Source of the DNA: Gemmatimonadota bacterium | GTDB taxonomy: Bacteria; Gemmatimonadota; Gemmatimonadetes; Gemmatimonadales; GWC2-71-9 | Assembly: GCA_003169895.1 (NCBI GenBank) | Contig: PNAE01000008.1 | Span: forward strand, 1 to 64,000 | Direction: 5' to 3' | Length of the DNA: 64,000 nt | In this document: positions 1-64,000 of the stretch, piece after piece | Layout: each line of letters starts with the position of its first letter | Position numbering within the stretch: position 1 is the stretch's first letter | The notes under the pieces: generated by a model | Told to the model about the DNA's origin: nothing | The model's database searches: none | The model's input: the letters and a program-made list of their open reading frames with translations, nothing else | Position numbers and translations under genes: made by a program

Positions 1-1300
1 TAAAGACCTGAGGCGTGGGCGCAGCCGACGCCAATGCATCGACAGAGCCATACCCAAAGTAGGCATTGGGGCTCCCAGTTCCGCGAGGATGGGCTTGCTG
101 CTCGAGCAGCGCCAAGACATTGATATAGCTGAATCCTTGGGCAAGAATCAGCGCGGCTGCGCCGGCAGCGACTGGGGCAGAGAAGGATGATCCTGCCCAG
201 TTGGACTGAGTACCGCCGCCATTTTTGTCCGTCAGAGTAAAAGCGCCAGCGGCGGACAGTACGACTGCCGATCCGTATGTGAAGTACGTGCTATCAACAG
301 CGTAAGTCGTGTCATTAAACCCCGTAACCGCGATCGCACCCGGCCAACTTGCGACCGTGGAAACATGCCAGGGAATACGGCAGCCTAACCCAGTGTTGCC
401 GTCTTTCGTTATTGCCCCATCGCCGGCAGCCGCCACGACAATGATTCCGGCGCTGACGGCAGACGCAATCGCGTTCCTGACCAACGTGTCCGGATGATTG
501 TCAGGGGACCCGCAATCGCCCAGGCTAATATTGATCACGCGGATAGTATCATGGGTCGTGGCCCACTTGATCGCCATGTAGAGGTCACCCTCGTTGCAAG
601 CGCTGTCGCAAATACGGTATGAGTACAGCTTCGCCGACGGGGCCATTCCGCGGACGTCAGTTCCGGATGCCACCAGCACCCCAGCGACCGCGGTGCCATG
701 GCCGTTCAAGTCGGAGCAGTACCCCAAGTGGCCAGTGGTGTAGTCTTTCCCTCCGACAATGCGCGCAGCAAGGTCCACGTGAGTGCAGTCCGCTCCGCCG
801 TCGATGAACGCAATGTGGACGCCGGACCCAGTGTTCCCGAGGATCGAACCAACGAGGTCGGCGTGCGCATCATGAATTCCCCACGGAATCACCGCCGTCC
901 TGCGTCGCGCGCTTGCTTCGATGGGCCGCCCCATCTGCGTGATATAATCGCCGGGAACGGAAACCGCGCTCACCCATGCTAGCTTACGGATTTCAGTGAC
1001 TGTGGCTGCCACCTTGTCAGTGGCGACCTTGAGCACCAACGTTCGATCCGTCCCATCCATGTCAGTGCCCGACCGAACGTTGGGTCCGACGACCGCTTGG
1101 AGGCGCCCCGTTGGAGCTGTTTCCCCATAAGCCACGTATACCGTTGAGAATGGGCCTTTGACGTCGGTTCGTTCGAGAAATTCAGTCTCTGTGGAGCTTG
1201 TCGTGCCCACCGGCGGCGCATTCGCCTGATCTGGACTGCAGCTCGCAAGAATTGTTACAAGCGCCACGACTACTGGAAGTCGCGCTCGGTGACATGTCAT
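1..1300 (-). CDS. Subtilisin-like (S8) serine protease lipoprotein, 3' end cut by window edge
   Basis: Translation of the minus strand from ATG at 1300 gives 433 codons with no stop before the window edge. A GGGAG ribosome site lies just upstream. The N-terminus is a lipoprotein signal with C21 in TILASC. Residues 50-120 look like an I9-type propeptide. The catalytic domain follows, with Asp167 in FIDGG, His201 in NGHGTAVAG and Ser372 in GSSFSAP. The oxyanion-hole Asn of the family, normally in AAGN, is replaced by Asp294 in AAGDGA, so activity may be reduced. It lies 42 nt downstream of a small lipoprotein gene. A second subtilase of the same design is at 7865-9571. It is probably exported and membrane anchored; substrate unknown. 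Confidence 0.9.
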   Translation of the reverse strand, partial: MTCHRARLPVVVALVTILASCSPDQANAPPVGTTSSTETEFLERTDVKGPFSTVYVAYGETAPTGRLQAVVGPNVRSGTDMDGTDRTLVLKVATDKVAATVTEIRKLAWVSAVSVPGDYITQMGRPIEASARRRTAVIPWGIHDAHADLVGSILGNTGSGVHIAFIDGGADCTHVDLAARIVGGKDYTTGHLGYCSDLNGHGTAVAGVLVASGTDVRGMAPSAKLYSYRICDSACNEGDLYMAIKWATTHDTIRVINISLGDCGSPDNHPDTLVRNAIASAVSAGIIVVAAAGDGAITKDGNTGLGCRIPWHVSTVASWPGAIAVTGFNDTTYAVDSTYFTYGSAVVLSAAGAFTLTDKNGGGTQSNWAGSSFSAPVAAGAAALILAQGFSYINVLALLEQQAHPRGTGSPNAYFGYGSVDALASAAPTPQVF

Positions 1301-1342
1301 CGAAAGCTCCCATGGAAGTAAAGCGTTGACGGACAGATGACG

Positions 1343-1843
1343 CTAGTTATGCACCGGGCGTTTGCCGAGGTAGTAGAGGTCGTGTACGATATAAACGGCG
1401 CGTGCATTTGGATCGCGGGCCAAGAGGTCAATCTTCGCAAGCTTCATTGTTGAAGACATGATGCTATCCGAAATAAAACCCGCGCTGCGCGGCGCGGATG
1501 ACAGCGAATCGAGTATCGCGCTATCAGACGGCGTGGCGGCGCTGGCATAGAACACGTAAACAGGCTCGACGTTCGTAGAATCGTCGACAAGATCGGCCTG
1601 GACTCCCGGCAGCGAATCGAGCGTCGTGTTGCTAACCACGGTTTGAAACCAGAGGCAGTTCGCGAGTCGAATCGTGACGATGTTCATACCGCCAGTCGCG
1701 GCAATTAATGCGATGTCAGCCGCGGTCGGGAGGTGGTCGTAATGCGCGACGACGCCGTGCGGCGTTGGGGCTGGCGGTGGGGTTGCTTCTCCGGCGCATG
1801 AGCACGTGAGGACGACGAGCAGAGCCAAGCGCAAACGACCCAT
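1343..1843 (-). CDS. Small lipoprotein with two propeptide-like modules
   Basis: 166 aa starting at ATG 1843, preceded by AGAGG. The signal peptide ends in LTCSC, a lipobox, followed by a proline-rich linker. I do not recognise the family. The mature part seems to contain two alternating strand/helix modules: one from GVVAHYD to about PGVQADLVDD, and one from VYVFYAS to AVYIVHD. These resemble the N-terminal propeptide (inhibitor I9 type) of the adjacent subtilases, including a conserved aromatic-Tyr strand and a terminal (P)GV-x-x-V strand. The gene lies 42 nt upstream of the subtilase, on the same strand, so the two are probably cotranscribed. A role as a subtilase inhibitor or chaperone is inference. 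Confidence 0.7.
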   Translation of the reverse strand: MGRLRLALLVVLTCSCAGEATPPPAPTPHGVVAHYDHLPTAADIALIAATGGMNIVTIRLANCLWFQTVVSNTTLDSLPGVQADLVDDSTNVEPVYVFYASAATPSDSAILDSLSSAPRSAGFISDSIMSSTMKLAKIDLLARDPNARAVYIVHDLYYLGKRPVHN

Positions 1844-2114
1844 ATTCGGACCTCTCAAAGCAGGATAGATGTCTATCAGGTCATCCTAGCAAGCCGCTTG
1901 ACACGCCAAATTCTTGACCGTCATCAATGATTCGATCGGCTTGTCAACTGAAGTGGCCTTCCCCGAAGACCTTACCCGATCAAGCCCGACCCCGGAGTGC
2001 TGTCACGACAGGCCGACGCCCCGGCGTTCAGTTTGCGCGTGCTCAATAAGGATGGGGGCACTTCGCGGCGTCAGCCAGCATCGGAACGGACCAATGTGGT
2101 CTTTTTGTGCGAAG

Positions 2115-3371
2115 CTAACCGGCCGGTGCGCGAAGCGGTCCGGCGGCGACGTAATTGACGTAACCGGCCCTGCGTAACGCCAGTTCCAGTGCCGCCTCCC
2201 ACGCGGTCAGGCCGAGGATCACCCGCCAACTGCACCCGTAATAGCGCTTACACCATCGCGAGGCAGTCTGGAGCGACAAACTCTCTGCGGCGGCGGCGGC
2301 CTGTTCGCTTAGCCCCTCTTTCATGGCACGCGCGATCAGATGCACACTTGACTTGAGGGCGAGCCAAGCTGACGGACTCCACAGGCCCTCACGATGTAAC
2401 CGGCGTCGCAGTCCTGTCCCAGCAGCAGCGCCACTTAGGGCCGTTCGAACCAACTCCGCTTGCTTCACGCGGAGACGCAACGCAACATACGCCGCAACGT
2501 CCTCCCACTCGGGCAACGGCCGGCACGCCACCGCAACCCGTATGGCCGCATCGGACGGCTGGCCTGCGCCCGACCAGCGCAAAACGGCGACGGCCATGCC
2601 CGGATGCCGCATGGCAGCCGCGAGCTCGTTTCCGGAGCCGCCCCGGTCCAACAGCACCAACGGACACCACGGCGCCGCGCGCCAACTGTCGATAACGACG
2701 TCAGGATGGACTGGGAGATTATCATCGCAGTCCAGCACGACAATGGATCCGAGCGTCCCCGGCGGTAGACTCGCGACCAACTCACCTGACCCGCGCCGAA
2801 TCGCGATCGAACTTGCCGCGCCCGCGTTGCTCCGTCCTGGTATCTCGACTGGAACGATTGCTGGACTGTCGGGTGGCTCATTGAGGTCGCCGGCGGCGGC
2901 TCGTGCCGGTCGCTTCGCTGGGTATCTCATGATTCGTATCGGCGCGGGCTGCGTCCGGGTCCGAACGTCGACCAGATCTCGAATCGCAGCTGCGATGTAC
3001 AATTCCCCGACCAACACAGTCTCGATCGCCTCGACGAGCTCCTCAGGGTAGAGCTTGAGCAGAAAACCGCTCGCACCATTTGCGATCGCGAGTGCAGCAA
3101 TCGACGGGTCGTCCGCGCCCGTATAGACAACGAAGCGCGTTTGCGGGCACGCTTTGCGCAGCTGTCGCAGCCGCACCAGCGAGTTCTCCTTCCGAAAGTA
3201 CACGTCAAGAAGCGCTATGTCGGGATGTTGCCGACGAAGCTCGCGCGCGAGTCTGGCCAAGGAAAATACTGACCTCAGTACGGTGTAACCGTGCCGCCTG
3301 AGCCGTCGCTCAAGGCTGCTGACAATATCGGGATAAACGTCCGCGATAAGGATGCGCGGCTTATGGGACAC
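2115..3371 (-). CDS. Response regulator with C-terminal AraC-like helix-turn-helix
   Basis: 418 aa from GTG at 3371 with AAAGG upstream. Residues 5-120 form a receiver domain: acidic pair near ADVYPD, phosphoacceptor Asp in ALLDVYF, Thr in VYTGA and Lys in LLKLY. A linker of about 200 residues follows. The last 80 residues have an HTH pattern (SEQAAAAAESLSLQTASRWCKRYYG), resembling the C-terminus of the protein at 16815-17588. No kinase gene is adjacent. It sits in the outer island among protease and lipoprotein genes and may regulate them, but nothing in the sequence proves that. Confidence 0.75.
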   Translation of the reverse strand: MSHKPRILIADVYPDIVSSLERRLRRHGYTVLRSVFSLARLARELRRQHPDIALLDVYFRKENSLVRLRQLRKACPQTRFVVYTGADDPSIAALAIANGASGFLLKLYPEELVEAIETVLVGELYIAAAIRDLVDVRTRTQPAPIRIMRYPAKRPARAAAGDLNEPPDSPAIVPVEIPGRSNAGAASSIAIRRGSGELVASLPPGTLGSIVVLDCDDNLPVHPDVVIDSWRAAPWCPLVLLDRGGSGNELAAAMRHPGMAVAVLRWSGAGQPSDAAIRVAVACRPLPEWEDVAAYVALRLRVKQAELVRTALSGAAAGTGLRRRLHREGLWSPSAWLALKSSVHLIARAMKEGLSEQAAAAAESLSLQTASRWCKRYYGCSWRVILGLTAWEAALELALRRAGYVNYVAAGPLRAPAG

Positions 3372-3493
3372 TGGAACCTTTCATCCGATGCCTGCTGCCC
3401 CGGACACAGAATCGTGCGGGAGCAGTGGTGCATAGGTCCCGCGAGAAACACGTGTCAGCACGGCACATCGTCGCAGACTACGCCACTCGGAAC

Positions 3494-3843
3494 CTAATGC
3501 CACAAACCGGGTTCACCGCCCCAAACTTCGTCACCGCTGGAGTAGCGCAACTCCGGGTTGAACGCGCCAGTCAGGTCCGTCTCGCAACCGTCGGCCAACC
3601 CGTCGTTTTGTGCATCCGTCATCTCGTCACCAAAGCAGGCGTTCGCCGTGATAGTGGACGCGATGTCTATGCCGACTGAATCCCGGTACCGATCCTGGCG
3701 CCCAGTACCGCAACAAAATCCAGCCATGCAACAATCGGGCTGCACGAGCGTCTTGGCCACCGGACTCGACGCAACATCCTCGGCGCACAGGCGGTCGCGA
3801 CCGCGGGTCCGACGAACCCTAGCAACAAGTAATCCCGTTTCAC
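3494..3843 (-). pseudogene. Frameshifted and truncated lipoprotein gene
   Basis: A GTG at 3843 with a strong GAGGGAG ribosome site opens a lipoprotein signal (VKRDYLLLGFVGPAVATAC). That frame soon becomes implausible. The adjacent frame, entered with a one-base shift near 3790, continues as a cysteine-rich segment and then DAQNDGLADGCETDLTGAF, which resembles the D-rich 'DGLDDxCE..LA.aFAPEL' start seen in secreted proteins of related bacteria. It stops at 3494, much too early for such proteins. I read this as a decayed gene. A sequencing error at the shift would repair the N-terminus but not the early stop. Confidence 0.5.
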
Positions 3844-4176
3844 GTGCTCCCTCGGTTGAAATGGCTTGTCCAACCAACCGACCGTACCCGCCCGACATCA
3901 ACAAAGTATCAAATCGAAATCGAGCCTGGTCGGGACACAGTTTGGCTCGGATGGATCGCACCGACGCCACTGCCGACACGGCGCGATACCAGACAACATG
4001 CGAGAGAATCACGGGAGCACCACTAGGGTTTTCCCTAGGGCGTCGACGCCACACATGGAGCCCAGTGAGACAGCGAATCAGAAGGGAGTGTCGACGGCCG
4101 GATGAGTCAGGTATGATGTGGGCGCAGCCAGCTTGCACTCGACGGTGCTACACTGCTGATGCAGACAGACGCGTAG

Positions 4177-4452
4177 GTGGCGATAAGATCGCTCGCGAAA
4201 GGAATGTTTGGACTCTTCAGCCTGCTCTCCTGTACATCCGAGGCGTCGAACAGCGTGCAGGGGCTATGGGGTGGGATCGACGGTGAACTGGTCGATTCAG
4301 GCTCGGAGGCGGTCCTGACGTTGGCTTGCCTGCGTGATGTGCGTGGAGGTGCGTGCTATCGCTACCGCCGCTACCGGCGGCCCGTCGGCATGGGAGGTTG
4401 CCAGACGGATCGGCGAGCGCCGGACTTCGTCTCATGGCCCACGGCCCTTTGA
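4177..4452 (+). pseudogene. Truncated small lipoprotein, tail replaced by repeat sequence
   Basis: The start is GTG 4177 or ATG 4204. A lipobox (FSLLSC) is followed by GLWGGIDGELVDSGSEAVLTLAC. This aligns with GSWGGINAQVYDSTAAKGIVVGIPC of the intact lipoprotein at 7412-7822: shared G-x-WGGI, DS and C. Homology stops exactly where a 50-nt repeat begins at 4331, after which the reading frame encodes low-complexity CYRYRRYRR. I interpret it as a relative of the 7412 lipoprotein truncated by repeat insertion or recombination. Confidence 0.5.
4331..4380 (+). repeat. 50-nt interspersed repeat, copy 1
   Basis: Matches 5343-5392 in direct orientation at 46 of 50 positions. The 3' end carries a perfect CCGCCG-CTAC-CGGCGG hairpin (4365-4380). 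It interrupts a lipoprotein reading frame. Confidence 0.75.
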
Positions 4453-4632
4453 CTCGTACTCTGCGGCCGGACGTTTGCCGAGAATCGCGAACTCGCGGCC
4501 ATTCCTGACGCACGCAAAATGGCCCTTAATCCGGTGCACCGGCACGCGTGGCGTATTTGCGTCTTATGCTGCGAGTGAAGCCTGCTCGAAGTCGAAGCCG
4601 CTGAGAGAAATCGGCTTAGCGGGAGCGGAGCC

Positions 4633-5172
4633 TTACCTGCCACGAAGCAGTTCGGTGGGACAGGGGTCTAGTTCGATGTCCGCGGTGACGATGTTCGGGT
4701 CACTAGCCAGTGTGCTGGTGGCGCTCATGAGAGCATTCAATGCCGTCGCGGTCGTTGTGTAGAAGGTACCCACGATATGGGTTGGGTGCCCGTCCCAGGC
4801 CAGCCAGACGGAAGTTATTCCGAGTGCCGCGATGAGGACGGAGTCCCCGGTCGTGCCGGGAAGGTCGGTCAAGACTGCAATCCCGCTGCACCAGCCGCCG
4901 AGGCTATCGAAGTCGACGATGGCGGCGGGTTTCGGGTTCAGGGCAGAAAACGCGCTCGTTGGGATTGATGTCTGAACCGCGATCGAATGGATGATCCGGT
5001 ACATCCTCGCGTAGCTACCGCCAGTCTGGCTCGCCGCGATCGAGTCTGCGCTAGTCACATGACCGGAATACTGCAGCAGTACAGTCCGTAGTGCGATTGG
5101 TGCGGGCAAATCCGGCGTCGCGGAACAGGCGACGATGCAAGCGAGCAGGGCGATCGGCGGGAGGCGGAGCAT
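4633..5172 (-). CDS. Small lipoprotein with two propeptide-like modules
   Basis: 179 aa from ATG 5172, with GGAGG six bases upstream. The signal ends in CIVAC (lipobox). The mature protein has no family I can name. It appears to contain two similar modules (about residues 25-90 and 95-170), each opening with a strand ending near an aromatic residue and closing with a strand such as NIVTADIELD. The layout is like the lipoproteins at 1343-1843 and 5542-6033 and like subtilase propeptides. It is alone on its strand, convergent with the truncated lipoprotein at 4177. Function unknown; export and lipidation are well supported. Confidence 0.65.
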   Translation of the reverse strand: MLRLPPIALLACIVACSATPDLPAPIALRTVLLQYSGHVTSADSIAASQTGGSYARMYRIIHSIAVQTSIPTSAFSALNPKPAAIVDFDSLGGWCSGIAVLTDLPGTTGDSVLIAALGITSVWLAWDGHPTHIVGTFYTTTATALNALMSATSTLASDPNIVTADIELDPCPTELLRGR

Positions 5173-5342
5173 AGGTCCTCCATGGAGCGAGCGAACCGAA
5201 GTATACCCCGAAATCGCCGCCCGGACTTCCCCGGGCGGAACATTCGCCGGTCGACGGAGCTAATGCTCAAGCCGAAGACGCCGCAGATGCTTGAGCAGTT
5301 TGTGACGGACCGTGCGTGGCTGTGCGTTGCTGTGCGGGAGCG

Positions 5343-5392
5343 TGCGTGATGTGCATGGATGTGCGTTCTATCGCTACCGCCGCTACCGGAGG
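5343..5392 (+). repeat. 50-nt interspersed repeat, copy 2
   Basis: Direct copy of 4331-4380 with four mismatches. The terminal hairpin has one mismatch (CCGCCG-CTAC-CGGAGG). It lies between two divergent lipoprotein genes and is preceded by a run of GTGCGT-like units (about 5312-5342). The rest of the gap 5173-5541 shows no gene. Confidence 0.7.
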
Positions 5393-5541
5393 TGTGTCGA
5401 TTCTTGCTCGCGCGTCCGAGAAGGCCCGGCACTTACACGTGCAGCTGTTTGCTCAGCATCCGGACCCGAAGGTAGCTTGCGTGGGATCGATGTTCGGCTT
5501 GTCCCGCGTCCCAGAAAGACGGGAAACCTACGAAACGGCAA

Positions 5542-6033
5542 TTGGTTCTCACTTTTCTGCCTGTCGTGGCTCTGCTCGCGACGGCCTGCGGCGCTGCTGA
5601 CCTACCGGTAGACCGACCGGTGACGGTCCGCGGCGTCCAGTTCCTGCGAAAGCTCATCCAGAGTGACAGCGTGATGGTCGCTCAGTATGGGCAGATAATA
5701 GCCGTCATCCGACGTGACTCGGACATGGTCATACTGACGAACGCCGATCTGCATCTGATCGCGGCGTTGCCCGGCGTCGGTGTGGTTTGTCAGTCCTTGG
5801 GCACCGATTCCACCGCGAAGATCGAGGTGGAACTGGGTGTAGGTCCAGCCCCCCTTGATTCGGCGATCGCAATTGTTGAAAAGGTGGGAACGGTTCACTT
5901 CGCTGACTCGACCTACGACAACATTGTAGACGGATTTGTTCCCGCCTACCGGCTGCGGGAGTTCGACGCCTTTCCGCTCATTTCATACCTATGGGTTGGG
6001 GTTTGTCCGTTCATGCAAGCTCTCCGAAGATGA
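5542..6033 (+). CDS. Small lipoprotein with two propeptide-like modules
   Basis: 163 aa if translated from TTG 5542; lipobox LLATAC. The codons just upstream in frame (ACG AAA CGG CAA, from 5530) would give the positively charged n-region of a signal peptide, so the original start may have been an ATG now read as ACG. The gene could therefore be weakly expressed. The mature part has one module ending LIAALPGVGVVCQ, strongly like the end of an I9 propeptide, and a second module after KIEVELGVG. It is the last gene of the outer island before the integrase-tail repeat. Confidence 0.6.
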   Translation: MVLTFLPVVALLATACGAADLPVDRPVTVRGVQFLRKLIQSDSVMVAQYGQIIAVIRRDSDMVILTNADLHLIAALPGVGVVCQSLGTDSTAKIEVELGVGPAPLDSAIAIVEKVGTVHFADSTYDNIVDGFVPAYRLREFDAFPLISYLWVGVCPFMQALRR

Positions 6034-6058
6034 CCGTCTGACCAGAGAGTTGCGCTGA

Positions 6059-6196
6059 CGCCGCAGCAGTAGGCACGTCTTGGAAGGTTGACGAACGAAC
6101 ACTCGCAGCGCAGAATCCCGAAAAGCGAAAACCCCACCGGTCACGGAATACCAAGCGGGGCAATCACTTCTATTTCATCGGGGCGCCGGGATTTGA
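6059..6196 (+). repeat. Island junction: integrase 3' tail relic plus tRNA-Pro 3' flank and end
   Basis: 6059-6091 reads as ten codons ending VLEG and stop, matching the end of the intact integrase (RRVLEG, stop at 12696). Similarity continues past the stop: the tRNA-Pro terminator segment (about 6111-6170) and CGGGGCGCCGGGATTTGA at 6179-6196 match 12747-12835 closely. This is the arrangement expected where one island inserted next to an older one at the same tRNA. The protein-level match alone is short; the nucleotide continuity is the stronger evidence. Confidence 0.7.
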
Positions 6197-6258
6197 GCCA
6201 AAGGCGAGCGAGCCCGCGCAGCGGGCGCAGCTCCACCCGGGACCTCCTTCTCCCGAAG
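6179..6258 (-). other. Attachment site: split tRNA-Pro 3' fragment
   Basis: 6179-6196 and 6235-6258 together reproduce the 3' half of the tRNA-Pro at 12817-12891 in the same orientation, with one mismatch in the second block. A 38-nt insert (6197-6234), containing a GCCCGC-GCA-GCGGGC hairpin, separates them. I take this as the distal att site of the 6.2-12.8 kb island, degraded after integration. It is not a functional tRNA. Confidence 0.75.
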
Positions 6259-6363
6259 CTGTCCTTTCTGAAGTCCAATTCCGTTGAAATGCCGGAGTTT
6301 CCTGAGAAAGGCCGCCTGTCTGCCGGGATGCGTTTTCTCACTTCGGCATCGAAACGTACGTCA

Positions 6364-6384
6364 ATGGACACCTGAACGGACACC
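6364..6384 (+). other. GGACACC direct repeats near island end
   Basis: ATGGACACC at 6364-6372 and ACGGACACC at 6376-6384 match three ACGGACACC units beside the integrase 3' end (12700-12741). They are possible arm-type integrase sites. The remainder of 6259-6539 shows no gene. Confidence 0.45.
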
Positions 6385-6539
6385 CGGCACGGTGTGCCTA
6401 CTTCGCTACGCACGTGTGTTCCAGTCGGGTCCGAAGTACTTGATCGGCTGTCCGACGGACTGCTGAGGTTCCCGCGGTCGAGTTACTGATTTGGTTGTTA
6501 TGTTGAAGTTGAACGAAACCCCAGAAACCTGAGCCTTCG

Positions 6540-6827
6540 ATGCCTCACCGCATCCGCCTGCCCTTGCCGCAGGTCTTACCGCCAGACCTTCCCCACGATC
6601 GATGCCTCACGTTAGTCGAGACTGGCTTCGCATGTACTCCGAAGCAAGCGCAGGTCGTTCTCGCCGGTGTAGGTGCGGAAACATATGCCGAGATTGGGAA
6701 GGCCCTGCGAATGTCGACGAGTACCGTGCGCGCGCACTACCGGGAATTCGTCGCTTGGACGGGATGCCAGGGGCGCAACCACGCGACAGCGCTTGTCGTT
6801 GCGCTGCTCTGGCAATCCGTGCTTTAA
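6540..6827 (+). CDS. Small LuxR-type helix-turn-helix protein
   Basis: 95 aa from ATG 6540; no clear ribosome site. Residues 30-92 fit a GerE/LuxR DNA-binding domain: a Thr-Pro-x-Gln start, EIGKALRMSTSTVRAHYREF as helix-turn-helix, then a short helix with NHATALVVAL. There is no sensory or receiver domain, so it is a stand-alone DNA-binding module, perhaps regulating island genes or the lipoprotein/subtilase pair downstream. Confidence 0.6.
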   Translation: MPHRIRLPLPQVLPPDLPHDRCLTLVETGFACTPKQAQVVLAGVGAETYAEIGKALRMSTSTVRAHYREFVAWTGCQGRNHATALVVALLWQSVL

Positions 6828-6943
6828 TGGCCAGCGAGGACTAGCCGTTCCGGACTACCTCGATCTGCCTTCTAACGGCGATCGCGAGCGGTCGCTACTC
6901 TTCGCAAGTCCGAGGGAACGAGTTCGGTCGCCCAAACTTGCCT

Positions 6944-7411
6944 ATGGAGAGCCGGCTCACTTGCGTCGCCGAAGTCATTTCACCTGCCGATATCGGCGGC
7001 GGCTTACTTGGAACTCCGGAAGCTGTCTACCCTGCCAAGGATGAGCAGGTGTGGATCGAGATACTTGACGCGAACGAAGTCATCTACAACTACTCGCTAG
7101 TTTCAAAGGTCGTTGCACCCGAGTGCGCCGATCCTTCGCTGGCAAAGTTTCTCTCGGCGAGCGTCGGACCGATACCTGCCATCCCTGACAGCAGGCTTAT
7201 GGCCGTCGCGTCCGAAAACTACATCAAGACACTGACGAGTGGATCCCGGGACAACAAATTATGCTCTCAAGGAGTAAATGACATGCGATGGCTCGCACTG
7301 AGATTGGTTGCCGTGACAATCGCGTGTGGATGTACCGTCGCCGTCTGCGTCGCGGCAGGAACACGGTCATTCAGATCACTAAGCTCGGCTGCATTCCGTG
7401 AGGGTCGTCGG
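6944..7411 (+). other. Open frame of uncertain status upstream of lipoprotein
   Basis: From ATG 6944 the frame is open into the lipoprotein at 7412 without a stop. The first 110 residues (starting MESRLTCVAEVISP) look protein-like but match no family I know and lack a near ribosome site. An internal ATG at 7283 has an excellent AAGGAG ribosome site (7269-7274) and starts a hydrophobic segment ending IACGC. This could be an alternative lipoprotein start, or a decayed gene fused in frame to the next. Confidence 0.3.
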
Positions 7412-7822
7412 ATGAAGAACTGTCTTCGCGTTGTACCACTCCTGACCTTGCTCGTGGCGTGTTCAACGCAACTTCCGCAGACTCCAACCGAGTTTTCCGG
7501 CAGTTGGGGCGGTATAAACGCTCAAGTCTATGACTCCACGGCTGCGAAGGGCATTGTCGTCGGGATCCCGTGTCACGCCGTACTCATCCCGAAGCCAGTG
7601 CAGGTCTACAGCAACGGCGATTTCTACGCTCCCGGGACAGTGTTCGCATCATCCGATGGAGAATTTATCGGATGGCCAGCTAGCATCTCCGGTCACATCT
7701 CGAACAATACGCTTGCCTTGGATGTCACCGTTCCCAACGGACTCGGCGGGACCGGAACTGGCCATTTCACGTTGACTGCCGGTCGGCCACCGACTTGGCA
7801 GGTGCCAGGCTGCGTCGCGTAG
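7412..7822 (+). CDS. Small lipoprotein upstream of subtilase
   Basis: 136 aa from ATG 7412, with GAGGG upstream; an in-frame ATG at 7283 is an alternative start. Signal peptide MKNCLRVVPLLTLLVAC with lipobox at C17. The mature domain begins SGSWGGINAQVYDS and contains two cysteines that could pair; its alternation of strands and glycines suggests a small beta barrel. A truncated relative is at 4177-4452. It lies 42 nt before the subtilase gene on the same strand, the same spacing as the lipoprotein/subtilase pair at 1343/1300. Function unknown; a protease partner is plausible. Confidence 0.7.
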   Translation: MKNCLRVVPLLTLLVACSTQLPQTPTEFSGSWGGINAQVYDSTAAKGIVVGIPCHAVLIPKPVQVYSNGDFYAPGTVFASSDGEFIGWPASISGHISNNTLALDVTVPNGLGGTGTGHFTLTAGRPPTWQVPGCVA

Positions 7823-7864
7823 CCAGCAACGCCGAAGAACACATTTCGTCTTGAGGAGGAGCAA

Positions 7865-9571
7865 ATGCCAAATCGAATCGCACTTGCTATCAGCGTTTGT
7901 ATTGCAGTCGGAACTGCGTCATGCGCCGCAGATGTCCACGAGGTGAACAGCCCCACCGCAGCGCTGGCCGCGCCGCCAGCCGCAAGACTAATCGACCGGA
8001 CTGTTCACGGGCCGTACGCCTCTGTTGTCGTTCGCTACGGAACGAACGCACCTGAGGCTCGGCTCCATGCTGCGTTTGTGAGCGGCGTTCGGGCGATTGA
8101 CGATTCGCGAAAGCACCGGGCTCTCAGGTTGGAAGTCGGGTTGTCCGCTCTGCCGAGTATCCTCGGCCAACTAAAGAAGTTCTCTTGGATTACTTCCTTG
8201 GAGATCGACAGTTCTCGCGCCCACGTAGAGTCTGTCGACGCTCGTCCCGTGACCGCTGACAGGCTCATGATACGGCGCCGTTCACAGGAGGTCCCGTGGG
8301 GCATCCTCTTCACCGGAGCACGGGCCGTTGACAGCGCCACCGGCAACGAAGGGAGTGGAGTTAAGGTCGGGATTATCGATTCCGGCATCGATTGCAATGG
8401 TGGCGACCTATCCGGCCAAGTTTACGGTGGATATGACTATTGGGATGATGTTGCTACTGGGTGCGCGGCCGTGACGTATCATGGAACTGCAGTAGCGGGT
8501 ATAATCGCCGCCGCGAACAATAGCGGAGGCGTCATTGGGATGGCTCCGGCGGCCCATCTTTACTCGTATGCGGTCACGGACACATTAGGTCAATTGTTGT
8601 CCCAAACAGTGCTCGCCGAAGCCATCGATGCCGCCGTAGCCGACGGAATGCAAGTGATCAATCTTAGTATCTCAAATTGCGGTGATACTGCATTCACCGT
8701 GGTAAAGGAGGCGATCCTAGACGCAGAGAACGACGCCGGCGCAATATTTGTCGCGGCTGCGGGCAACGGGGCAACCGGTGGGCCAGGCAGTTGCTCAAAT
8801 AGCGACCCCGTTTCCGGATTTGCGCGAGTGTCCGGAGTCATCGCCGTGAGCAGATTTGACACGTCTCATGTCTACGCCGCAAACGGCCAGTACGGATCAT
8901 CAATTGTCCTGTCTGCACCGTCATTCGTCGACACCGATTCGCTCGGGTCTGGCTCTCCGATATACCACAACTTTCCTGGAACGTCAGCCGCAGCACCGCA
9001 TGTCACGGGAGCGATCGCACTGGCCCTCCATGCCGGCTACACTGCCAGCGGCGCCTTGAGCCTGCTGGAATCCTACCCGCGGCCCGGCCCGGGCCAGAGC
9101 GGTCGGGACAGCCACTACGGGTTTGGTCAGGTGTATCTGGGGGCGCTGCTGGCCGCGCCAACGCTCGACTCGATGCGGTACTGCACGAGCGGCAACTACA
9201 ACATCGTGAACAACGACTCACTCGTTGACGGCACGCACTGCGTCTTCAGAACGTGGACGGCTCACGGCGCGCCACCCGTGCAGGTTCGGTTTAAGGTCAT
9301 CACGAGTGTCGTGCATGACACTACGATCGGCGCCTGGGGACCGCATTCCCAAGAGATCTTTATTCCGCCAACGACCGGTGGCCTTGCCGCCGATACGGCA
9401 GGCTACACAATGACGGTCGTGGCGTACACGCGTGACTCGGTACTCCAGCGCGGAACGGATTCGGTTCTGACGAGCTTTTACGTATGCCACGTCACCGCCG
9501 GCGGTCTTCTCCGAACTGCGAGCCAACCGAGCTTTCGCCCCGTCCATCCGTTTCTTCCGGCAGGCTGCTAA
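7865..9571 (+). CDS. Subtilisin-like (S8) serine protease lipoprotein with C-terminal extension
   Basis: 568 aa from ATG 7865, with GAGGAGGAG upstream. Lipobox C20 in VGTASC. Residues 48-120 are an I9-like propeptide (YASVVVRYG ... WITSLEID). The peptidase domain spans about 145-410 with the complete set: Asp172 (IIDSGID), His206 (YHGTAVAG), Asn301 (AAAGNGA), Ser374 (PGTSAAAPHV). A 150-residue C-terminal region with paired cysteines follows and looks like an Ig-type beta domain. It is predicted to be exported, anchored and self-processing. Cargo of the inner island; paralogous in layout to the protease at the left edge. Confidence 0.93.
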   Translation: MPNRIALAISVCIAVGTASCAADVHEVNSPTAALAAPPAARLIDRTVHGPYASVVVRYGTNAPEARLHAAFVSGVRAIDDSRKHRALRLEVGLSALPSILGQLKKFSWITSLEIDSSRAHVESVDARPVTADRLMIRRRSQEVPWGILFTGARAVDSATGNEGSGVKVGIIDSGIDCNGGDLSGQVYGGYDYWDDVATGCAAVTYHGTAVAGIIAAANNSGGVIGMAPAAHLYSYAVTDTLGQLLSQTVLAEAIDAAVADGMQVINLSISNCGDTAFTVVKEAILDAENDAGAIFVAAAGNGATGGPGSCSNSDPVSGFARVSGVIAVSRFDTSHVYAANGQYGSSIVLSAPSFVDTDSLGSGSPIYHNFPGTSAAAPHVTGAIALALHAGYTASGALSLLESYPRPGPGQSGRDSHYGFGQVYLGALLAAPTLDSMRYCTSGNYNIVNNDSLVDGTHCVFRTWTAHGAPPVQVRFKVITSVVHDTTIGAWGPHSQEIFIPPTTGGLAADTAGYTMTVVAYTRDSVLQRGTDSVLTSFYVCHVTAGGLLRTASQPSFRPVHPFLPAGC

Positions 9572-9598
9572 GGTGGCCCCCTTCGGGCGGGGCCTCCT
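9571..9598 (+). terminator. Hairpin after subtilase gene
   Basis: GGCCCC ... GGGGCC stem with an outer AGG/CCT pair directly after the stop codon. A T-run follows only at about 9625, so it may be rho-independent in combination or simply a structured 3' end. Confidence 0.5.
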
Positions 9599-9756
9599 GT
9601 AGCACCGACGCCGCCAACGCCGTCCTTTTTTTGCCTTGTGTAGCCGCGGGTTGAATATTGGACATCCGTGACGATTGAAAATGGGACACTTCCCGAGGGT
9701 GGCTGGATCGCCCTCTGTGTCCTGACCTTTGGGCTTCACCGAGTGTGGAGCCCAGC

Positions 9757-10011
9757 ATGCACGGAGTCCCTGATCGCGTGTTACTACGACATCTATTGGC
9801 AGAGGCCGGCGGCTCCCGTCGCGAGGCCGCCCGACGCGCTGGCGTCGGCCGTTCGACGATGTACCGCTGGCTGGAGGGCGGGCTCCTCGACGAGCCGCAC
9901 AACGTCTCCGTCGACATGTTGGAGCGGATCGCGAAGGGGCTTAAGACGGACGTCGGACAGCTGATGACTGTGGCGGAACGCGAGCGCCGAGCACCCCAGC
10001 CTCGCTCGTAG
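9757..10011 (+). CDS. Small helix-turn-helix regulator
   Basis: 84 aa from ATG 9757, with GGAG seven bases upstream (GTG 9745 is possible but lacks a site). Residues 10-70 fit an HTH: GSRREAARRAGVGRSTMYRWLEG, followed by VDMLERIAKGLKTDVGQL, which resembles the Xre-type core. It probably controls island genes, alone or with the excisionase-like protein that follows. Confidence 0.65.
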   Translation: MHGVPDRVLLRHLLAEAGGSRREAARRAGVGRSTMYRWLEGGLLDEPHNVSVDMLERIAKGLKTDVGQLMTVAERERRAPQPRS

Positions 10012-10076
10012 AGTGGCACCCCAAATGTGAATACCTGACGAGTTTGGGCCCAAGCCCTTGCGGCCCGTCGGATCGA

Positions 10077-10096
10077 CATGTATATATTCATACATG
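10077..10096. promoter_or_regulatory. Inverted repeat upstream of excisionase-like gene
   Basis: CATGTAT-N6-ATACATG, a perfect 7-bp inverted repeat in AT-rich DNA 16 nt before the ATG at 10112. Position and symmetry suit an operator for one of the two flanking small HTH proteins. Confidence 0.55.
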
Positions 10097-10111
10097 TTGA
10101 GGAATTCATAA

Positions 10112-10429
10112 ATGTATCCCCAGCCCCCTCGCCCGGTGGTCACATGGGACGAGCCAGGCCCGTTTCAAGGCGTCACCATTGAACGCCAGCTTGACGACGG
10201 GAACTGGTACGCGTGGTACGTCCCGCACAACGGTGTAGCCCCGCAGGCGATGACCGCCGATATCCTCGGCGTGAGCGTGATGACCATTAACAACTGGGTG
10301 AATGCCGGCGATCTGGCGCACATCAAGTCGCCGGGTCAACCCTCACTCATCCCATTGGCCGACATCAAGCGCGTCAAGGTGGTCCTCGACGAACACGGTC
10401 GGCTCCGCAGAAGCGCGTTGGGGGAATGA
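10112..10429 (+). CDS. Excisionase-like DNA-binding protein
   Basis: 105 aa from ATG 10112, with GAGGAA upstream. The C-terminal half has the winged HTH pattern of MerR/excisionase proteins: AMTADILGVSVMTINNWVNAGDL, then PSLIPLADIKRV. The first 45 residues are unassigned. Placed between a small repressor-like HTH gene and the integrase module, it is the likely recombination directionality factor of the island. Confidence 0.65.
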   Translation: MYPQPPRPVVTWDEPGPFQGVTIERQLDDGNWYAWYVPHNGVAPQAMTADILGVSVMTINNWVNAGDLAHIKSPGQPSLIPLADIKRVKVVLDEHGRLRRSALGE

Positions 10430-10433
10430 ACGA

Positions 10434-11177
10434 ATGTCCCCGCGAGTGCCGAATACCCTTCCGGTCCTAGCGAGTCAGCACTCGCGCGGCGATGTCGAAC
10501 TCTCCGGCATGGCCTCGGCAATGCCGGTTGAGGTCCGCTCGGTGGCCGCCTTACGTCCGGTTGTCGACCGCGAGAAGCCGACTGCTGCCCCGGCGCGTCG
10601 TCGCACTAACCAGGAGCGAATCGACGCGGCAGGAAAGCTCCGGCGGAAAGGGATCAGTTTCGAGGAAATCGCCGCGCGGCTCGGATGCAGTGAACGAACA
10701 GCACGACGGATCGCCGGTCACGTCCAACCGGAGTTGAGACTTCCGGACGCCGAATCAGGACGGGACACCGATCCGCGGGAACTGCGCGAAGCACTGCTCG
10801 CAAGATTCTTCGACCGACTGTATCACAATCGACAGCTGCGCAGCGTCACGATCATTTGGCGGACAGACGGCGGTGAAGAGAAGTGCGGTCCGCCGACCAG
10901 CCGCTTTCTCAGTATTGCTGAAGGGCAGCTGCGCAAACGATTGGCAGAACTTGGTCTGCATTTGCTGCGCCGTCTCGCGGCGGACGCCGAGCTACAGACT
11001 GAATTCCTGCGGGACTGCATCGGCGCGCTGTTCGGCGATTACTTCTGGTGGCACCGGCCAACCGAAGAACTCTACGTAGGAATTCGCGGATCGAACGGTG
11101 AACTCTGGCGTCCACCGTGGGAGCGACCGGAAGACGAGCGACCGGGCTTCATCTACCTGTTGGAATTGGAAGTCTGA
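10434..11177 (+). CDS. Island protein with homeodomain-like HTH, function unknown
   Basis: 247 aa from ATG 10434, with GGGGGA upstream and only four bases after the excisionase-like gene. Residues 55-105 form a resolvase/homeodomain-type HTH (RIDAAGKLRRKGISFEEIAARLGCSERTARRIAGHV). The remaining 140 residues are rich in charged residues and Trp (FGDYFWWHRPTEEL) and match nothing I recognise. It could be a replication or accessory integration factor. Confidence 0.6.
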   Translation: MSPRVPNTLPVLASQHSRGDVELSGMASAMPVEVRSVAALRPVVDREKPTAAPARRRTNQERIDAAGKLRRKGISFEEIAARLGCSERTARRIAGHVQPELRLPDAESGRDTDPRELREALLARFFDRLYHNRQLRSVTIIWRTDGGEEKCGPPTSRFLSIAEGQLRKRLAELGLHLLRRLAADAELQTEFLRDCIGALFGDYFWWHRPTEELYVGIRGSNGELWRPPWERPEDERPGFIYLLELEV

Positions 11178-11186
11178 GCCCGTTCC

Positions 11187-11567
11187 GTGAACCGCAATGA
11201 ATTCCAATCCAAGTGGGAAACCCTCCGGGACGAATGGTCCCGGAGGGGCTTCAGCGCACCGGTCGGCCCCATCGTGGACGAGCTATTGGCCGACCTCCAA
11301 TCGGTCGAGCGGGACGAAGGGGCCGAACTTCTGAACCTGACCCAAGCGGCCCTCCGGAGCGGCTACAGCCCCGATTCCATCGGCCGGATGCTGAAAACGG
11401 GCCGGTTGACTAATTGCGGCCGAAAGAACGCACCCCGGGTCCGGGCTGCCGACCTCCCCCGGAAGCCGTTGCGATTCCCGACCCGACCCCCACATGTTCG
11501 ACCTGCTCGGCAGACAGCGCGGGCGTCACGTCTGACGCCAAAAGGAGGCAGCAATGCCCCGCGCTAA
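11187..11567 (+). CDS. Small DNA-binding-like protein before integrase
   Basis: 126 aa from GTG 11187, nine bases after the previous stop. Residues 45-95 (LNLTQAALRSGYSPDSIGRMLKTGRLTNCGRKNAPRVRAADLPRKP) look like the HTH modules encoded just before integrases in related islands. The C-terminus is basic and overlaps the integrase start by 14 nt, suggesting translational coupling. Function otherwise unknown. Confidence 0.55.
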   Translation: MNRNEFQSKWETLRDEWSRRGFSAPVGPIVDELLADLQSVERDEGAELLNLTQAALRSGYSPDSIGRMLKTGRLTNCGRKNAPRVRAADLPRKPLRFPTRPPHVRPARQTARASRLTPKGGSNAPR

Positions 11568-12696
11568 GCAGGACAGTTGGAAATACATCAGTGGTGAGAA
11601 GGGCGCGAATAGGGTGCGCGTATTCGTTCACCGCACCGGCAAGCTGTTCGTGGAATATCGGCGAGGTTTTCAGAAAGTCCGGCAATCGCTCGGACACGCT
11701 GATCGACAACAGGCAAAGAAGGAAGCCGATGAACTTGCGGCTGAACTTCGACAGCCTGATCGCCGCGAAGCGGTAACAGTAACAACGCTCTTTGACAGCT
11801 ATGAACGGACCGTTACGCCAGCCAAAGCACTATCGACACAAGGCCACGACCGCGCCACCATCGCGCACTTTCGGCGAATCTTTGGCGACGCACAACGCGC
11901 GGATGAATTGACCACGCGGGACATTGCGCGGTTTGAAGTTGAACGCCGCCGCGCCGGTGACATGCGACCACGCAAGAAATCGGAGCGCGGAAAACATCAT
12001 CCGCTGAAATCGCGAACGATTGCCTACGACCTGCGTCTCTTGAAAGCGATTCTGACGTGGGGAATGAGCGCCGGATTTCTTGAACGGAATCCGCTGGCGA
12101 CCTACAAGGTTCTCGATGATGGCACGCCGAATCGTCCCGTGTTCACTGAATCACAGTACCGCGCGTTGCTCGCTACCGCCGATTCATTCCCGTGGCAGTT
12201 CGGCTGCTTGCTGGTTCTCTGCCATGAATCGGGCCACAGGCTGAACGCTATTCTCAGTCTTCAATGGCGAGATATCGACTTGACTAATGGTCGATTCACG
12301 TGGCGCGGTGAAGCCGACAAGATCGGCAACGAACACGTGACGCCGATGACGGACCTTGCTCGGCAAGCGATTGAGGATGCACGGCGCCACGCTCCCGGTA
12401 TCGGAGATGCGCCAGTCTTGCCGGGAGTGAAGGATCGCGCGAAGCCGGTTGGTACCGACCTCGCGCGTGATTGGCTGCAAAAGGCACAAGTGCTCGCCAA
12501 GCTTCCGCCAGAACGGGGAAGGGGATGGCACGCCTTCCGCCGCAACTTTGCCTCAGAGCTTCGCCACGTTGGTTTGCGCGATCTCTGCGACCTGGGCGGG
12601 TGGAAAGATCCCATGACCGTGGTGAAGTGTTACCAGCGCCCAAGCGAGGACGCGATGCGCGCTGCGCAAGCAGGAAGGAGAGTGCTGGAAGGTTGA
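11554..12696 (+). CDS. Tyrosine-family site-specific integrase
   Basis: 380 aa from ATG 11554, with AAAGGAGG upstream. An N-terminal arm/core-binding region (to about residue 180) precedes the catalytic domain. Visible catalytic residues: Arg in CHESGHRLNAILSL, Lys in ADKIGNEH, HAFRR box in GRGWHAFRRNF, Trp in LGGWKDPMT at the second His position, and the nucleophile Tyr in VVKCYQRP. The gene reads toward the 3' end of tRNA-Pro 120 nt away, the classic place for an integrase that recombines into that tRNA. A relic of a sister integrase 3' end is at 6059-6091. Confidence 0.93.
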   Translation: MPRAKQDSWKYISGEKGANRVRVFVHRTGKLFVEYRRGFQKVRQSLGHADRQQAKKEADELAAELRQPDRREAVTVTTLFDSYERTVTPAKALSTQGHDRATIAHFRRIFGDAQRADELTTRDIARFEVERRRAGDMRPRKKSERGKHHPLKSRTIAYDLRLLKAILTWGMSAGFLERNPLATYKVLDDGTPNRPVFTESQYRALLATADSFPWQFGCLLVLCHESGHRLNAILSLQWRDIDLTNGRFTWRGEADKIGNEHVTPMTDLARQAIEDARRHAPGIGDAPVLPGVKDRAKPVGTDLARDWLQKAQVLAKLPPERGRGWHAFRRNFASELRHVGLRDLCDLGGWKDPMTVVKCYQRPSEDAMRAAQAGRRVLEG

Positions 12697-12699
12697 CGA

Positions 12700-12741
12700 A
12701 CGGACACCGCGTTTTTCGCAACGGACACCTGAACGGACACC
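12700..12741 (+). other. Three ACGGACACC repeats beside integrase and att site
   Basis: ACGGACACC occurs at 12700-12708, 12721-12729 and 12733-12741, between the integrase stop and the tRNA-Pro terminator. Two related units are near the other island end (6364-6384). The placement fits arm-type sites of a tyrosine integrase. Confidence 0.5.
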
Positions 12742-12756
12742 TGCGGCGCGAAATCC

Positions 12757-12800
12757 CGAAAAGCGAAAACCCCACCTAGGCACGTAGACCCAAGCGGGGC
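12757..12800 (-). terminator. Rho-independent terminator of tRNA-Pro
   Basis: On the minus strand, CCCCGCTTGGG pairs with CCTAGGTGGGG and is followed by TTTTCGCTTTT. It lies 17 nt after the tRNA-Pro 3' end. A diverged copy is preserved at the left island junction. Confidence 0.7.
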
Positions 12801-12816
12801 AATCACTTCTGATTCA

Positions 12817-12891
12817 TCGGGGCGCCGGGATTTGAACCCGGGACCTCCTGCTCCCGAAGCAGGCGCGCTAACCGGGCTGCGCTACGCCCCG
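12817..12891 (-). tRNA. tRNA-Pro (CGG)
   Basis: 75-nt cloverleaf on the minus strand: acceptor CGGGGCG/CGCCCCG, anticodon loop TTCGGGA (anticodon CGG), T-loop TTCAAAT. CCA is not encoded. It serves as the integration target of the adjacent island. Confidence 0.95.
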
Positions 12892-13102
12892 AAACTATTA
12901 CTGCACTTTGACCTACACCATGCTGCTGAAGTCGGGAATCGCGCAACTGTGCAAAGATGTGTGCCAGAACGACCGCTCATTGAGCCGTTCGCTCCCGCAA
13001 CTCGACCCCGCCAATCGCAACGGCCAACATAGCCGGATCGTCGGGCCGGTGGTAGCACCGCGCCCGCGGTTCCAGGTTCCGCACGACCCACCTTCCGTTT
13101 GC

Positions 13103-14350
13103 CTAGCGCGAGAACACTGTGCCGTGAGGCACCGCGGTGCCGACAAATCCATGCGGCCACGTCTTGCCGGTCAAGCTGATGCCCGCGCGCGTGCTGCCAG
13201 GATCGCGAAAACGGTCGTCCAGCGATAGTTTGCCGTTCGCGGGATCAAAGTTGATGATGAAGAGCCGATTGCCCGTGCCAGCGCCGGCCGAATTCAGGAC
13301 GACGCGCCGGCCCGTACCGTCGATCGCGATCCAGTGCGGCTGCTCGTCGTCGCCGAGGGTGAGGGCCGACACTTCGCGAGGATGCTCGGGATCAGCGATG
13401 TCGAGTGCCACGAGCGAGTGGGTATCGGGCACCGGCTGCAACCAGTAGTGGCCGGTCAGGATCGGCACACCACAGTTCTTCCCATCGAAGCTTCTCACAA
13501 ATGTCGACGTGGGCTCTGGCGTATCGATGCCGCGCACGAGATAGAGGCCGCAGTTGAAGGTATGGATGTAGACGCTGTTGCCATCGGGCAGCAACCGCGG
13601 CTCGCCGGTGTACCGCTGTTCGTCGCCACGCGGCCCGGGTTTGAGCGCGATGCTCTTCAGGAGTGTCAGATCGGATAGGCGCCAGAACTGCACCCATTCC
13701 GATGTCGCAGCCGAGTCGGCTTGATCCATGTCGGTTGTCGTCGATACGGCACGGTCGACGGGTGCCATTGCCAGAACGCTGTACGGGTAGATCCTTCTGT
13801 CCACAATCGCCGCATCGCTCGCGCCGCCACTGCGGATCACGTTCCCGAGCTCATCCATTTCCACCAGGCCGCCCGTGGAATGCTTCCCTCCCATCGACAT
13901 CCCGTCGTGCCCTTGCACGGGCGCCTGGGGCGTCGAGTCAGCCCGGTATTGGAACGTTGCGAGGACGTGTCCGTTGGCCAGCCGGATGTAGGTGTGCGGG
14001 TGACTGAATCCCGCCCGGTCCCCGAACGACGTCAGGATCTTGGGCTCGCGTGGCTCGGAAAGATCGAAGAGCCAGGTGCGCCCAGCATGAAAGCCGTTCG
14101 CCAGCAGATGGCCGTCGGCCGGCATCTCGGCTTCCGTGTGATGCGGATGCGTCCCGACCATCCCCGTCGGGAGCGAATTGATGACGGCGCCATAGTGAGG
14201 CGACAAAGGGTTCGCCTCGATTACCGCAAGGAAGTCGCTGGCCTTACCGGCGGAGTCTCCGGCCCAAAGGAACAGATATTCACCGGGCGCAGCGCTACGG
14301 CGGCAGGCACTGCAAGCGACCAGAAGTGCTGCGAGACAGGCTCGGCGCAC
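13103..14350 (-). CDS. Selenium-binding protein / methanethiol-oxidase-fold lipoprotein
   Basis: 415 aa from GTG 14350, with GGGGAG upstream. A short lipoprotein signal ends in VACSAC. The body matches the SBP56 beta-propeller family: HHTEAEMPADGHLLANGF, HPHTYIRLANGHVLATF, and C-terminal PHWIAIDGTGRRVVLN. The conserved histidine clusters are the presumed copper site in the methanethiol oxidase members. The enzymatic role here is inferred from the family only. It is separated from the island by a 210-bp gap without recognisable features. Confidence 0.75.
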   Translation of the reverse strand: MRRACLAALLVACSACRRSAAPGEYLFLWAGDSAGKASDFLAVIEANPLSPHYGAVINSLPTGMVGTHPHHTEAEMPADGHLLANGFHAGRTWLFDLSEPREPKILTSFGDRAGFSHPHTYIRLANGHVLATFQYRADSTPQAPVQGHDGMSMGGKHSTGGLVEMDELGNVIRSGGASDAAIVDRRIYPYSVLAMAPVDRAVSTTTDMDQADSAATSEWVQFWRLSDLTLLKSIALKPGPRGDEQRYTGEPRLLPDGNSVYIHTFNCGLYLVRGIDTPEPTSTFVRSFDGKNCGVPILTGHYWLQPVPDTHSLVALDIADPEHPREVSALTLGDDEQPHWIAIDGTGRRVVLNSAGAGTGNRLFIINFDPANGKLSLDDRFRDPGSTRAGISLTGKTWPHGFVGTAVPHGTVFSR

Positions 14351-14473
14351 GGGCTCCCCTTGTTGATGGGCGACGGCTGTCGTGGTTCAGGTCGACGTGG
14401 CGGCCTGAGTCACAATTATGTTGCGATCCCTTCCTTGGTATACGCTCCGGCCATGCGCCGTCATTGGGACAAA

Positions 14474-14547
14474 TGGGCCCAGAGGGATTCGAACCCCCAA
14501 CCTTCTGATCCGTAGTCAGATGCTCTATCCAGTTGAGCTATGGACCC
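14474..14547 (-). tRNA. tRNA-Arg (ACG)
   Basis: 74-nt cloverleaf; acceptor GGGTCCA/TGGGCCC with one G-T pair, anticodon loop CTACGGA. First of five clustered minus-strand tRNAs (14474-15105). Confidence 0.95.
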
Positions 14548-14568
14548 GGAACCTGCGCGACGGCGCCA

Positions 14569-14642
<74 letters not shown>

Positions 14643-14698
14643 AATCAAGAACGACGGGCAGGCGGGCCCTCGCGGCCGGCTGCCCGTCGTTTCCAGCA

Positions 14699-14772
14699 TG
14701 GCGGGGGTGGGATTTGAACCCACGACCTCCGGGTTATGAGCCCGGCGAGCTACCAGACTGCTCCACCCCGCG
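14699..14772 (-). tRNA. Initiator tRNA-fMet (CAT)
   Basis: Begins CGCGGGGTGGAGCAG, has an unpaired first acceptor position (C1 opposite C72) and the GGG/CCC anticodon-stem pairs flanking CTCATAA, all marks of the initiator. Confidence 0.95.
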
Positions 14773-14800
14773 ACGTCTTGTGCTACCGTGATTCTGCGAG

Positions 14801-14873
14801 AGCGGGAAACGGGACTCGAACCCGCGACCCCAACCTTGGCAAGGTTGTGCTCTACCAACTGAGCTATTCCCGC
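14801..14873 (-). tRNA. tRNA-Gly (GCC)
   Basis: 73-nt cloverleaf; acceptor GCGGGAA/TTCCCGC, anticodon loop TTGCCAA. Confidence 0.95.
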
Positions 14874-14915
14874 CTGAGATGCCGAAGCTATCCCAGGCGT
14901 CGCTGCGATGCAACC

Positions 14916-15028
14916 GGAAAGGCGCTGGTGGCTATTGGCTCGTGGCTATTGGCTCATGGCTACTCCACGCGGAGTGGCCGAGACCTCGTTGCGATCAGCC
15001 AACAGCCAACAGCCAGGAGCGCCTTTCC
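14916..15028. repeat. Heptamer repeat with inverted arms between tRNA-Gly and tRNA-Ala
   Basis: The left arm is GGAAAGGCGCT followed by five 7-bp units of the form GGCTATT/GGCTCGT/GGCTCAT. The right arm is AGCCAAC units followed by AGCGCCTTTCC. The arms are complementary, giving a long imperfect hairpin. Confidence 0.75.
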
Positions 15029-15032
15029 ATAA

Positions 15033-15105
15033 TGGAGGCGAGGGGGATCGAACCCCTGACCTCGTGAATGCCATTCACGCGCTCTCCCAACTGAGCTACG
15101 CCCCC
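15033..15105 (-). tRNA. tRNA-Ala (GGC)
   Basis: 73-nt cloverleaf; acceptor GGGGGCG/CGCCTCC, anticodon loop ATGGCAT. Confidence 0.95.
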
Positions 15106-15241
15106 ATTACCTTTTCCCCGGTGCGCGCTGTCGGCCCGGCGCAACGGGCCGTCAACCTATCCCGCGTGACAAATCATGTCAAGGAAAATCGGTCGTCTGT
15201 CGCGATCTGCGGTGCTCGTATTATGGTAGGGTTACGCGTCG

Positions 15242-16240
15242 ATGAAGACTTCCTTCGCTTTTCCAGCTGATTCGTCTTCCCAGCCGCTGTCCCCGGCGGC
15301 GGTGCGGCAGTTCGCCGACGATCTCTCGCTGCATGAGATCCTCGCCGCCGATTCGCCGCCCCCACGCAAATCGCGCCGCCACGAGACGTCCCGATCGCTG
15401 GGCGTGTATGACGCCGACGGCGACATCCTGGACCAGTATCTCTTCGAAGTTTCCCGCACGCCGCTACTGACCGTTGCCCAGGAAATCGCCGTGGCCAAGC
15501 GCGTACGGCGCGGCGATGAAGACGCCATGCGCGAGCTGGTCAAGCGCAATCTCCGCTTCGTGATCTCGGTGGCCAAGAAGTACCAGAATCGCGGCATGCC
15601 GCTCACCGACCTGATTGGCGAGGGGAACGTCGGTCTGATGACGGCGGCGAAGAAGTTCGACCCCGAGCAGGGCGTCAAGTTCATCTCGTACGCCGTCTGG
15701 TGGATCCGCCAGTCGATCCTGGCATCGCTCGCCCGCCAGGGCCGCACCGTCCGGGTACCGCTCAATCGCACCGCCGACCTCTCGCGCATCATCCGCACCG
15801 CCGAGATGCTGCGCCAGGAATTGCGGCGCGAGCCGACGCCGGAGGAACTGGCGCGCTCCACCGGTCTGGCGCTCGACGTGGTCCAGTCCCTCGCGGCCCT
15901 CAATACCGCCGAGGTGCGCCTCGACGCGCCGCTCGACGCCGACGGCGACCGCTCGCTGATCGACCGGTTTGCCGCCGAGGACCCGGCCGACGCCGAAGAA
16001 CAAGTGATGAGCCACTTCCGCGCCGAGGAGGTCGCCCGCGCGCTGCGGACGCTGCCGGCGCGCGACTCCAGGGTATTGTCGCTCTACTTCGGGCTCGACG
16101 GCGGCCGCGAGCACACACTCGAGGAAATCGGCGCGATGCTTGGCGTGACCCGGGAACGGGTGAGGCAGCTCCGCGACCGGGCATTGAAGCGACTCCGCGA
16201 GGGCGAGGTCGGGAGGGCGTTGGCGAGCTTCGCGGCTTAA
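15242..16240 (+). CDS. RNA polymerase sigma-70 family factor (group 1/2 type)
   Basis: 332 aa. Region 1.2 begins near DILDQYLFEVSRTPLLT. Region 2 has RNLRFVISVAKKYQNRGMPLTDLIGEGNVGL and KFISYAVWWIRQSI. Region 3 includes RVPLNR. Region 4 ends with TLEEIGAMLGVTRERVRQLRDRALKRLR. There is no long acidic region 1.1 and the protein is short, so it may be an alternative primary-like sigma rather than the housekeeping RpoD; I therefore give no symbol. It directs promoter recognition in the cytoplasm. Confidence 0.9.
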   Translation: MKTSFAFPADSSSQPLSPAAVRQFADDLSLHEILAADSPPPRKSRRHETSRSLGVYDADGDILDQYLFEVSRTPLLTVAQEIAVAKRVRRGDEDAMRELVKRNLRFVISVAKKYQNRGMPLTDLIGEGNVGLMTAAKKFDPEQGVKFISYAVWWIRQSILASLARQGRTVRVPLNRTADLSRIIRTAEMLRQELRREPTPEELARSTGLALDVVQSLAALNTAEVRLDAPLDADGDRSLIDRFAAEDPADAEEQVMSHFRAEEVARALRTLPARDSRVLSLYFGLDGGREHTLEEIGAMLGVTRERVRQLRDRALKRLREGEVGRALASFAA

Positions 16241-16242
16241 GG

Positions 16243-16285
16243 CGAGAGACGTCTCTCGTCTCTCTTCTCTCTGCTCTCTTCCGTT
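16243..16285 (+). terminator. Palindrome with GTCTCTC heptamers after sigma gene
   Basis: CGAGAGACGTCTCTCG (16243-16258) is a perfect palindrome followed by GTCTCTC, TTCTCTC and TGCTCTC units. It is a likely terminator and one of several heptamer-repeat gaps. Confidence 0.6.
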
Positions 16286-16298
16286 CTAGATTCATCCC

Positions 16299-16808
16299 AT
16301 GAGTAAGAAACGCGCCGAACGCGAAGTCTCCGCTGGCGGCATCGTGTTCCGGTGCGATGCCGATGGCACGCCGCGTTTCCTGCTCATCAAGGACAGTTAC
16401 CAGCACTGGGGCTTTCCCAAGGGCCATCTCGAGGACGGCGAATCGCCCGTGGTGGCGGCGTTGCGGGAAACGCACGAGGAGACCGGCCTCGAGGACCTCG
16501 TGGTGCAGGGCCCGATCCGGATCATCGACTGGCACTTCCGCTTCCGCGGCCGCTACATCCACAAGTTCTGCCATTTCTTCCTGTTTGAATCACGTGACGG
16601 TGAATGCACGCCGCAGGTCGCCGAAGGGATCACGGCGGTGCGCTGGGAGCCACTCGAGTCCGCACTCGAAGTGCTGAGCTACGACAATGCGCGCGGCGTG
16701 CTGCGACGCGGCGCCGAAATGGCGCGGACGCTGCGAGCGGTGGGCGAGGGCCGGGCGCAGCGGCGCTCCGAGCCCATGCCGCCAGAACCGGCGCCGGCGC
16801 CGCAATGA
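16299..16808 (+). CDS. NUDIX hydrolase
   Basis: 169 aa from ATG 16299. The Nudix box is complete: G-x5-E-x7-R-E-x2-EE-x-G in the segment GHLEDGE...RETHEETGL. The FPKGHLEDGE context and the DWHFRFRG strand resemble dinucleoside polyphosphate (Ap4A-type) hydrolases, so a house-cleaning role is likely. The C-terminus is a short proline-rich tail. Substrate not assignable from sequence. Confidence 0.88.
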   Translation: MSKKRAEREVSAGGIVFRCDADGTPRFLLIKDSYQHWGFPKGHLEDGESPVVAALRETHEETGLEDLVVQGPIRIIDWHFRFRGRYIHKFCHFFLFESRDGECTPQVAEGITAVRWEPLESALEVLSYDNARGVLRRGAEMARTLRAVGEGRAQRRSEPMPPEPAPAPQ

Positions 16809-16814
16809 CCTGAC

Positions 16815-17588
16815 GTGGTTGCCATCGCCGCGCTGCTCGAGCGCCGACCGACCATCGCGGCGCTGCGCCGGGCCCTCCCCCGGGCCGACTGGCGACTGTT
16901 CATCGCCCGTTCGCCCGCCCACCTCGCGACGCTGCTGCACCGTCACCGTCTCGAAGCCATCATCATCGGCCACGACGCGGCGCGCGGCGTGGTGCTCGAC
17001 GCGTTGCGCCGTGATTATCCGGGCATGCCGCTCATCCTCTACCTGACGGTGCGCTCCGACGACGCCGAGCTACTGCGCCGGGCGCATCGCGAGCGCGTCG
17101 CGGCGATCGCCGTCGAAGGCCTGGACGAGCCGGTCCTTCCGCGCCTCGTCAAGCGGCACAGCCTCACGGCTCGTCGGGTCGCCGACCTGCTGCCGCTTGC
17201 CGAACGACTCGATCTCACTGATGAGCTTCAGCGCCGCGCCTGGTCGCTCATCCTCACCGCCGCTCCGCGCGGCCTCGACACCGCGAGCCTCGCCCGACAG
17301 CTCGACGTCCGTCGCGAGACGCTGTCGCGCCGCTTCGGCGCTGGCGCCGCGCCGTCGCTCAAACGCGCGATCGACGCCGTGCGCCTCGTCGTCGCTGCGC
17401 AGTTGCTCGGGAATCCCGGCTATCGAGTAGCGGACGCAGCGCGGCTGCTGGGCTTCTCCTCCGTGTCGCTGTTGCAGCAGACCGCGCGCCGTACCTTCGG
17501 CGTGTCGGCGCGCGCGGTTGCCACGCTCGACAACGAACGCATCGCGGCCCGGCTGCTCGGTGATCGGCGGCTGAAGCGGTGGGGGTAG
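16815..17588 (+). CDS. AraC-like regulator with degenerate receiver-like N-terminus
   Basis: 257 aa from GTG 16815, six bases after the NUDIX stop, so probably cotranscribed. The N-terminal 110 residues have a receiver-like alternation (EAIIIGHD ... MPLILYLTVRS ... AIAVEGLDEPVLPRLV) but lack the phosphorylatable acidic cluster. Residues 130-245 are AraC-like with two HTH segments (ASLARQLDVRRETLSRRFGAG and VADAARLLGFSSVSLLQQTARRTFG). The C-terminus resembles the island regulator at 2115-3371. Confidence 0.7.
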   Translation: MVAIAALLERRPTIAALRRALPRADWRLFIARSPAHLATLLHRHRLEAIIIGHDAARGVVLDALRRDYPGMPLILYLTVRSDDAELLRRAHRERVAAIAVEGLDEPVLPRLVKRHSLTARRVADLLPLAERLDLTDELQRRAWSLILTAAPRGLDTASLARQLDVRRETLSRRFGAGAAPSLKRAIDAVRLVVAAQLLGNPGYRVADAARLLGFSSVSLLQQTARRTFGVSARAVATLDNERIAARLLGDRRLKRWG

Positions 17589-17626
17589 CGGGCTGGGGGC
17601 TGGGGGCGAGGGGCCAGGCCCGGCAG
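17589..17626 (+). repeat. GGGCTGG heptamer repeat
   Basis: GGGCTGG GGGCTGG GGGCGAG GGGCC followed by GGCCC-type complement, in the gap before the ATP synthase promoter. Confidence 0.6.
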
Positions 17627-17657
17627 TCGCTATCCTTTTATGCTTGCCCGGAACCTG

Positions 17658-17686
17658 AGCTTGTGATTATTTTCACAAGCTATACT
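17658..17686 (+). promoter_or_regulatory. Perfect Crp/Fnr-type palindrome at atpA promoter
   Basis: AGCTTGTGA-N6-TCACAAGCT contains the exact TGTGA-N6-TCACA consensus of Crp-family regulators. A -10-like TATACT (17681-17686) overlaps its right edge, and atpA starts 35 nt later. Binding here would overlap the -10 and -35 region, which suggests repression rather than activation. Confidence 0.7.
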
Positions 17687-17720
17687 CGAACCCGACTCTG
17701 ACCCTTAGCAATTGAGTGCC

Positions 17721-19298
17721 ATGCCCACGGATTCGATGCTGCGTCCCGGCGAATTGAAGGAAATCCTGCTCAAGGAAATCGAGGCCGCAGACCTCGGTTC
17801 CATGGACGTCAACGACGTCGGCACCGTGCTCGAAGTGAAGGACGGCGTGGCGCTGATCTACGGACTGCGCAGCGCCATCGCGGGCGAGATGCTCGAGTTC
17901 ACCGCGCGCGAGTCCGGCGACGTGATCATCGGGCTGGTACTCAACCTCGAGCAGGACTCGGTCGGCGCCGCCATCATGGGCGACTACCTCAAGCTCAAGG
18001 AAGGTGACGAGGTGCGCTGCACCGGTCGCCTGCTCGAGGTCAAGTCCGGCCCGAACATTCTGGGCCGCGTGGTGGACGCGCTCGGCGAGCCGATGGACGG
18101 TCTCGGGCCGATCGAGGGCACGTCGCCGCGTCCGGTGGAGTTTCTCGCGCCGGGCATCATCGTGCGGCAGCCGGTCAACGAGCCGCTGCAGACCGGCATC
18201 AAGGCGATCGACTCGATGATTCCGATCGGCCGCGGGCAGCGCGAGCTGATCATCGGCGACCGCGGCACCGGCAAGACCGCCATCGCCATCGACACCATCA
18301 TCAATCAGAAGGGCACCGGCGTCATCTGCGTGTATGTCGCGATCGGGCAGAAGCGCTCGACCGTGGCGACCGTCGTCGAGAAGCTCAAGTCCGCGGGCGC
18401 GATGAGTTACACCGTCGTGGTGGTCGCGTCGGCATCGGATCCGGCGCCGCTGCAGTTCATCGCACCCTATGCCGGCTGCGCCATCGCCGAATACTTCCTG
18501 TACGAGGAAGGCAAGCCGACGCTGTGCGTTTACGACGACCTCTCCAAGCAGGCCGCCGCCTACCGCCAGATGTCCCTGATCCTTCGCCGTCCTCCGGGGC
18601 GCGAGGCGTATCCGGGCGACGTGTTCTATCTCCACTCGCGACTGCTCGAGCGCGCCGCCAAGATCAGCGTTGATCCCAAGGTGACCGAGCTCGATCCGCG
18701 TATCAAGGTGCCCGGCGGCTCGCTCACCGCGCTGCCGATCATCGAGACGCAGGCCGGCGACGTATCGGCGTACATCCCGACCAACGTGATCTCGATCACC
18801 GACGGACAGATCTTCCTGCAGACCGACCTGTTCTACGCGAACGTGCGCCCCGCCGTCGACGTCGGCATCTCGGTGAGTCGCGTCGGCGGTAACGCGCAGA
18901 TCAAGGCGATGAAGCAGGTGGCCGGTCCGCTGCGCCTCTCGCTGGCACAATATCGCGAACTCGAGGCCTTCTCGCAGTTCGGTTCCGATCTTGACGCGGC
19001 GACGCAGCGCCAGCTGGCGCGCGGTGCCCGCATGGTCGAGGTCCTCAAGCAGCCGCAGTACGCGCCCGTGCCGGTCGAGGAACAGGTCGTGGCGCTGTAC
19101 GCCGTGACCAACGGGCACGTCGACGATGTCGATGTCCGCAACGTGCGCCGGTGGGAAACCGACTTCATCGCGTGGCTCCGCTCGTCGCGGCCGCAGGTAC
19201 TCGCCGGCATCCGCGACAAGAAAACCCTCGACGCTGCGGTAAAGGGCGAACTCGAAGCAGCGATCGCGGCGTTCAAGCCGATGTTCAAGCCCGCCTGA
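17721..19298 (+). CDS. atpA: ATP synthase F1 subunit alpha
   Basis: 525 aa from ATG 17721 (TTG 17712 is an unlikely upstream start). Contains the nucleotide-binding P-loop [11 protein letters not shown] and the typical alpha sequences ELIIGDRG and [12 protein letters not shown], and ends near the usual length for alpha. Non-catalytic nucleotide-binding subunit of the F1 head. First gene of atpA-atpG-atpD-atpC; a large open frame on the opposite strand is a shadow of its codon bias. Confidence 0.97.
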
Positions 19299-19299
19299 C

Positions 19300-20184
19300 A
19301 TGGCCACGAATCGCGCGCTCAAGGGACGGATCCGCTCCATCAACAACACGCGCAAGATCACCCGGACGATGGAGCTGGTCGCCACGTCCAAGCTCAAGCG
19401 CGCTCAGGATCGCGTCACCGCGGCGCGGCCATTCGCGCAGGCGCTCACCGAGGTGATCGCCGACCTGGCGACTCCCGACCTGGCTTCGCAATTCCCGCTG
19501 CTGCGCACGCCGGCGAAGCCCCGCGACGGCGGGCCGGCGGCTGCAGTCGTGATTCTCATCACGTCCAATCGCGGCCTCGCCGGGGGCTTCAACTCCAACC
19601 TGATCAAGGAAGCCAGGCGGCGCATCGACGTACTGACGGCCGAGGGCTATCACGTTGACCTGATCGGCGTTGGCAAGAAGGGCATCGGTTTCTTCCGGTA
19701 CATCGGCCGGAAATTCCGCAGCGAGCGGACCGACATCGGCGACCGGCCCACGCCGGACCACGCCGCATCGGTGGTTGACGACCTCACCAAGGATTTTGCG
19801 GAGGGACGCATTGGCGTGGTCGACCTGGTGCAGTCGAAGTTCATCAGCGTGCTCAACTCCCCGCCGACCACGGTGCGCGTGCTGCCGATCGCGGCGCCGG
19901 CGAAGGCCAGGGGCGGCATGCGGCCCGATTACATCCTGTCGCCCGATGCCGCCACGCTGCTGGACGCCCTGCTGCCGCTCTACGTTCGCAACACGATGTA
20001 CCGTGGCCTGGTGGAGACGGTCGCGGCCGAGCAGGCGGCGCGCCGCACCGCAATGAAGAACGCGACGGACAATGCGGGGGACCTGCTGGAAGCGTTGAAG
20101 CGGACGTACAACCGCCAGCGTCAGGCGCAGATCACGCAGGAGATCGCCGAGCTGGTGGGTGGCGCGGCGGCACAACAAGGATGA
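19300..20184 (+). CDS. atpG: ATP synthase F1 subunit gamma
   Basis: 294 aa from ATG 19300, one base after the atpA stop. The N-terminal helix has the gamma signature RIRSINNTRKITRTMELVA, and the C-terminal helix includes RRTAMKNATDNAGDLLEAL. This is the rotating central stalk. No atpH, atpF, atpE or atpB gene is present next to it, so Fo and delta must be elsewhere. Confidence 0.96.
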   Translation: MATNRALKGRIRSINNTRKITRTMELVATSKLKRAQDRVTAARPFAQALTEVIADLATPDLASQFPLLRTPAKPRDGGPAAAVVILITSNRGLAGGFNSNLIKEARRRIDVLTAEGYHVDLIGVGKKGIGFFRYIGRKFRSERTDIGDRPTPDHAASVVDDLTKDFAEGRIGVVDLVQSKFISVLNSPPTTVRVLPIAAPAKARGGMRPDYILSPDAATLLDALLPLYVRNTMYRGLVETVAAEQAARRTAMKNATDNAGDLLEALKRTYNRQRQAQITQEIAELVGGAAAQQG

Positions 20185-20185
20185 A

Positions 20186-22058
<1,873 letters not shown>

Positions 22059-22072
<14 letters not shown>

Positions 22073-22667
22073 GTTGCTGACAGCCGCCATTTTGCTCGCC
22101 ATGCCCATCGCCGTCTGTGCGGCGCAGTCAACCGGCTCGCCCGTCTTCCAGGCGCCATATCGCGCCTTCGCCAGAAGCGAAATCGGCATCTCGTTGTCCG
22201 AGCCCAGCGCCGGTTTTGACCTCGAGGGCGCGTATCGCAGCGGCTTGACCAATACCGTCGATCTCGGTTTCCGCGGCGGGTTTCACAGCGGCCCCGGGAC
22301 CAACGGCGGGACCGACGCCCTCCTGGGGGTAGATCTGCGCGCCCGCGTCGTCACGCACACGGAATCATTTCCGTTCGACGCGTCGGCGACATTGGGCTTG
22401 GGGCTTCAGAGTGGTCACGGCACAACGATTGGCCGCTTGCCCGTCGGGCTGTCAATGGGCCGCCGGGTTCTGATCGAAGGATCCGATATTTCGCTCGTCC
22501 CCTACGCCCAGCCGGTGCTGACGTTACTCTTTGGCAATGGGTCCGGCACCGATTTCTCACTCGGTTTCGGCGTTGATGCCCGAGTGACTCCACGTCTGGA
22601 CCTGCGCTTCAGCGCAGCGGTTGGCAATACAAGCGGCATCGGGTTCACCGCTGCGTTCCTGCACTGA
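22059..22667 (+). CDS. Outer-membrane beta-barrel-like protein
   Basis: 202 aa from ATG 22059, chosen because AAGGAG (22047-22052) lies six bases before it; it overlaps the atpC end by 14 nt. Signal peptide MLPSRLLTAAILLAMPIAVCAAQ. The mature part alternates polar and apolar residues in glycine-rich strands (VDLGFRGGFHSG, GLGLQSG, LRFSAAVG), typical of small 8-10 strand barrels. Family not recognised. Tail of the atp transcript. Confidence 0.6.
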
Positions 22668-22683
22668 TTTCGAGGAGAGGCTG

Positions 22684-23322
22684 ATGATCCGCCGCACGCT
22701 GTTCACGCTGGGCCTCGTTGTGTTCGTGGCAGCCCCGGGCGCCGCCCAGGTACTGGGGATCCCCGTGGTCAACAACGGCGCGCCGACAGGGCTCAGCATC
22801 GGCGCCGACGTCGGCTTCCCGAACGCGGACTACGGCAGCGGAACGGCGGTGGGCGCCCATGCATCTCTCGGGCTCGGCTTCTTCGGCGTGAGCGGCATGA
22901 TCTCGCACTACTCTCCCAAGGGTGGGGACGCTGTCTGGGCAACCGGTGCTTCGGCAACGCTGCGCCTCATTGGCGGTCCGCTCGTCCCGTTCCGCATCAC
23001 GATGCAGGCCGGCGCGGGCCGCTGGACTGAAGCCGGCGTGAGCGTCACTCATCTGCCACTCTCGCTCGGCCTCGCCGCCACGATCCCGAACCCGGCGTTC
23101 TCGATCAAGCCGTGGATCGCGCCCCGCGTTGACGTGCAGCGTTCGAGCGGCACGTCGATCGAGGGCGGATCCGTCTCGAGCACCGATGTGCATTTCGGCA
23201 TCAGCGGCGGGATCGACCTCGGCCTGCTCAACGGCATGGCCATCCGCGCCGCATACGACCGGCTCTCCACCGACAGCGTGCATCCGAGCGTGTTCAGCCT
23301 GGGATTGGGGTTCTCCCCTTAG
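22684..23322 (+). CDS. Outer-membrane beta-barrel-like protein
   Basis: 212 aa from ATG 22684, with GAGGAGAG upstream. Signal peptide ending APGAAQ. The mature sequence has amphipathic strands (LSIGADVGF, VGAHASLGLGF, VHFGISGGIDLG) and ends FSLGLGFSP, a terminal strand typical of BAM substrates although with a final Pro. It resembles the preceding protein in design. Function unknown. Confidence 0.6.
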   Translation: MIRRTLFTLGLVVFVAAPGAAQVLGIPVVNNGAPTGLSIGADVGFPNADYGSGTAVGAHASLGLGFFGVSGMISHYSPKGGDAVWATGASATLRLIGGPLVPFRITMQAGAGRWTEAGVSVTHLPLSLGLAATIPNPAFSIKPWIAPRVDVQRSSGTSIEGGSVSSTDVHFGISGGIDLGLLNGMAIRAAYDRLSTDSVHPSVFSLGLGFSP

Positions 23323-23335
23323 AACAACGAGCGAC

Positions 23336-23415
23336 GAGAGACGAGAGACGAGAGAAACCCGCCGCAGCGCGGAGACCCCGCCCGACCGGCAGGTTTCTCT
23401 CGTCTCTCGTCTCTC
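23336..23415. terminator. 24-bp perfect inverted repeat between convergent genes
   Basis: 23336-23359 is exactly complementary to 23392-23415, with a 32-nt loop. The arms are built from GAGACGA heptamers. It lies between the stops of the genes at 23322 (+) and 23422 (-), so it probably terminates both transcripts. Confidence 0.8.
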
Positions 23416-23421
23416 CTCTTT

Positions 23422-24720
23422 CTAGCGTCGCTCCAGCAGTTGCTTCAGCATCTCGGCACTCCGCGTCGCCGCACCGCGCTCCGCTTCCAACGCGGCCCGC
23501 CCGGCTGCTCCGGCCACAAGCGCATCCGCCGGATGATCAAGCCATGCGCCCCACGCTTCGGCAAGCTGCGGTACGCCGTCGGGTTCGCTCAGGCGCAGCA
23601 GCGCACCCCTCAGCTCGAGCATCTGCACGTCCCGGTTGTCGCGATCAATCGGTCCGATCACGACGGGGCGGCCCCATGCCGCTGGTTCGAGCACGGAGTG
23701 GATTCCCTTGCGGCCCCAACCGCCGCCCACGTACGCCAGCGCTCCCGATCCGTACAGTCGCGCGAGCACGCCGGTGCGATCGACGGTAATGACGGCCGGT
23801 ATGGCCCCACGCCCAAGCGCGCTGAAGCGAACGGGATCCGGTAGCCCCAGGCGGCGGGCGGCCGCGTCGATGGCGTGCAGGTGTATCGCGGTCGGCTCGT
23901 GCGGCGCGACGATAAGGCGGGCGCCCGGATGACGCCGGCGGACTCGCGCCAATGCCGCGAGCACGATGGCCTCGTCCTCCGGCCAGGTGCTGCCGGCGAC
24001 CAGGGTAACCGCCGGGTCAAACGCGGGTAGCGCCAGGTCGTCGGTTGGCGTTGCGGCGGCAACAACCTGCAGCACGGAGTCCACCCGTGGGTCACCGGTC
24101 ACGGCGATGCGATCCCTTGGGCAGCCGAGGTATTCGAGCCGCTCAGCATCGACGGCGGCAACCGCCATGGCGAGGTCGAGCGCTGCGTATCCCGGTGTGA
24201 CCAGCTGGCGCGCGGGCCATTTCAACCGGCCGCTTGCCGCGCTCACTGTCGCCGCTGCCATGGCGAGCCGCGTGCCGCGAGCGGCGGCACGAGTGGCGAG
24301 TTCGGGCCAGAGGTCGAGCTTCGTAAACACGAGCAGGTCCGGCGCCGCCGCGGTGAGCATGCGTTCCACGTCATCGGTGCGGTCGTAGCAGAGGTACCCG
24401 TCCCAGTCAGCCGCGAGGCTCGCGGCGAATGACTCGGCCGATGGCGAGAAATGCGTGTATACCAACTGCACGTCGGGCCGGACCGCGCGCAAGGCGTCGA
24501 TCACCGCGCGAGCCTGAAGTCCCTCGCCCACCGATGGCGCGTGAAACCACACCAGCGGGCGAGTCGGATCGCGGTGGACCCGGGCCCACCGCGCAAGGTC
24601 CGCCGGCGCCGCGAGGCGGGCGCGGTGGGCGGCTCGGTGCCGGGCGTCGCGGATGAGGAGGGGCACGAGTGGCACACTCGTGGCGGCGAAGGCCCGGTAG
24701 AGCACCGACGTGCGAGGCAT
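23422..24720 (-). CDS. waaA: 3-deoxy-D-manno-octulosonic acid (Kdo) transferase
   Basis: 432 aa from the ATG at 24720 (MPRTSVLYRAFAATSVP); the open frame extends farther upstream but without family similarity. Matches KdtA/WaaA: N-terminal membrane anchor region, WFHAPSVGEGLQARAV, the VYTHFSPSAES strand, and the GT-B C-terminal half with GSTWPEDEAIV and ALAYVGGGWGRKGIHSVLEPAAWGRPVVIGP. Adds Kdo to lipid A at the inner-membrane inner face, so the organism makes LPS. Confidence 0.93.
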   Translation of the reverse strand: MPRTSVLYRAFAATSVPLVPLLIRDARHRAAHRARLAAPADLARWARVHRDPTRPLVWFHAPSVGEGLQARAVIDALRAVRPDVQLVYTHFSPSAESFAASLAADWDGYLCYDRTDDVERMLTAAAPDLLVFTKLDLWPELATRAAARGTRLAMAAATVSAASGRLKWPARQLVTPGYAALDLAMAVAAVDAERLEYLGCPRDRIAVTGDPRVDSVLQVVAAATPTDDLALPAFDPAVTLVAGSTWPEDEAIVLAALARVRRRHPGARLIVAPHEPTAIHLHAIDAAARRLGLPDPVRFSALGRGAIPAVITVDRTGVLARLYGSGALAYVGGGWGRKGIHSVLEPAAWGRPVVIGPIDRDNRDVQMLELRGALLRLSEPDGVPQLAEAWGAWLDHPADALVAGAAGRAALEAERGAATRSAEMLKQLLERR

Positions 24721-24834
24721 GGACAAAGCTAGCCCCAAGCCGGCTTTGGGCTTCGGGCTCCCGGCTGATCTACCTTTCACCATGTCCTTGCGTCCACGCC
24801 GACCCATCGCCGCACCCACAATCGGTCTCCGGCC

Positions 24835-26091
24835 ATGACGGAGTTCCCTGCGTCCAGCGACTACGCGGCCGAGGCAGTGCGGGTCCGCGAACGGTTCGAA
24901 CGGGTTCTCGCCGCGGCCATCGCGATCTCCGCCGAACATTCGCTGGCTGCTGTTCTGCAGCGGGTGGTCGATTCAGCCCGTGACGTGGTGGGCGCACGGT
25001 ATGCCGCCCTCGGCGTGCTGGATGAGCGCGGGGAATTACTCGTCGAGTTCGTGACTTCGGGGATGACGCGCGAGTTGCGGCGGAAGATCGGCGACCTGCC
25101 CCGTGGGCACGGCCTGCTGGGCGCGTTGATTCGCGATGCCCGGCCACTGCGCACCGCCGACATCAACACCCATCCGCTCCGTTCCGGGTTTCCACCCCGC
25201 CACCCGCCGATGCAGTCGTTTCTGGGCGTGCCGATCGTCTCACGCAACCGGGTGTTCGGCAACCTGTATCTCACCGACAAGCTGGGCCAGCCGGAGTTCG
25301 GCGTCGAGGACGAGCAGATCGCGGTCCTGCTCGCGGCGCACGCCGCAGTCGCGGTGGAGAACGCCCGGCTGTTCGAGGAAAGCCAGCGGCTCGTCGCCCA
25401 GGTTCAGTCGATGCAGCGCCAGCGCGATCTGTTCTTCGCGATGATGAATCACGAGCTGCGCAACGCGCTCACCGGGGTCTACGGCTGGGCCGAGCTGCTG
25501 GTCCGCGGCAAGCCGAGAGACGCAGTCCCGCAGGAGGCGCGCGAAGTATACGAAGCGGCTGAACGGACGATCGAACTGCTGAACAACTTTCTTGACCTGA
25601 CGCGACTCGACGCCGGGAAGGTGAGGCCCGTGTTTCGCGACGTCGAGGCGCTGACATCGATCGAGCGAGCCTTCGCCTCCGTCAGCCCGAGCGCGACTGC
25701 CAAGGATATCTCGCTGGAGCATCGCGGCGAGGCCGCCTCGGTCGTGCTCCGGACCGACCCGGTGCGCCTGGAGCAGATCCTGCTCAACCTGCTGTCTAAC
25801 GCGGTCCGGCACAGCATGGCCGCCGTGCCGGTAACGGTCGACGTGACCCGGGCCGATCGCTGGGTCCAGTTCCGCGTGACCGACCGCGGCCCCGGGGTGC
25901 CGGCGGGCCTGGTCGAGCGAATTTTCGAGCCGTTCGAGCGGTTCGATCCTCATTCCGGCTTGGGTACCGGCCTCGGGTTGCCGGTATCGCGCCGGCTTGC
26001 CGAGGTCCTCGGCGGAAGCCTCCGGGTGGAGCGCGCCGACAGCACCGGATCGACGTTCCTGCTGGAACTGCCCGTCGACGCAGATGGGTGA
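24835..26091 (+). CDS. GAF-domain histidine kinase resembling DosS/DevS sensors
   Basis: 418 aa, no membrane segment. A GAF domain spans residues 30-175; the stretch GFPPRHPPMQSFLGVPI and the LYLTDK strand closely follow the GAF-A domain of DosS/DosT, where the His of the HPPM motif (His123 here) is the heme ligand. HisKA has phospho-His206 in MMNHELRNAL, and HATPase_c has LLNLLSNAVRHS, DRGPGVP and GTGLGLPVS. A heme-based O2/NO/CO or redox sensor is inferred from the motif. It is followed by its likely partner regulator at 26149. Confidence 0.88.
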   Translation: MTEFPASSDYAAEAVRVRERFERVLAAAIAISAEHSLAAVLQRVVDSARDVVGARYAALGVLDERGELLVEFVTSGMTRELRRKIGDLPRGHGLLGALIRDARPLRTADINTHPLRSGFPPRHPPMQSFLGVPIVSRNRVFGNLYLTDKLGQPEFGVEDEQIAVLLAAHAAVAVENARLFEESQRLVAQVQSMQRQRDLFFAMMNHELRNALTGVYGWAELLVRGKPRDAVPQEAREVYEAAERTIELLNNFLDLTRLDAGKVRPVFRDVEALTSIERAFASVSPSATAKDISLEHRGEAASVVLRTDPVRLEQILLNLLSNAVRHSMAAVPVTVDVTRADRWVQFRVTDRGPGVPAGLVERIFEPFERFDPHSGLGTGLGLPVSRRLAEVLGGSLRVERADSTGSTFLLELPVDADG

Positions 26092-26098
26092 AGATTCC

Positions 26099-26131
26099 TT
26101 CATGCGCGATTCATGCAGCGTTATGGCACGC
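26099..26131 (+). promoter_or_regulatory. 11-bp direct repeats upstream of response regulator gene
   Basis: TTCATGCGCGA (26099-26109) and TTCATGCAGCG (26110-26120), then TTATGGCACGC. Eleven-bp direct repeats are the usual operator form for OmpR/PhoB regulators. They lie 18-50 nt before the regulator ATG, suggesting autoregulation. Confidence 0.6.
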
Positions 26132-26148
26132 GAGTGTAGCATGTCAAC

Positions 26149-26832
26149 ATGAGGATTCTCGTCGTGGAGGACGACCGGAAGGTCGCGGGCTTCATTGCGC
26201 AGGGGCTGCGCGAAGAAGGGTACGTCGTGGATCACGCGCCGGACGGCGACCAGGCAACGATGCTGGCGCACGTCAACAGTTACGACGTGATCCTGCTCGA
26301 CCTGATGCTGCCGAAGAAGAATGGCCTGCAGATCGCCGCCGAGCTGCGGCGCGAAGGGCGCCAGACACCGATCCTGATGCTGACGGCCCGGGACGCCACC
26401 GAAGATGTGGTGCGCGGTCTCAACGCGGGCGCCGACGACTATCTCGCCAAGCCGTTCAAGTTCGACGAGCTGCTGGCCCGGGTGCGGGCGTTGGTCCGTC
26501 GCGGTGGCGCGGCGCGCACCGAGCTGCTGTCGCACGGCCCAATCGAGCTCGACCGCGTCAAGCACAAGACCAAGGTATACGGCAAGCCGGTTGACCTGAC
26601 GCCCAAGGAATTCCAGCTGCTGGAGCATCTGCTGCTGCACCGGGGTGAAGTGGTCCGGCGCACCGACCTGCTGGAGAAGGTGTGGGACCTGTCGTTCGAC
26701 CCGGAGACGAACGTGGTCGACGTGCACGTCGCGAACCTGCGGCGCAAGCTGCGCCGTGCAGCGAGCATGGACCTGATCCACACGATCCGGGGCGTGGGTT
26801 ACCAATTGGGCGGCGACGCCGCCCTGGTCTGA
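26149..26832 (+). CDS. OmpR/PhoB-family response regulator
   Basis: 227 aa from ATG 26149. The receiver (1-120) has Glu-Asp-Asp in VVEDDRK, phospho-Asp in LLDLMLP, Thr in MLTARD and Lys in YLAKPFK. The winged-helix DNA-binding domain (125-225) includes LTPKEFQLLEHLLLHRGEVVRRTDLLEKVWD and VVDVHVANLRRKL. Partner of the upstream GAF kinase. Repeats matching its expected operator form precede it and the neighbouring cytochrome genes. Confidence 0.95.
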   Translation: MRILVVEDDRKVAGFIAQGLREEGYVVDHAPDGDQATMLAHVNSYDVILLDLMLPKKNGLQIAAELRREGRQTPILMLTARDATEDVVRGLNAGADDYLAKPFKFDELLARVRALVRRGGAARTELLSHGPIELDRVKHKTKVYGKPVDLTPKEFQLLEHLLLHRGEVVRRTDLLEKVWDLSFDPETNVVDVHVANLRRKLRRAASMDLIHTIRGVGYQLGGDAALV

Positions 26833-26847
26833 CGCACCTGCAGAATC

Positions 26848-26880
26848 TTTATCGTCGATCCACGAAGGCTTCATCCAGCC
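26848..26880 (+). promoter_or_regulatory. 22-bp spaced direct repeat upstream of Cyc2-like gene
   Basis: TTTATCGTCGATC at 26848 and TTCATCCAGCC at 26870, two helical turns apart. The first unit is nearly identical to TTCATCGTCGATC at 28358. Located 65-97 nt before the ATG at 26945. Confidence 0.6.
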
Positions 26881-26944
26881 GGTGTGACATCGTGGGGGCG
26901 AATCGTCCCAGTCGCAACAAACTGACCTGCGAGAGGAGTCGGGC

Positions 26945-28336
26945 ATGCTGGCTCTGTATCTGATCCTCACTGCCTCCCCGCCCGTGCGAGACCTGACGGA
27001 TCATGGTCCTGCACGCCGGGACGTCACGCCCGCCATGGTCCGGTCATATATCAACAACCGTACGGCAGGGTGGAGTGCACACGCGGCAACGACCCCGGGT
27101 TTCGCCCGCCAGACCGGGCTCGCGTGCAGTGCATGCCACACCGCCTTTCCCGGGCTCACCGCGACGGGCCGAGCCTTCAAGCTCAACGGCTACGTCTATC
27201 GGCAGGCAGACTCGCTGCAGGGCCTGAACCCGGCGGGTAAACAGGACCTGGCGTTGAACCTCAACATGCCGCTCGCCGCCATGTTCCAGACCTCCTTCAC
27301 CAGCACGAGCAAGGCGCAGCCTGGAGCGCAAAGCACGACGGTGTTCTTCCCGGATCAGATCAGCCTGTTTGCCGGCGGTGAGGTGACCCCTCATCTGGGC
27401 GGATTCCTGCAACTGACCTTCGACCCGCAGAGCGGAGGCTTCGGCGTTGACAACACGGACTTCCGGTATGTGAGCCACACGACCATGTTCGGCCAGCACG
27501 CGACGTACGGCGTGAGCCTCAACAACAATCCCACGGTGCAGGACCTCTGGAACAGCACGCCGGCCTGGGGTTTTCCATACGGCAGCTCCGCGGCGGCGCC
27601 CTCGCCGGCCGCGAGCACCCTGATCGACGGCAACCTGGGTCAGCAGGTCGCCGGCCTGACGGGCTACACGATGCTGGGCGACCATCTGTACCTGGAGTTT
27701 GGCGGCTATACCGCCGCGCCGGTCGGGCTCAACCGGCCGCTCGACTCGACTGCAGCCGGCGTCATGCGTGGTGTCGCGCCGTACTGGCGCGTGGCCCTGC
27801 CGCTGACCTTCGGCAATCAGTACCTGTCGATCGGCACCTACGGCATGGCGGCGCAGCTGTATCCTGCTGGCGTGACGGGGCCGACCAACCGGTTTACCGA
27901 TGTGGCCGCCGACCTGAGTTACTTCGTACCGATCGGCACGAACAGCTTTTCGGCCAATGCGACGTTGATCCATGAGTCACAGCGGTGGGACGCCGGCGGA
28001 TCCGCCAATCTGCAGAATACACTCACCACGTTCCGGTTCGACGCGGCGTATCATCTCGGTCATCAGTATGCCTTTACCGTGGCGCCGTTCACCACGACCG
28101 GGACGGCAGACACACTGTTGTACGCCCCTGGGACCATGACAGGCAGTCGCACCGGACAACCGAACAGCAGCGGGTTGATCGCGGAAGTCGACATCATGCC
28201 TTGGCAGAACCTGCGCCTGCAGTTCCAGTATACCGCTTACGGCAACTTCAATGGTGCGACGACAAACTACGACGGGTTCGGTCGGAACGCATCGCACAAC
28301 AACACTTTCTACTTCCTCACCTGGATCCTGTTCTGA
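26945..28336 (+). CDS. Cyc2-like fused cytochrome-porin
   Basis: 463 aa from ATG 26945, with GAGAGGAG upstream. Residues 47-65 read AATTPGFARQTGLACSACH, which fits the diagnostic A-x3-P-x-FARQTG-x2-CxxCH N-terminus of Cyc2 iron-oxidising outer-membrane cytochromes. It is a single-heme head followed by about 380 residues of amphipathic strands (HLGGFLQLTFD, YLEFGGYTAAP, YAFTVAPFTTTG) ending FYFLTWILF with a terminal Phe, as in outer-membrane barrels. In Cyc2 the plugged barrel passes electrons from external Fe(II) to the periplasm. Substrate here is unproven; related barrels of unknown role share the heme head. The signal peptide is atypical (no basic n-region). Confidence 0.75.
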   Translation: MLALYLILTASPPVRDLTDHGPARRDVTPAMVRSYINNRTAGWSAHAATTPGFARQTGLACSACHTAFPGLTATGRAFKLNGYVYRQADSLQGLNPAGKQDLALNLNMPLAAMFQTSFTSTSKAQPGAQSTTVFFPDQISLFAGGEVTPHLGGFLQLTFDPQSGGFGVDNTDFRYVSHTTMFGQHATYGVSLNNNPTVQDLWNSTPAWGFPYGSSAAAPSPAASTLIDGNLGQQVAGLTGYTMLGDHLYLEFGGYTAAPVGLNRPLDSTAAGVMRGVAPYWRVALPLTFGNQYLSIGTYGMAAQLYPAGVTGPTNRFTDVAADLSYFVPIGTNSFSANATLIHESQRWDAGGSANLQNTLTTFRFDAAYHLGHQYAFTVAPFTTTGTADTLLYAPGTMTGSRTGQPNSSGLIAEVDIMPWQNLRLQFQYTAYGNFNGATTNYDGFGRNASHNNTFYFLTWILF

Positions 28337-28357
28337 CCGGCGCCACCTAAAGAAACC

Positions 28358-28392
28358 TTCATCGTCGATCCATGAGTCGTTCATCGTGGATC
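28358..28392 (+). promoter_or_regulatory. TTCATCGTnGATC direct repeat, 22-bp spacing
   Basis: TTCATCGTCGATC (28358-28370) and TTCATCGTGGATC (28380-28392), the best-conserved pair in the window, immediately after the Cyc2-like gene and 36 nt before a small Tat-signal ORF. Confidence 0.65.
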
Positions 28393-28428
28393 GCTACACT
28401 CCCGGTAACTTTTTCCCGAGAGTGTTGC

Positions 28429-28614
28429 ATGTCCGTCCACGACGCCGGAGAGCTCGACGTCACGGCGCCGGCGCCGTCCCGCCGGTCCTTCCTGTTCAAG
28501 GGCGCGGCTGCCGCTCGGCTGAGCGGGTCAGCGAGTGCCGGTCTGGGGATGATGGCGGTCGCATTGCTGGAACGATCCATCGACCGCGTTGAGACGTTAC
28601 GTCGTCCTTGCTGA
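28429..28614 (+). pseudogene. Short ORF with Tat signal, probably remnant of an exported protein
   Basis: 61 aa from ATG 28429. Begins with a twin-arginine motif (SRRSFLFKGAAAA) and hydrophobic stretch, then stops after about 35 further residues; no downstream frame clearly continues it. The strong regulator-type repeat directly upstream implies a formerly regulated Tat-exported redox protein. The rest of 28615-28802 shows no gene. Confidence 0.4.
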
Positions 28615-28802
28615 GACTGCTGGCCTTCGCGCTTGCCGATCTCGCGTTGGCGGTGCCGATTTGTCACGCACTGGATCTCCGTCATCAGGCTAGTCGCCGG
28701 CTCGGGTCCCGCTGGTAGGGTGTCAGGCCGCGGCCGCCGCCCGAGTCGCGCGGCACGATGCTCCCGGGCGGCGGGACGTTCTGCGGCCCGGGAGTCACGC
28801 GC

Positions 28803-30260
28803 TTACGGTGACGCGAGCCGCCGCGGAATCGCGGTGCCATGACACGCGATGCAGAGCTGCGGGTTCTTTCGCAGCATCCGCTCCGGGTCGAATCCGGGGC
28901 CATGGGGATCGAACGAGCGTCCTTTCACCACTGAATGACAGGTGAGACAATCGCGCTCGACGTGACACGAGACGCAGCTCTCCAGCGCTTGGCGCGCCGC
29001 CTGCCCATGACCGAGGAAGAACTGCCGGTTGCCGTCGTGATACCCGGCCGCACCGATCAGCGTGCGTCGAGCGGTGAGGCCCCCCTGCTTGTGACAGGTC
29101 TGGCAGAATTCGCCCGTATTGTGACAGTCGGTGCATGAACTCGACCGGGTGTACGCGTCGGCAGGATGCCGGGCGAGATACGCGCCGGGGTGATAGCTGC
29201 CGCGGCGCGCCGGATCGGGCACGTGACAGGTGAGGCACTCGGTGCGCGCGTGGCAGCTCGTGCAGGAGCGCAGCGTCGACGCCGCAACCGATCCGTGTTG
29301 CGTCTTCCATCCGGCCGTATGACTCGCCGGCATCCGCAGTGCGGTCTGGGCCCCCGGCGCGCGTCCCGGGCCCGCACGATAGAGTGCCAGCACGGCAGTC
29401 GGCGCCTCCGCCCGGTGACAGGTCAGGCAGCTTTCCTGCGTGTGACAGCTGCGACAGCTGGCTCCGGTGCGGCCGGCGAGTGCGCCATGCTGCGACTCGA
29501 AATTTTTCGCCGCGTGTGTCGGCGGTGCCTTCAGTGCGTGAGGCAGCGCCAGCGACCGCTTGTCCAATTCGAGCGCCTGGATCACGGGCAACTCGGGGGC
29601 ATTCACGTGGCATGCCACGCAGAACTCGCGCGCGTGGCATGTAGCGCAGCTTTGCGCCACGCGTGCGCCGCCGATCGTGTGTCGCGCCTGGGCGCCGTGC
29701 CCCGCGGCCGTTATGAATCCTGGCGCCTGATGGGTTGGCGGTGCGGGGAACCCCGCGATCCGCGCGGTCGGCAGCGTCACGGCGCGCGCGAGCGTCAGGT
29801 GACAGGTCGCACAGGCGGTGTCGGCCAGCGTCAGGTGTGTGCCGAGGCCGCTCGTGTGACACGCAACGCATTGCGGCGCGGTCGGCGCCCTGACAGCCAT
29901 CCAGGCGGCGCCGCGGTCAGCATGACAATCCGCACAGCCACTGGTATCGCCGCGTTGGCGTCGAACCTCGGCATGCTGGACGTGATCGAACCGCAGGTTG
30001 GAGATACGCGGGCCGGCGCGCGGTTGCCAGTCGACGCGGCGTTGAACGGTACCGTCGTGACAGGTGGTGCATGCCGCAGCCGGCGGAAACACCGGTGCAC
30101 CGGACCGCATGATTCCCGCATGACAGGTGGCGCAGCCCACGAAGAGCTTGGCGTGTTGCGCGTGGTTGAAGCGCGGCTGCTGCTGCAGCGCCACACCCGA
30201 CGCGACCGCCACAACCGAGCCGAGCAGCACCAGCGTGCCACGCAGGACGCGGCGAGTCAT
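28803..30260 (-). CDS. Periplasmic 16-heme c-type cytochrome
   Basis: 485 aa, overlapping the upstream barrel gene as ATGA. Signal peptide MTRRVLRGTLVLLGSVVAVASGVA. I count sixteen CxxCH motifs spread evenly from CATCH near residue 43 to CIACH near the C-terminus, with many extra His for bis-His ligation. No catalytic motif (such as nitrite-reductase CxxCK) is seen, so it is probably an electron carrier. Last gene of the 35370-28803 operon; with the barrel it could form a porin-cytochrome conduit. Confidence 0.88.
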   Translation of the reverse strand: MTRRVLRGTLVLLGSVVAVASGVALQQQPRFNHAQHAKLFVGCATCHAGIMRSGAPVFPPAAACTTCHDGTVQRRVDWQPRAGPRISNLRFDHVQHAEVRRQRGDTSGCADCHADRGAAWMAVRAPTAPQCVACHTSGLGTHLTLADTACATCHLTLARAVTLPTARIAGFPAPPTHQAPGFITAAGHGAQARHTIGGARVAQSCATCHAREFCVACHVNAPELPVIQALELDKRSLALPHALKAPPTHAAKNFESQHGALAGRTGASCRSCHTQESCLTCHRAEAPTAVLALYRAGPGRAPGAQTALRMPASHTAGWKTQHGSVAASTLRSCTSCHARTECLTCHVPDPARRGSYHPGAYLARHPADAYTRSSSCTDCHNTGEFCQTCHKQGGLTARRTLIGAAGYHDGNRQFFLGHGQAARQALESCVSCHVERDCLTCHSVVKGRSFDPHGPGFDPERMLRKNPQLCIACHGTAIPRRLASP

Positions 30261-31753
30261 GGTGCTGCTCCCGCCGGCCGTGCCGGAGGCAGCCAGCGGT
30301 CAGCAGCCGAGCGCAGCGTGAGCGACGCGCGCGCGCTCAGGCGCCATTGGTTCCAGTCGATTGCCGCCGCGTCCGGCCGGTCCTGCGACTCCCAATACCG
30401 GTCGACCCCAACGTCGAGTCGCCACCGCTCGCCGACACGATAGGCGGCGGAGGCGCCGGCATAGGTCACGCCGGCATCCTGGAACCGCAGCTCCAGGGGG
30501 CGTTCAAGGTTGCCGCCGTCGAGTGAAAGGTCGAACGCCGCGTGCGGACGCCATGTGACTCGGCCATCGATGCCGCTCGACGAGGCACCGGGCTGCAACT
30601 CGCCGTGCGTGTCGATTTCCACCGTCCATCGTTCCGCTGGCGCGAGCGTACCCTCCAGTGCCCAGCGCCAACCCCGATCCTCCAGCGTGACGCTGGGCGT
30701 GCTGACGTCGGCCGCATCATAGCGGAACCATTCAGCTCGCGAGCGGACTTGCAGCTTCGCCGTCGGATTCACGGCGATCGAACCGCTGATACCGTTGAAC
30801 GGCACCGGGCTGAAGACGCCCCATACGGTCCACAAGTCGAAGAACGGGCGATAGTGTCGTGCGGTAATCGTGCCCGACACCCGCAACCCGCTGTAGCTGG
30901 CCGATGCCTCGGCACTCCCCCACTGACCCTGGGCGATGTCGTAATCGGCGCCGGTCACGAACCGGATGTGCCGCTCCGGTCTGGCCTGCAAGCTCACCGC
31001 GGCGCGCTCCGCGACGATATAGTCGGTGACCGGGTCGAGCTCCCGCCGATACTCGGCTTGCACGTCAACGGCGGGTAGGTGCGCACCGACGACCGTGCCG
31101 ACGACGATCTGGCGGCTGGACGGCTGATAATCCGCGAGCGGGTCGACTGCGGGGCTCGTCACCGGCAAGATGGTCCCACGCGCCATACCCCATCCGGCGT
31201 AGCCGCCTACCTCCAGCGCGTCGCGGTTGAAGCGCCAGGTAGCGCGCAAACCATCGAGCCCGCTGGTGCCGACGCTCGCGAGCCGGCCGCGATCGAGCAT
31301 GCGGCCCAGTTGCGCGGTGAGGCCACCGCGCAGGTACTCGGCGTACCCCTCCATCAGATTGAATGGCGGCGACGTACCCGGCCAGACACGGTCGCCGCCC
31401 AGATCGGTGTAGCCGCGCGCGCTGAGCCGCACGCTCAAGCCCTGCAACCCGAGTCCCCACAGCGACAGGTCGACGCCGGCGCTGGCCGGCAGGCCGTTCA
31501 GCACCGGACCGGGCCGGAAAAAATAGCAGAAGCCATTGCCGGCGCAGTTGACCGCGAATCCGTCGGGTGTCACCGGACCAGCGGTCGCGCTGGTGACCGC
31601 GCCGGATTCCGCGATGCTGTCGGCCGTGAGTCCGCGAAACTCGACATGCTGCGCCGAGGCGTTGAGGCGCAGGGACCACGATTGCGCGGCGACCGGCCCG
31701 GCCGCCAGTGATGCGGCCACGGCGATCAGCAGGGCGCGCCCGGTCCGCGTCAT
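30257..31753 (-). CDS. Outer-membrane beta-barrel of porin-cytochrome type
   Basis: 498 aa, coupled by ATGA overlaps to cytochrome genes on both sides. Signal peptide ending AAGPVAAQS. The mature chain is a run of amphipathic strands (LWGLGLQGLSVRLSARGYTDLG, LEVGGYAGWGMA, WRLDVGVDRYWES) without heme motifs, consistent with a barrel of roughly 20 or more strands. Sandwiched between multiheme cytochromes it is positioned like MtrB/PioB/OmbB-type conduit barrels, though I cannot show homology to any of them. Confidence 0.75.
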   Translation of the reverse strand: MTRTGRALLIAVAASLAAGPVAAQSWSLRLNASAQHVEFRGLTADSIAESGAVTSATAGPVTPDGFAVNCAGNGFCYFFRPGPVLNGLPASAGVDLSLWGLGLQGLSVRLSARGYTDLGGDRVWPGTSPPFNLMEGYAEYLRGGLTAQLGRMLDRGRLASVGTSGLDGLRATWRFNRDALEVGGYAGWGMARGTILPVTSPAVDPLADYQPSSRQIVVGTVVGAHLPAVDVQAEYRRELDPVTDYIVAERAAVSLQARPERHIRFVTGADYDIAQGQWGSAEASASYSGLRVSGTITARHYRPFFDLWTVWGVFSPVPFNGISGSIAVNPTAKLQVRSRAEWFRYDAADVSTPSVTLEDRGWRWALEGTLAPAERWTVEIDTHGELQPGASSSGIDGRVTWRPHAAFDLSLDGGNLERPLELRFQDAGVTYAGASAAYRVGERWRLDVGVDRYWESQDRPDAAAIDWNQWRLSARASLTLRSAADRWLPPARPAGAAP

Positions 31754-33756
31754 TCAGTGCCAGCCTTCATCAGACGAGGCTGGAATTCCGCCGGCGTCGC
31801 GAGGAAATGACACGTCGTGCACTCACGTCCCGGCAAGTGCGCCTGCTGCGCGGCGTGGCACGTGAGGCAGAACGTCCGGCTCGGCGTGAGTGCCGCGATT
31901 CGCGATGGCGTGTGACATTCATCGCAACCGACGTGGGTGGTGCGTGAATGTGCCGGCGGCGTTTCAGGTCGATTATGGCATGCGGTGCAGGTCCGCTGCG
32001 CTTCGTGGTGCTGGGCATGACACGCCTGACAGGAACGGATGCTGTCGGGGGGCACGATATTCGGCGGCTGATGGCACGCGGCGCACGGCGTCTGCTGATG
32101 CACCTCGTGCCGGAAGCCGACCGTGCGCGCAACCGGCGGCTTGCCGGCCACGCCTACGCCCACGATCATCGGCCGCACTGCCGCCAGCTTCGCTGCCGTG
32201 TGACACCGGGAACAGTCGGTCGCGGTCACCGTTCCGGCCATGAGCGATTGATGATGGCAGAGATCGCAGCCGCGGGGCACTTCGAACACGAGGCGGTTCC
32301 CCGTGTTGACCGCGTGACAGGTGAGGCAAGGGAGTGACGTATGACGGCTGTGGGGGAAGGAGTCTGCGGGGGGGCCGGCGCGAACGATGGGCGAATCGCG
32401 CGACGGCGGCTGCTCCGGCAAGGCATCCCCCTTGCCCCGGTGGTCCGGTACGGTTTCAGCTGCATGCTCGAGCAGTGATTGCGTTGCCGCACCGGCAATC
32501 CGCCGCCGTAGCACGGCAGCGGTGTCGAACGGCAGCGGCGGATGGAACTGGCCGCGGCGTTGCACTGCCGTGTGACACCCCACGCAGTCGGATGCGTCCA
32601 CCGACGCCGCGTGCGGCTCGTGGCACACCAGGCACTGGGCCGCCGCTCGGCGATGATTCGCGCCACTGTGGAAGGGGTTCTGCGCGACGGCCGCGTGGCA
32701 CTTGACACACGACGTGCGCGCGTCGGTCGCCTTGGTGTCGGTATGCACGTCGTGGCACGATCCGCACGAGCCCTTGTGCGGATCCTTGTCCGCCACGTAG
32801 CCGGATGGCCGCCCCTGCATGCCGTGGCAACTGAGACACTGGCTCTTCGCCGGTACCAGCGCCCGCACCGCGGAGTCGTGCGTTGCCAGCCCCGGCAGGT
32901 CGGCGCGGAACGCGTGGCAAGTCACGCAGCTGATGGTCGGCAGTTTGGTCATCCCGGCTAGCCGCACCGATTGCTGCTCGTGACAGCCGCTCTGCTGGCA
33001 GGTGCGATTCGACGGGATGAAGTGGTGAATCTCGGCGCCGTGGCACTTGACGCAGGTGAGTCGGCGCAGCACCGCCGAATCGGACTCGAAATGCACGCGG
33101 TGGCCGGCCAGTCGCAGCGCGTGTTGCCACGGCTCGCGACCGCCGACCACCTGGTGGCAACTCTCGCACCGGGAGTTGGGCACCGGTGCGTGCTTGCCGA
33201 TATCGTTGGGCCGGTTGGCGACCCAGAGCACCAGCTGCCGCCCGCTGGCGAAGATCGACTGCTGGTGGCAGTCGTGGCACTTGCGGTCCTCATGCTTCCC
33301 GGCAAACTGCTCGAAGCGTCCGAATGGCCGCTCCATCACGTGGCAGCCGGTGCAGAAGCCGTTGTCGTGCTGCATGTAGTCCCAACTCTTCTTGCCGGCA
33401 AACGCCGCGGCGCATACTAGCAGCAGCGCCGAACCGGCCAGCGTCAGCTGGATCTGGCGGCTGCGGGCGCGCAGCCAGCCAACGATCCGGGCCCGGCGGG
33501 TCCAGAGCAGCCCGACCACGACGATGCCGACCACCACCGCCAGGATGGCGCCGCCGATCTGGACCCAGCGCGGCACGCCGAATATGGTCCGCACCATGAT
33601 CGCCACGCCGCCAGGGAGCGGCGGCGTCGTGACAGTGTCGCGGATCGAACCGGCGGCGGCGGCCAGGGTATCCTGGACGCGAAAAAGCGTGTCCCTCGGA
33701 ATGGTGGTTACCCCACTCCGAGGGACCTGCTGGATCAGCGCCAGGAGGCTCAGCAT
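31750..33756 (-). CDS. NapC/NrfH-like quinol dehydrogenase fused to multiheme array (20 heme sites)
   Basis: 668 aa from ATG 33756 (GTG 33759 possible). Two membrane helices lie at about residues 65-120. Next comes a NapC/NirT-like segment (FCTGCHVMERPFGRFEQFAGKHEDRKCHDCH). Counting on, there are nineteen CxxCH motifs plus one CxxxCH (CQQSGCH). NapC/CymA proteins oxidise quinol with four or five hemes; here that head seems fused to some 15 further hemes. The fusion would let one inner-membrane protein pass electrons across the periplasm. A Pro-rich gap near residues 415-450 separates two heme blocks. Confidence 0.85.
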   Translation of the reverse strand: MLSLLALIQQVPRSGVTTIPRDTLFRVQDTLAAAAGSIRDTVTTPPLPGGVAIMVRTIFGVPRWVQIGGAILAVVVGIVVVGLLWTRRARIVGWLRARSRQIQLTLAGSALLLVCAAAFAGKKSWDYMQHDNGFCTGCHVMERPFGRFEQFAGKHEDRKCHDCHQQSIFASGRQLVLWVANRPNDIGKHAPVPNSRCESCHQVVGGREPWQHALRLAGHRVHFESDSAVLRRLTCVKCHGAEIHHFIPSNRTCQQSGCHEQQSVRLAGMTKLPTISCVTCHAFRADLPGLATHDSAVRALVPAKSQCLSCHGMQGRPSGYVADKDPHKGSCGSCHDVHTDTKATDARTSCVKCHAAVAQNPFHSGANHRRAAAQCLVCHEPHAASVDASDCVGCHTAVQRRGQFHPPLPFDTAAVLRRRIAGAATQSLLEHAAETVPDHRGKGDALPEQPPSRDSPIVRAGPPADSFPHSRHTSLPCLTCHAVNTGNRLVFEVPRGCDLCHHQSLMAGTVTATDCSRCHTAAKLAAVRPMIVGVGVAGKPPVARTVGFRHEVHQQTPCAACHQPPNIVPPDSIRSCQACHAQHHEAQRTCTACHNRPETPPAHSRTTHVGCDECHTPSRIAALTPSRTFCLTCHAAQQAHLPGRECTTCHFLATPAEFQPRLMKAGTE

Positions 33757-33792
33757 CACACCGCGAAAGTTATTTCATCGCCGATATATTCC

Positions 33793-35370
33793 CTACTGCG
33801 CCCGAACGAAGCCTGGCGAGCGCGCCTTGGCGTCACTGAGCGCCTTGACCACCTGGGCTTCGACCGATACCGGCGGCGCCGGGAGGGCATAGGTACTCTG
33901 CAGTTCAGTGATATTGGCGGCCAGCAGCGCCCGGGCCAGGAACGGATTGTGGACGCCCAGCGACTTGTCGCCGTTGGCGAAACGCCCCTCACCGAACAGG
34001 TCCACGTTGAACCACGCACCCTGCGCGGGCGTCACTTTCGTCGTGCTCGTCAACTCGGCCGGGTGGTCGCGCTTGATGATGGCGAGATACCCGGCGTCCG
34101 TCGGCGCCGCGTCGATCGCGCCGTTGTGATTGGAATCGATCCAGATCTGGTCCGCCAGGATTGCAATGTCCGATCGGATTTGGCCCAGGAGCGACGCAGC
34201 AACAGCCTGACTGCCGTGGCAACCGGACGCGGTGCAGGCGGCGAATGTCCGCGCCGTTGAAGTGAAGGCACAAGTGGTGTCGCCCGTGGGCTTGCCGTTC
34301 GCGTCGATACAGGGAATCGGCTGGAAGCTGTGCCCGGTCGAGTGGAACACAAAGCCGCCGGTGGCCGCATCGGTGACGTCGAACGCGTTGACGTGGCAGC
34401 CGGCACAGAGTTTCGGATTGGCCAGGCTGGCGTGCGTGGTGAGCGCGATCAGCGTGTCGACCGCAACGCCGGCCGGGCGATATCCGCCGGTTCCCAGCAA
34501 TACGAAGCCCTGCGGCGCATGGGGCGTCGAAGTGCCGGGCACCGGCTCACCGCGGCGCAGATGGCACTTCATGCACAGGTTCTGATCCGGATCAGGATTG
34601 TCGATCGGGAATCGGAGCTGGTGGCTGTTCGATGAGCCGTGCGGATTGTGGCAGACCGCACAAACCACCGCGGAGTAGCCGGTCGAGTCGCGCTCGCTGT
34701 AGTTGGTCGACACACCCCACGCCGTGAGCACCGTCTTGCCGTCGTGACAGTTCTTGCAGACGACGTTCGAGTTATTGACCGCCGGAGCCACAATGTTGGC
34801 ATGCCCGCTCGTGGCCCACTCCTCGGCAAACGGCTCGTGCACGCCGGTGTGGCATGCGGCACAACTGGCACTGGCGTTGGTCAGCGTCAGCCTGGCCAGC
34901 GGCCAGTTGGCCTTGTTGTCCGGCAGCGATACGTGCTTGGTCCCGGGACCGTGACAGCTCTCGCATTGGACATCCTGATAGGCGCTGTCGGGCTTGGTGC
35001 TCCACCCGGCGGGCGCCGCCAGTCCGTTCCCGTTTTCCGACACCGTGTGACAGGCGTAGCAGCTGCTGGTCGCGTGGCCGCTAGCCACCAGGTCCGAGAA
35101 GGCCTTGGCGTGATGGGTCTGCGACCAATCCTGTTGATGGCCGGCGTGGCAGTTGCCGCAGGTTGTCTGCTTGGTGCTGACCGTGTAGTAGCCGAGCAAG
35201 CCACTCGCAGCGTCGGGAGGCGCATTGAACGGTGCCCGGTCGCGGTAAACGATTTCGCTCGACGTGCAGGCAGTGAGCACCAGCACGAAAGCGGTGGCGG
35301 CGAAGACCCAGCGTCGGCGTACGACGCCTCCGGCTCGGGAATCGTTTGGTAGCTGGGGTGCGCGGGTCAT
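33793..35370 (-). CDS. Nine-heme c-type cytochrome lipoprotein
   Basis: 525 aa from ATG 35370, with GGGGG upstream; GTG 35397 is the other option. Lipobox FVLVLTAC. Eight CxxCH motifs and one CxxxxCH (CTASGCH). Heme spacing and segments such as CESCHGPGTKHV and CAVCHNPHGSSNSHQLRFP resemble cytochromes of the NrfB/DmsE and cytochrome c-554 fold group. The C-terminal 150 residues lack hemes and include a calcium-loop-like WIDSNHNGAIDAAPTD. First gene of the operon; lipidation allows placement on the outer membrane. Confidence 0.85.
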   Translation of the reverse strand: MTRAPQLPNDSRAGGVVRRRWVFAATAFVLVLTACTSSEIVYRDRAPFNAPPDAASGLLGYYTVSTKQTTCGNCHAGHQQDWSQTHHAKAFSDLVASGHATSSCYACHTVSENGNGLAAPAGWSTKPDSAYQDVQCESCHGPGTKHVSLPDNKANWPLARLTLTNASASCAACHTGVHEPFAEEWATSGHANIVAPAVNNSNVVCKNCHDGKTVLTAWGVSTNYSERDSTGYSAVVCAVCHNPHGSSNSHQLRFPIDNPDPDQNLCMKCHLRRGEPVPGTSTPHAPQGFVLLGTGGYRPAGVAVDTLIALTTHASLANPKLCAGCHVNAFDVTDAATGGFVFHSTGHSFQPIPCIDANGKPTGDTTCAFTSTARTFAACTASGCHGSQAVAASLLGQIRSDIAILADQIWIDSNHNGAIDAAPTDAGYLAIIKRDHPAELTSTTKVTPAQGAWFNVDLFGEGRFANGDKSLGVHNPFLARALLAANITELQSTYALPAPPVSVEAQVVKALSDAKARSPGFVRAQ

Positions 35371-35483
35371 GCTGGGTGCCCCCTTCGGGTCAGCCACGGC
35401 AGCGCTCGATGGGAGCGTTTGGCCGCGGTACTATCCCACATTACGCCGAGAATACTAGCTCCGGAGGAACGGCAAAAACGAGG

Positions 35484-35518
35484 GGATGAACGTTTCTTCA
35501 TCTGCTTTTCATCCGTCG
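35484..35518. promoter_or_regulatory. TTCATC repeats upstream of multiheme operon
   Basis: TTCATCTGCTT (35497-35507) and TTCATCCGTCG (35508-35518) at exactly 11-bp spacing, with a TTCATCC unit on the opposite strand (35484-35490). About 115-150 nt upstream of the cytochrome operon start. Confidence 0.55.
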
Positions 35519-35665
35519 ATTGGTTTGCCGCTTCGGGGTGCGGTCAGCTTGGCTTTTGGGCTTCATCTTCCGGTGCATTATCGAGTGCCAGCTCGGGCGA
35601 GCGGGTAGGTCGTTTCGCCACTCTGGTTCCACCTGCCGTGGCTCGGTGAACGAATTCCGCATCAG

Positions 35666-37600
35666 TTACATGGAGCGCGCCGCGCGCAGCGCATTCACGA
35701 TGACCGCGACGTCGACCGCCTCTTGCAGGATCGCGCCAACCGCCGGCGGAATCATGCCGAACATCGCGAACCCCATCGCGATGCCGCTGAGTACCAGGCC
35801 GCCCCAGATGCTCTGGCGCGCGATCCGCATGGTGCGGCGGCTGATGTCGATGGCTTCCGCGAGTCGCGACGGATCGTCGCCGAGGATGACCGCGTCCGCG
35901 GCCTCCGCGGTGATGCCGCTGCCGCCGCTGGCGAGCGCGACGCCGACCGTGGCCGCACTCAGCGCCGGTGCGTCATTGGTGCCGTCGCCGACCATGACCA
36001 CGCGTTCCCCGTTGCGCATCAGCGCCTCGACCGTGGCCACCTTGTCCTCCGGCAGGAGGTCGCCGTGCGCCTCGTCAATGCCGACTGCGTCGGCGATCCC
36101 ATCGACATTCGCTTGTGCGTCGCCGCTCAACAGCAGGACCCGGCGGATGCCTGACTGGCGCAGGCGATCGATGAACCGCGGCATGCCGACGCGAGCACGG
36201 TCGGCATACTCGATGACCGCCGCGGCGTGACCGTCGATGGTGACGAAGGCGCGCAGTCCGGCGTTGGCCCCCGACAATCGTGCGAACTCCGCATGCGACC
36301 CCGGATGCGCCGCGATGACGAAACTCAGCGCGCCCACCCTGATCGTGCGACCGTCGACCCGGCCGGTGACTCCCGCCCCTGGCGATTCCACCACGTCGAC
36401 CGCCAGCGGGGGCTTCAGCTCTGCGCGGCTTGCCGCCTCGACCAGCGTGCGCGCGAGCAGGTGGCCGGAGCCCTGTTCCACCGCGGCGGCGATCCGCAGG
36501 ACGGTGTCGCCGTCCCATCCCGGTGCGGGTATCACTCTGGACACCTGCGGCTTGCCGAGCGTCAGCGTGCCCGTCTTGTCGAAGACCACGATCGTGGCGT
36601 GCCCCATCTGTTCGAGCGCGCTGCCACGCCGAATGACCACGTGACGCCTCGCCATCTGGTTGATCCCGGCCACGATTGCGATCGGCGTGGCGAGAATCAG
36701 TGGGCACGGTGTCGCAACCACCAGGACGGCGAGGACTCGAATCGGGTCCTGGGTCACGAGATACGTCAGGGCGCAGACGGCGAGCGTGAGCGGCGTGAAC
36801 CAGATGGCGTACCGATCGGCAAGCCGCTGCAGGGGCGCCTTGCTGGCCTGGGCATTGCGGACCAGCTCCACGATGCGGTGATACTGACTTTCCGCCGCTG
36901 GTGCCGTTGCCCGTAACGTCAGCGGGCCCTCGAGGTTGAGCGCTCCGCCCATGAGCGGCACGCCGGGCCCGGCGCTGATCGGGACAGGTTCTCCGGTCAT
37001 GGTCGATGCGTCGACGTGTGACTGCCCAGCCGTCACGGTCGCGTCGCACGGGATCATCTCGCCCGGCCGGACCAGCAAGGTATCGCCCACGACGATCGTG
37101 TCGACGGTGAGATCGGTCACGACGTCGTCACGTATCCGATGGGCCCAGCGTGGTGCCGCGGCCTCGAGGTCGCGCAGCGCGCGCGACGCACGACCTTCCG
37201 CGATGCGCTCCAGCGCTTCGCCGCCGGTCTGCATCACGACGATCACGAGTCCCGCGAACGACTGGTCGAGCGCGAACGCCATGATGATCGCGAAGGAAGC
37301 GACGAGGTCCGCGGCAAGGCGCCCGGCCGCGACGCCGGCCAGGGTGCGCACGACGACCACGCCGCCGAGGAGTCCCAATCCCCACCGCCAGATCGTGTCG
37401 GCCGTCGCCGGGTCGCGCCCGCCAAACCGCACGGCGGCGCCGACCGCGAGGAACGCGATGGCTGCGCCGACACGCAGCAACGTAATGGGAGAACTGCCGG
37501 TCAGTATCCGGCCCGGACGGTGCGGGGGCTTGGCCCCCGGCGGAATCACCGGCGCCACGGGAGCATCACGGTGACGGTCAGCAGAGCTGCGCCGGATCAC
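35666..37600 (-). CDS. P1B-type heavy-metal-transporting ATPase with TPC motif
   Basis: 644 aa. Contains membrane-site motif TPCPLILATP, phosphorylation motif DKTGTLT, an SGHL-like sequence (GSGHLLA) at the nucleotide-binding domain, and GDGTNDAPAL. No N-terminal metal-binding domain; the N-terminus is a basic, proline-rich cytoplasmic tail. TPC at the transport site differs from CPC (Cu/Zn/Cd) and SPC (Co/Fe) pumps; family knowledge links TPC forms to Ni or Fe export, but specificity is not certain. Start overlaps the preceding gene (ATGA), indicating a coupled operon. Confidence 0.88.
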   Translation of the reverse strand: MIRRSSADRHRDAPVAPVIPPGAKPPHRPGRILTGSSPITLLRVGAAIAFLAVGAAVRFGGRDPATADTIWRWGLGLLGGVVVVRTLAGVAAGRLAADLVASFAIIMAFALDQSFAGLVIVVMQTGGEALERIAEGRASRALRDLEAAAPRWAHRIRDDVVTDLTVDTIVVGDTLLVRPGEMIPCDATVTAGQSHVDASTMTGEPVPISAGPGVPLMGGALNLEGPLTLRATAPAAESQYHRIVELVRNAQASKAPLQRLADRYAIWFTPLTLAVCALTYLVTQDPIRVLAVLVVATPCPLILATPIAIVAGINQMARRHVVIRRGSALEQMGHATIVVFDKTGTLTLGKPQVSRVIPAPGWDGDTVLRIAAAVEQGSGHLLARTLVEAASRAELKPPLAVDVVESPGAGVTGRVDGRTIRVGALSFVIAAHPGSHAEFARLSGANAGLRAFVTIDGHAAAVIEYADRARVGMPRFIDRLRQSGIRRVLLLSGDAQANVDGIADAVGIDEAHGDLLPEDKVATVEALMRNGERVVMVGDGTNDAPALSAATVGVALASGGSGITAEAADAVILGDDPSRLAEAIDISRRTMRIARQSIWGGLVLSGIAMGFAMFGMIPPAVGAILQEAVDVAVIVNALRAARSM

Positions 37601-39066
37601 GCCGGTCGATCATCGACTGGACTACTCACGGGACGCTCTGCGGCGGCGGTCGCCGGTTCGGCGAGGAGGTAGTCGATGACGTCATCGGCGAAATACTGCG
37701 AGCGCCCATTGAGAAAGCCGGCGATCGTCTTGAGGTCGTCACCGCTGGTGAGCAGGGGCGATTCGTGTTCACCATTCGCACGCAATTGTGCCAGGCCCAC
37801 ATTCGCCAGCAGCGCGTTGCACAGGCACCGGCGGCCAACGGTGTCGTTGACGTCGCCGCCCTTCGCAACATACGCGTCGACTGGCTCGCTGGCGCAGCGA
37901 TAGCCGATCTTGCCGTCCGGCCGCGCATACGCGACGCGCAGGTAGCCCAGGTCGCAGATGCGCTCACGCAATTCGTCCACTGATGTGTTGCCGGGCCATT
38001 CGACGACCTTGAACGGATACCCCGTCGGCGACGCCGCCGGATCGGTGATCACGTCGACCTCGCCGCGCGCTGCACTGGCGAGCACCGACGCCTTGAGGCT
38101 CGCCGTCACGCCGGATTCTTCGCAGTACGCGAACAGCGTCCCGACCTGGATGCCTGCCGCGCCGGCCGCCCGGGCACGGCGCAGGTGTTCAGGATGGCCC
38201 ATGCCGCCCGCCAGCCAGAAGGGCAGGCCGAGCTCACGGATGCGGTCGACGTCGACTTCGTCGCGGGATCCGTACACTGGTTCGCCGCGGGCGTTGAATT
38301 GCGGTGTACCGCGCGGTGGCGCGTTGTGGCCGCCAGCCGTGGGGCCCTCGATCACGAAACCGTCAACGCCGGCGCCCAACTTGTGCGCCAGCATCGCCGC
38401 CAGCGAGTTACTCGCGACGATCGGGAGGAACATCGGCCGCTCGAGCGGCGGGGGATCGCGCCAGTAGTCGCCGGGATTGAGCGTGATCTCCGGTGCCTCG
38501 CCCGGCGGCAGCCCCACGGCGTCGAGCTTGAGCGATGCCGTGCGGTGGCCTGCAAGCGCGTCGAGTACCGCAGGGATCTCGCGCGGAATGCCGGCGCCCA
38601 TCAGCACGTAGTCCACGCCGGCCAGCATGGCGCCATAGAGGGTCGCGATGTTCGGCCGCTGCACCTTGGTGAGCAGGTTGATCCCGACGAGCCCCTGGTG
38701 GCCCTCTTTTGCGAGGTACACTTCGCTGAAGGCGGCCAGCATCGTGAGCGCTTCCCGCTCCTTGCTCGCGGACTGCCGGTACAGCGGCAGTAGCTGATAC
38801 GGCTCATCCGGCGCCCGCCCCGGCGGCCGGAAGTACCGTGTGAGTGCGCGCGCCGCGACACCCGGCATCGGGAACGCATCCATGGCGCGGCGAAGCGCGC
38901 CATCCCGATCGCCGTCCTGAAGGCGCCGTACGAGGACCGTGTCCAGGCAGGTCCCCGAAACGACGCCCAGTTGTCCCCGGCGCGAGACGGCGCGGGCAAG
39001 GCGCCAGCCGGAGACGGCGACGCCCATGCCGCCCTGGATGATCGGAGGCAGCGAAGCGGGCTTCAT
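37597..39066 (-). CDS. Nitronate monooxygenase (2-nitropropane dioxygenase) family flavoprotein
   Basis: 489 aa from ATG 39066 (MKPASLPPIIQGGMGVAVSG). TIM-barrel FMN protein: IIQGGMGVAVS, a GADGFVIEGPTAGGHNAP phosphate-binding-like segment, FWLAGGMGHPEHLRRARAAGAAGIQVGTLFAYCEESG. Longer than simple NMO enzymes and closer in length to PfaD-like relatives. It could detoxify alkyl nitronates or act as an enoyl-reductase-like partner; substrate unknown. Overlaps both neighbouring genes by four bases. Confidence 0.8.
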   Translation of the reverse strand: MKPASLPPIIQGGMGVAVSGWRLARAVSRRGQLGVVSGTCLDTVLVRRLQDGDRDGALRRAMDAFPMPGVAARALTRYFRPPGRAPDEPYQLLPLYRQSASKEREALTMLAAFSEVYLAKEGHQGLVGINLLTKVQRPNIATLYGAMLAGVDYVLMGAGIPREIPAVLDALAGHRTASLKLDAVGLPPGEAPEITLNPGDYWRDPPPLERPMFLPIVASNSLAAMLAHKLGAGVDGFVIEGPTAGGHNAPPRGTPQFNARGEPVYGSRDEVDVDRIRELGLPFWLAGGMGHPEHLRRARAAGAAGIQVGTLFAYCEESGVTASLKASVLASAARGEVDVITDPAASPTGYPFKVVEWPGNTSVDELRERICDLGYLRVAYARPDGKIGYRCASEPVDAYVAKGGDVNDTVGRRCLCNALLANVGLAQLRANGEHESPLLTSGDDLKTIAGFLNGRSQYFADDVIDYLLAEPATAAAERPVSSPVDDRPA

Positions 39067-40982
39067 AGCGCCTCGAGAGTCGCCGTCGCGGCGGCCTTGA
39101 GGGCATGGAGCAACCCCTGCACGTGGTCGGGTATCCGCGGCCCGCCGCCGAAGAACGGGTCCATCACCACCGCGCGCAGCACCACCAGGCCTTCGCGCTG
39201 CCACTCTGTCTCGGGGACACCCAGTTCGGCGAGCAGCGGTACCACCGCACCATCGTACGCCGGCGGACGGACCCTGGTCCGCGTGATGTAATACGCCGGA
39301 TCGTTCGCGGCAGGACTCAGCCGCGCATGAATCCCGTCGTTCAGCGCGTTGAGTGAACCCAGGTCGGTGACCGACGGGTGCGTCACAATCCAGTTGACGA
39401 TGTTCAAGTCCGGGCGCGGGAACCGGAGCGTGCCGAACGGTGCCAGGGCGTTGCGCTCCAGCGCGGCATGCAGCCGGTGCGCCCCTCGAACCGTGCGGGC
39501 GATGATGTGGCCGTATCCGCGCTCGTCGAGCGGGATCACCCGATGGCTGAGCCAGACAGCGGCGGCGGCGGCGCCGGGCTTGGAGCCCTCGAGAATCCAC
39601 CGGCCAATGAAGCGTTCATCCTGGGGCCTGGCATCGCCGGTCGGAGCCAGGTACGGCGGATCGACCGAGACCAGCGCCCTCGCGCGACGGTCGCGAATCA
39701 GCAGGGCGCCTGCGGGGTAGGGGATGTACCCGAGCTTGTGCGGGTCGATAGTGATCGAATCGGCCTGGGCGAGCGCCTCGATCGACGCCAGCCATTCCTG
39801 GCTGGGCCAGCCGAAGCCGTGCGCGCTGCGGATCTCGTCGGCACGCAGGCGACGTCCGTCCGGCGCACGGGTGACTGCCGCCGCGTAGCCACCGAGGCAG
39901 GCGTCCGAATGGAGGTGAAACGTGAGCCCCAGTTCGCGCGCCGCCCGTTCCCGCGCAGCCACAACGAGATCCAGACGATCGATCGCGGCCTCCTCCGTCG
40001 TGCCACAAACGCTCACCACCGCCAGCACCGGCGTGCGCTCTGCCGCGCATCGTGTCAGCTCCCGCCAGAGTGCGTCCGGGTCAATCCGGCACGAGCCGTC
40101 CACCGGGACGGTGATCATCCGCTGAGCGCCAATCCCGAGGGCGCGGACAATCTTCTCCCACGAATAGTGCACCGTGGCCGGCACGAGCACGACTCCGGCG
40201 GGGAGCGGATCACCGAACGCCTCGACGAGGCGGCGCGTGTAGTCCTGATACCCGATGGCCGAGAGGGAGTGCGCATCGAGCGCGGCGACCACGTCACTGC
40301 TCGGCGCGGACTCATGCAGCAGGTGATAGGCGTCGAGCGTGGCGTCCGATTGAAGATTCAGCAAGGTCCAGAGCGATTGCCCCCGGATGTCGGCCTGGCG
40401 GCCATCGAGCCCCCGGACGGCGAGTGGCACGCCGAGATCGCGTGCCGCGAGGGCGAGCGCAACCGGGAGATACCGGACGCCACGCGCAATCCAGAGTGCC
40501 TCGAAGTTCGCGATGGTGCCCCCACCGCAGAGATGGCCCCAGCAGCGGTCTGGCGGGTAGCCGATCATCGCCGCGAGCTGCGCAGCCACTTCGAGTTCGA
40601 GGCGCGTCGTGACCGGCGACACCTCTTCGGTCACGTTGTTGGGGTTATAGAGCATCGCGGCGAAGTACGCCACCTGGGCGGCGATGGTCTGCTCGCCGAG
40701 CATATGGCCCTGATACCGGCCGCTGAAGAACGGGACGTCCCGCTTCAGTGCGGCCAGGAGCCCCTGCAGCTCTTCAGTCAGCCGGGCGATCGCATCGTCA
40801 TAGCCAGGGCGCCGGCGATCGGATTCATGGATGGTGAAGCCGTCTTCCGGATGATGATTCCGTCGCCAGAAGACGTGATCGCGCAGCGACTCGAGAATCA
40901 ATCGCTCGAACAGGTCTGCGTTTTCGGCGCGGGGCCCGAGGAACCAGGCGCGGAGCGCCTCGTCGGGTGCCGGCCCCGTCAT
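39063..40982 (-). CDS. PLP-dependent decarboxylase, tyrosine-decarboxylase-like
   Basis: 639 aa. Group II decarboxylase fold: HLCGGGTIANFEALW (PLP phosphate loop), HLHSDACLGGYAAA (PLP-contacting Asp) and TIDPHKLGYIPYPAGALL with the Schiff-base Lys. Length and the DPHKLGYIPYPAG block follow the bacterial tyrosine decarboxylase branch (about 620 aa) rather than glutamate decarboxylases. It would make an amine and CO2 from an aromatic amino acid; the substrate is not proven. Coupled to a small membrane protein upstream and the NMO-like gene downstream. Confidence 0.85.
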   Translation of the reverse strand: MTGPAPDEALRAWFLGPRAENADLFERLILESLRDHVFWRRNHHPEDGFTIHESDRRRPGYDDAIARLTEELQGLLAALKRDVPFFSGRYQGHMLGEQTIAAQVAYFAAMLYNPNNVTEEVSPVTTRLELEVAAQLAAMIGYPPDRCWGHLCGGGTIANFEALWIARGVRYLPVALALAARDLGVPLAVRGLDGRQADIRGQSLWTLLNLQSDATLDAYHLLHESAPSSDVVAALDAHSLSAIGYQDYTRRLVEAFGDPLPAGVVLVPATVHYSWEKIVRALGIGAQRMITVPVDGSCRIDPDALWRELTRCAAERTPVLAVVSVCGTTEEAAIDRLDLVVAARERAARELGLTFHLHSDACLGGYAAAVTRAPDGRRLRADEIRSAHGFGWPSQEWLASIEALAQADSITIDPHKLGYIPYPAGALLIRDRRARALVSVDPPYLAPTGDARPQDERFIGRWILEGSKPGAAAAAVWLSHRVIPLDERGYGHIIARTVRGAHRLHAALERNALAPFGTLRFPRPDLNIVNWIVTHPSVTDLGSLNALNDGIHARLSPAANDPAYYITRTRVRPPAYDGAVVPLLAELGVPETEWQREGLVVLRAVVMDPFFGGGPRIPDHVQGLLHALKAAATATLEAL

Positions 40983-41161
40983 CTGTCATGTCCCGGTCGC
41001 CTCGACCGGACCATCCGCCAGAGCGGGTAACCAAACACCAATACCCATGGCAGGATCCGCAACCATGCCGGCACCCGCTGGTCAAGCAGGAAGAACGCCG
41101 CCCCGATGCCGAGCGCGATCACCAGCAGGTTCATTCGGCGTTCACTCACCATGGTCGGCAT
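40979..41161 (-). CDS. 60-aa membrane protein
   Basis: Start ATG 41161, four bases after GGAGGG. Two hydrophobic segments (LLVIALGIGAAFFLL and WLRILPWVLVFGYPLW) joined by a short loop, with a basic C-terminus. Overlaps the decarboxylase start by ATGA and lies 22 nt after the L,D-transpeptidase gene. Family unknown. Confidence 0.6.
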   Translation of the reverse strand: MPTMVSERRMNLLVIALGIGAAFFLLDQRVPAWLRILPWVLVFGYPLWRMVRSRRPGHDR

Positions 41162-41183
41162 GCGACCCTCCATTGAGTAGAGA

Positions 41184-42725
41184 TCACGAGATGGGCAGTG
41201 CTCGGCGGGAATACCCCGTCCGGAGATACGCGTCGAGCCGCTTGTCAAACCCATAGACGTCCGGGTAGACCAGAATGCCACCCGATTCGCCCGGAACCAG
41301 CGTCTGGTATATAACAAACACGGGGATCGGGCGTCGCAACGGCACCACGCGGGTCGCGGTGTTGGCCCAGGCGTCGGCGATTCGATCCACCGTCCACTGC
41401 GGCTCGCCCTGCAGGACGAACTCGGCGAGCCCGACCGCATTGGCGACCCGGATGCACCCATGCGAGAGGTCCCGCTGGGGCCGCAGGAAATCCTGCCGCG
41501 CGGGCGTGTCGTGCAAGTACACGTCGGCGTCATTGGGCGTGACAAACTTGATGGCGCCGAGGGCGTTCCACGGTCCCGGCGCTTGCCGCACGTCGATGGC
41601 CGCCCCGATCCGCAGCACGTTGGCACGCGTCGCCGCAACGACGGTGTCGCCGAGCAGCAACTCATAATGCTGCCGGCCCAGGAACGCGGTATCGCGCAGC
41701 GCGACCGGCCGGATCTCCCGGCTCGCGATCGACCGCGGCACCAGCCACGGCGGATGGAACTGGACCGCGACGATACTGGTTACGAGGAACGGAGTCGGGT
41801 GCTGCGCGGCGCGACCCGCCACGACATTCATGCGCAGCATGTCTCCAATCTCTTCCCGATCGCTGGCGAGCGCGTACAGCCGGAACGCCGGAACATTCAC
41901 GACAATCCACGGGGCGCTGGCGCTGTGCGGCAGCCACCGCCACCGCTCCAGGGCCAGTTCGATCTGGCGGATCCGCATCGGTACCGAGTCCGCCAGCCGG
42001 AAGTTGCCCGGGCCCGCCAGCCTCCGATACTGCGCCAGCAGATCGACCAGGCGCTGGTAGGTGGCGTGACGCGGCTCGAGTTTCCGGAATATGGTGTCGG
42101 GCTGTTGGGTCCCGGTCAGTTGCTCAAGGACGACCGCGATGTCGACGCTGTCCGGCAGGACATCCAGCATGGGATGCAGCAGGTGGGGATCGACGCGGCC
42201 ATGGCTCAGAGCCAGCATGTGACGCGCGGTCGCGGCGGACATCATCACGTCGAATTCCGCCACGGCCACGACGTCGAGCAGCGGGAGCGAATCTGCGCTG
42301 GCGCCGAGACGGGCGACATCATAGTCGCCCGGATCAAGCCCGCGGGTTCGGGCGGAATCCAGTTCGGCGAGGACCTGCCTCCCGGGCTGCGTGAGGCGAT
42401 TGCCCTTGCTCCACATCGGTCGCCATGAACGGGTTGCGTAGCTCCGCACCAGCACGTCGCGGACGTCGCTGATGTCGCCCCAGCGCATCCCTGGATGGCC
42501 GGTCGCGTTCAGCGCATGCTGCAATGCGGCGGGCATCGCGCCGGTGTCGGCCGCTGCCGCTGCGGCGAGCGGCCAGAGCCCCGATTCGATGCCGTGATAC
42601 GCTCCGCCCCGGTTGCGCGCCAGGAGGTGCGATTCGGCCAGCCCGACGCGCTGCGGCGCCACCGCCGGTCGATAGCCACAACCGCCGAGCAGCATCACGA
42701 TGGCAACACCTACCCATCCCCGCAT
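41184..42725 (-). CDS. L,D-transpeptidase, YcbB/LdtD-like lipoprotein
   Basis: 513 aa from ATG 42725, with GGGGGA upstream. Lipobox MLLGGC. An N-terminal scaffold and peptidoglycan-binding-like region precede the YkuD catalytic domain, with HFHPPW-like entry (VQFHPPWLVPRSIASREI) and active-site LSHGCIRVAN (Cys nucleophile). YcbB enzymes form 3-3 peptidoglycan crosslinks. A pair of TTCATC-type repeats sits 115-130 nt upstream. Confidence 0.88.
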   Translation of the reverse strand: MRGWVGVAIVMLLGGCGYRPAVAPQRVGLAESHLLARNRGGAYHGIESGLWPLAAAAAADTGAMPAALQHALNATGHPGMRWGDISDVRDVLVRSYATRSWRPMWSKGNRLTQPGRQVLAELDSARTRGLDPGDYDVARLGASADSLPLLDVVAVAEFDVMMSAATARHMLALSHGRVDPHLLHPMLDVLPDSVDIAVVLEQLTGTQQPDTIFRKLEPRHATYQRLVDLLAQYRRLAGPGNFRLADSVPMRIRQIELALERWRWLPHSASAPWIVVNVPAFRLYALASDREEIGDMLRMNVVAGRAAQHPTPFLVTSIVAVQFHPPWLVPRSIASREIRPVALRDTAFLGRQHYELLLGDTVVAATRANVLRIGAAIDVRQAPGPWNALGAIKFVTPNDADVYLHDTPARQDFLRPQRDLSHGCIRVANAVGLAEFVLQGEPQWTVDRIADAWANTATRVVPLRRPIPVFVIYQTLVPGESGGILVYPDVYGFDKRLDAYLRTGYSRRALPIS

Positions 42726-42839
42726 CGATCGGTCCCCCACTGCGGCGTTGCAGACAACCGGACCCCGGCTCCTTGCAGGGCACTAGCACCTTCTCGGCGT
42801 GCCAACTCTGCAAACGTGGTGAGAGACTACCAATCCAAT

Positions 42840-42856
42840 GATGAAGAAATGATGAG
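42840..42856 (-). promoter_or_regulatory. TTCATC/CTCATC repeat pair upstream of L,D-transpeptidase
   Basis: On the minus strand CTCATCATTTC then TTCATCATTGG, 11 bp apart, the same form as the repeats near the cytochrome genes. Could be chance in a short gap. Confidence 0.35.
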
Positions 42857-42880
42857 GCGGGTATTAAGGTCTGCTGCGCA

Positions 42881-44161
42881 TCACCGCTGCCAGCTCCACC
42901 AGGAGGCCATGACCAGGGCGACGGCCATCGCGGCGAGCCCGGCGACCGCGCGGCGGCGGAACGTGTGTGACCCGAGCGTCGCGGCGATCAGCACCTTGAA
43001 GAGAGTGCTGGTCAGGATACCCACCGCGACACCATGGGCGGCACTGCGAATCACGTCGTTCCCGCCGGCGAGGCGGCTCATTGCCAGCGTCAGGGCGTCG
43101 GCATCCACCAGGCCGAGGAACGCTGCGGAGCCAAGCAGCCCCGGCGATCCCAGCGCGGAACGTGCGTAGGTAATTCCGATGATGGCAACCTGGAAGACGA
43201 GTGCCATTCGCAGCGCCGACGCGAGCCGCAGCGGGCTGCGCTCCTCGGCTTGTGCTGCGGCGCGCGGGGCCGGCTGTCGCAGCGAAAGAATGATCAGGAG
43301 AAGCCCGACAACGAATGGCGGCAGCAGGTACGGCAACACCGCGCGCGCAAGGTCGGCGCGCAGCACCAGGCTCAACACGATCACCCGGACCGGGAGCACC
43401 GTGCATGCCGCGATGGCGCCGAGGCCAAGCGCCGCGCCATGCTCGGGCTCGACCCGGCTGAGTCGCGACGTTTGCACGGTCACGATGGTGGAAGACGCGA
43501 CGCCACCGAGAAGGCCGGTGAGGAGATAGCCGCGCGTCGGGCCGACCGTGCGCCGGGCGATGAAGCCGACGAAATTGAGCCCGGACAGCAGCACCACGAC
43601 GGCCCAGAGCGCGCGAGGCCGAACGCCCCACAGCGTGTCATAGGGACCCGTCGGCAGCAGTGGCAGGATGACCAGCGCGAGCACGAGAAACTGCAGCCCG
43701 GCCAGCAACTCCTGCCTGCCGATCCGGCTCACCAGCCAATGCAGCTGCTGCTTCTCGGCCAACGCGAACACGACGATCGTGACGCTCCCAGCGGCCAGCG
43801 CCAGGTATCCCATACCGGCGAGCAGCCCGAGGCCGAGCACGACAAAAGCCGCGGCCTCGGTCGTGCCGTGGAGGGACTGCTCCGGCCGACGCACGGCCAT
43901 GACGTATGTCGCGACGATGAAGGCGGCGCATCCGGCCAGCAGGACTGTGGCCGGCGCGGTGTAGCCCGACGCGACCAGAATGCCGGTGATCCCGCCCACG
44001 ACGCCAAAGAGCAGGAACGTGCGCAGCCCGGCAAAACGGCGCTGCGGCCCTGATGGGGGGCCCGACCACTCGCGCTCGGTGCCGACGGCCAATCCGACCA
44101 GGCCGGCAATCAACAGGCGCGCCACCATCGTCGTGCCGGAGAGTAGCTCGATCTGAGACAT
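42881..44161 (-). CDS. MgtC/SapB and DUF4010 membrane protein
   Basis: 426 aa from ATG 44161; GTG 44182 would overlap the upstream stop and is also possible. The N-terminal 130 residues match MgtC (RLLIAGLVGLAVGTEREWSG, FAGLRTFLLFGVVGGITG). The rest is a DUF4010 region with about eight more membrane helices. Probably an inner-membrane protein; MgtC domains affect Mg or ATP synthase function in pathogens, but the role of this fusion is unknown. Confidence 0.85.
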   Translation of the reverse strand: MSQIELLSGTTMVARLLIAGLVGLAVGTEREWSGPPSGPQRRFAGLRTFLLFGVVGGITGILVASGYTAPATVLLAGCAAFIVATYVMAVRRPEQSLHGTTEAAAFVVLGLGLLAGMGYLALAAGSVTIVVFALAEKQQLHWLVSRIGRQELLAGLQFLVLALVILPLLPTGPYDTLWGVRPRALWAVVVLLSGLNFVGFIARRTVGPTRGYLLTGLLGGVASSTIVTVQTSRLSRVEPEHGAALGLGAIAACTVLPVRVIVLSLVLRADLARAVLPYLLPPFVVGLLLIILSLRQPAPRAAAQAEERSPLRLASALRMALVFQVAIIGITYARSALGSPGLLGSAAFLGLVDADALTLAMSRLAGGNDVIRSAAHGVAVGILTSTLFKVLIAATLGSHTFRRRAVAGLAAMAVALVMASWWSWQR

Positions 44162-44181
44162 CGGCCCCGGCGGGCTCAGCA

Positions 44182-44697
44182 CTACAGGTATCGCGCGACG
44201 GCCATGGTTGCGACTGCCAGCACGAGGAGCAGTGCCGCGAACGCTCCGGCCGCGCTCAGACGGGCGCGCGCCGCTTCCAGGGCCCCGACCGCCTCATGCC
44301 GCTCGCCGCGGCTGGTCACGTCCGTCATCTGCTGGCCGATCGCCATGACCCGCGCCAATGCCGGCCGCACCGCGACGATCGCGACGACGAACGCAAGGAC
44401 CGTCGCCGCCATGCCAATGGTGAGCGTGAAGCCGAACCGGGTGCCGAACCACGCGGCGCGGAAGCCGTCGGAATCCAGCCACACCAGGTAAAGTCCTGAC
44501 AGGATCGTCAGCGTCGCCATCAGCATGGTCATCTCGAAGTACCGGCGCCGCATCAGTTCCCGCACCAAGCCACGGCTTTCCGGACCGATCGCCTCGATGC
44601 TGGGGCCGAGAAACGCATTGATGAACAACACCGCGCCGACCCAGTATCCGCCGGCGCCGACGTGGACGAACCGGGCGAAGATGGTCAATGCGTGCAT
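44182..44697 (-). CDS. Four-helix membrane protein, DUF2269-like
   Basis: 171 aa from ATG 44697, overlapping the LOG gene stop (TAATG). Four predicted membrane segments, with HVGAGGYWVGAVLFINAFLGP at the start resembling CopD/DUF2269 proteins that carry a conserved His and Trp. Middle gene of a three-gene unit. Function unknown. Confidence 0.65.
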   Translation of the reverse strand: MHALTIFARFVHVGAGGYWVGAVLFINAFLGPSIEAIGPESRGLVRELMRRRYFEMTMLMATLTILSGLYLVWLDSDGFRAAWFGTRFGFTLTIGMAATVLAFVVAIVAVRPALARVMAIGQQMTDVTSRGERHEAVGALEAARARLSAAGAFAALLLVLAVATMAVARYL

Positions 44698-45443
44698 TAC
44701 CGCGCTCCGTTCAGCGATGGATGGGTCAGCGTTGACACTGGCTTGCGGGCACGCTCGCCCAGCCAGGCAACGGGCCGCGGGCGCCGCTGCTGCCGCAGGC
44801 GAAAGCGATCGATAGCGTGCCGTTCGAGGTGGTCCATCGCCAGATCCAGGTCATCGGTGATCAGAAAGAGCTCCAGGTCGGCGGCAGTGATCGCGCCGGC
44901 CTCCTGCATCTGGCCGAGGAAGCGGCGCAGCGGGCGCCAGTAGCTCTCGCCGATCATGACGACCGGGAACCGCGCCACCTTCCGGTTCTGGATCAGCGTC
45001 AGTGCTTCGAACAACTCATCCACAGTGCCAATGCCACCCGGCAGGGCGACGAAGGCATAGGAATACTTGAACAATACGACCTTGCGGACGAAGAAGTGTT
45101 CGCAGGTGACCCAGCGATCGAGGAAACCGTTCGGCTGCTGCTCGCGCGGGAGGTGGATATTGCAGCCCACCGACGTGCCCCCGGCATCCTTGGCGCCCCG
45201 GTTGGCCGCTTCCATCAGCCCCGGGCCGCCGCCGGTCATTACCGTGAAGCCCATGGCGCCAAGTCGCTGTCCCACCGTCCGGCCGAGGCGATAGTACGGG
45301 TGATGCTCGCCAAAGCGCGCCGAGCCGAATACGGTGACGCACGGGCCGACGAAATGCAGGGCGCGAAAGGCGTGGAGGAAGTCGCGAGCCGTCTGCAGGA
45401 CCAGCCACAGCTCGCGCCACCGGCTGTGCGGGCCCTGCAGCAT
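44697..45443 (-). CDS. LOG-family nucleoside monophosphate phosphoribohydrolase-like protein
   Basis: 248 aa from ATG 45443; the frame is open to 45575 but upstream residues are atypical. Rossmann-like with VTVFGSARFGEHHP, MTGGGPGLMEAANRGA and PGGIGTVDELFEAL, the LOG signature PGGxGTxxE. Family enzymes cleave nucleotide N-glycosidic bonds (cytokinin-activating in plants and some bacteria). First gene of a unit with the two membrane proteins. Confidence 0.88.
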   Translation of the reverse strand: MLQGPHSRWRELWLVLQTARDFLHAFRALHFVGPCVTVFGSARFGEHHPYYRLGRTVGQRLGAMGFTVMTGGGPGLMEAANRGAKDAGGTSVGCNIHLPREQQPNGFLDRWVTCEHFFVRKVVLFKYSYAFVALPGGIGTVDELFEALTLIQNRKVARFPVVMIGESYWRPLRRFLGQMQEAGAITAADLELFLITDDLDLAMDHLERHAIDRFRLRQQRRPRPVAWLGERARKPVSTLTHPSLNGAR

Positions 45444-45622
45444 GACGTGGTCGGCATTGTGGGTCGCCGGCCCGGGCACGCCATCCGGCTGGTGCTCGGG
45501 GCGCGAAACGCGCGAGTGGATTGGCGGGGCGGCTGATCGCATGGGGCAACGATGGGGTCGGACCAGTCCCGGCACAGTCGGGCGATTCCCCGAGCGGTGT
45601 CCGGGTCAGGTCCGACGCTGGA

Positions 45623-46630
45623 TCAATGACTGGCGCTGCCTGGCGGATTCCCGGCGCGCAGCACGCCGACCGCACCCTTGGTTGCATCCGCGAACGAATG
45701 CGAGACGAACGGATAGAGTCCCGGCTCGGCCAGCCGGGTCTCGAAGATCATGCCGCCACCTACCGGTACGCTGGCCGTCTGCACGCCGAGCTGCGGCGGT
45801 CCAGTGCCATCGACAAACACCCGCTCGAAGATCGCGCCGACGACGTGGAACGAGGACACGCGGTTCGGTCCGGCGTCGACCACATAGAACCGCAGCAGTT
45901 CACCGGGTTCCACCTGGATCGGGTGCGCGGCGTACTGCGCGTACACACCGTTGAACACGACGTAATCCGGCGACAGGTCCAGCATCCGCTGCCAGTCGAG
46001 CGAGCGGGGGGCCGTGGAGTCATGTGTCGGCGCGAGATAATACTCGCTTTGCACCAGCACGAACTCGCGGGCCGGGGGTCGAGGCGTCACCGGATCGACG
46101 ATCAGTGCGCCAAACATGCCGTTGGAGATGTGCAACGCCACAGGTGCCGTGCCGCAGTGATACATGAACACGCCCGGCACGCGCGCCACGAAGCGAAAAT
46201 GGATCGAGTCCTTCGGGTTCACGTTGACGTACGCCCGGCTCGGCGCGATTTGCGCCGCATGAAAGTCGATCGAGTGCGGGATCGGTGATCCATTGACCAG
46301 GGTGAAGTCCACCGTGTCGCCCACGGTGACACGAACCGTCGGCGCCGGCACAACACTGTCGAACGTCCACGCCTGGTACACCACGCCGGGCGCGATTACA
46401 CGGGAGATGTGAACCGTCCGCAGTCGAACGTAGTGCAAATGTGAGGTACTGCGGGCCGGGGCATCTGCCGCACGCTCGAGCGGGACCGCCGGGTTGTTGA
46501 TCGTCGCCTCGCCATGCGACATCGATGCGGGCGACTTGGCGGGTGCTGAGGGCGTTGTGGTCTTGGGTGGAGCGGTGGAGCGAGTCTGGCAGGCGGCGAG
46601 TAGAAGGAGCAGCGGAATGCGACGAACCAC
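45623..46630 (-). CDS. nirK: Copper-containing nitrite reductase
   Basis: 335 aa from GTG 46630, chosen for the GGAGG site five bases upstream and the compact lipoprotein signal (VVRRIPLLLLLAAC). Two cupredoxin domains. Type 1 and 2 copper ligands are visible: PHSIDFHAA (two His), MYHCGTAPVALHISNGM (His-Cys, His, Met) and SSFHVVG (His). Reduces nitrite to NO in the periplasm, here likely membrane tethered. It opens a nitrogen-oxide gene region but no nitrate or NO reductase is in the window. Confidence 0.9.
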   Translation of the reverse strand: MVRRIPLLLLLAACQTRSTAPPKTTTPSAPAKSPASMSHGEATINNPAVPLERAADAPARSTSHLHYVRLRTVHISRVIAPGVVYQAWTFDSVVPAPTVRVTVGDTVDFTLVNGSPIPHSIDFHAAQIAPSRAYVNVNPKDSIHFRFVARVPGVFMYHCGTAPVALHISNGMFGALIVDPVTPRPPAREFVLVQSEYYLAPTHDSTAPRSLDWQRMLDLSPDYVVFNGVYAQYAAHPIQVEPGELLRFYVVDAGPNRVSSFHVVGAIFERVFVDGTGPPQLGVQTASVPVGGGMIFETRLAEPGLYPFVSHSFADATKGAVGVLRAGNPPGSASH

Positions 46631-46789
46631 GAGTCCTCCAGAGGTGCGATGCGCAGGCGTTCCTGACCTCGAACGCCCCCGGTCTAGTACTGACACAATA
46701 GAATGATCCCTTCAAGTTAACCGCGTGGGCACCACCGAGGCGCGCACCATCGCATGATCGCGAGGAAGCGGCGACTCAGCGGGGGCGTG

Positions 46790-47338
46790 TCATCCGGCGG
46801 GCGCCTCCCGCACGATCCTCAGGCGTGCACCATCGGCGCTCGCATCGCCCCGCTCGACCCGCCATCCCTGCTGCGCGAGCAGCGCGTCGAGGATCGGCGG
46901 ATCGAACGGCAGCATCACCTCGAACGGTGTGTCATCGCGCGTAATCCGCGCCAGAATCGCCACCAGCGGTTCTGGCGGCGGCAGGTGCCGCAAGTCGATC
47001 ACTCCCGCCGGCACCAATGCGGCTGCCAGCGACCTCGCAGGGGCGGCCGGAGCCGGCGGCGACTCACTGCGCCAGAACCATGACGACCAGTCATCGTCGG
47101 CATATGACTCGGTGTGGTGCGCGAACCCGTGCTGCGACAACACGTAGAAGAGCGGAGCCGGCTCGAACGGTGTGCGCAAGTGCAACACGCCCCCGGCCGG
47201 GAGGGCGCCGGCGACGGTGAGAATGCGCGCCAGCGGTTCGCGTCCCGACCGCAGGTCGTCGCGCACATCGAGGTCGGTGAGGACCGCGGGATCGAAGTCG
47301 GGCAGGGAATCGGTGCCCGCAGTGCCAGGTTCCGTCAC
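46790..47338 (-). CDS. DUF2249 domain protein
   Basis: 182 aa from GTG 47338. Two DUF2249/SirA-like halves: DLDVRDDLRSGREPLARILTVAGALPAGGVLHLRTPFEPAPLFYVL, then VIDLRHLPPPEPLVAILARI. These TusA-fold proteins are common near denitrification and Crp/Fnr genes; molecular role unproven. Lies between nirK and the Crp/Fnr gene, same strand. Confidence 0.75.
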   Translation of the reverse strand: MTEPGTAGTDSLPDFDPAVLTDLDVRDDLRSGREPLARILTVAGALPAGGVLHLRTPFEPAPLFYVLSQHGFAHHTESYADDDWSSWFWRSESPPAPAAPARSLAAALVPAGVIDLRHLPPPEPLVAILARITRDDTPFEVMLPFDPPILDALLAQQGWRVERGDASADGARLRIVREAPAG

Positions 47339-47384
47339 ACAGTCAACTTCACCGGTCGGCGGCCGACGCGCCGTGACGGATGTC

Positions 47385-48083
47385 TCACTCGCCGCCCCCG
47401 CGCGCCCACGCGCGCAGGCGCTCCGCCGGTGCCAGCAGCAAGCGCATTCCCGTCTGCTTCCTGATCAATCCGCGCACCTTCAGCTGCTTCATCGCGCGCG
47501 ATACCGATTCCCGGGCCGTGCCGATCTCCGCGGCCAGCTCCTCCTGGGTTCGCTCGAGATCCAGCGCCACGCCGTCGCCTTCCGGTTGCCCACGGCGCTC
47601 GGCGTGGTCGGCCAGCAGCATCGCGAGCCGCGCGGCGACGTCGCGAAAGGCGAGCGTCTCCACCAGCTGCACCATGTGCCGCAGCCGGACGCCCAGCGCA
47701 CGCACGACACTGGCGGCGACGTCGGGATCGGTGCGGAATGCGTGCTCGAATTCCCCGCGCGGCAGGAACATGAGCCGGCTGGGTGCGGTCGTCACCGCAG
47801 TCGCGGGGTACGGCCCGCCGTCGAAGAGTGGCAACTCCGCGACTGGCCTGCCGGGACCTTCCACGGCGAGCGTCTGCTCCCGGCCGTCGGGCGACGTCCG
47901 GTAGATGCGGACGCGACCCTCGAGCACGACGTACAGTCCGGTGCACCGCTCGCCGGCGTGGAACAGCATGAATCCCGCGCCCACGGCGCGCGGGACGCAA
48001 CGAGACGCCAGCCGCTCCAGCACGGCGTCGCCGAGGCCGTCGAAGATTGGCACGTTGCGGAGCAAAGCGGCGAGGGCACTCAT
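47385..48083 (-). CDS. Crp/Fnr-family transcription regulator
   Basis: 232 aa from ATG 48083 (a TTG at 48119 would add 12 atypical residues). A cyclic-nucleotide-binding-type barrel (residues 10-120) and C-terminal winged helix with EELAAEIGTARESVSRAMKQLKVRGLI. The recognition helix has the E-x2-SR residues that read TGTGA/TTGAT half-sites. It lacks the N-terminal cysteine cluster of Fnr, so it resembles Dnr/NnrR-type NO regulators or Crp. A palindrome lies just upstream. Confidence 0.88.
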   Translation of the reverse strand: MSALAALLRNVPIFDGLGDAVLERLASRCVPRAVGAGFMLFHAGERCTGLYVVLEGRVRIYRTSPDGREQTLAVEGPGRPVAELPLFDGGPYPATAVTTAPSRLMFLPRGEFEHAFRTDPDVAASVVRALGVRLRHMVQLVETLAFRDVAARLAMLLADHAERRGQPEGDGVALDLERTQEELAAEIGTARESVSRAMKQLKVRGLIRKQTGMRLLLAPAERLRAWARGGGE

Positions 48084-48111
48084 GCAGCCAATCAAGCGCC
48101 GGAGGAGCCGG

Positions 48112-48127
48112 CGTGACAAGCGTCACA
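48112..48127. promoter_or_regulatory. Crp/Fnr-type palindrome between regulator and cupin genes
   Basis: CGTGACAAGCGTCACA, one mismatch from TGTGA-N6-TCACA. It is 29 nt from the regulator ATG and 56 nt from the cupin ATG, so could serve both divergent genes. Nearly the same core (TGACAAnCGTCAC) is found before nosZ. Confidence 0.7.
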
Positions 48128-48182
48128 GCGAGGGAGCGATCCCCAGCGGCATCATCCCCTGGTCCCGATTCGAGGAATGCCC

Positions 48183-48506
48183 ATGCCGTCACCTTCTTCT
48201 CCGCCCGAAGCTCCGATCATGGGCCGTCCAGCCGTCTCCGACGTCGAGCACGGGTTGCATGGCCGTCATTTCACCGTTCGCTTCGAGCCTGGTCAACGGC
48301 TACCGCCGCACCGCAACCCGGCGCGGGTCGTGATCACCGCGGTGGAAGGCGGCGGCGACATCACGATCGCCGGGCACGGCATGCGATGCCTGCCCCGCGG
48401 CACCGTGGTGCAGCTCGATCCGGATGTCGAGCACTCGGTCGTCGCCGGGGAACACGGCCTCGAACTGCTGGTGCAGCTGATCGCCAACTGCTGCGAGCAT
48501 TGCTGA
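48183..48506 (+). CDS. Small cupin protein
   Basis: 107 aa from ATG 48183, with GAGG eight bases upstream. A cupin barrel: FTVRFEPGQRLPPHRNPARVVITAVEGGGDITIAGH, LPRGTVVQLDPDVEHSVVAGEHGLELLVQLI. His of PPHRNP and EHS are in metal-ligand positions. Ends in a CCEHC cluster that could bind metal. Overlaps the next gene. Role unknown; divergent from the Crp/Fnr gene. Confidence 0.75.
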   Translation: MPSPSSPPEAPIMGRPAVSDVEHGLHGRHFTVRFEPGQRLPPHRNPARVVITAVEGGGDITIAGHGMRCLPRGTVVQLDPDVEHSVVAGEHGLELLVQLIANCCEHC

Positions 48507-48979
48507 TGGAACGCTACGTCCTGCGCTTCCTGCGCGCCTCGCTCGCGTGGCTTGTGGCCGGTGTCACGCTCGGTGTCGCGATGGCGGTCCACCCGGCCTG
48601 GGCGATCTATCGCACCGCGCACCTGCACATGCTCCTGCTGGGATTCGTCGTGATGATGATCGCCGGCGTGGCGTACCACGTGATGCCGCGCTTCGCCGCG
48701 ACACCGTTGCACAGTCCGCGGGTCGCGTCGTGGCACTTCGTCGCCGCGAATGTCGGCCTGGCGCTGCTCGCGTCGGGGTTCATCGTCCGATTCCACGCCG
48801 CGACCGCCGGCGCCTGGCTCCTTGGTATCGGCGGCACACTGAGCGCCGCCGGTGCCTATGCGCTGGTGTGGAACCTCTGGCGCACGCTCGACCACGCCGC
48901 GGTCCCGCCCACGCAGCTGGTGCGGCCGGTGCGGCCGGTGCGGCCGCTTCGGGTAGCGGACCAGGCGGCGGCGCGGTGA
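48506..48979 (+). CDS. Four-helix membrane protein related to heme-copper oxidase subunit I / NnrS type
   Basis: 157 aa from ATG 48506, overlapping the cupin stop. Four membrane segments with histidines placed as in the first helices of oxidase/NO-reductase subunit I: HLHMLLLGFVVMMIAGVAYHVMPRF. Much shorter than a catalytic subunit, so not an oxidase by itself; it might bind heme or copper. The C-terminus has a VRPVRPVRP repeat. Located between the NO-type regulator and nosZ. Confidence 0.65.
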   Translation: MERYVLRFLRASLAWLVAGVTLGVAMAVHPAWAIYRTAHLHMLLLGFVVMMIAGVAYHVMPRFAATPLHSPRVASWHFVAANVGLALLASGFIVRFHAATAGAWLLGIGGTLSAAGAYALVWNLWRTLDHAAVPPTQLVRPVRPVRPLRVADQAAAR

Positions 48980-49027
48980 CGTGGCGCGCACGCGGTCGAC
49001 CAGAGATGAAGACCGCGTCATCCTGCA

Positions 49028-49103
49028 TTCAAGCTGGATTCATGAATATCGCGCAAACTTCGGTCGTGCTCCAATGGAGTCAGCGCCTGTGACAATCGTC
49101 ACG
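49028..49103 (+). promoter_or_regulatory. nosZ upstream region: Crp/Fnr palindrome and TTCA repeats
   Basis: TGTGACAATCGTCACG (49088-49103) matches TGTGA-N6-TCACA with one mismatch and shares its core with the site at 48112. TTCAAGCTGGA and TTCATGAATAT (49028-49049) form a weaker 11-bp-spaced pair like those near the cytochrome genes. No gene between 48980 and 49229. Confidence 0.6.
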
Positions 49104-49229
49104 GTGCCCGGCCGCTGAAGCAGTGAGAATAATGGTGTGCCCCCGCGACGGCGGTGCGGCACGGTGCGCGGCGGAACCGGTTGCCGCGCGTAGACTGGCC
49201 CCGCAAGGGCCCAATTGCACGAGGCTGGC

Positions 49230-51257
49230 ATGTCGCATCGAATCAGTGGTCGGATCGCAATCGTGGCTGCCGCGGTATTGGCCGGTGCGTGCGGGACACC
49301 GCAGCCGCAGGCTCTCGTAACCGGGGACGCGGCGCAGAAGGTCTACGTCGCCCCAGGCCACTATGACGAGTTCTACGCCTTCCTCTCCGGCGGATACAGC
49401 GGCAACGTGTCGGTGTACGGTCTGCCGTCGGGACGGATGCTCAAGATCATCCCGGTGTTCTCCCAGTTTCCCGAGAACGGCTACGGCTACACCCAGGAAA
49501 CCAAGGCGATGCTGCAGACCACCTTCGGCGAAGTGCCCTGGGACGACACCCACCACGCCGAACTGTCGCAGACCAACGGTGTTCCGGACGGGCGCTGGCT
49601 GTTCATCAACGGCAACAATACGCCGCGGATTGCCCGGATCGACCTGACACGCTTCGAGACCGACGAGATCATCCAGATTCCGAACTCCGCCGGCGGGCAC
49701 GCCGCGCCGTTTACCACGGGCAACTCCGAGTACGTCGTCTCGGCGACGCGCTTCTCGGTGCCGATTCCCAACGGCGACGTACCGATCGAGGACTTCAAGA
49801 CCCGCTTCAAGGGAACCATCTCGTTCATCCGGGCCGACCAGCCCGGCAAGATGGACATCGCGTTCCAGATTCTCATGCCGGGATACGACTACGATCTCGG
49901 CCACGCCGGCAAGGGGCCGTCGGACGGCTGGTTCTTCTTCAGCAGCTACGACACCGAGCAGGCGTACTCCAAGCTCGAGATGAATGCGTCGAAAAATGAC
50001 AAGGATTTCATCGCGGCGGTACACTGGAAGCTTGCCGAACAGTGCGTCAAGGACGGCAAGGCCAAGCCAATGCCGTCAGCCTACGTCCACAACTACGTCG
50101 ATGAGAAGACGCGCATCGCCGTCAGCGAACGGAAGACGAGCGTACTGGTGCTCGAGCCGTCGGCATGCCCCGGGGTGGTGTACTTCCTGCCGACGCCCAA
50201 GTCGCCGCACGGCGTGGATGTCGATCCCACCGGGGAATACATCGTCGCGGGCGGTAAGCTGGCCACGGTGATCCCGGTGCACTCGTTCTCCAAGCTGCAG
50301 AAGGCGATCGCCGACAAGGCGTTCGACGGCGACCTGGCGGGCATTCCCATCCTCAAGTACGAATCGGTACTGGCCGGGGAGGTGCAGAAGCCGGGGCTGG
50401 GGCCGCTGCACACCGAGTTCGACGGCAAGGGCTACGCGTACACCTCGATGTTCATCTCCTCGGAAGTGGTGAAGTGGAAGCTCGGGACGTGGGAAGTGGT
50501 CGATCGCATCCCGGTGTACTACTCCATCGGTCACCTGATGATTCCCGGCGGCGATTCGAAGCAGCCGTGGGGCAAGTACCTGCTGGCGATGGACAAGATC
50601 ACCAAGGACCGCTACCTGCCGACCGGGCCCGAGCTGGCGCAATCGGCGCAGCTGATCGACATCACCGGCGGGAAGATGAAGTTGCTGCTCGACTTCCCCA
50701 CCACCGGTGAGCCGCATTATGCGCAGGCGCTGCCGGCGGCGATGATCAAGGAGAAGCAGGTCAAGTTCTTCTCGCTCGCGAACAATGCCAATCCCTACGT
50801 CACGCGTTCGGAGGCCGACGGCGGCATCGAGCGGAAAGGCAGGGCCATCCACGTCAAGATGATCGCCATCCGCAGCCACTTCGCGCCCGACAACCTCGAG
50901 GGCGTGCAGCTCGGCGACACGGTCTACTTCCACGTCACCAACATCGAGCAGGATTGGGATATTGTGCACGGATTCGCGCTGCTCGGCATGAACACGGCGA
51001 ACTTGATCCTCCTGCCGGGAGACACGCGCACGCTGAGGTGGGTGCCGCAGGCGGTGGGCGTGTACCCGTTCTACTGCACGGATTTCTGCAGCGCGTTGCA
51101 CCAGGAAATGCAGGGATACATCCGGGTGAGCCCGCTGGGGAGCAATGTGGCGCTACGGGCCAACATTTCGCCGCGCGCCGCGACGCAGGAAGCCCGCAAG
51201 GTCGGGTTGCTGTCGCCCGCGTCCGGCGACCACATGCAGCACGCCGGGAATCAGTGA
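49230..51257 (+). CDS. nosZ: Nitrous-oxide reductase, clade II type, lipoprotein signal
   Basis: 675 aa from ATG 49230, with GAGG upstream. The signal is Sec-type ending VLAGAC with Cys21, a lipobox, instead of the twin-arginine signal of clade I. CuZ-site His108/His109 are in WDDTHHAEL, and further His motifs include KSPHGVDVDPTG and HTEFDGKGYAYT. The CuA site in the C-terminal cupredoxin domain is FYCTDFCSALHQEMQGY (Cys616, Cys620, His624, Met627). Reduces N2O to N2. Being lipidated would tether the enzyme. First gene of a nosZ-x-nosD-nosF-nosY unit. Confidence 0.96.
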   Translation: MSHRISGRIAIVAAAVLAGACGTPQPQALVTGDAAQKVYVAPGHYDEFYAFLSGGYSGNVSVYGLPSGRMLKIIPVFSQFPENGYGYTQETKAMLQTTFGEVPWDDTHHAELSQTNGVPDGRWLFINGNNTPRIARIDLTRFETDEIIQIPNSAGGHAAPFTTGNSEYVVSATRFSVPIPNGDVPIEDFKTRFKGTISFIRADQPGKMDIAFQILMPGYDYDLGHAGKGPSDGWFFFSSYDTEQAYSKLEMNASKNDKDFIAAVHWKLAEQCVKDGKAKPMPSAYVHNYVDEKTRIAVSERKTSVLVLEPSACPGVVYFLPTPKSPHGVDVDPTGEYIVAGGKLATVIPVHSFSKLQKAIADKAFDGDLAGIPILKYESVLAGEVQKPGLGPLHTEFDGKGYAYTSMFISSEVVKWKLGTWEVVDRIPVYYSIGHLMIPGGDSKQPWGKYLLAMDKITKDRYLPTGPELAQSAQLIDITGGKMKLLLDFPTTGEPHYAQALPAAMIKEKQVKFFSLANNANPYVTRSEADGGIERKGRAIHVKMIAIRSHFAPDNLEGVQLGDTVYFHVTNIEQDWDIVHGFALLGMNTANLILLPGDTRTLRWVPQAVGVYPFYCTDFCSALHQEMQGYIRVSPLGSNVALRANISPRAATQEARKVGLLSPASGDHMQHAGNQ

Positions 51258-51259
51258 CC

Positions 51260-51886
51260 ATGTTGCGCCGACGCCTGCTGATGATCGCCGCCGCGGCGCT
51301 GGTGGTCGGCGCGCTCGCGCTGCCGCTGTGGGAGATACGACTGGTCGCACCCCAGTATCCCGAGGGCCTGGGGTTCCGGATCCACGCGAGCAACGTGGTC
51401 GGCATCAAGCCGAACGACCTGCAGAGCATCAACGGCCTCAACCATTACATCGGCATGAAGCCAATCCATGCCGACTTGATCCCTGAGCTGCGGTGGATAC
51501 CGTGGATCGTCATCGGGCTGGCGCTGGCCGGATTGGCGGCCGCGTGGCGGGCATCGCGCGGAGCCGTGGGCGCGTGGCTGGCCGCCGTCGTTGTCCTCGG
51601 CACGGCAGGTCTCTGGGACTTCCGAAGCTGGGAATACGACTACGGGCACAATCTCGACATGGAGAACGCCATCATCGTCGTGCCCGGAATGAGCTATCAG
51701 CCCCCGCTGCTCGGCAGCAAGCAGTTGCTGAATTTTACCGCGACCTCCTTGCCGGCATCGGGCGCCTTCGCGCTCGGTGCGGCGTTCCTGCTGGGCGTGG
51801 GCGCACTGGTGATGCCGGGCGGCCCGGGTTCGCGGAAGGCCCGGCGGACGAGGTTGCACCCGGCGTTGGCCCAGGGACCCGCCTGA
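51260..51886 (+). CDS. Membrane protein in nos cluster (NosB-like position)
   Basis: 208 aa from ATG 51260, three bases after the nosZ stop. Membrane segments at about residues 5-22, 75-95, 103-122 and 175-195; between them a periplasmic region with VVGIKPNDLQSINGLNHYIGMKPI and DYGHNLDMENAIIVVPGMSYQPPLLGSKQLLNF. Clade II nos clusters usually have a membrane protein directly after nosZ; position and topology match, but I cannot confirm homology to NosB. Probably supports electron supply or copper-site maturation. Confidence 0.7.
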   Translation: MLRRRLLMIAAAALVVGALALPLWEIRLVAPQYPEGLGFRIHASNVVGIKPNDLQSINGLNHYIGMKPIHADLIPELRWIPWIVIGLALAGLAAAWRASRGAVGAWLAAVVVLGTAGLWDFRSWEYDYGHNLDMENAIIVVPGMSYQPPLLGSKQLLNFTATSLPASGAFALGAAFLLGVGALVMPGGPGSRKARRTRLHPALAQGPA

Positions 51887-51887
51887 C

Positions 51888-53111
51888 GTGATCATCGGCG
51901 CATTGGTGTTCGCGATCCAGACCGGTCTGCTGATCGTCTCCCCACAAGGCCCGATTCGCACGGTGAGCGCGGCGGTCGCTGCGGCGCGTCCGGGTGACAC
52001 CATCCGCGTGCGGACCGGGACGTACCGCGAGCCCACGATCACGATTGATCGTCCGCTGACCATCATCGGCGATTCCGGAGCGGTGCTGGATGGCCAAGGC
52101 CGCCACGCCATCCTGATCGTGCATGCCGATCACGTCACCGTGCGTGGCCTCGACTTCATCGATACCGGCATGGCATACACGGAAGATCGGGCGGCACTGC
52201 GAGTGGCCGACGCGCGCGACTGCCGCGTCGAGCACAACCGCTTCGAGCGGACCTTCTTCGCCATCTATCTCGCCGCTGCCACCGATTGCGTGATTGCCGA
52301 CAACGTCATCACCGGTCGTCCGGGGCGCGAGGCTGCCACGGGCAACGGCATTCACATGTGGTCGTCGCGCAACATCCTCGTCGCCGGCAACCGGATCAGC
52401 GGGCATCGCGACGGCATCTATCTGGAGTTCACCCGACATGCCGACGTGCGCGGCAACGTGAGTGAGGGGAACGTCCGCTACGGCATGCACTTCATGTACT
52501 CCGACTCGTCGAACTATGCCGGCAACACCTTCCGAGCCAACGGCAGTGGTGTCGCGGTGATGTATACCAGGGTCGTGCGCATGACCGGCAACGTGTTCAC
52601 GTCGAATCATGGCGCGGTGTCGTACGGCCTGCTGTTCAAGGAGATCCAGGACCCGTACCTCGATGGAAACCTGTTTTCCGGCAACACTGTGGGCCTGCTG
52701 GCCGACGGCGCTGATCGCCTGATCGCGGTGCATAACCGCTTTGAGGACAATGGATGGGCGTTGCGGCTGTTCGGCAGCACGGTTGATGGCCGCTTCGAAG
52801 CCAACACCTTCCGGCGCAACTCGTTCGATGTTGCCGTGAACGGCAACGGCACCAGCACGGTATTCAATGGCAACTGGTGGGACGGATACCATGGTTGGGA
52901 TCTCAACCACGACGGCATCGGTGACGTGCCGTATCGTCCGATGCGCCTCTTCGCGATGCTGATCGAGCAGGCGCCGCCGGCGCTGCTGCTGCAGCGGTCG
53001 CTCTTCGTGAAGGTCCTCGACGCCGCGGAACGGGTGCTCCCGGTGCTCACCCCGACACTGGTGATCGACGAGCACCCCCTGATGCGCGCGCCGGTTGGAG
53101 CCGCTCGATGA
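51888..53111 (+). CDS. nosD: NosD, periplasmic copper-site maturation protein
   Basis: 407 aa from GTG 51888, one base after the preceding stop. Right-handed parallel beta-helix of CASH/NosD type with repeated short rungs (VEHNRFERTFFAIYLAAATDCVIADNVI, NYAGNTFRANGSGVAVMYTRVVRMTGNVF, VFNGNWWDGYHGWDLNHDGIGDVPYRP). NosD is required for CuZ assembly of NosZ with NosF and NosY. Short N-terminal signal. Overlaps nosF by four bases. Confidence 0.94.
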   Translation: MIIGALVFAIQTGLLIVSPQGPIRTVSAAVAAARPGDTIRVRTGTYREPTITIDRPLTIIGDSGAVLDGQGRHAILIVHADHVTVRGLDFIDTGMAYTEDRAALRVADARDCRVEHNRFERTFFAIYLAAATDCVIADNVITGRPGREAATGNGIHMWSSRNILVAGNRISGHRDGIYLEFTRHADVRGNVSEGNVRYGMHFMYSDSSNYAGNTFRANGSGVAVMYTRVVRMTGNVFTSNHGAVSYGLLFKEIQDPYLDGNLFSGNTVGLLADGADRLIAVHNRFEDNGWALRLFGSTVDGRFEANTFRRNSFDVAVNGNGTSTVFNGNWWDGYHGWDLNHDGIGDVPYRPMRLFAMLIEQAPPALLLQRSLFVKVLDAAERVLPVLTPTLVIDEHPLMRAPVGAAR

Positions 53112-53830
53112 TCGCGATGCGTTCGATTGTCAAGCGATTCGGGCGGCAAGCCGTGCTGCGCGATATCGACGCCGACGTGCGTTCGGCGCGAGTGACGGCA
53201 TTGGTCGGGCCGAACGGCGCGGGGAAGACAACGTTGCTGAAGCTGTTGCTGGGACTCGCGCGGCCCGACGGCGGAACGATCGCAGTCGCCGGTCGGGTGC
53301 TCGACGGGTCGCCGGATTATCGCGTCGCGATCGGATACATGCCGCAGATCGCGCGATTCCCGGCGCACGTGAGCGGACGGGAGTTGCTCACCACGCTGGC
53401 GTCGTTGCGGCCGGGCGCACGGACACCCGACCTCACGCTGTCCGAGGCATTCGAGCTGGGCGGGGCGTTCGATCGCCCCCTGGGCACGCTGTCGGGCGGC
53501 ACGCGGCAGAAGGTGAACGCGGTGCTGGCGTTCGCGTTCAAGCCGCAACTGTTGATTCTCGATGAGCCGACTGCCGGGCTCGATCCGCTGGCCAGTCGCG
53601 TCCTCAAGGACCGCATTCTGGCCGAGCGTGCGACCGGAGGAACGATCCTGATCACCTCGCACGTGCTGCCGGAACTTGAAGAGCTTGCTGATGATGTGCT
53701 GTTCCTGGCCGATGGATCGGTCAAGTGGCAGGGTCCGGCACGTGAGCTAAAAATGAGCACCGGCCAGGGCACGCTGGAGCGTGCCGTGGCGCAATTGCTC
53801 GCGGGGCGAGCGATGCTGGCGGTGGCATGA
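53108..53830 (+). CDS. nosF: NosF, ABC transporter ATPase
   Basis: 240 aa from ATG 53108. Walker A GPNGAGKTTLLKLLLG, signature LSGGTRQKVNAVLAF, Walker B LLILDEPTAGLDP, H-loop ITSHVLPELEEL. Energises the NosDFY system for NosZ copper-site maturation at the inner membrane. Overlaps nosY by four bases. Confidence 0.95.
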   Translation: MIAMRSIVKRFGRQAVLRDIDADVRSARVTALVGPNGAGKTTLLKLLLGLARPDGGTIAVAGRVLDGSPDYRVAIGYMPQIARFPAHVSGRELLTTLASLRPGARTPDLTLSEAFELGGAFDRPLGTLSGGTRQKVNAVLAFAFKPQLLILDEPTAGLDPLASRVLKDRILAERATGGTILITSHVLPELEELADDVLFLADGSVKWQGPARELKMSTGQGTLERAVAQLLAGRAMLAVA

Positions 53831-54618
53831 CCGAGGTCCTCTGCCTGCTGCGGCCGGCCTGGCGCGAGGCGCTGCGTGGCCGCTGGCTCATCGGGCTTGC
53901 GATTGCACTGGCCGGCGCCGGCGAGATGCTGATCCGGTTTGGCGGCGGGGGCGCCACCACGATCGTCTCGCTGCTCGACGTGGTGCTGATCGTGACGCCA
54001 CTCGCGGCGCTCGTCGTCGGCACCATGCAGGTGCACAATGCGCGCGAGATTACCGAACTCTTCCTGGCGCAGCCGATTGCGCGGCGCCGCCTCTTCATTG
54101 GTCTCTACCTCGGCACGGCCCTCCCGCTTGCGGCGGCGCTGACGATCGGATTGCTGGCCCCATTTGCGTGGCACGGCCTGCTCTTCTCGCCACTCGCCGC
54201 GTCGCTGTTGCGTCTCGGCGCTGCGACGGCGGCTCTCACGATGATCGGGTCGGCGGTGGCATTCGTCGTGGCGCTCAAGGCGGACGATCGGGTACGCGCC
54301 CTGGGGTTCGCGCTGGGCGGCTGGCTGATCGGTGCGGTGCTGTGGGACGGCGTGATTCTGTTGCTGGCGCTGCTCTTTGGCGATCGTCCGGTCGAGATTC
54401 CGCTCCTGGTGGCGCTCGCGTTCAACCCGATCGACCTGGCGCGCGTGCTGCTCCTGCTCGGCACCGATGCCGCGGCACTGTTCGGTTACACCGGTGCGGT
54501 TGTCCAGCACACCATGGGCACGGCGGCCGGTCACGCGCTGCTGATCACTGCGCTGGCGCTGTGGCTGGCGTTGCCGCTCTGGTTCGCGGCAAGAACCTTC
54601 GACCACAAAGACTTCTGA
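53827..54618 (+). CDS. nosY: NosY, ABC transporter permease
   Basis: 263 aa from ATG 53827. Six hydrophobic segments; typical NosY sequences include VHNAREITELFLAQPIARRRLFIGLYLG and ALAFNPIDLARVLLLLG. Membrane partner of NosF and NosD. The next gene begins 14 nt later. Confidence 0.93.
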   Translation: MTEVLCLLRPAWREALRGRWLIGLAIALAGAGEMLIRFGGGGATTIVSLLDVVLIVTPLAALVVGTMQVHNAREITELFLAQPIARRRLFIGLYLGTALPLAAALTIGLLAPFAWHGLLFSPLAASLLRLGAATAALTMIGSAVAFVVALKADDRVRALGFALGGWLIGAVLWDGVILLLALLFGDRPVEIPLLVALAFNPIDLARVLLLLGTDAAALFGYTGAVVQHTMGTAAGHALLITALALWLALPLWFAARTFDHKDF

Positions 54619-54632
54619 AAGAGCCCAACATC

Positions 54633-55073
54633 ATGCCCACGATGACACCCCCCTGGACCCTGCTGGCAACCGCCGCCCTCCTCGCCGCATGCGGTGGAAA
54701 AGGGGCCGGGACACCAGCTGGTGAGAAGTCACCCGGAGCCGGCGCTTCCGCTGCGGCCGCGCCGGCGCCGACCGGCAAGATCATTGTGGTCGAGATGTTC
54801 GCGGACGAGAAGGGCAGCCGATACGTACCGGCCGAAATCACGGCACATCCGGGCGACGTCGTTCGGTTCACGCTGGTGGTTGGCGTGCACAACATCCACT
54901 TCCTGGCGGACAGCAACGTCGGCGTGGCCAATCTGCCGGAGCCGAGCGACCTGCTCCAGTTGCCCGGGCAGACGTACGACCTGCCGGTGAACCTGCCGGC
55001 GGGGAGGACGTACTTTTTCCAGTGTGATCCGCATCTGCTGCTAGGTATGAAGGGGCACTTGAAGGTCGAGTAA
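54633..55073 (+). CDS. Cupredoxin (plastocyanin/azurin-like) lipoprotein
   Basis: 146 aa from ATG 54633. Lipobox LLAAC, an Ala/Pro/Gly linker, then a cupredoxin fold of about 95 residues: ITAHPGDVVRFTLVVGVHNIHFL (His) and YFFQCDPHLLLGMKGHLKVE (Cys, His, Met), a complete type 1 copper set. As last gene of the nos unit it is a good candidate for the electron donor to NosZ, or a copper chaperone in place of NosL, which is missing here. Confidence 0.88.
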   Translation: MPTMTPPWTLLATAALLAACGGKGAGTPAGEKSPGAGASAAAAPAPTGKIIVVEMFADEKGSRYVPAEITAHPGDVVRFTLVVGVHNIHFLADSNVGVANLPEPSDLLQLPGQTYDLPVNLPAGRTYFFQCDPHLLLGMKGHLKVE

Positions 55074-55097
55074 GCCGGCCCGCGGCTCTTACATTAC

Positions 55098-55829
55098 ATG
55101 ATGGTCAAGGGCCAGTACTACTACGACAGCCGCACGCCCCGCTACGCCGTGCTGTTCGCTGCGCCCCTGTTGTTCGCCTACGAATTGCTCGCCTGGCTGC
55201 TGAGCAACCCGGTGACGCCTGGCGTACGCAACGGCGCCGACGTCATGCTCAAGGCGCCGTTCGTGCACCTGGCCGGGTACCGGGGCGTGATCGCGTTCGA
55301 CTGCCTGCTGGCGATCACCGGGGTGTGGCTGGTGGCGCGCGACTGGCGCCGGCATCCCGGACCCTTGCGCCTGCCTGTGTTCCCGCTGATGCTCGCGGAG
55401 TCGGTGGGTCTCGCCCTGATCGTGGGCGTGGTGCTCCGCTACGCCACCGCGGCGTTGCTGCACTACTTCGTGCTGTCGCGGCCCGCCGGCCTCGACATGC
55501 CCACCCAGTTGATGGTCTCCCTCGGTGCGGGGATCTATGAGGAACTGCTATTTCGGGTGATCCTGGTGGGCGGGCTGTCGCTCCTTGCCAAGCGGGTGTT
55601 CGGCTGGACCCCGCGGAGCGCAAGTGTATTCGCTGTTCTGCTGAGTGCGTTGCTGTTCTCGAGCTTCCACTACATCGGGGCGTATGGCGACACGATGCGC
55701 GTGTCGTCGTTTGTCTTCCGCCTCCTCGCGGGATTGGTGTTCAGCAGCCTGTACGTTGTGCGCGGATTCGGGATCACGGCGTGGACGCACGCGCTCTATG
55801 ACGTCGTCGTTACGGTGGGCGGCGGGTAG
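55098..55829 (+). CDS. CPBP-family intramembrane metalloprotease
   Basis: 243 aa from ATG 55098. Several membrane helices and the Abi/CPBP motifs: EELLFR (EExxxR, at GAGIYEELLFRVILVGG) and FSSFHYIG with the second-site His. Related to Rce1-type endopeptidases. Substrate unknown. Convergent with the DsbA-like gene, sharing a stop boundary at 55829/55830. Confidence 0.88.
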   Translation: MMVKGQYYYDSRTPRYAVLFAAPLLFAYELLAWLLSNPVTPGVRNGADVMLKAPFVHLAGYRGVIAFDCLLAITGVWLVARDWRRHPGPLRLPVFPLMLAESVGLALIVGVVLRYATAALLHYFVLSRPAGLDMPTQLMVSLGAGIYEELLFRVILVGGLSLLAKRVFGWTPRSASVFAVLLSALLFSSFHYIGAYGDTMRVSSFVFRLLAGLVFSSLYVVRGFGITAWTHALYDVVVTVGGG

Positions 55830-56495
55830 TCACCCCTTCCTGGTTTTTGCCGCGTATACGGAATCCAGCACGCGGCGGAATATCTCGATCGGCTGCGCGC
55901 CGTCCATCATGCCGCCTTCGATGTAGAACGTCGGCGTGCTCCGGGCGCCCGACCGCTGGGCCCCGGCAACGTCATCGCTGACCGCCGCGGCGCCAACACC
56001 CGATTCCAGGCAGCTCGTCATCGCGTCCTGCTTGAGTCCGAGCGCCGGAATCTGTGACTGAAAGAATGGCGCGGCGTTCTTGAGGTTTTCCCACCGATCG
56101 TGCGTGCCATAGAGCATATCATGCGTCGGCCAGAACCTGCCTTGCCGGGCGGCGCACGCGGCGAACTCGGCGGCGGCGACGGCATTGGCGTGAATCGACG
56201 GGATCGGGAAGTTGATGAATATCCACCGAACCTTCCCCGTCCGGACGTATTCCTTGTCGATGCTGGGCCACGTCTGCAGTGCGAAGTCCCGGCAATACGG
56301 GCACTGGAAGTCTGCCATCTCATAGACCGTTACTGGCGCGGTCTTCGCGCCCTTGGCACGGGCATCGAGCGAGAGGTCGGGTCCGCCCTGTGCGCGAACC
56401 GGCTGCGGCCCGAGCACTGACATCGCCACGCCCAGAGACACCACCGGCACGCGCAACGCTTGTTTCAGGCGCGAAACACGGAGTGCGAAACTCAT
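55830..56495 (-). CDS. DsbA-like thiol oxidoreductase, exported
   Basis: 221 aa from ATG 56495 (the frame is open farther upstream but without similarity). Signal peptide to about VRAQG. Thioredoxin fold with CPYC (FQCPYCRD) and cis-Pro in RSTPTFYIEGG. The helical insert and C-terminal region match DsbA/BdbD-type Thioredoxin_4 proteins. Probably forms or repairs disulfides, or helps c-type cytochrome and copper protein folding in the periplasm. Confidence 0.85.
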   Translation of the reverse strand: MSFALRVSRLKQALRVPVVSLGVAMSVLGPQPVRAQGGPDLSLDARAKGAKTAPVTVYEMADFQCPYCRDFALQTWPSIDKEYVRTGKVRWIFINFPIPSIHANAVAAAEFAACAARQGRFWPTHDMLYGTHDRWENLKNAAPFFQSQIPALGLKQDAMTSCLESGVGAAAVSDDVAGAQRSGARSTPTFYIEGGMMDGAQPIEIFRRVLDSVYAAKTRKG

Positions 56496-56576
56496 GACGG
56501 CCTCGGAGAGTATCTTTGTTGCGGTCCGGAACAGCCGAGGCTCTGGCTGCCGGAAACCGCAGGTTCGCGTCAGGGA

Positions 56577-57446
56577 ATGGAGCGGGTCCACAGAGTGATC
56601 AAAGGTATCGGCGCCCTCGCGGCGATCCAACTCGCGCTGATCGGCATCCTTCCGGCCCAACAGGCCGGGATCACCAAGTTGTTCCCGGCACAGCCCACCG
56701 GCTACGTCACCGACGTCGCCAACCTGCTCGACGGCTCCACCCGCCAGGCGCTCGAGGCACGGCTGGAACACCTTCGGGCCGTGACCGGAGCCGAGGTTGC
56801 CGTCGTGACGCTTCCGACGATCGGCGATTACGCCCCCGTGGATGTCGCCACGCAGATCGGACGGGCGTGGGGCGTCGGAGCGAAGGCTGCGATCGGCGAC
56901 AATCGCCGCAACGCCGGCGTCGTGTTTCTGCTGGTTCCGCATACTGCCGAACACAAGGGCGAGATCTTCATCGCACCGGGACTCGGGCTCGAAGGTGCGA
57001 TTACGGATGCGAAGGCCGGCCAGATTCGCGACGCGATGGTCCCCGCGCTTTCGCAGCAGAATTACGGTGCCGGACTCGATGTCGGCACCAGCATGATCGC
57101 GGACCTGATCGCACGCGAGCTCGGCATCCAGGACACTTCGCTGCTTCGGGCGCGTCCGCCCCCGCGATCCTCGGCGCGATCGACCGGCAGCATGGTGAAG
57201 TTCGTGATTTACGCGCTGATTTTCATCATCTGGATCATCTCGCTCATCGCCCGCAACCGCGGCGGTCGTGGCGGCCGTGGCGGTGGCATTGGCGGTGGCT
57301 GGATCCTGCCCTACATGATCGGTCGCAGCTTTGGTGGCGGTGGGGGCTTTGGCGGCGGTGGGTTCGGTGGCGGCGGTGGCGGTGGCTTCGGCGGGTTCGG
57401 CGGCGGTGGCGGTTTCAGCGGCGGTGGCGCCGGAGGGAGTTTCTGA
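56577..57446 (+). CDS. TPM-domain (YgcG-type) membrane protein
   Basis: 289 aa from ATG 56577. Signal sequence to about PAQQA, TPM domain (residues 30-170: GYVTDVANLLDGSTRQALEARL, TGAEVAVVTLPTIGDYAPVDVA, NAGVVFLLV, GLGLEGAITDAKAG), one membrane helix (KFVIYALIFIIWIISLI), and a glycine-rich tail ending GGAGGSF. YgcG-like genes are commonly paired with lemA, as here (58168). Exact function unknown. Confidence 0.87.
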   Translation: MERVHRVIKGIGALAAIQLALIGILPAQQAGITKLFPAQPTGYVTDVANLLDGSTRQALEARLEHLRAVTGAEVAVVTLPTIGDYAPVDVATQIGRAWGVGAKAAIGDNRRNAGVVFLLVPHTAEHKGEIFIAPGLGLEGAITDAKAGQIRDAMVPALSQQNYGAGLDVGTSMIADLIARELGIQDTSLLRARPPPRSSARSTGSMVKFVIYALIFIIWIISLIARNRGGRGGRGGGIGGGWILPYMIGRSFGGGGGFGGGGFGGGGGGGFGGFGGGGGFSGGGAGGSF

Positions 57447-58168
57447 TGGATCGAACGCAACTCGACCAATCGCTTGGCACCCTCGCGAAAACGCTGGGTG
57501 AGCTGGCCGGCCTCAACGCGAGCGTGGTGCTCTACGGCTCCGCGGCGCGCGCGGACTGGGTTCCGGGGCGGTCAGATGTCAACCTGCTGGTGCTGGTGGA
57601 TGATACGTCGTCCGCCGCGCTGCGCCGGCTCACGCCCGCGGTCACCGAATGGCACACCAAGGGGTTCGCCCCACCGCTGATCATGGGTCGCGAGGAGTGG
57701 CAGCGTTCGGCCGACGTGTTTCCCATCGAGATCGCCGATATGCAGGTCGCGCACCGCGTGCTGTGTGGCGTCGATCCGGTACAGGGCATGGCGGTCGATC
57801 CGGTCGACCTGCGCGAGGCGGTCGAGAAGGAGCTGCGCGGCAAGCTGGTGCGCCTGCGACAAGCGTATGTCCGGTTCGGCGACGCCGGGCTCATCCTTGG
57901 CGGTTTCGCGCTGGCGTCGATCGCGAGTTATTTCGCACTGTTGCGCTGTATCGCGGTGTTGTACCATCGCGCGCCCGGCCGCGAGCCGAAGGAGACGGTC
58001 GCCGCGCTCGCCGCGGAGCTGGGTGCCGATTCGGGCGTGGCGGTCGAGATTGCCGGCCACCGGCGTGATCCGGAATGGAATTGCCCGCCGGACACCTTCG
58101 TGCGCTATCTCGATCTGGTGCGGCGTACCGTCGACCTGGTAGACACCTTCCAGAATGGAGAACACTGA
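57446..58168 (+). CDS. Nucleotidyltransferase-fold protein
   Basis: 240 aa from ATG 57446, overlapping the preceding stop (TGATG). N-terminal MNT-like pol-beta superfamily segment LNASVVLYGSAARADWVPGRSDVNLLVLVDD, with GSxxRxDxxxxSDxx (catalytic GS; Asp pair reduced to D-V-N). The C-terminal helical half includes one hydrophobic segment (LILGGFALASIASYFALL). The altered Asp pattern suggests it may be inactive. Sits between TPM and lemA genes in the same operon. Confidence 0.7.
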   Translation: MDRTQLDQSLGTLAKTLGELAGLNASVVLYGSAARADWVPGRSDVNLLVLVDDTSSAALRRLTPAVTEWHTKGFAPPLIMGREEWQRSADVFPIEIADMQVAHRVLCGVDPVQGMAVDPVDLREAVEKELRGKLVRLRQAYVRFGDAGLILGGFALASIASYFALLRCIAVLYHRAPGREPKETVAALAAELGADSGVAVEIAGHRRDPEWNCPPDTFVRYLDLVRRTVDLVDTFQNGEH

Positions 58169-58737
58169 TGCGTCGTTCCCGATACTCCCCCGTCCTGCTT
58201 CTGGGCCTCGTCGTCATGGCGAGCGGCTGCAGCTACAACCGGCTGCAGCGCCTGGACGAGCAGATCAACCAGGCGCAGGGCCAGATCAAGGTGCAGCTCC
58301 AGCGGCGCGCCGACCTGATCGGCAACCTGGTCAACACCGTCAAGGGAATGACCAAGCAGGAAGACACCGTGTTCCTCGGTATCGCCGCGGCGCGCGCGAA
58401 GCTGGCCGGCGCAGCGGCGGGGAACGACGTGCAGGCGATGGGGGAGGCGAATGCCGCGATGAACGCCCCGCTCAGCCGTCTGCTGGCGATCTCGGAGAAC
58501 TATCCGACCCTCCGCAGCAGCGACAACTTCAAGCAATTGCAGGATGAGCTGGCTGGCACCGAAAACCGCATCGCGACGGCGCGCACCGATTACAACACGG
58601 CGGTGCAGCAGTTCAACAGTGCGATTCGCCAGTTCCCGACCATCATCACGGCCAAGATTTTCGGCCTTGGCAAGCCGCGACCGTACTTCGACCTGACCAC
58701 ACCGGGCGCAGCGAACGTACCGACCGTGAAGTTCTAG
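58168..58737 (+). CDS. lemA: LemA-family lipoprotein
   Basis: 189 aa from ATG 58168, overlapping the previous stop. Lipobox VMASGC. LemA helices: YNRLQRLDEQINQAQGQIKVQLQRRADLIGNLVNTVKG, FKQLQDELAGTENRIATARTDYN, and PTIITAKIFGL near the end. The family is membrane-attached and coiled-coil-like with unclear function. Confidence 0.9.
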   Translation: MRRSRYSPVLLLGLVVMASGCSYNRLQRLDEQINQAQGQIKVQLQRRADLIGNLVNTVKGMTKQEDTVFLGIAAARAKLAGAAAGNDVQAMGEANAAMNAPLSRLLAISENYPTLRSSDNFKQLQDELAGTENRIATARTDYNTAVQQFNSAIRQFPTIITAKIFGLGKPRPYFDLTTPGAANVPTVKF

Positions 58738-58777
58738 GGGCGGCAGCAGAACGCGAGTGTGAAGGAGACGCGAGAAC

Positions 58778-60292
58778 TCAGCTGGTCGCCGGCTTCGGAA
58801 ACAGGTTCTCCGGCTTGGCAATGCGGGCTCCGGCGACATCGGGCTGTTGCGCGACGCGCCACGCCCCTTCCGGCGACCGCTCCTGACCCAGCGCCGTCCA
58901 CATGGCCTGCGCCTTCGCCGGCATGAACGGCGACGCCATGACCGACAACCGGAGCAGGCACCGCGCGAGCGGCCCGAGCACGAAGTCGAGGCGTGCGTCC
59001 TCACCCGCCTTGGCCAGCGCCCACGGCGCGGTTGCCACGATATATCCGTTTGCTTCGCTCACCAACTGCGAAATCGCTGCCGCACCCCCCTTGAGGTCGA
59101 TCGCGTCCATGGCGGCCGTGTACTCCGCGAGACATCGGTCTCCGGCGGCGTCCAGCGGTTCCGCGGGCGCCGGGCCCGCCGGGACCACGCCATTCCAGTA
59201 CTTCTCGATCATCGCCGTCACCCGCGCCACGAGATTGCCGAGACCATTGGCGAGATCGCCGTCATAGCGCGCGTCGAACCGCTCGAACGAGAAATCGCCG
59301 TCGTTCTCGAACCCGATTTCGCGCAGCAGGAACCAGCGCAACGCATCCGGTCCGTGTCGCGCGATCGCCGAGTCGATCGACACCGAGGTCCCCTCCGACT
59401 TGCTGACTTTTGCGCCGCCCCACTGCACGTAACCATGCGCCCACACCATGTGCGGTAAGGGCACGCCGGCGGCCAGCAGCATCGCGGGCCAGACGATGCA
59501 ATGGAAGCGGGTGATGCCCTTGCCGATGACATGCAGGTCGGCCGGCCACAGCCCGTCATACCCGGCGTCCGGATAGCCGGTGACGCTGAGGTAGTTGATC
59601 AGCGCATCGAACCACACGTAGACGGTCTGATCGGCAGCGCCAGGGAACGGGATTCCCCATGGCAGGCGGCCCCGGGAGATCGAGATGTCCTGCAACCCGT
59701 CCTCGAGCACCCGGAGCACCTCGTTGCGACGTATCGCCGGCTCGACGCGGAACGCCCCGGACCGGATTGCGGCAAGCACCGGATCGCGCCACCGTGACAG
59801 ACGGAAGAAGGTGTTGCGTTCCCTGGTCGGAATCAGGTCACGCGATGGATGTTCGATGCACCGGCCATCACGAATCTGGCTTTCGGACTTGAACTCCTCG
59901 CACCCGACGCAATACAGACCTTCATACTCGCCGACGTACAGGTCGTCCGGGTTGCGCGCGCGGATGGCCTCGATGAGGGCGGTGACACCGCGGACATGCC
60001 GGGGTTCCGTGGTGCGGATCCAGTCGTCGTGCGAGCACTCCAGTCGCCGCCACGTCGCATCGAATCTCTCGCTCATCGCATCCAGCCACTCGGCGGGAGT
60101 GCGGCCCGCCGCCTCCGCTGCCTGAATCACCTTCTGGGCGTTCTCGTCCATGCCCATGATGAACCGGACCGGCTCGCCGCGGAGCCGGTGCCAGCGCGCG
60201 AGGGCATCGGCGCCGACCTTTTCCAGCGCATGACCGACGTGTGGATCGCCGTTCGAGTAGTCGATGGCGGTCGTGATGTAGTACGGCTTCAC
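58778..60292 (-). CDS. metG: Methionyl-tRNA synthetase
   Basis: 504 aa from ATG 60292. HIGH-type HVGH (DPHVGHALEK), KMSKS-type KVSKSEG, and the connective zinc-knuckle region with GLYCVGCEEFKSESQI. No C-terminal EMAP/tRNA-binding domain, consistent with the short bacterial form. Charges tRNA-Met. Overlaps the PSP1-domain gene (60289). Confidence 0.96.
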   Translation of the reverse strand: MKPYYITTAIDYSNGDPHVGHALEKVGADALARWHRLRGEPVRFIMGMDENAQKVIQAAEAAGRTPAEWLDAMSERFDATWRRLECSHDDWIRTTEPRHVRGVTALIEAIRARNPDDLYVGEYEGLYCVGCEEFKSESQIRDGRCIEHPSRDLIPTRERNTFFRLSRWRDPVLAAIRSGAFRVEPAIRRNEVLRVLEDGLQDISISRGRLPWGIPFPGAADQTVYVWFDALINYLSVTGYPDAGYDGLWPADLHVIGKGITRFHCIVWPAMLLAAGVPLPHMVWAHGYVQWGGAKVSKSEGTSVSIDSAIARHGPDALRWFLLREIGFENDGDFSFERFDARYDGDLANGLGNLVARVTAMIEKYWNGVVPAGPAPAEPLDAAGDRCLAEYTAAMDAIDLKGGAAAISQLVSEANGYIVATAPWALAKAGEDARLDFVLGPLARCLLRLSVMASPFMPAKAQAMWTALGQERSPEGAWRVAQQPDVAGARIAKPENLFPKPATS

Positions 60293-61314
60293 GCGCGAGG
60301 CGATCCTGGATTGGCTGGTGGGGAGGCTGCTGCGGCCGCGGCGCGGTCGATCTCGTCACGCAGATCGATGGCGGGAATGATGCGGCTGCCATGCTCGTCG
60401 CTGCGAAGGGCAACGCGTTCGCGGAAGATGTCGACCGCGATCACCTTCTCGGGGCCGCGAAGCGTCTGCACCATCTTGCCTTCCTTCGGGTAGCGCTTGC
60501 GCGATGCCAGGTAGAAGTCGTGTTCGTACTTGAGGCAGCAGAGCAGTCGCCCGCATCCACCGGAAATCTGCGCCGGATTCAGCGACAGCCGCTGGTCCTT
60601 GGCGAGCCCGAGGTTGACCGGGCCGGTCGACGTGAGCCATGTGCTGCAGCAGAATTCCCGGCCGCAGCGCCCGACGCCACCCAGTCGTGCAGCCTCATCG
60701 CGCACGCCGATCTGCCGCAGCTCGATCCGGGTGCGGAACTGCGTGGCGAGTTCCCGGACCAGGTTGCGAAAGTCCACTCGCGTTTCAGATGTGAAGTAGA
60801 TCGTCAGCCGGTTCTTGTCCCACTGCCACTCGGCGTCCGAAATGCGCATGGTGAGACGATGGCTCAGCGCGCGCTCGGTCACCTGCCGCCGGACATCGTC
60901 TTCATGGCGACGCAGCTCTTCGTGCTGGGCGACATCGCGGGGGCCGGCCCGGCGAACGACCTGCCGACGTGGGTCTCCACTCGCGCCTTCGGCGCTCGAT
61001 CGACCTGACGTGATCTCGGCGTCCGTGCCGGTCACCTCGGCCGAGCCGCTCTGCGGCAGGTCGGGAGGCGCGTCGAGAGAAACGCTCGACCCGCGCCCCT
61101 CGACCCCGGTTGCTGGCGACGTCTCGCAGCTCGTACAGCCGCCGCACTTGGCCAATGCCGCTTCGCCGGCCGAATTGACCCGGCCAAGATCGAGTCCGCG
61201 TTCGGCCTCCACGAGCACGGCTTCGTTCAGGCGCAACGGCGCACTCCCGACCGCCCAGTCGAAGAAGCCCCGGCGGTTTCCCTTGAAGCGCACTTCCACG
61301 GTCTGCATCGTCAT
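60289..61314 (-). CDS. PSP1-domain protein, RicT/YaaT-like
   Basis: 341 aa from ATG 61314, overlapping the accA stop (ATGA). The PSP1 core has CGREFCCSTWL and GGCGRLLCCLKYEHDFY, the cysteines that hold Fe-S clusters in B. subtilis RicT (Y-complex). N-terminal VEVRFKGNRRGFF and CGGCTSC; a Ser/Gly/Asp-rich linker (about residues 65-115) separates it from the core and is longer than usual. In Bacillus the complex affects RNA processing; the role here is inferred. Confidence 0.85.
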   Translation of the reverse strand: MTMQTVEVRFKGNRRGFFDWAVGSAPLRLNEAVLVEAERGLDLGRVNSAGEAALAKCGGCTSCETSPATGVEGRGSSVSLDAPPDLPQSGSAEVTGTDAEITSGRSSAEGASGDPRRQVVRRAGPRDVAQHEELRRHEDDVRRQVTERALSHRLTMRISDAEWQWDKNRLTIYFTSETRVDFRNLVRELATQFRTRIELRQIGVRDEAARLGGVGRCGREFCCSTWLTSTGPVNLGLAKDQRLSLNPAQISGGCGRLLCCLKYEHDFYLASRKRYPKEGKMVQTLRGPEKVIAVDIFRERVALRSDEHGSRIIPAIDLRDEIDRAAAAAASPPANPGSPRA

Positions 61315-62273
61315 GCGTCCGCGTAGGATCCCATCGCGGCGTACTTGTCGTGGCGGCGCCTGACGAGCTTCTCGGGACGCACCTTGTTGAGTTCGTTGAC
61401 GGTCTTGATCAGTGCCGCGCGCAGGAACTCGCCCGCGGCGTCCGGATCGAAATGTGCGCCGCCGAGCGGTTCGGGAATGATCTCATCCACCAGGCCGAGG
61501 CGAATGAGGTCATCGGCAGTGAGCTTGAGCGCATCGGCAGCGCGCTCGCGCTGCGTCGCATCCTTCCACAGGATCGTGGCGCATCCCTCGGGCGAAATCA
61601 CCGAGTACACCGAGTTCTCGAACATCAGGACCCGGTCGGCCACGCCGAGCGCCAGTGCGCCGCCCGACCCGCCTTCTCCGATCACCACGGAAACGATCGG
61701 GGTGGCCAGTGCGGACATTTCGAGGATGTTGCGTGCCAGCGCCTCGGACTGACCACGCTCTTCGGCACCAAGGCCGGGATAGGCTCCGGGTGTATCGATC
61801 AGCGTGATGATCGGGGCGTGGAAGCGGGTGGCGGCTTGCATCAGGCGCAGCGCCTTGCGGTAGCCCTCCGGATGGGCCATGCCGAAGTTCCGCTTGATGT
61901 TTTCCTTCGTGTCGCGGCCCTTCTGGTGTCCGATCACCATCACCGACTGGCGGTTGAGGCGCGCCCACCCTCCGACGATCGCCGGGTCGTCGCGGAACAG
62001 GCGGTCGCCGTGCAGTTCGATGAAGTCGGTGAAGATCGACGACAGGTAGTCGAGCGTGTACGGGCGGCGCGGGTGCCGCGCCACCTGCACCCGCTGCATC
62101 GGCGTGAGGCTCCGGTAGATCTCACCGCGCCGGATGGCCAGCTTGTCTTCCAGCGTGCCGATCTCGCCGTTGACATCAATGCCGCGTTCGTCGCCGATCC
62201 GCCTGAGTTCCTCGATCTGGCGCTCGAGCTCGGCGAGCGGTTTCTCGAAGTCCAGCGCATAAGCGATGGCCAT
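61311..62273 (-). CDS. accA: Acetyl-CoA carboxylase carboxyltransferase subunit alpha
   Basis: 320 aa from ATG 62273. Matches AccA: ALDFEKPLAELERQIEELR, the HPRRPYTLDYLSSIFTDFIELHGDRLFRDDPAIVGG stretch, and the oxyanion-forming GEGGSGGALALGVADRV. Catalyses carboxyl transfer to acetyl-CoA together with AccD, the first step of fatty acid synthesis. The six-base gap after dnaE suggests cotranscription. Confidence 0.97.
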   Translation of the reverse strand: MAIAYALDFEKPLAELERQIEELRRIGDERGIDVNGEIGTLEDKLAIRRGEIYRSLTPMQRVQVARHPRRPYTLDYLSSIFTDFIELHGDRLFRDDPAIVGGWARLNRQSVMVIGHQKGRDTKENIKRNFGMAHPEGYRKALRLMQAATRFHAPIITLIDTPGAYPGLGAEERGQSEALARNILEMSALATPIVSVVIGEGGSGGALALGVADRVLMFENSVYSVISPEGCATILWKDATQRERAADALKLTADDLIRLGLVDEIIPEPLGGAHFDPDAAGEFLRAALIKTVNELNKVRPEKLVRRRHDKYAAMGSYADA

Positions 62274-62279
62274 GTCGTG

Positions 62280-64000
62280 TCACTCCGCTCGAACCAGGAA
62301 GACGGCGTCGCTGCCGAAGAGGTCACGCAGGGCGCGGAGCGTTGCCTCCTCCGCACCAATCCGCAACCGGCGCGACCGTAGCCGGGCCGAACCGCCGTTG
62401 CCGTCGGACCAGTCAATATAGAGCGGCGCCGGACCAGGGTGGGCCTCGCAGACGCGGGCGACGGCCTGCACCGCCTCCCAGGGCGGCTCTGACGGTGCCA
62501 CCCAGCGAATCGCCACCCCGAGCGAACCGGACGCTTCCATTTCGGCCAGGTCACGGGCGGCTTCGATCACGAACGGGGCCTGATCCTCGCCCCGGTCACG
62601 CAGCGAGTACCCGCCCGTAAGCATCAGCGCCCGGTCGGCATGGATCGCCTGATTGAGCTTCGCCCATGCGTCCGGGAATACGATGGCCTCGGCGGTGCCG
62701 TGAAAGTCTTCGATCGTGATCCGGGCGTACTCCTTGCCGGACTTCTTGGAGATCTGTCGCTTCACGCCGGTCACCACGACCGCGATCGCCACCGGGCGCT
62801 CGTCCCATTGGCCGAGCGTGGCCGTGGTGCGCGTGCCCACCAGTTCGACGATCGCGCGGTACCGTTCCAGCGGGTGGCCCGAGATGAAGAACCCGAGGAT
62901 CTCCTTTTCCTTCGCCAGCCGCTCCGCTTCGGTCCACGGCGCCACATCCGGCAGGGGATGCTCCACCGGCATCGCGGCGATCGCCCCGCCGAACAGCGAG
63001 GCCTGGCCGGCCGCGATCTCCTGTTGCAGCAGCTGCGACTCGCCCAGCGCCTGGTCGAGGGCCGCGCCCAGTTGCGCCCGGTGTCCGAACGCGTCGCAGG
63101 CGCCCGCGGCGATGAGCGATTCGAGCACCCGCTTGTTGCAGAGCCGCACGTCGACGCGCTCGACAAAGTCATACAATGACTTGAACCTGCCGCCGCGTCG
63201 CGCAGCGATGATCGACTCGATGGCGCCCGCCCCGACGTTGCGCACCGCACCGAGGCCGAAGCGGATCCGCTTGTCACCCACGACGGTGAACTTGAATCCC
63301 GATTCGGCGACGTCCGGCGGCAGGACGGTGATTCCCAGCTCCCGCGCCTCGTTGATATAGCGTACGACATTGTCGGTCGACCCGATCTCGCTCGACAGCA
63401 ATGCCGCCATGAACTCGGCGGGATGGTGCGTCTTGAGCCACGCCGTCTGGTACGACAGCACCGAGTACGCGACCGAGTGCGCCTTGGGAAAACCGTAGCG
63501 GCCGAAGGTCACGAGTTGTGCGGTCAGTTCATCGACGAACTTGGCCGGGTGACCAAGCGCTTTCGCGCGCTCGACAAATCGGGCAAGCTCCTTCTTGAGC
63601 TTGTCCGCGTCCTTTTTCCCTACCGCCTGGCGGAGCACGTCGGCCTCGCCAAGGGTGAAGCCCGCGATCAGATTGGCGATCCGCATCACCTGTTCCTGAT
63701 AGGTGATGACGCCGTAGGTTGGCGCCAGCGTTTCGGCGAGGCTGGGATGCAAGAACGTGACGGGTTCCTGGCCGAGCTTCCGCTTGATGTACACGAGATG
63801 CGTCCCTGCATCGAGCGGTCCAGGGCGCATCAGGGCGTTCGACGCCACCAGATCGTCGAACCGGTCACATTTCAAGTTGCGCAGCATGTCGGTGGCAAGG
63901 GCGGATTCGAACTGGAAGATCCCGGCTGTGCGCCCGGCGCGCAGCAGGTCATACACCTTGGGGTCGTCCAGCGAAAGCGCCGCCATGTCCGGCCTGGTGC
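62280..64000 (-). CDS. dnaE: DNA polymerase III subunit alpha, C-terminal part (5' end outside window)
   Basis: The frame runs in from the right edge and ends at 62280; about 573 residues are seen. Conserved segments: GIFQFES, LVASNALMRPGPLDAG, TYGVITYQEQVMRIANLIAGFTLGEADVLRQAVGKKD, GRYGFPKAHSVAYSVLSYQTAWLKTHHPAEFMAALL, FGLGAVRNVGAGAIESI, then an OB-fold (VVTGVKRQISKKSGKEYARITIEDFHGTAEAIVFP). Catalytic Asp residues are in the missing part. Main replicative polymerase, DnaE1 type by the OB-fold placement. Confidence 0.96.
   Translation of the reverse strand, partial: TRPDMAALSLDDPKVYDLLRAGRTAGIFQFESALATDMLRNLKCDRFDDLVASNALMRPGPLDAGTHLVYIKRKLGQEPVTFLHPSLAETLAPTYGVITYQEQVMRIANLIAGFTLGEADVLRQAVGKKDADKLKKELARFVERAKALGHPAKFVDELTAQLVTFGRYGFPKAHSVAYSVLSYQTAWLKTHHPAEFMAALLSSEIGSTDNVVRYINEARELGITVLPPDVAESGFKFTVVGDKRIRFGLGAVRNVGAGAIESIIAARRGGRFKSLYDFVERVDVRLCNKRVLESLIAAGACDAFGHRAQLGAALDQALGESQLLQQEIAAGQASLFGGAIAAMPVEHPLPDVAPWTEAERLAKEKEILGFFISGHPLERYRAIVELVGTRTTATLGQWDERPVAIAVVVTGVKRQISKKSGKEYARITIEDFHGTAEAIVFPDAWAKLNQAIHADRALMLTGGYSLRDRGEDQAPFVIEAARDLAEMEASGSLGVAIRWVAPSEPPWEAVQAVARVCEAHPGPAPLYIDWSDGNGGSARLRSRRLRIGAEEATLRALRDLFGSDAVFLVRAE

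Follow-up and report, generated by a model that had tools for sequence, protein, structure and literature searches.

The gene at positions 26,945 to 28,336 of the window (the whole 64,000-nucleotide stretch of Gemmatimonadota DNA that we analysed) encodes a Cyc2-superfamily fused cytochrome-porin, referred to here as P0001, in which one residue of the strict Cyc2 motif differs and the signal peptide is atypical. It belongs to a clade (clade A) that, in trees with Cluster 1-like reference sequences, lies outside Cluster 1, the branch of the neutral-pH iron oxidisers. The sequence-only reading of this DNA had proposed a Cyc2-like iron oxidase. Membership of the Cyc2 superfamily stands, on the evidence of the motif, the heme site, the barrel and the profile match; a place in the iron-oxidiser branch of Cluster 1 does not, on the evidence of the tree.

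The cytochrome-porin and its barrel

The gene has the following features.

26933-26938, plus strand: ribosome-binding site GAGGAG, 6 nt 5' of the ATG, read from the sequence
26945-28336, plus strand: P0001, a Cyc2-type fused monoheme cytochrome-porin of 463 amino acids, from the open reading frame, motif, whole-length profile match and tree
27095-27157, plus strand: Cyc2 cytochrome motif PGFARQTGLACSACHTAFPGL, with the heme site CSACH at 27125-27139, from column conservation and the criteria in the available part of PMC8406198
27272-28330, plus strand: predicted 16-strand outer-membrane barrel, residues 110-462, from the AlphaFold2 model and a structural match to OprO/OprP

The open reading frame is intact, starts with ATG and includes AATTPGFARQTGLACSACHTAFPGL; the stretch around its one CXXCH is TTPGFARQTGLACSACHTAFPGL. 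It comes from a 3.42-Mb assembly that is 98% complete. No Pfam or NCBIfam model matched P0001, and sequence searches of the PDB (phmmer with P0001, and profiles) returned nothing meaningful.

In the available part of PMC8406198, Cyc2 proteins are recognised by the motif PXFAR[QK][TY] (in strict form AXPXFAR[QK][TY]), a single CXXCH with a PXL after it, and a signal peptide; they are also expected to have 365 residues or more and a barrel of 16 strands, for which OprO/OprP served as the template. The N-terminal motif that the sequence-only reading had claimed is present: P0001 has the screening motif as PGFARQT, one CXXCH and a PXL after the heme (CSACHTAFPGL) in a protein of 463 amino acids, although Thr replaces the Ala of the strict form (TTPGFAR). 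Its signal peptide is unusual in having a hydrophobic core from residue 1 with no Lys or Arg before it; by the same rough test, a basic n-region and a hydrophobic core were found in 33 of 36 relatives. We aligned P0001 with 44 of the 49 clade A loci (L105, L112, L118, L120 and L128 were left out) and, separately, 20 of the 31 Cluster 1-like loci, including Gallionella and Chlorobium rows. Exact matches to the strict motif occur in 16 of the 45 clade A rows and to the screening motif in 20, while a looser pattern, P.[FY][AS]R[QK][TYNIM], fits 42; among the Cluster 1-like rows, 13 of 20 match the strict form and 13 of 20 the screening form. All 45 clade A proteins have a single CXXCH, and P51, Q56, T57, C61, C64, H65, P69 and L71 are invariant in them, with R55 kept in 43. 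Because these columns are conserved across clade A and relatives are widespread, the motif in P0001 is not a chance occurrence.

The two alignments matched each other with hhalign at a probability of 99.9 (E 4.1e-33, 386 columns, 18% aligned identity), the reference rows on the Cluster 1 side being Gallionella and Chlorobium relatives rather than the biochemically tested Cyc2 proteins themselves. With the cytochrome segment removed, the barrels alone still matched (probability 96.9 local, 98.4 global); none of the 20 column-permuted controls exceeded 0.2, and the reversed control failed. At 29 positions the same residue is found in at least 85% of both clade A and Cluster 1-like rows. Most heme-segment residues are common to the two sets, and P0001 keeps the cytochrome columns that both share except F74, where it has Thr. 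Two residues that might serve as the distal ligand of the heme are K79, invariant in both, and M113, confined to clade A (41 of 45 rows). Four barrel residues, Y280, R282, D323 and N422, show no variation in either set (45 of 45 clade A and 20 of 20 Cluster 1-like rows), which makes them candidates for residues that may line a path for electrons or ions.

P0001 and Cyc2 Cluster 1 (Cyc2-PV1 of Mariprofundus, with a published potential of 208 mV, and the Gallionella and Chlorobium types) have in common a single-heme segment and a 16-strand OprO/OprP-like barrel, the latter modelled on OprO/OprP for Cyc2-PV1 in the available part of PMC8406198, together with PXFARQT, CXXCH, PXL, GRxFK and the four barrel residues. 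The two groups differ in detail. Clade A proteins mostly have three residues between the CH and the P where Cluster 1 has four, and an NNTxYxxxW end in place of that of Cluster 1, and they carry barrel motifs of their own, NNNPTVQDVWNTTPAWGFP (a consensus), GVAPYWR and NYDGxGRNAS, that are absent from the Cluster 1-like consensus. Clusters 2 and 3 (A. ferrooxidans Cyc2 and Leptospirillum Cyt572) were compared by description only and, in the published accounts as far as these were available, have the same architecture and motif as P0001.

The rest of the protein had been read as an outer-membrane barrel ending in Phe, with structure prediction as the suggested check. An AlphaFold2 model built on the 45-row alignment (pLDDT 82.8, pTM 0.79) has 16 long predicted strands at residues 110-462, and the final residue is indeed Phe. 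A Foldseek search with this model listed general porins. On realignment with VIA-align, the OprO/OprP structures 4rjx, 4rjw and 2o4v gave Z scores of 22.0, 21.9 and 21.8 (rmsd 3.4-3.7 over 312-324 residues), at the top of 998 realigned chains yet tied within one Z unit with OmpC and other general porins. The model of a Gallionella protein (20 rows) was poorer, with a pLDDT of 73.8, and matched the same group of porins.

A clade apart from Cluster 1

Relatives of P0001 were detected in 122 of 288 genomes of its order (E <= 0.001); some of these are short N-terminal matches to other Cyc2-like types, and many are full-length with 41-66% identity. Nine plasmid records also carry relatives, with 31-40% identity over 87-92% of the query. 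A scan of genome contigs with P0001 alone yielded 13 pattern-matching stretches and no confirmed relatives, and a scan with the motif alignment yielded 80 loci. Of these, 49 resemble P0001 in type and 31 are of the Cluster 1 type; Gallionella (L071) and a Chlorobium MAG (L081) belong to the second set.

The sequence-only reading had proposed a phylogeny with the Cyc2 clusters as a check, and for Cluster 1 the outcome is that P0001 does not group with the Cyc2 proteins of Gallionellaceae and Chlorobi. In a bootstrapped tree of 50 rows (49 of the 121 available and one from L208), it falls inside clade A (28 rows, support 100/100), while the Cluster 1-like rows form a group of their own (14 rows, 100/98) and a third, mixed group (100/98) holds a paralogue from the same genome, P0002, and others. 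A larger tree of 101 rows (the 121 less 20 near-duplicates) agrees in placing clade A, the Cluster 1-like rows and the mixed group each on one side of a branch. Group labels in both trees were assigned beforehand, in part from the search that had yielded each row. P0001 joins L003 and L004 (100/100) and then other Gemmatimonadota.

Members of clade A were found in Gemmatimonadota, Bacteroidota, Acidobacteriota, Ignavibacteriota and Methylococcaceae, and on plasmids of Caballeronia, Paraburkholderia, Methylocystis, Ideonella, Polymorphobacter and Acidiphilium. The Acidiphilium gene has a counterpart on a plasmid of Acidithiobacillus. The genes on Acidiphilium cryptum pACRY03 (L033) and on an A. 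ferrooxidans plasmid (L038) both score 225 bits at 36.9% and have identical neighbours, which suggests that a plasmid was exchanged or that the culture was mixed. Cyc2 homologues of Gemmatimonadota are already in print, in the available parts of PMC9769843, PMC9671151 and PMC13055281; as far as the second of these goes, the Cyc2 proteins of hot-spring Gemmatimonadota, Bacteroidota and Acidobacteriota are assigned to Cluster 3. A genuine Cluster 1-like Cyc2 also occurs in the order: the gene at L208:12656-14005 (genome G187) groups with a Hydrogenophilus row (99/89) and adjoins the multiheme operon described below and a further Cyc2-like gene.

Regulatory and redox neighbours

P0001 stands between a two-component system and, convergently, a multiheme cytochrome operon.

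24835-26091, plus strand: GAF-HisKA-HATPase sensor kinase (Pfam)
26149-26832, plus strand: OmpR/PhoB-type response regulator (Response_reg and Trans_reg_C)
26848-26874, plus strand: candidate regulator site upstream of P0001, three TTCAT-like half-sites spaced 11 bp (12 of 15 positions)
28358-28384, plus strand: second 11-bp-spaced TTCAT triplet, downstream of P0001 (14 of 15 positions)
28429-28614, plus strand: P0003, a 61-amino-acid open reading frame with a twin-arginine-like SRRSFLFKG start, possibly not a gene (no Pfam match)
28803-30260, minus strand: 16-heme cytochrome, the convergent neighbour (16 CXXCH; Mtrc-MtrF and Cytochrome_C7 matches)
30257-31753, minus strand: predicted outer-membrane barrel of a multiheme conduit (no Pfam match; barrel judged from sequence and context)
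31750-33759, minus strand: 19-heme cytochrome with an NrfH-like N-terminal part (19 CXXCH; TIGR03153 at E 4.3e-8, far below its cut-off)
33793-35397, minus strand: 8-heme cytochrome with a lipobox-like LTAC seen by eye (8 CXXCH; Cytochrome_C7 and C554 matches)

The sequence-only reading took the kinase and the multiheme operon together as a sign of electron exchange with the outside, and here its two elements part company. The kinase and regulator pair (24835-26832) is real, and two of the three closest relatives keep it in synteny: in L039 and L040 the clade A gene has a kinase of 68% identity upstream, and response-regulator homologues occupy the same place in both (84% over 119 amino acids and 78%, respectively). 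L041 has a response-regulator homologue too (78%), but other genes lie between. Half-sites spaced by 11 bp are typical of OmpR/PhoB-family binding sites. None of 300 mononucleotide shuffles was as good as the upstream triplet; the downstream one is the best of three sites scoring at least 13 in the window, and the two are alike by eye. Of 11 relatives from the same family, 5 have similar sites (scoring at least 12) ahead of the clade A gene. The pair probably controls P0001 through these candidate sites.

The multiheme operon, in contrast, is a neighbour rather than a proven partner, because it is convergent with P0001 and its four proteins had no match around the clade A genes of 20 other regions of the order. 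For this reason, and because motif scans place Cyc2-like genes beside the operon in only 3 of 40 loci (four with L194, seen by eye), we have dropped it as an obligate partner. Its barrel has homologues in 86 of the 288 genomes, and multiheme genes adjoin that barrel in all 40 loci fetched. The operon looks like a lineage-wide extracellular electron conduit. In its multiheme cytochromes and putative barrel it is like the Mtr/Pcc porin-cytochrome complexes, from which P0001 differs in having one heme and its own small barrel. P0003 was also considered as a conserved partner of P0001 and was rejected, being found in 1 of 288 genomes, its own. A P-type ATPase with a TPCPL motif is encoded at 35666-37600; L041 (48%) and L054 (60%) have homologues of it close to their clade A genes.

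Elsewhere in clade A, the gene next door often encodes an electron carrier. On the gene's own strand, the next gene downstream is a redox gene in 31 of 45 genome loci and in 6 of 7 plasmid loci, as against 15 of 147 background genes, and 37 of the 45 have one on either side. The background figure for upstream genes (31 of 147) is inflated, since a Cyc2-like gene may itself be the upstream neighbour, and therefore only the downstream comparison is used. Cluster 1-like loci have different neighbours, with a redox gene downstream in 3 of 26 and on either side in 10. Within the order the share is lower: a redox gene follows the clade A gene in 3 of 21 cases, and a heme gene lies on either side in 9, or 11 once two SoxE genes (L039 and L040) are added. 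All these counts stand as computed by a script that overlooked those two sulfocyanins and the Rieske-like protein of L099, and they leave out loci with fewer than 600 bases downstream, open-ended genes, L118 and L128.

The identity of the carrier changes with the lineage. In the Bacteroidota, L103-L105, L114 and L127 have a monoheme and a pentaheme cytochrome after the clade A gene, and L088 (4764-8830) has a cytochrome c, a pentaheme cytochrome, a molybdopterin oxidoreductase and a 4Fe-4S protein by Pfam. Four acidobacterial loci (L092, L099, L135 and L138) have a Rieske-like protein and then a very large open reading frame with four or five CXXCH. Among these, Pfam was run on L092 alone (7264-10867), where the first is a Rieske protein and the second a fusion of cytochrome b with c domains; in L099 the Rieske-like assignment comes from inspecting the N-terminus by eye. 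Each of the three closest relatives of P0001 has a SoxE/sulfocyanin gene directly downstream (L039, 3.9e-18; L040, 4.6e-17; G016, by coordinates). SoxE occurs in 56 of the 288 genomes of the order, and a search of P0001's own genome did not find it. In the literature available, no report of adjacent Cyc2 and sulfocyanin genes was found, although one may exist. In G005, an alpha-type carbonic anhydrase gene (L044:10609-11400) lies directly downstream of the clade A gene.

These arrangements recall the rus operon of Acidithiobacillus, given as cyc2-cyc1-cup-coxBACD-rus in the available part of PMC10654088, in that clade A genes likewise precede a c-type cytochrome or the blue-copper protein sulfocyanin. 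P0001 itself does not conform: no cytochrome, blue-copper or cox gene follows it, and no redox gene on its own strand was found directly next to it in the window. The paralogue P0002, encoded outside the window and with the strict motif as AIPAFARKY, heads a cluster (L059:9715-16147, G000:C6) in which the next genes encode a diheme cytochrome c and then COX2, COX1 and COX3, an order that resembles the cyc2-cyc1-coxBAC of the same published operon without rusticyanin. If the organism oxidises iron, this cluster is a better candidate than P0001 for a complete chain. Two COX1 loci score over the cut-off in the genome, which also encodes NosZ. About 21 kb downstream of P0001, the window has a nitrous oxide reductase-like open reading frame (49215-51257; nos_propeller 6.2e-35) and, just before it, a partial COX1 match (48047-48979).

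A probable role in electron uptake

On balance, the data favour a function for P0001 in electron uptake from a small dissolved donor, most likely Fe(II). The donor, the direction of flow, the export of the protein and its partner are all matters that we infer, and uptake is favoured because clade A genes often adjoin an electron carrier. P0001 would sit in the outer membrane, where the donor would enter the barrel and give up one electron to a heme that probably lies near the periplasmic mouth. From there a periplasmic carrier would take the electron onward, to be received by a terminal oxidase or by the nitrous oxide reductase. In relatives that carrier may be the cytochrome c, the sulfocyanin or the Rieske/cytochrome b encoded next door; P0001 would have to depend on one encoded elsewhere in the genome or on the adjacent multiheme system. 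A search of the genome for the RuBisCO large subunit found none, and iron would therefore more likely supplement heterotrophy than support growth by the Calvin cycle. Counting against this explanation are the separation of the clade from Cluster 1, the lack of a same-strand redox neighbour, the lack of SoxE and of the RuBisCO large subunit, the atypical signal peptide, the presence of an adjacent heme gene in only 9 of the 21 clade A genes of the order and the possible iron reduction that the authors of FeGenie allow for Cluster 3.

Because P0001 lies in a clade separate from Cluster 1, iron oxidase is a title that it can bear only by inference. There is some chance, though not a large one, that the same conduit serves another donor, whether Mn(II) or Cu(I), some sulfur species or a small organic compound, from which the heme would take an electron in like manner. 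Clade A has conserved barrel motifs that are missing from the Cluster 1-like consensus, and therefore the chemistry of the lumen may differ; its neighbours vary by phylum, its members extend to Methylococcaceae, Bacteroidota and Burkholderiales, and Cyc2 has been proposed, in the part of that literature available, for Mn(II) lithotrophy in Manganitrophaceae. Against this, the heme segment is mostly common to Cluster 1-like rows, and the sulfocyanin found beside the closest relatives is counted by FeGenie as a marker of iron oxidation in the available part of PMC7005843.

Flow in the opposite direction is an unlikely reading, in which P0001 would act with the multiheme operon as an outlet for electrons to metals or other extracellular acceptors. 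It derives from the operon itself, with its 16-, 19- and 8-heme cytochromes and barrel, from the Cyc2-like genes of other types that motif scans find close to this operon in 3 of 40 loci (L194 is a fourth by eye), and from the available part of PMC7005843, where Cluster 3 Cyc2 is noted in iron reducers and listed as probable for iron oxidation and possible for iron reduction. However, the operon was not found near clade A genes in 20 other regions, and the three closest relatives (G013, G016 and G020) gave no match to its barrel. The neighbours seen elsewhere in the clade fit uptake better: c-type cytochromes, sulfocyanin and Rieske proteins are usually carriers of high potential.

That P0001 is decaying or is not exported, having lost a normal signal peptide and its sulfocyanin partner and being perhaps non-functional here, is improbable: the want of Lys or Arg before its hydrophobic core and the absence from the genome of the SoxE found beside the gene in all three closest relatives point that way, but the frame is intact over 463 amino acids, the shared cytochrome columns (F74 apart) and the invariant barrel residues are kept, and a good ribosome-binding site and a candidate regulator site lie upstream.

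A broader proposal, which we put forward only tentatively, is that clade A represents a major branch of Cyc2 that has gone unrecognised, with members in at least five phyla and on proteobacterial plasmids, in which the same outer-membrane heme-barrel feeds periplasmic acceptors that differ by lineage. In Bacteroidota the acceptor might be a monoheme cytochrome together with a pentaheme/molybdopterin module; Acidobacteriota might use a Rieske-cytochrome b/c complex, and the closest Gemmatimonadota sulfocyanin. P0001 would then be a member under two-component control whose sulfocyanin gene has been lost. If this is true, clade A would be a modular part for extracellular electron uptake, and its neighbour genes make the electron chain testable carrier by carrier. 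Matches to Cyc2 need to be placed in a tree before they are used as markers of iron oxidation. Should clade A oxidise iron, extracellular electron uptake would reach Gemmatimonadota, Bacteroidota, Acidobacteriota and methanotrophs, groups that are not usually counted among the iron oxidisers.

Follow-up and report, generated by a model that had tools for sequence, protein, structure and literature searches.

Known trans-envelope electron conduits close to the locus described here include the Shewanella MtrCAB system with CymA and the PioAB/MtoAB systems, which share with it a quinol dehydrogenase, a periplasmic cytochrome, a barrel, and an outer cytochrome. In the porin-cytochrome (Pcc) clusters of Geobacter (OmbB-OmaB-OmcB), a barrel gene likewise lies beside the gene for a periplasmic multiheme cytochrome (8 hemes), together with a lipoprotein outer cytochrome (12 hemes) and associated membrane or periplasmic cytochromes (PMC4245776). 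For the Gemmatimonadota, a Gemmatimonas MAG has been reported to carry one MtrCAB (PMC8805035), and one CbcL-type and two ImcH homologs have been listed (PMC6295460). The main text of a phylum-wide genome survey contains neither “porin” nor “iron” (PMC10581226), and homology-free surveys list many unnamed multiheme clusters (PMC11475568; PMC13264449). No description of the operon reported below was found in the main texts searched, and it may be listed unnamed elsewhere. Soils, sediments, and fresh water commonly harbor Gemmatimonadota, almost all of them uncultured.

The operon was identified in a 64,000-nt stretch of DNA (the window) from a 3.42 Mb, 98% complete Gemmatimonadota genome and comprises four genes transcribed in the order D-C-B-A (Table 1). 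The initial annotation had described four coupled genes for a nine-heme lipoprotein, a membrane NapC-like protein with 20 heme sites, a barrel, and a 16-heme cytochrome, and the open reading frame positions, motif counts (9 + 20 + 0 + 16, 45 in total), and shuffles agree with it. Shuffled versions of the same four proteins had a mean of 0.04–0.19 CXXCH motifs and a maximum of 4, placing the observed counts far beyond chance. The lipoprotein carries both its nine sites and a lipobox, and the NapC-like protein combines an N-terminal hydrophobic region and an NrfH/NapC module with its 20 sites. The proteins are 525 (D, from an ATG start, with an alternative GTG start at 35397), 669 (C), 498 (B), and 485 (A) amino acids long. 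The C/B and B/A pairs each share 4 bp, and only 33 bp separate D from C, so the four genes likely form an operon. Scans for promoters and terminators at both of its ends gave no signal over chance.

Table 1. Features of the four-gene operon, with positions in the window.
Feature	Position	Strand	Description or basis
Gene D	33793..35370	minus	nonaheme (8 CXXCH + 1 CX4CH) lipoprotein cytochrome, probable outer/surface cytochrome
Gene C	31750..33759	minus	20-heme membrane-anchored cytochrome (19 CXXCH + 1 CX4CH), probable quinol dehydrogenase
Gene B	30257..31753	minus	predicted outer-membrane beta-barrel, 0 heme sites
Gene A	28803..30260	minus	exported cytochrome, 16 CXXCH, probable barrel partner/plug
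Lipobox LTAC of D (lipid-anchor Cys)	35266..35277	minus	sequence
NrfH-like segment of C (residues 109-167)	33259..33435	minus	TIGR03153 and 2J7A matches
Invariant Cys pair of B (C70, C76)	31526..31546	minus	possible disulfide
Five tandem diheme repeat units of A (residues 205-442)	28935..29648	minus	sequence

It is very likely that the operon encodes a trans-envelope porin-cytochrome electron conduit, with localization, direction, and substrate predicted from sequence. The parts of a path from quinol to the cell surface, as first proposed, are present in the form of the quinol dehydrogenase module of C, the B-A pair, and the likeness of D to outer cytochromes, and are backed by comparative genomics; electron transfer itself we infer from them. 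Compared with Geobacter Pcc, the heme numbers differ (16 in A and 9 in D), the lipoprotein gene comes first, and the quinol dehydrogenase is encoded inside the operon. Compared with MtrCAB, PioAB, and MtoAB, B is not an MtrB/PioB barrel, A is HmcA/c7-like with 16 hemes rather than a decaheme MtrA, and C has 20 hemes where CymA has 4. D is partly related to MtrA. The initial annotation is largely upheld, with corrections for the type of barrel and for the roles of A and D.

The operon is widespread in the phylum, as B is present in 59 of 200 sampled genomes and in 44 of 93 genera, and the named contigs bearing relatives are nearly all from Gemmatimonadota MAGs. The co-occurrence expected from the initial annotation was strongest for B and A, which are almost inseparable. 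B was the sole criterion for choosing 40 distinct loci, of which 38 have A adjacent, 31 have D upstream, 27 have C upstream, and 23 have all four genes. The absence of C beside B in about a third of these loci speaks against the conduit reading. In the full set of 78 distinct B loci, which was partly picked through D and is biased for it, and with room on the contig required, A follows B in 66/69, C and D lie upstream in 59/73 and 58/69, respectively, and the four-gene set is complete in 42/61. The heme numbers are also well kept: D has nine hemes in most loci (8 + 1 in 54/63 and 9 + 0 in 4/63), C has 20 in 51/60 (split 17 + 3, 18 + 2, or 19 + 1 between CXXCH and CX3-4CH), and A has 16 in 53/69. 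The closest relative, L072 (JANYLJ010000055.1, “Gemmatimonadetes bacterium”), has an unchanged gene order and a D protein that is 75% identical. CcmF/NrfE heme-lyase genes recur beside the operon in relatives.

The AlphaFold model of B is a barrel of about 22–23 strands (mean pLDDT 83.5), and the N-terminus is signal-peptide-like, in keeping with the outer-membrane barrel first claimed. The further claim of an MtrB-type barrel fell away: neither B of the window nor 36 orthologs matched the MtrB/PioB families (TIGR03509, PF11854), B showed no profile relation to the MtrB-type barrel of the same genome, and MtrB/PioB membership was rejected on these scans and this comparison. No match to B of the window was found in Pfam/NCBIfam or among PDB sequences. 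A few of the 36 orthologs gave weak Pfam/NCBIfam matches, mostly to generic outer-membrane barrels (OMP_b-brl/Porin_4), and a Foldseek search with the B model returned only generic large barrels such as porins, ushers, and receptors (best match, the FimD usher, TM about 0.49). Such matches would suit an ordinary nonspecific porin, next to which the cytochromes would store or conduct electrons within the periplasm, with no path across the outer membrane. This is highly improbable given the near-constant position of A behind B, the adjoining or overlapping open frames of the pair (69/69 loci), the distant form of the same pairing in another phylum (see below), and the 16 positions of B, including the Cys pair, that are invariant among 36 aligned orthologs. 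Judged by these comparisons, B is best read as a candidate distinct porin family.

Profile searches identified A as HmcA/c7-like in part, with the tandem diheme repeats forming its C-terminal end. Its relatives have 3–6 repeat units and 9–18 hemes. HmcA of Desulfovibrio also has 16 hemes and is locally similar to A and to the C-terminal part of C, but A has five diheme repeats and its partner is a barrel instead of the Hmc membrane subunits. The HmcA equivalog scored 22 bits against A, far under the cut-off of 400, and HmcA membership was rejected. The MtrA-family model TIGR03508 gave E 0.075, and the 16 hemes of A differ from those of a decaheme MtrA-type partner. A structure search with the A model returned nothing significant (best E 0.3), which is unsurprising for a heme-free model of low confidence (pLDDT 70).

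In the operon, the gene for an exported multiheme cytochrome (A) adjoins the gene for a barrel, as expected of a conduit. The shortest relatives of A (about 300–330 aa and 9–12 hemes) are near MtrA size and yet still lie directly behind B, so A was assigned as the barrel partner. The B-A pair persists even in loci missing C and D. As B has no link to characterized conduit porins, the docking of A in B is predicted from gene order only. The initial annotation had placed A at the cell surface as a soluble cytochrome; its 16 hemes stand, but A is more likely the barrel partner, with D outermost.

In C, residues 109–167 comprise a second hydrophobic helix, the first hemes, and the motif CTGCHVM. 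This segment matches TIGR03153 at E 4.3e-8, under the family cut-off. C also matches the NrfH structure 2J7A (chain C; E 1.5e-11) in an alignment that includes the helix and the FCxxCHxM first heme. C therefore has the N-terminal membrane anchor, the CXXCHxM first heme, and the NrfH homology that define a NapC/NrfH module and are shared with CymA. In contrast to the usual tetraheme or pentaheme size of these proteins, about 16 further hemes, HmcA- and c3/c7-like, are fused behind the module in C. C is a probable quinol dehydrogenase with a built-in periplasmic wire and appears to incorporate the periplasmic carrier. A plasmid tblastn search with C gave no match.

Several lineages have other inner-membrane redox modules in place of C or in addition to it. 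Some resemble CbcL, MtoC, and MtrH, multiheme-cytochrome b fusions that are proposed quinone oxidoreductases for extracellular electron transfer (PMC6295460). In these relatives, multiheme fusions with a cytochrome b561/formate-dehydrogenase-gamma domain lie ahead of the barrel, in the place that the NrfH-type C takes in the window. Locus L132 has a 19-heme protein with a cytochrome b561 domain directly before B, and a b561-type 19-heme protein, judged by size and heme number, lies before B in L045, L046, L065, and L149. A degenerate Rieske-like protein, a cytochrome b, and 9-heme and 21–24-heme NapC-like proteins are encoded in L132, L142, and L126, and Rieske and cytochrome b genes are found immediately ahead of C-B-A in L144. 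No other circumstantial evidence favors the conduit reading as strongly as this constancy of the B-A pair alongside swapped quinone modules.

The D profile matched 6QVM (E 2e-16), 6I5B (E 4.5e-14), and 6R2Q (E 2e-10), which we take to be OmhA, OcwA, and MtrA, respectively; their database titles say little, and that of 6R2Q chain A names it wrongly. These matches place D in the c554/OcwA/octaheme superfamily. OmhA and OcwA are surface cytochromes. A lipobox is found in 85 of 107 D orthologs. The residue behind the lipobox Cys of a lipoprotein points to its membrane destination, and in D it is mostly T, V, or S, which indicates the outer membrane. As a lipobox-bearing multiheme cytochrome encoded inside the cluster, with predicted surface exposure, D is probably the outer, surface cytochrome, though it could face the periplasm instead. 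Both D and OcwA, a surface cytochrome of Thermincola, have nine hemes in addition to their significant profile similarity. On the other hand, two hemes of OcwA are penta-coordinate, and its host is a Gram-positive bacterium that lacks an outer membrane (PMC6703420), while D has, by sequence count, one conserved distal His per heme and would function next to a barrel. Records labelled Rhodothermia, Rhodothermaceae, and Omnitrophota have a D-like gene, and B was not found in them.

The heme ligands bear on whether these cytochromes are wires or enzymes. In ortholog alignments, D has nine conserved His outside the heme motifs for its nine hemes and A has 16 for 16, while in C, for 20 hemes, 19 distal His are invariant, a number that rises to 21 at the 85% level, and Met142, Met270, and Met314 are conserved. 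Because the conserved distal ligands roughly equal the hemes in number, electron wires are favored over enzymes. The counts favor the view that no obvious open heme is left for catalysis in D, A, or C, although sequence alone is not decisive, as the OcwA sequence likewise contains sufficient His although two of its hemes are penta-coordinate (PMC6703420). The operon could otherwise serve periplasmic respiration of nitrogen or sulfur oxyanions, with the NrfH module feeding a multiheme reductase and an unrelated porin admitting the substrate. The module in C, the superfamily of D, in which OcwA slowly reduces nitrite (PMC6703420), and NapA-like genes that adjoin the operon in some relatives are compatible with such a role. 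It is nonetheless quite improbable, since each D heme has, by sequence count, a conserved distal His, unlike a catalytic heme, the NrfA catalytic subunit (PF02335) had no match in the source genome, the link to NapA is not conserved and no NapA gene lies beside the operon in the window, and the barrel stays with A where C and D are missing. Family scans matched none of the operon proteins to nitrite, sulfite, or tetrathionate systems, a match that the initial annotation would have counted against its own proposal, and a reductase of this kind is disfavored by the scans, the ligand counts, and the lack of NrfA together.

In the proposed conduit, the N-terminal NrfH-like module of C would oxidize quinol in the inner membrane (or reduce quinone if the flow were reversed), and the remaining hemes of C would act as a wire into the periplasm. 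A would dock in the barrel B and carry electrons across the outer membrane, a crossing by a barrel-cytochrome complex that we infer from the pairing, and D, probably at the surface, may then trade electrons with a partner beyond the cell, for example Fe or Mn minerals, humics, a shuttle, or another cell. Outward flow is favored and appears probable. NrfH/NapC modules usually oxidize quinol, which argues against the same conduit running inward, with electrons from Fe(II) or a similar extracellular donor passing through D, B-A, and C to the quinone pool and on to oxygen or nitrous-oxide respiration. Known conduits can work in both directions (PMC8805035), and a NosZ/NosD cluster is located 12 kb from the operon. 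In addition, a Cyc2-like fused cytochrome-porin gene (26945–28336, plus strand), preceded by a two-component system, adjoins the operon and fits the published signature PXFAR[QK][TY] + CXXCH + PXL (PMC8406198), which keeps a role in Fe(II) uptake open. However, only 1 of 120 related loci has the strict signature, so the Cyc2 link is not conserved, and the function of Cyc2 is uncertain outside proven iron oxidizers (PMC13264449). Inward flow is, on balance, unlikely.

The B-A pair may represent an independently evolved conduit lineage, standing beside Mtr and Geobacter Pcc and kept through the Gemmatimonadota, with a length-tunable diheme-repeat partner (9–18 hemes) and a wire-fused quinol dehydrogenase; we propose this tentatively, as a reading with somewhat less than even chances. 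If the conduit reading is correct, a 45-heme conduit with a barrel in about 30% of the sampled genomes would add much of the phylum to the candidate electroactive bacteria, and its members may pass electrons to or from minerals or other partners beyond the cell. Searches based on MtrB or Omb porins would miss the operon. It offers three testable designs, namely a new porin family, a wire-fused quinol dehydrogenase, and a barrel partner built from repeats.

The same genome also encodes a second, conventional system at about G000:C9 63–69 kb. Its parts are a Rieske protein, cytochrome b, a monoheme cytochrome c, an MtrA/DmsE-like cytochrome with 10 hemes, and a barrel of the MtrB/PioB family that scored 204 bits, short of the cut-off of 240. 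Beyond the Gemmatimonadota, a search of 296 genomes of the phylum holding the Rhodothermia-labelled locus L114 gave two weak B matches (E 2e-7 and 4e-6). Both of these distant clusters encode, in a row, an 18-heme protein (a formate-dehydrogenase-gamma domain was present where scanned), a c554-like protein with 4 hemes, the barrel, a 14-heme protein that matches the A profile at 120–123 bits, and a 6-heme protein whose N-terminus resembles that of a lipoprotein. Judged by its predicted proteins, this row is a complete porin-cytochrome cluster, and the combination of a distant barrel and an A-like cytochrome in another phylum suggests that B and A are an old pair. An already published Pcc cluster of the Ignavibacteria is a possible counterpart of these distant clusters (PMC4245776).

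The Cyc2-like protein encoded beside the D-C-B-A operon, the candidate porin-cytochrome conduit, matches the published Cyc2 signature except for A to T at the first position. Its gene and the operon are convergently oriented. Along with a Crp-type regulator, the nitrous-oxide reductase cluster about 12 kb from the operon encodes a DUF2249 protein. At least five further loci (L032, L056, L061, L062, and L063) also carry a homolog of the adjacent heavy-metal P-type ATPase close to the operon.

Features near the operon, elsewhere in the same genome, and in another phylum
Feature	Location	Strand	Details
GAF-histidine kinase and response regulator	window 24835-26091 and 26149-26832		immediately precede Cyc2-like gene
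Cyc2-like fused monoheme cytochrome-porin	window 26945-28336	+	463 aa; PGFARQT...CSACH...PGL
Heavy-metal P-type ATPase	window 35666-37600	-	immediately upstream of D
Nitrous-oxide reductase cluster	window 46790-54618		NosZ, NosD, ABC ATPase
Second candidate conduit, same genome	G000:C9 about 63000-68800 (= L153:5047-10815)
Distant B-like barrel cluster, two genomes of another phylum	L159:4019-11435; L160:3482-10850

A molybdoenzyme gene, mostly divergent, adjoins the operon in eight loci (L039, L040, L043, L079, L081, L085, L090, and L092), some of which also encode NrfD-like proteins; both of the molybdoenzymes scanned were NapA-like nitrate reductases. Putative hydrogenase maturation genes (HypB, HypD, HypE, and HypF, assigned by eye alone) recur near the operon in L047-L051, L089, L117, and L144. 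The L081 record (CALQGY020000021.1) is titled Candidatus Kuenenia and contains the barrel gene B plus a lipoprotein D of about 52% identity; it is probably a mis-binned Gemmatimonadota contig.

The second candidate conduit encodes a Rieske protein, cytochrome b, a monoheme cytochrome c, a 10-heme MtrA/DmsE-like cytochrome, and an MtrB/PioB-family barrel, and is similar to the clusters named PCC4. In L159 and L160, consecutive genes encode an 18-heme and a 4-heme protein, the distant B-like barrel, a 14-heme A-like protein, and a 6-heme lipoprotein-like protein.
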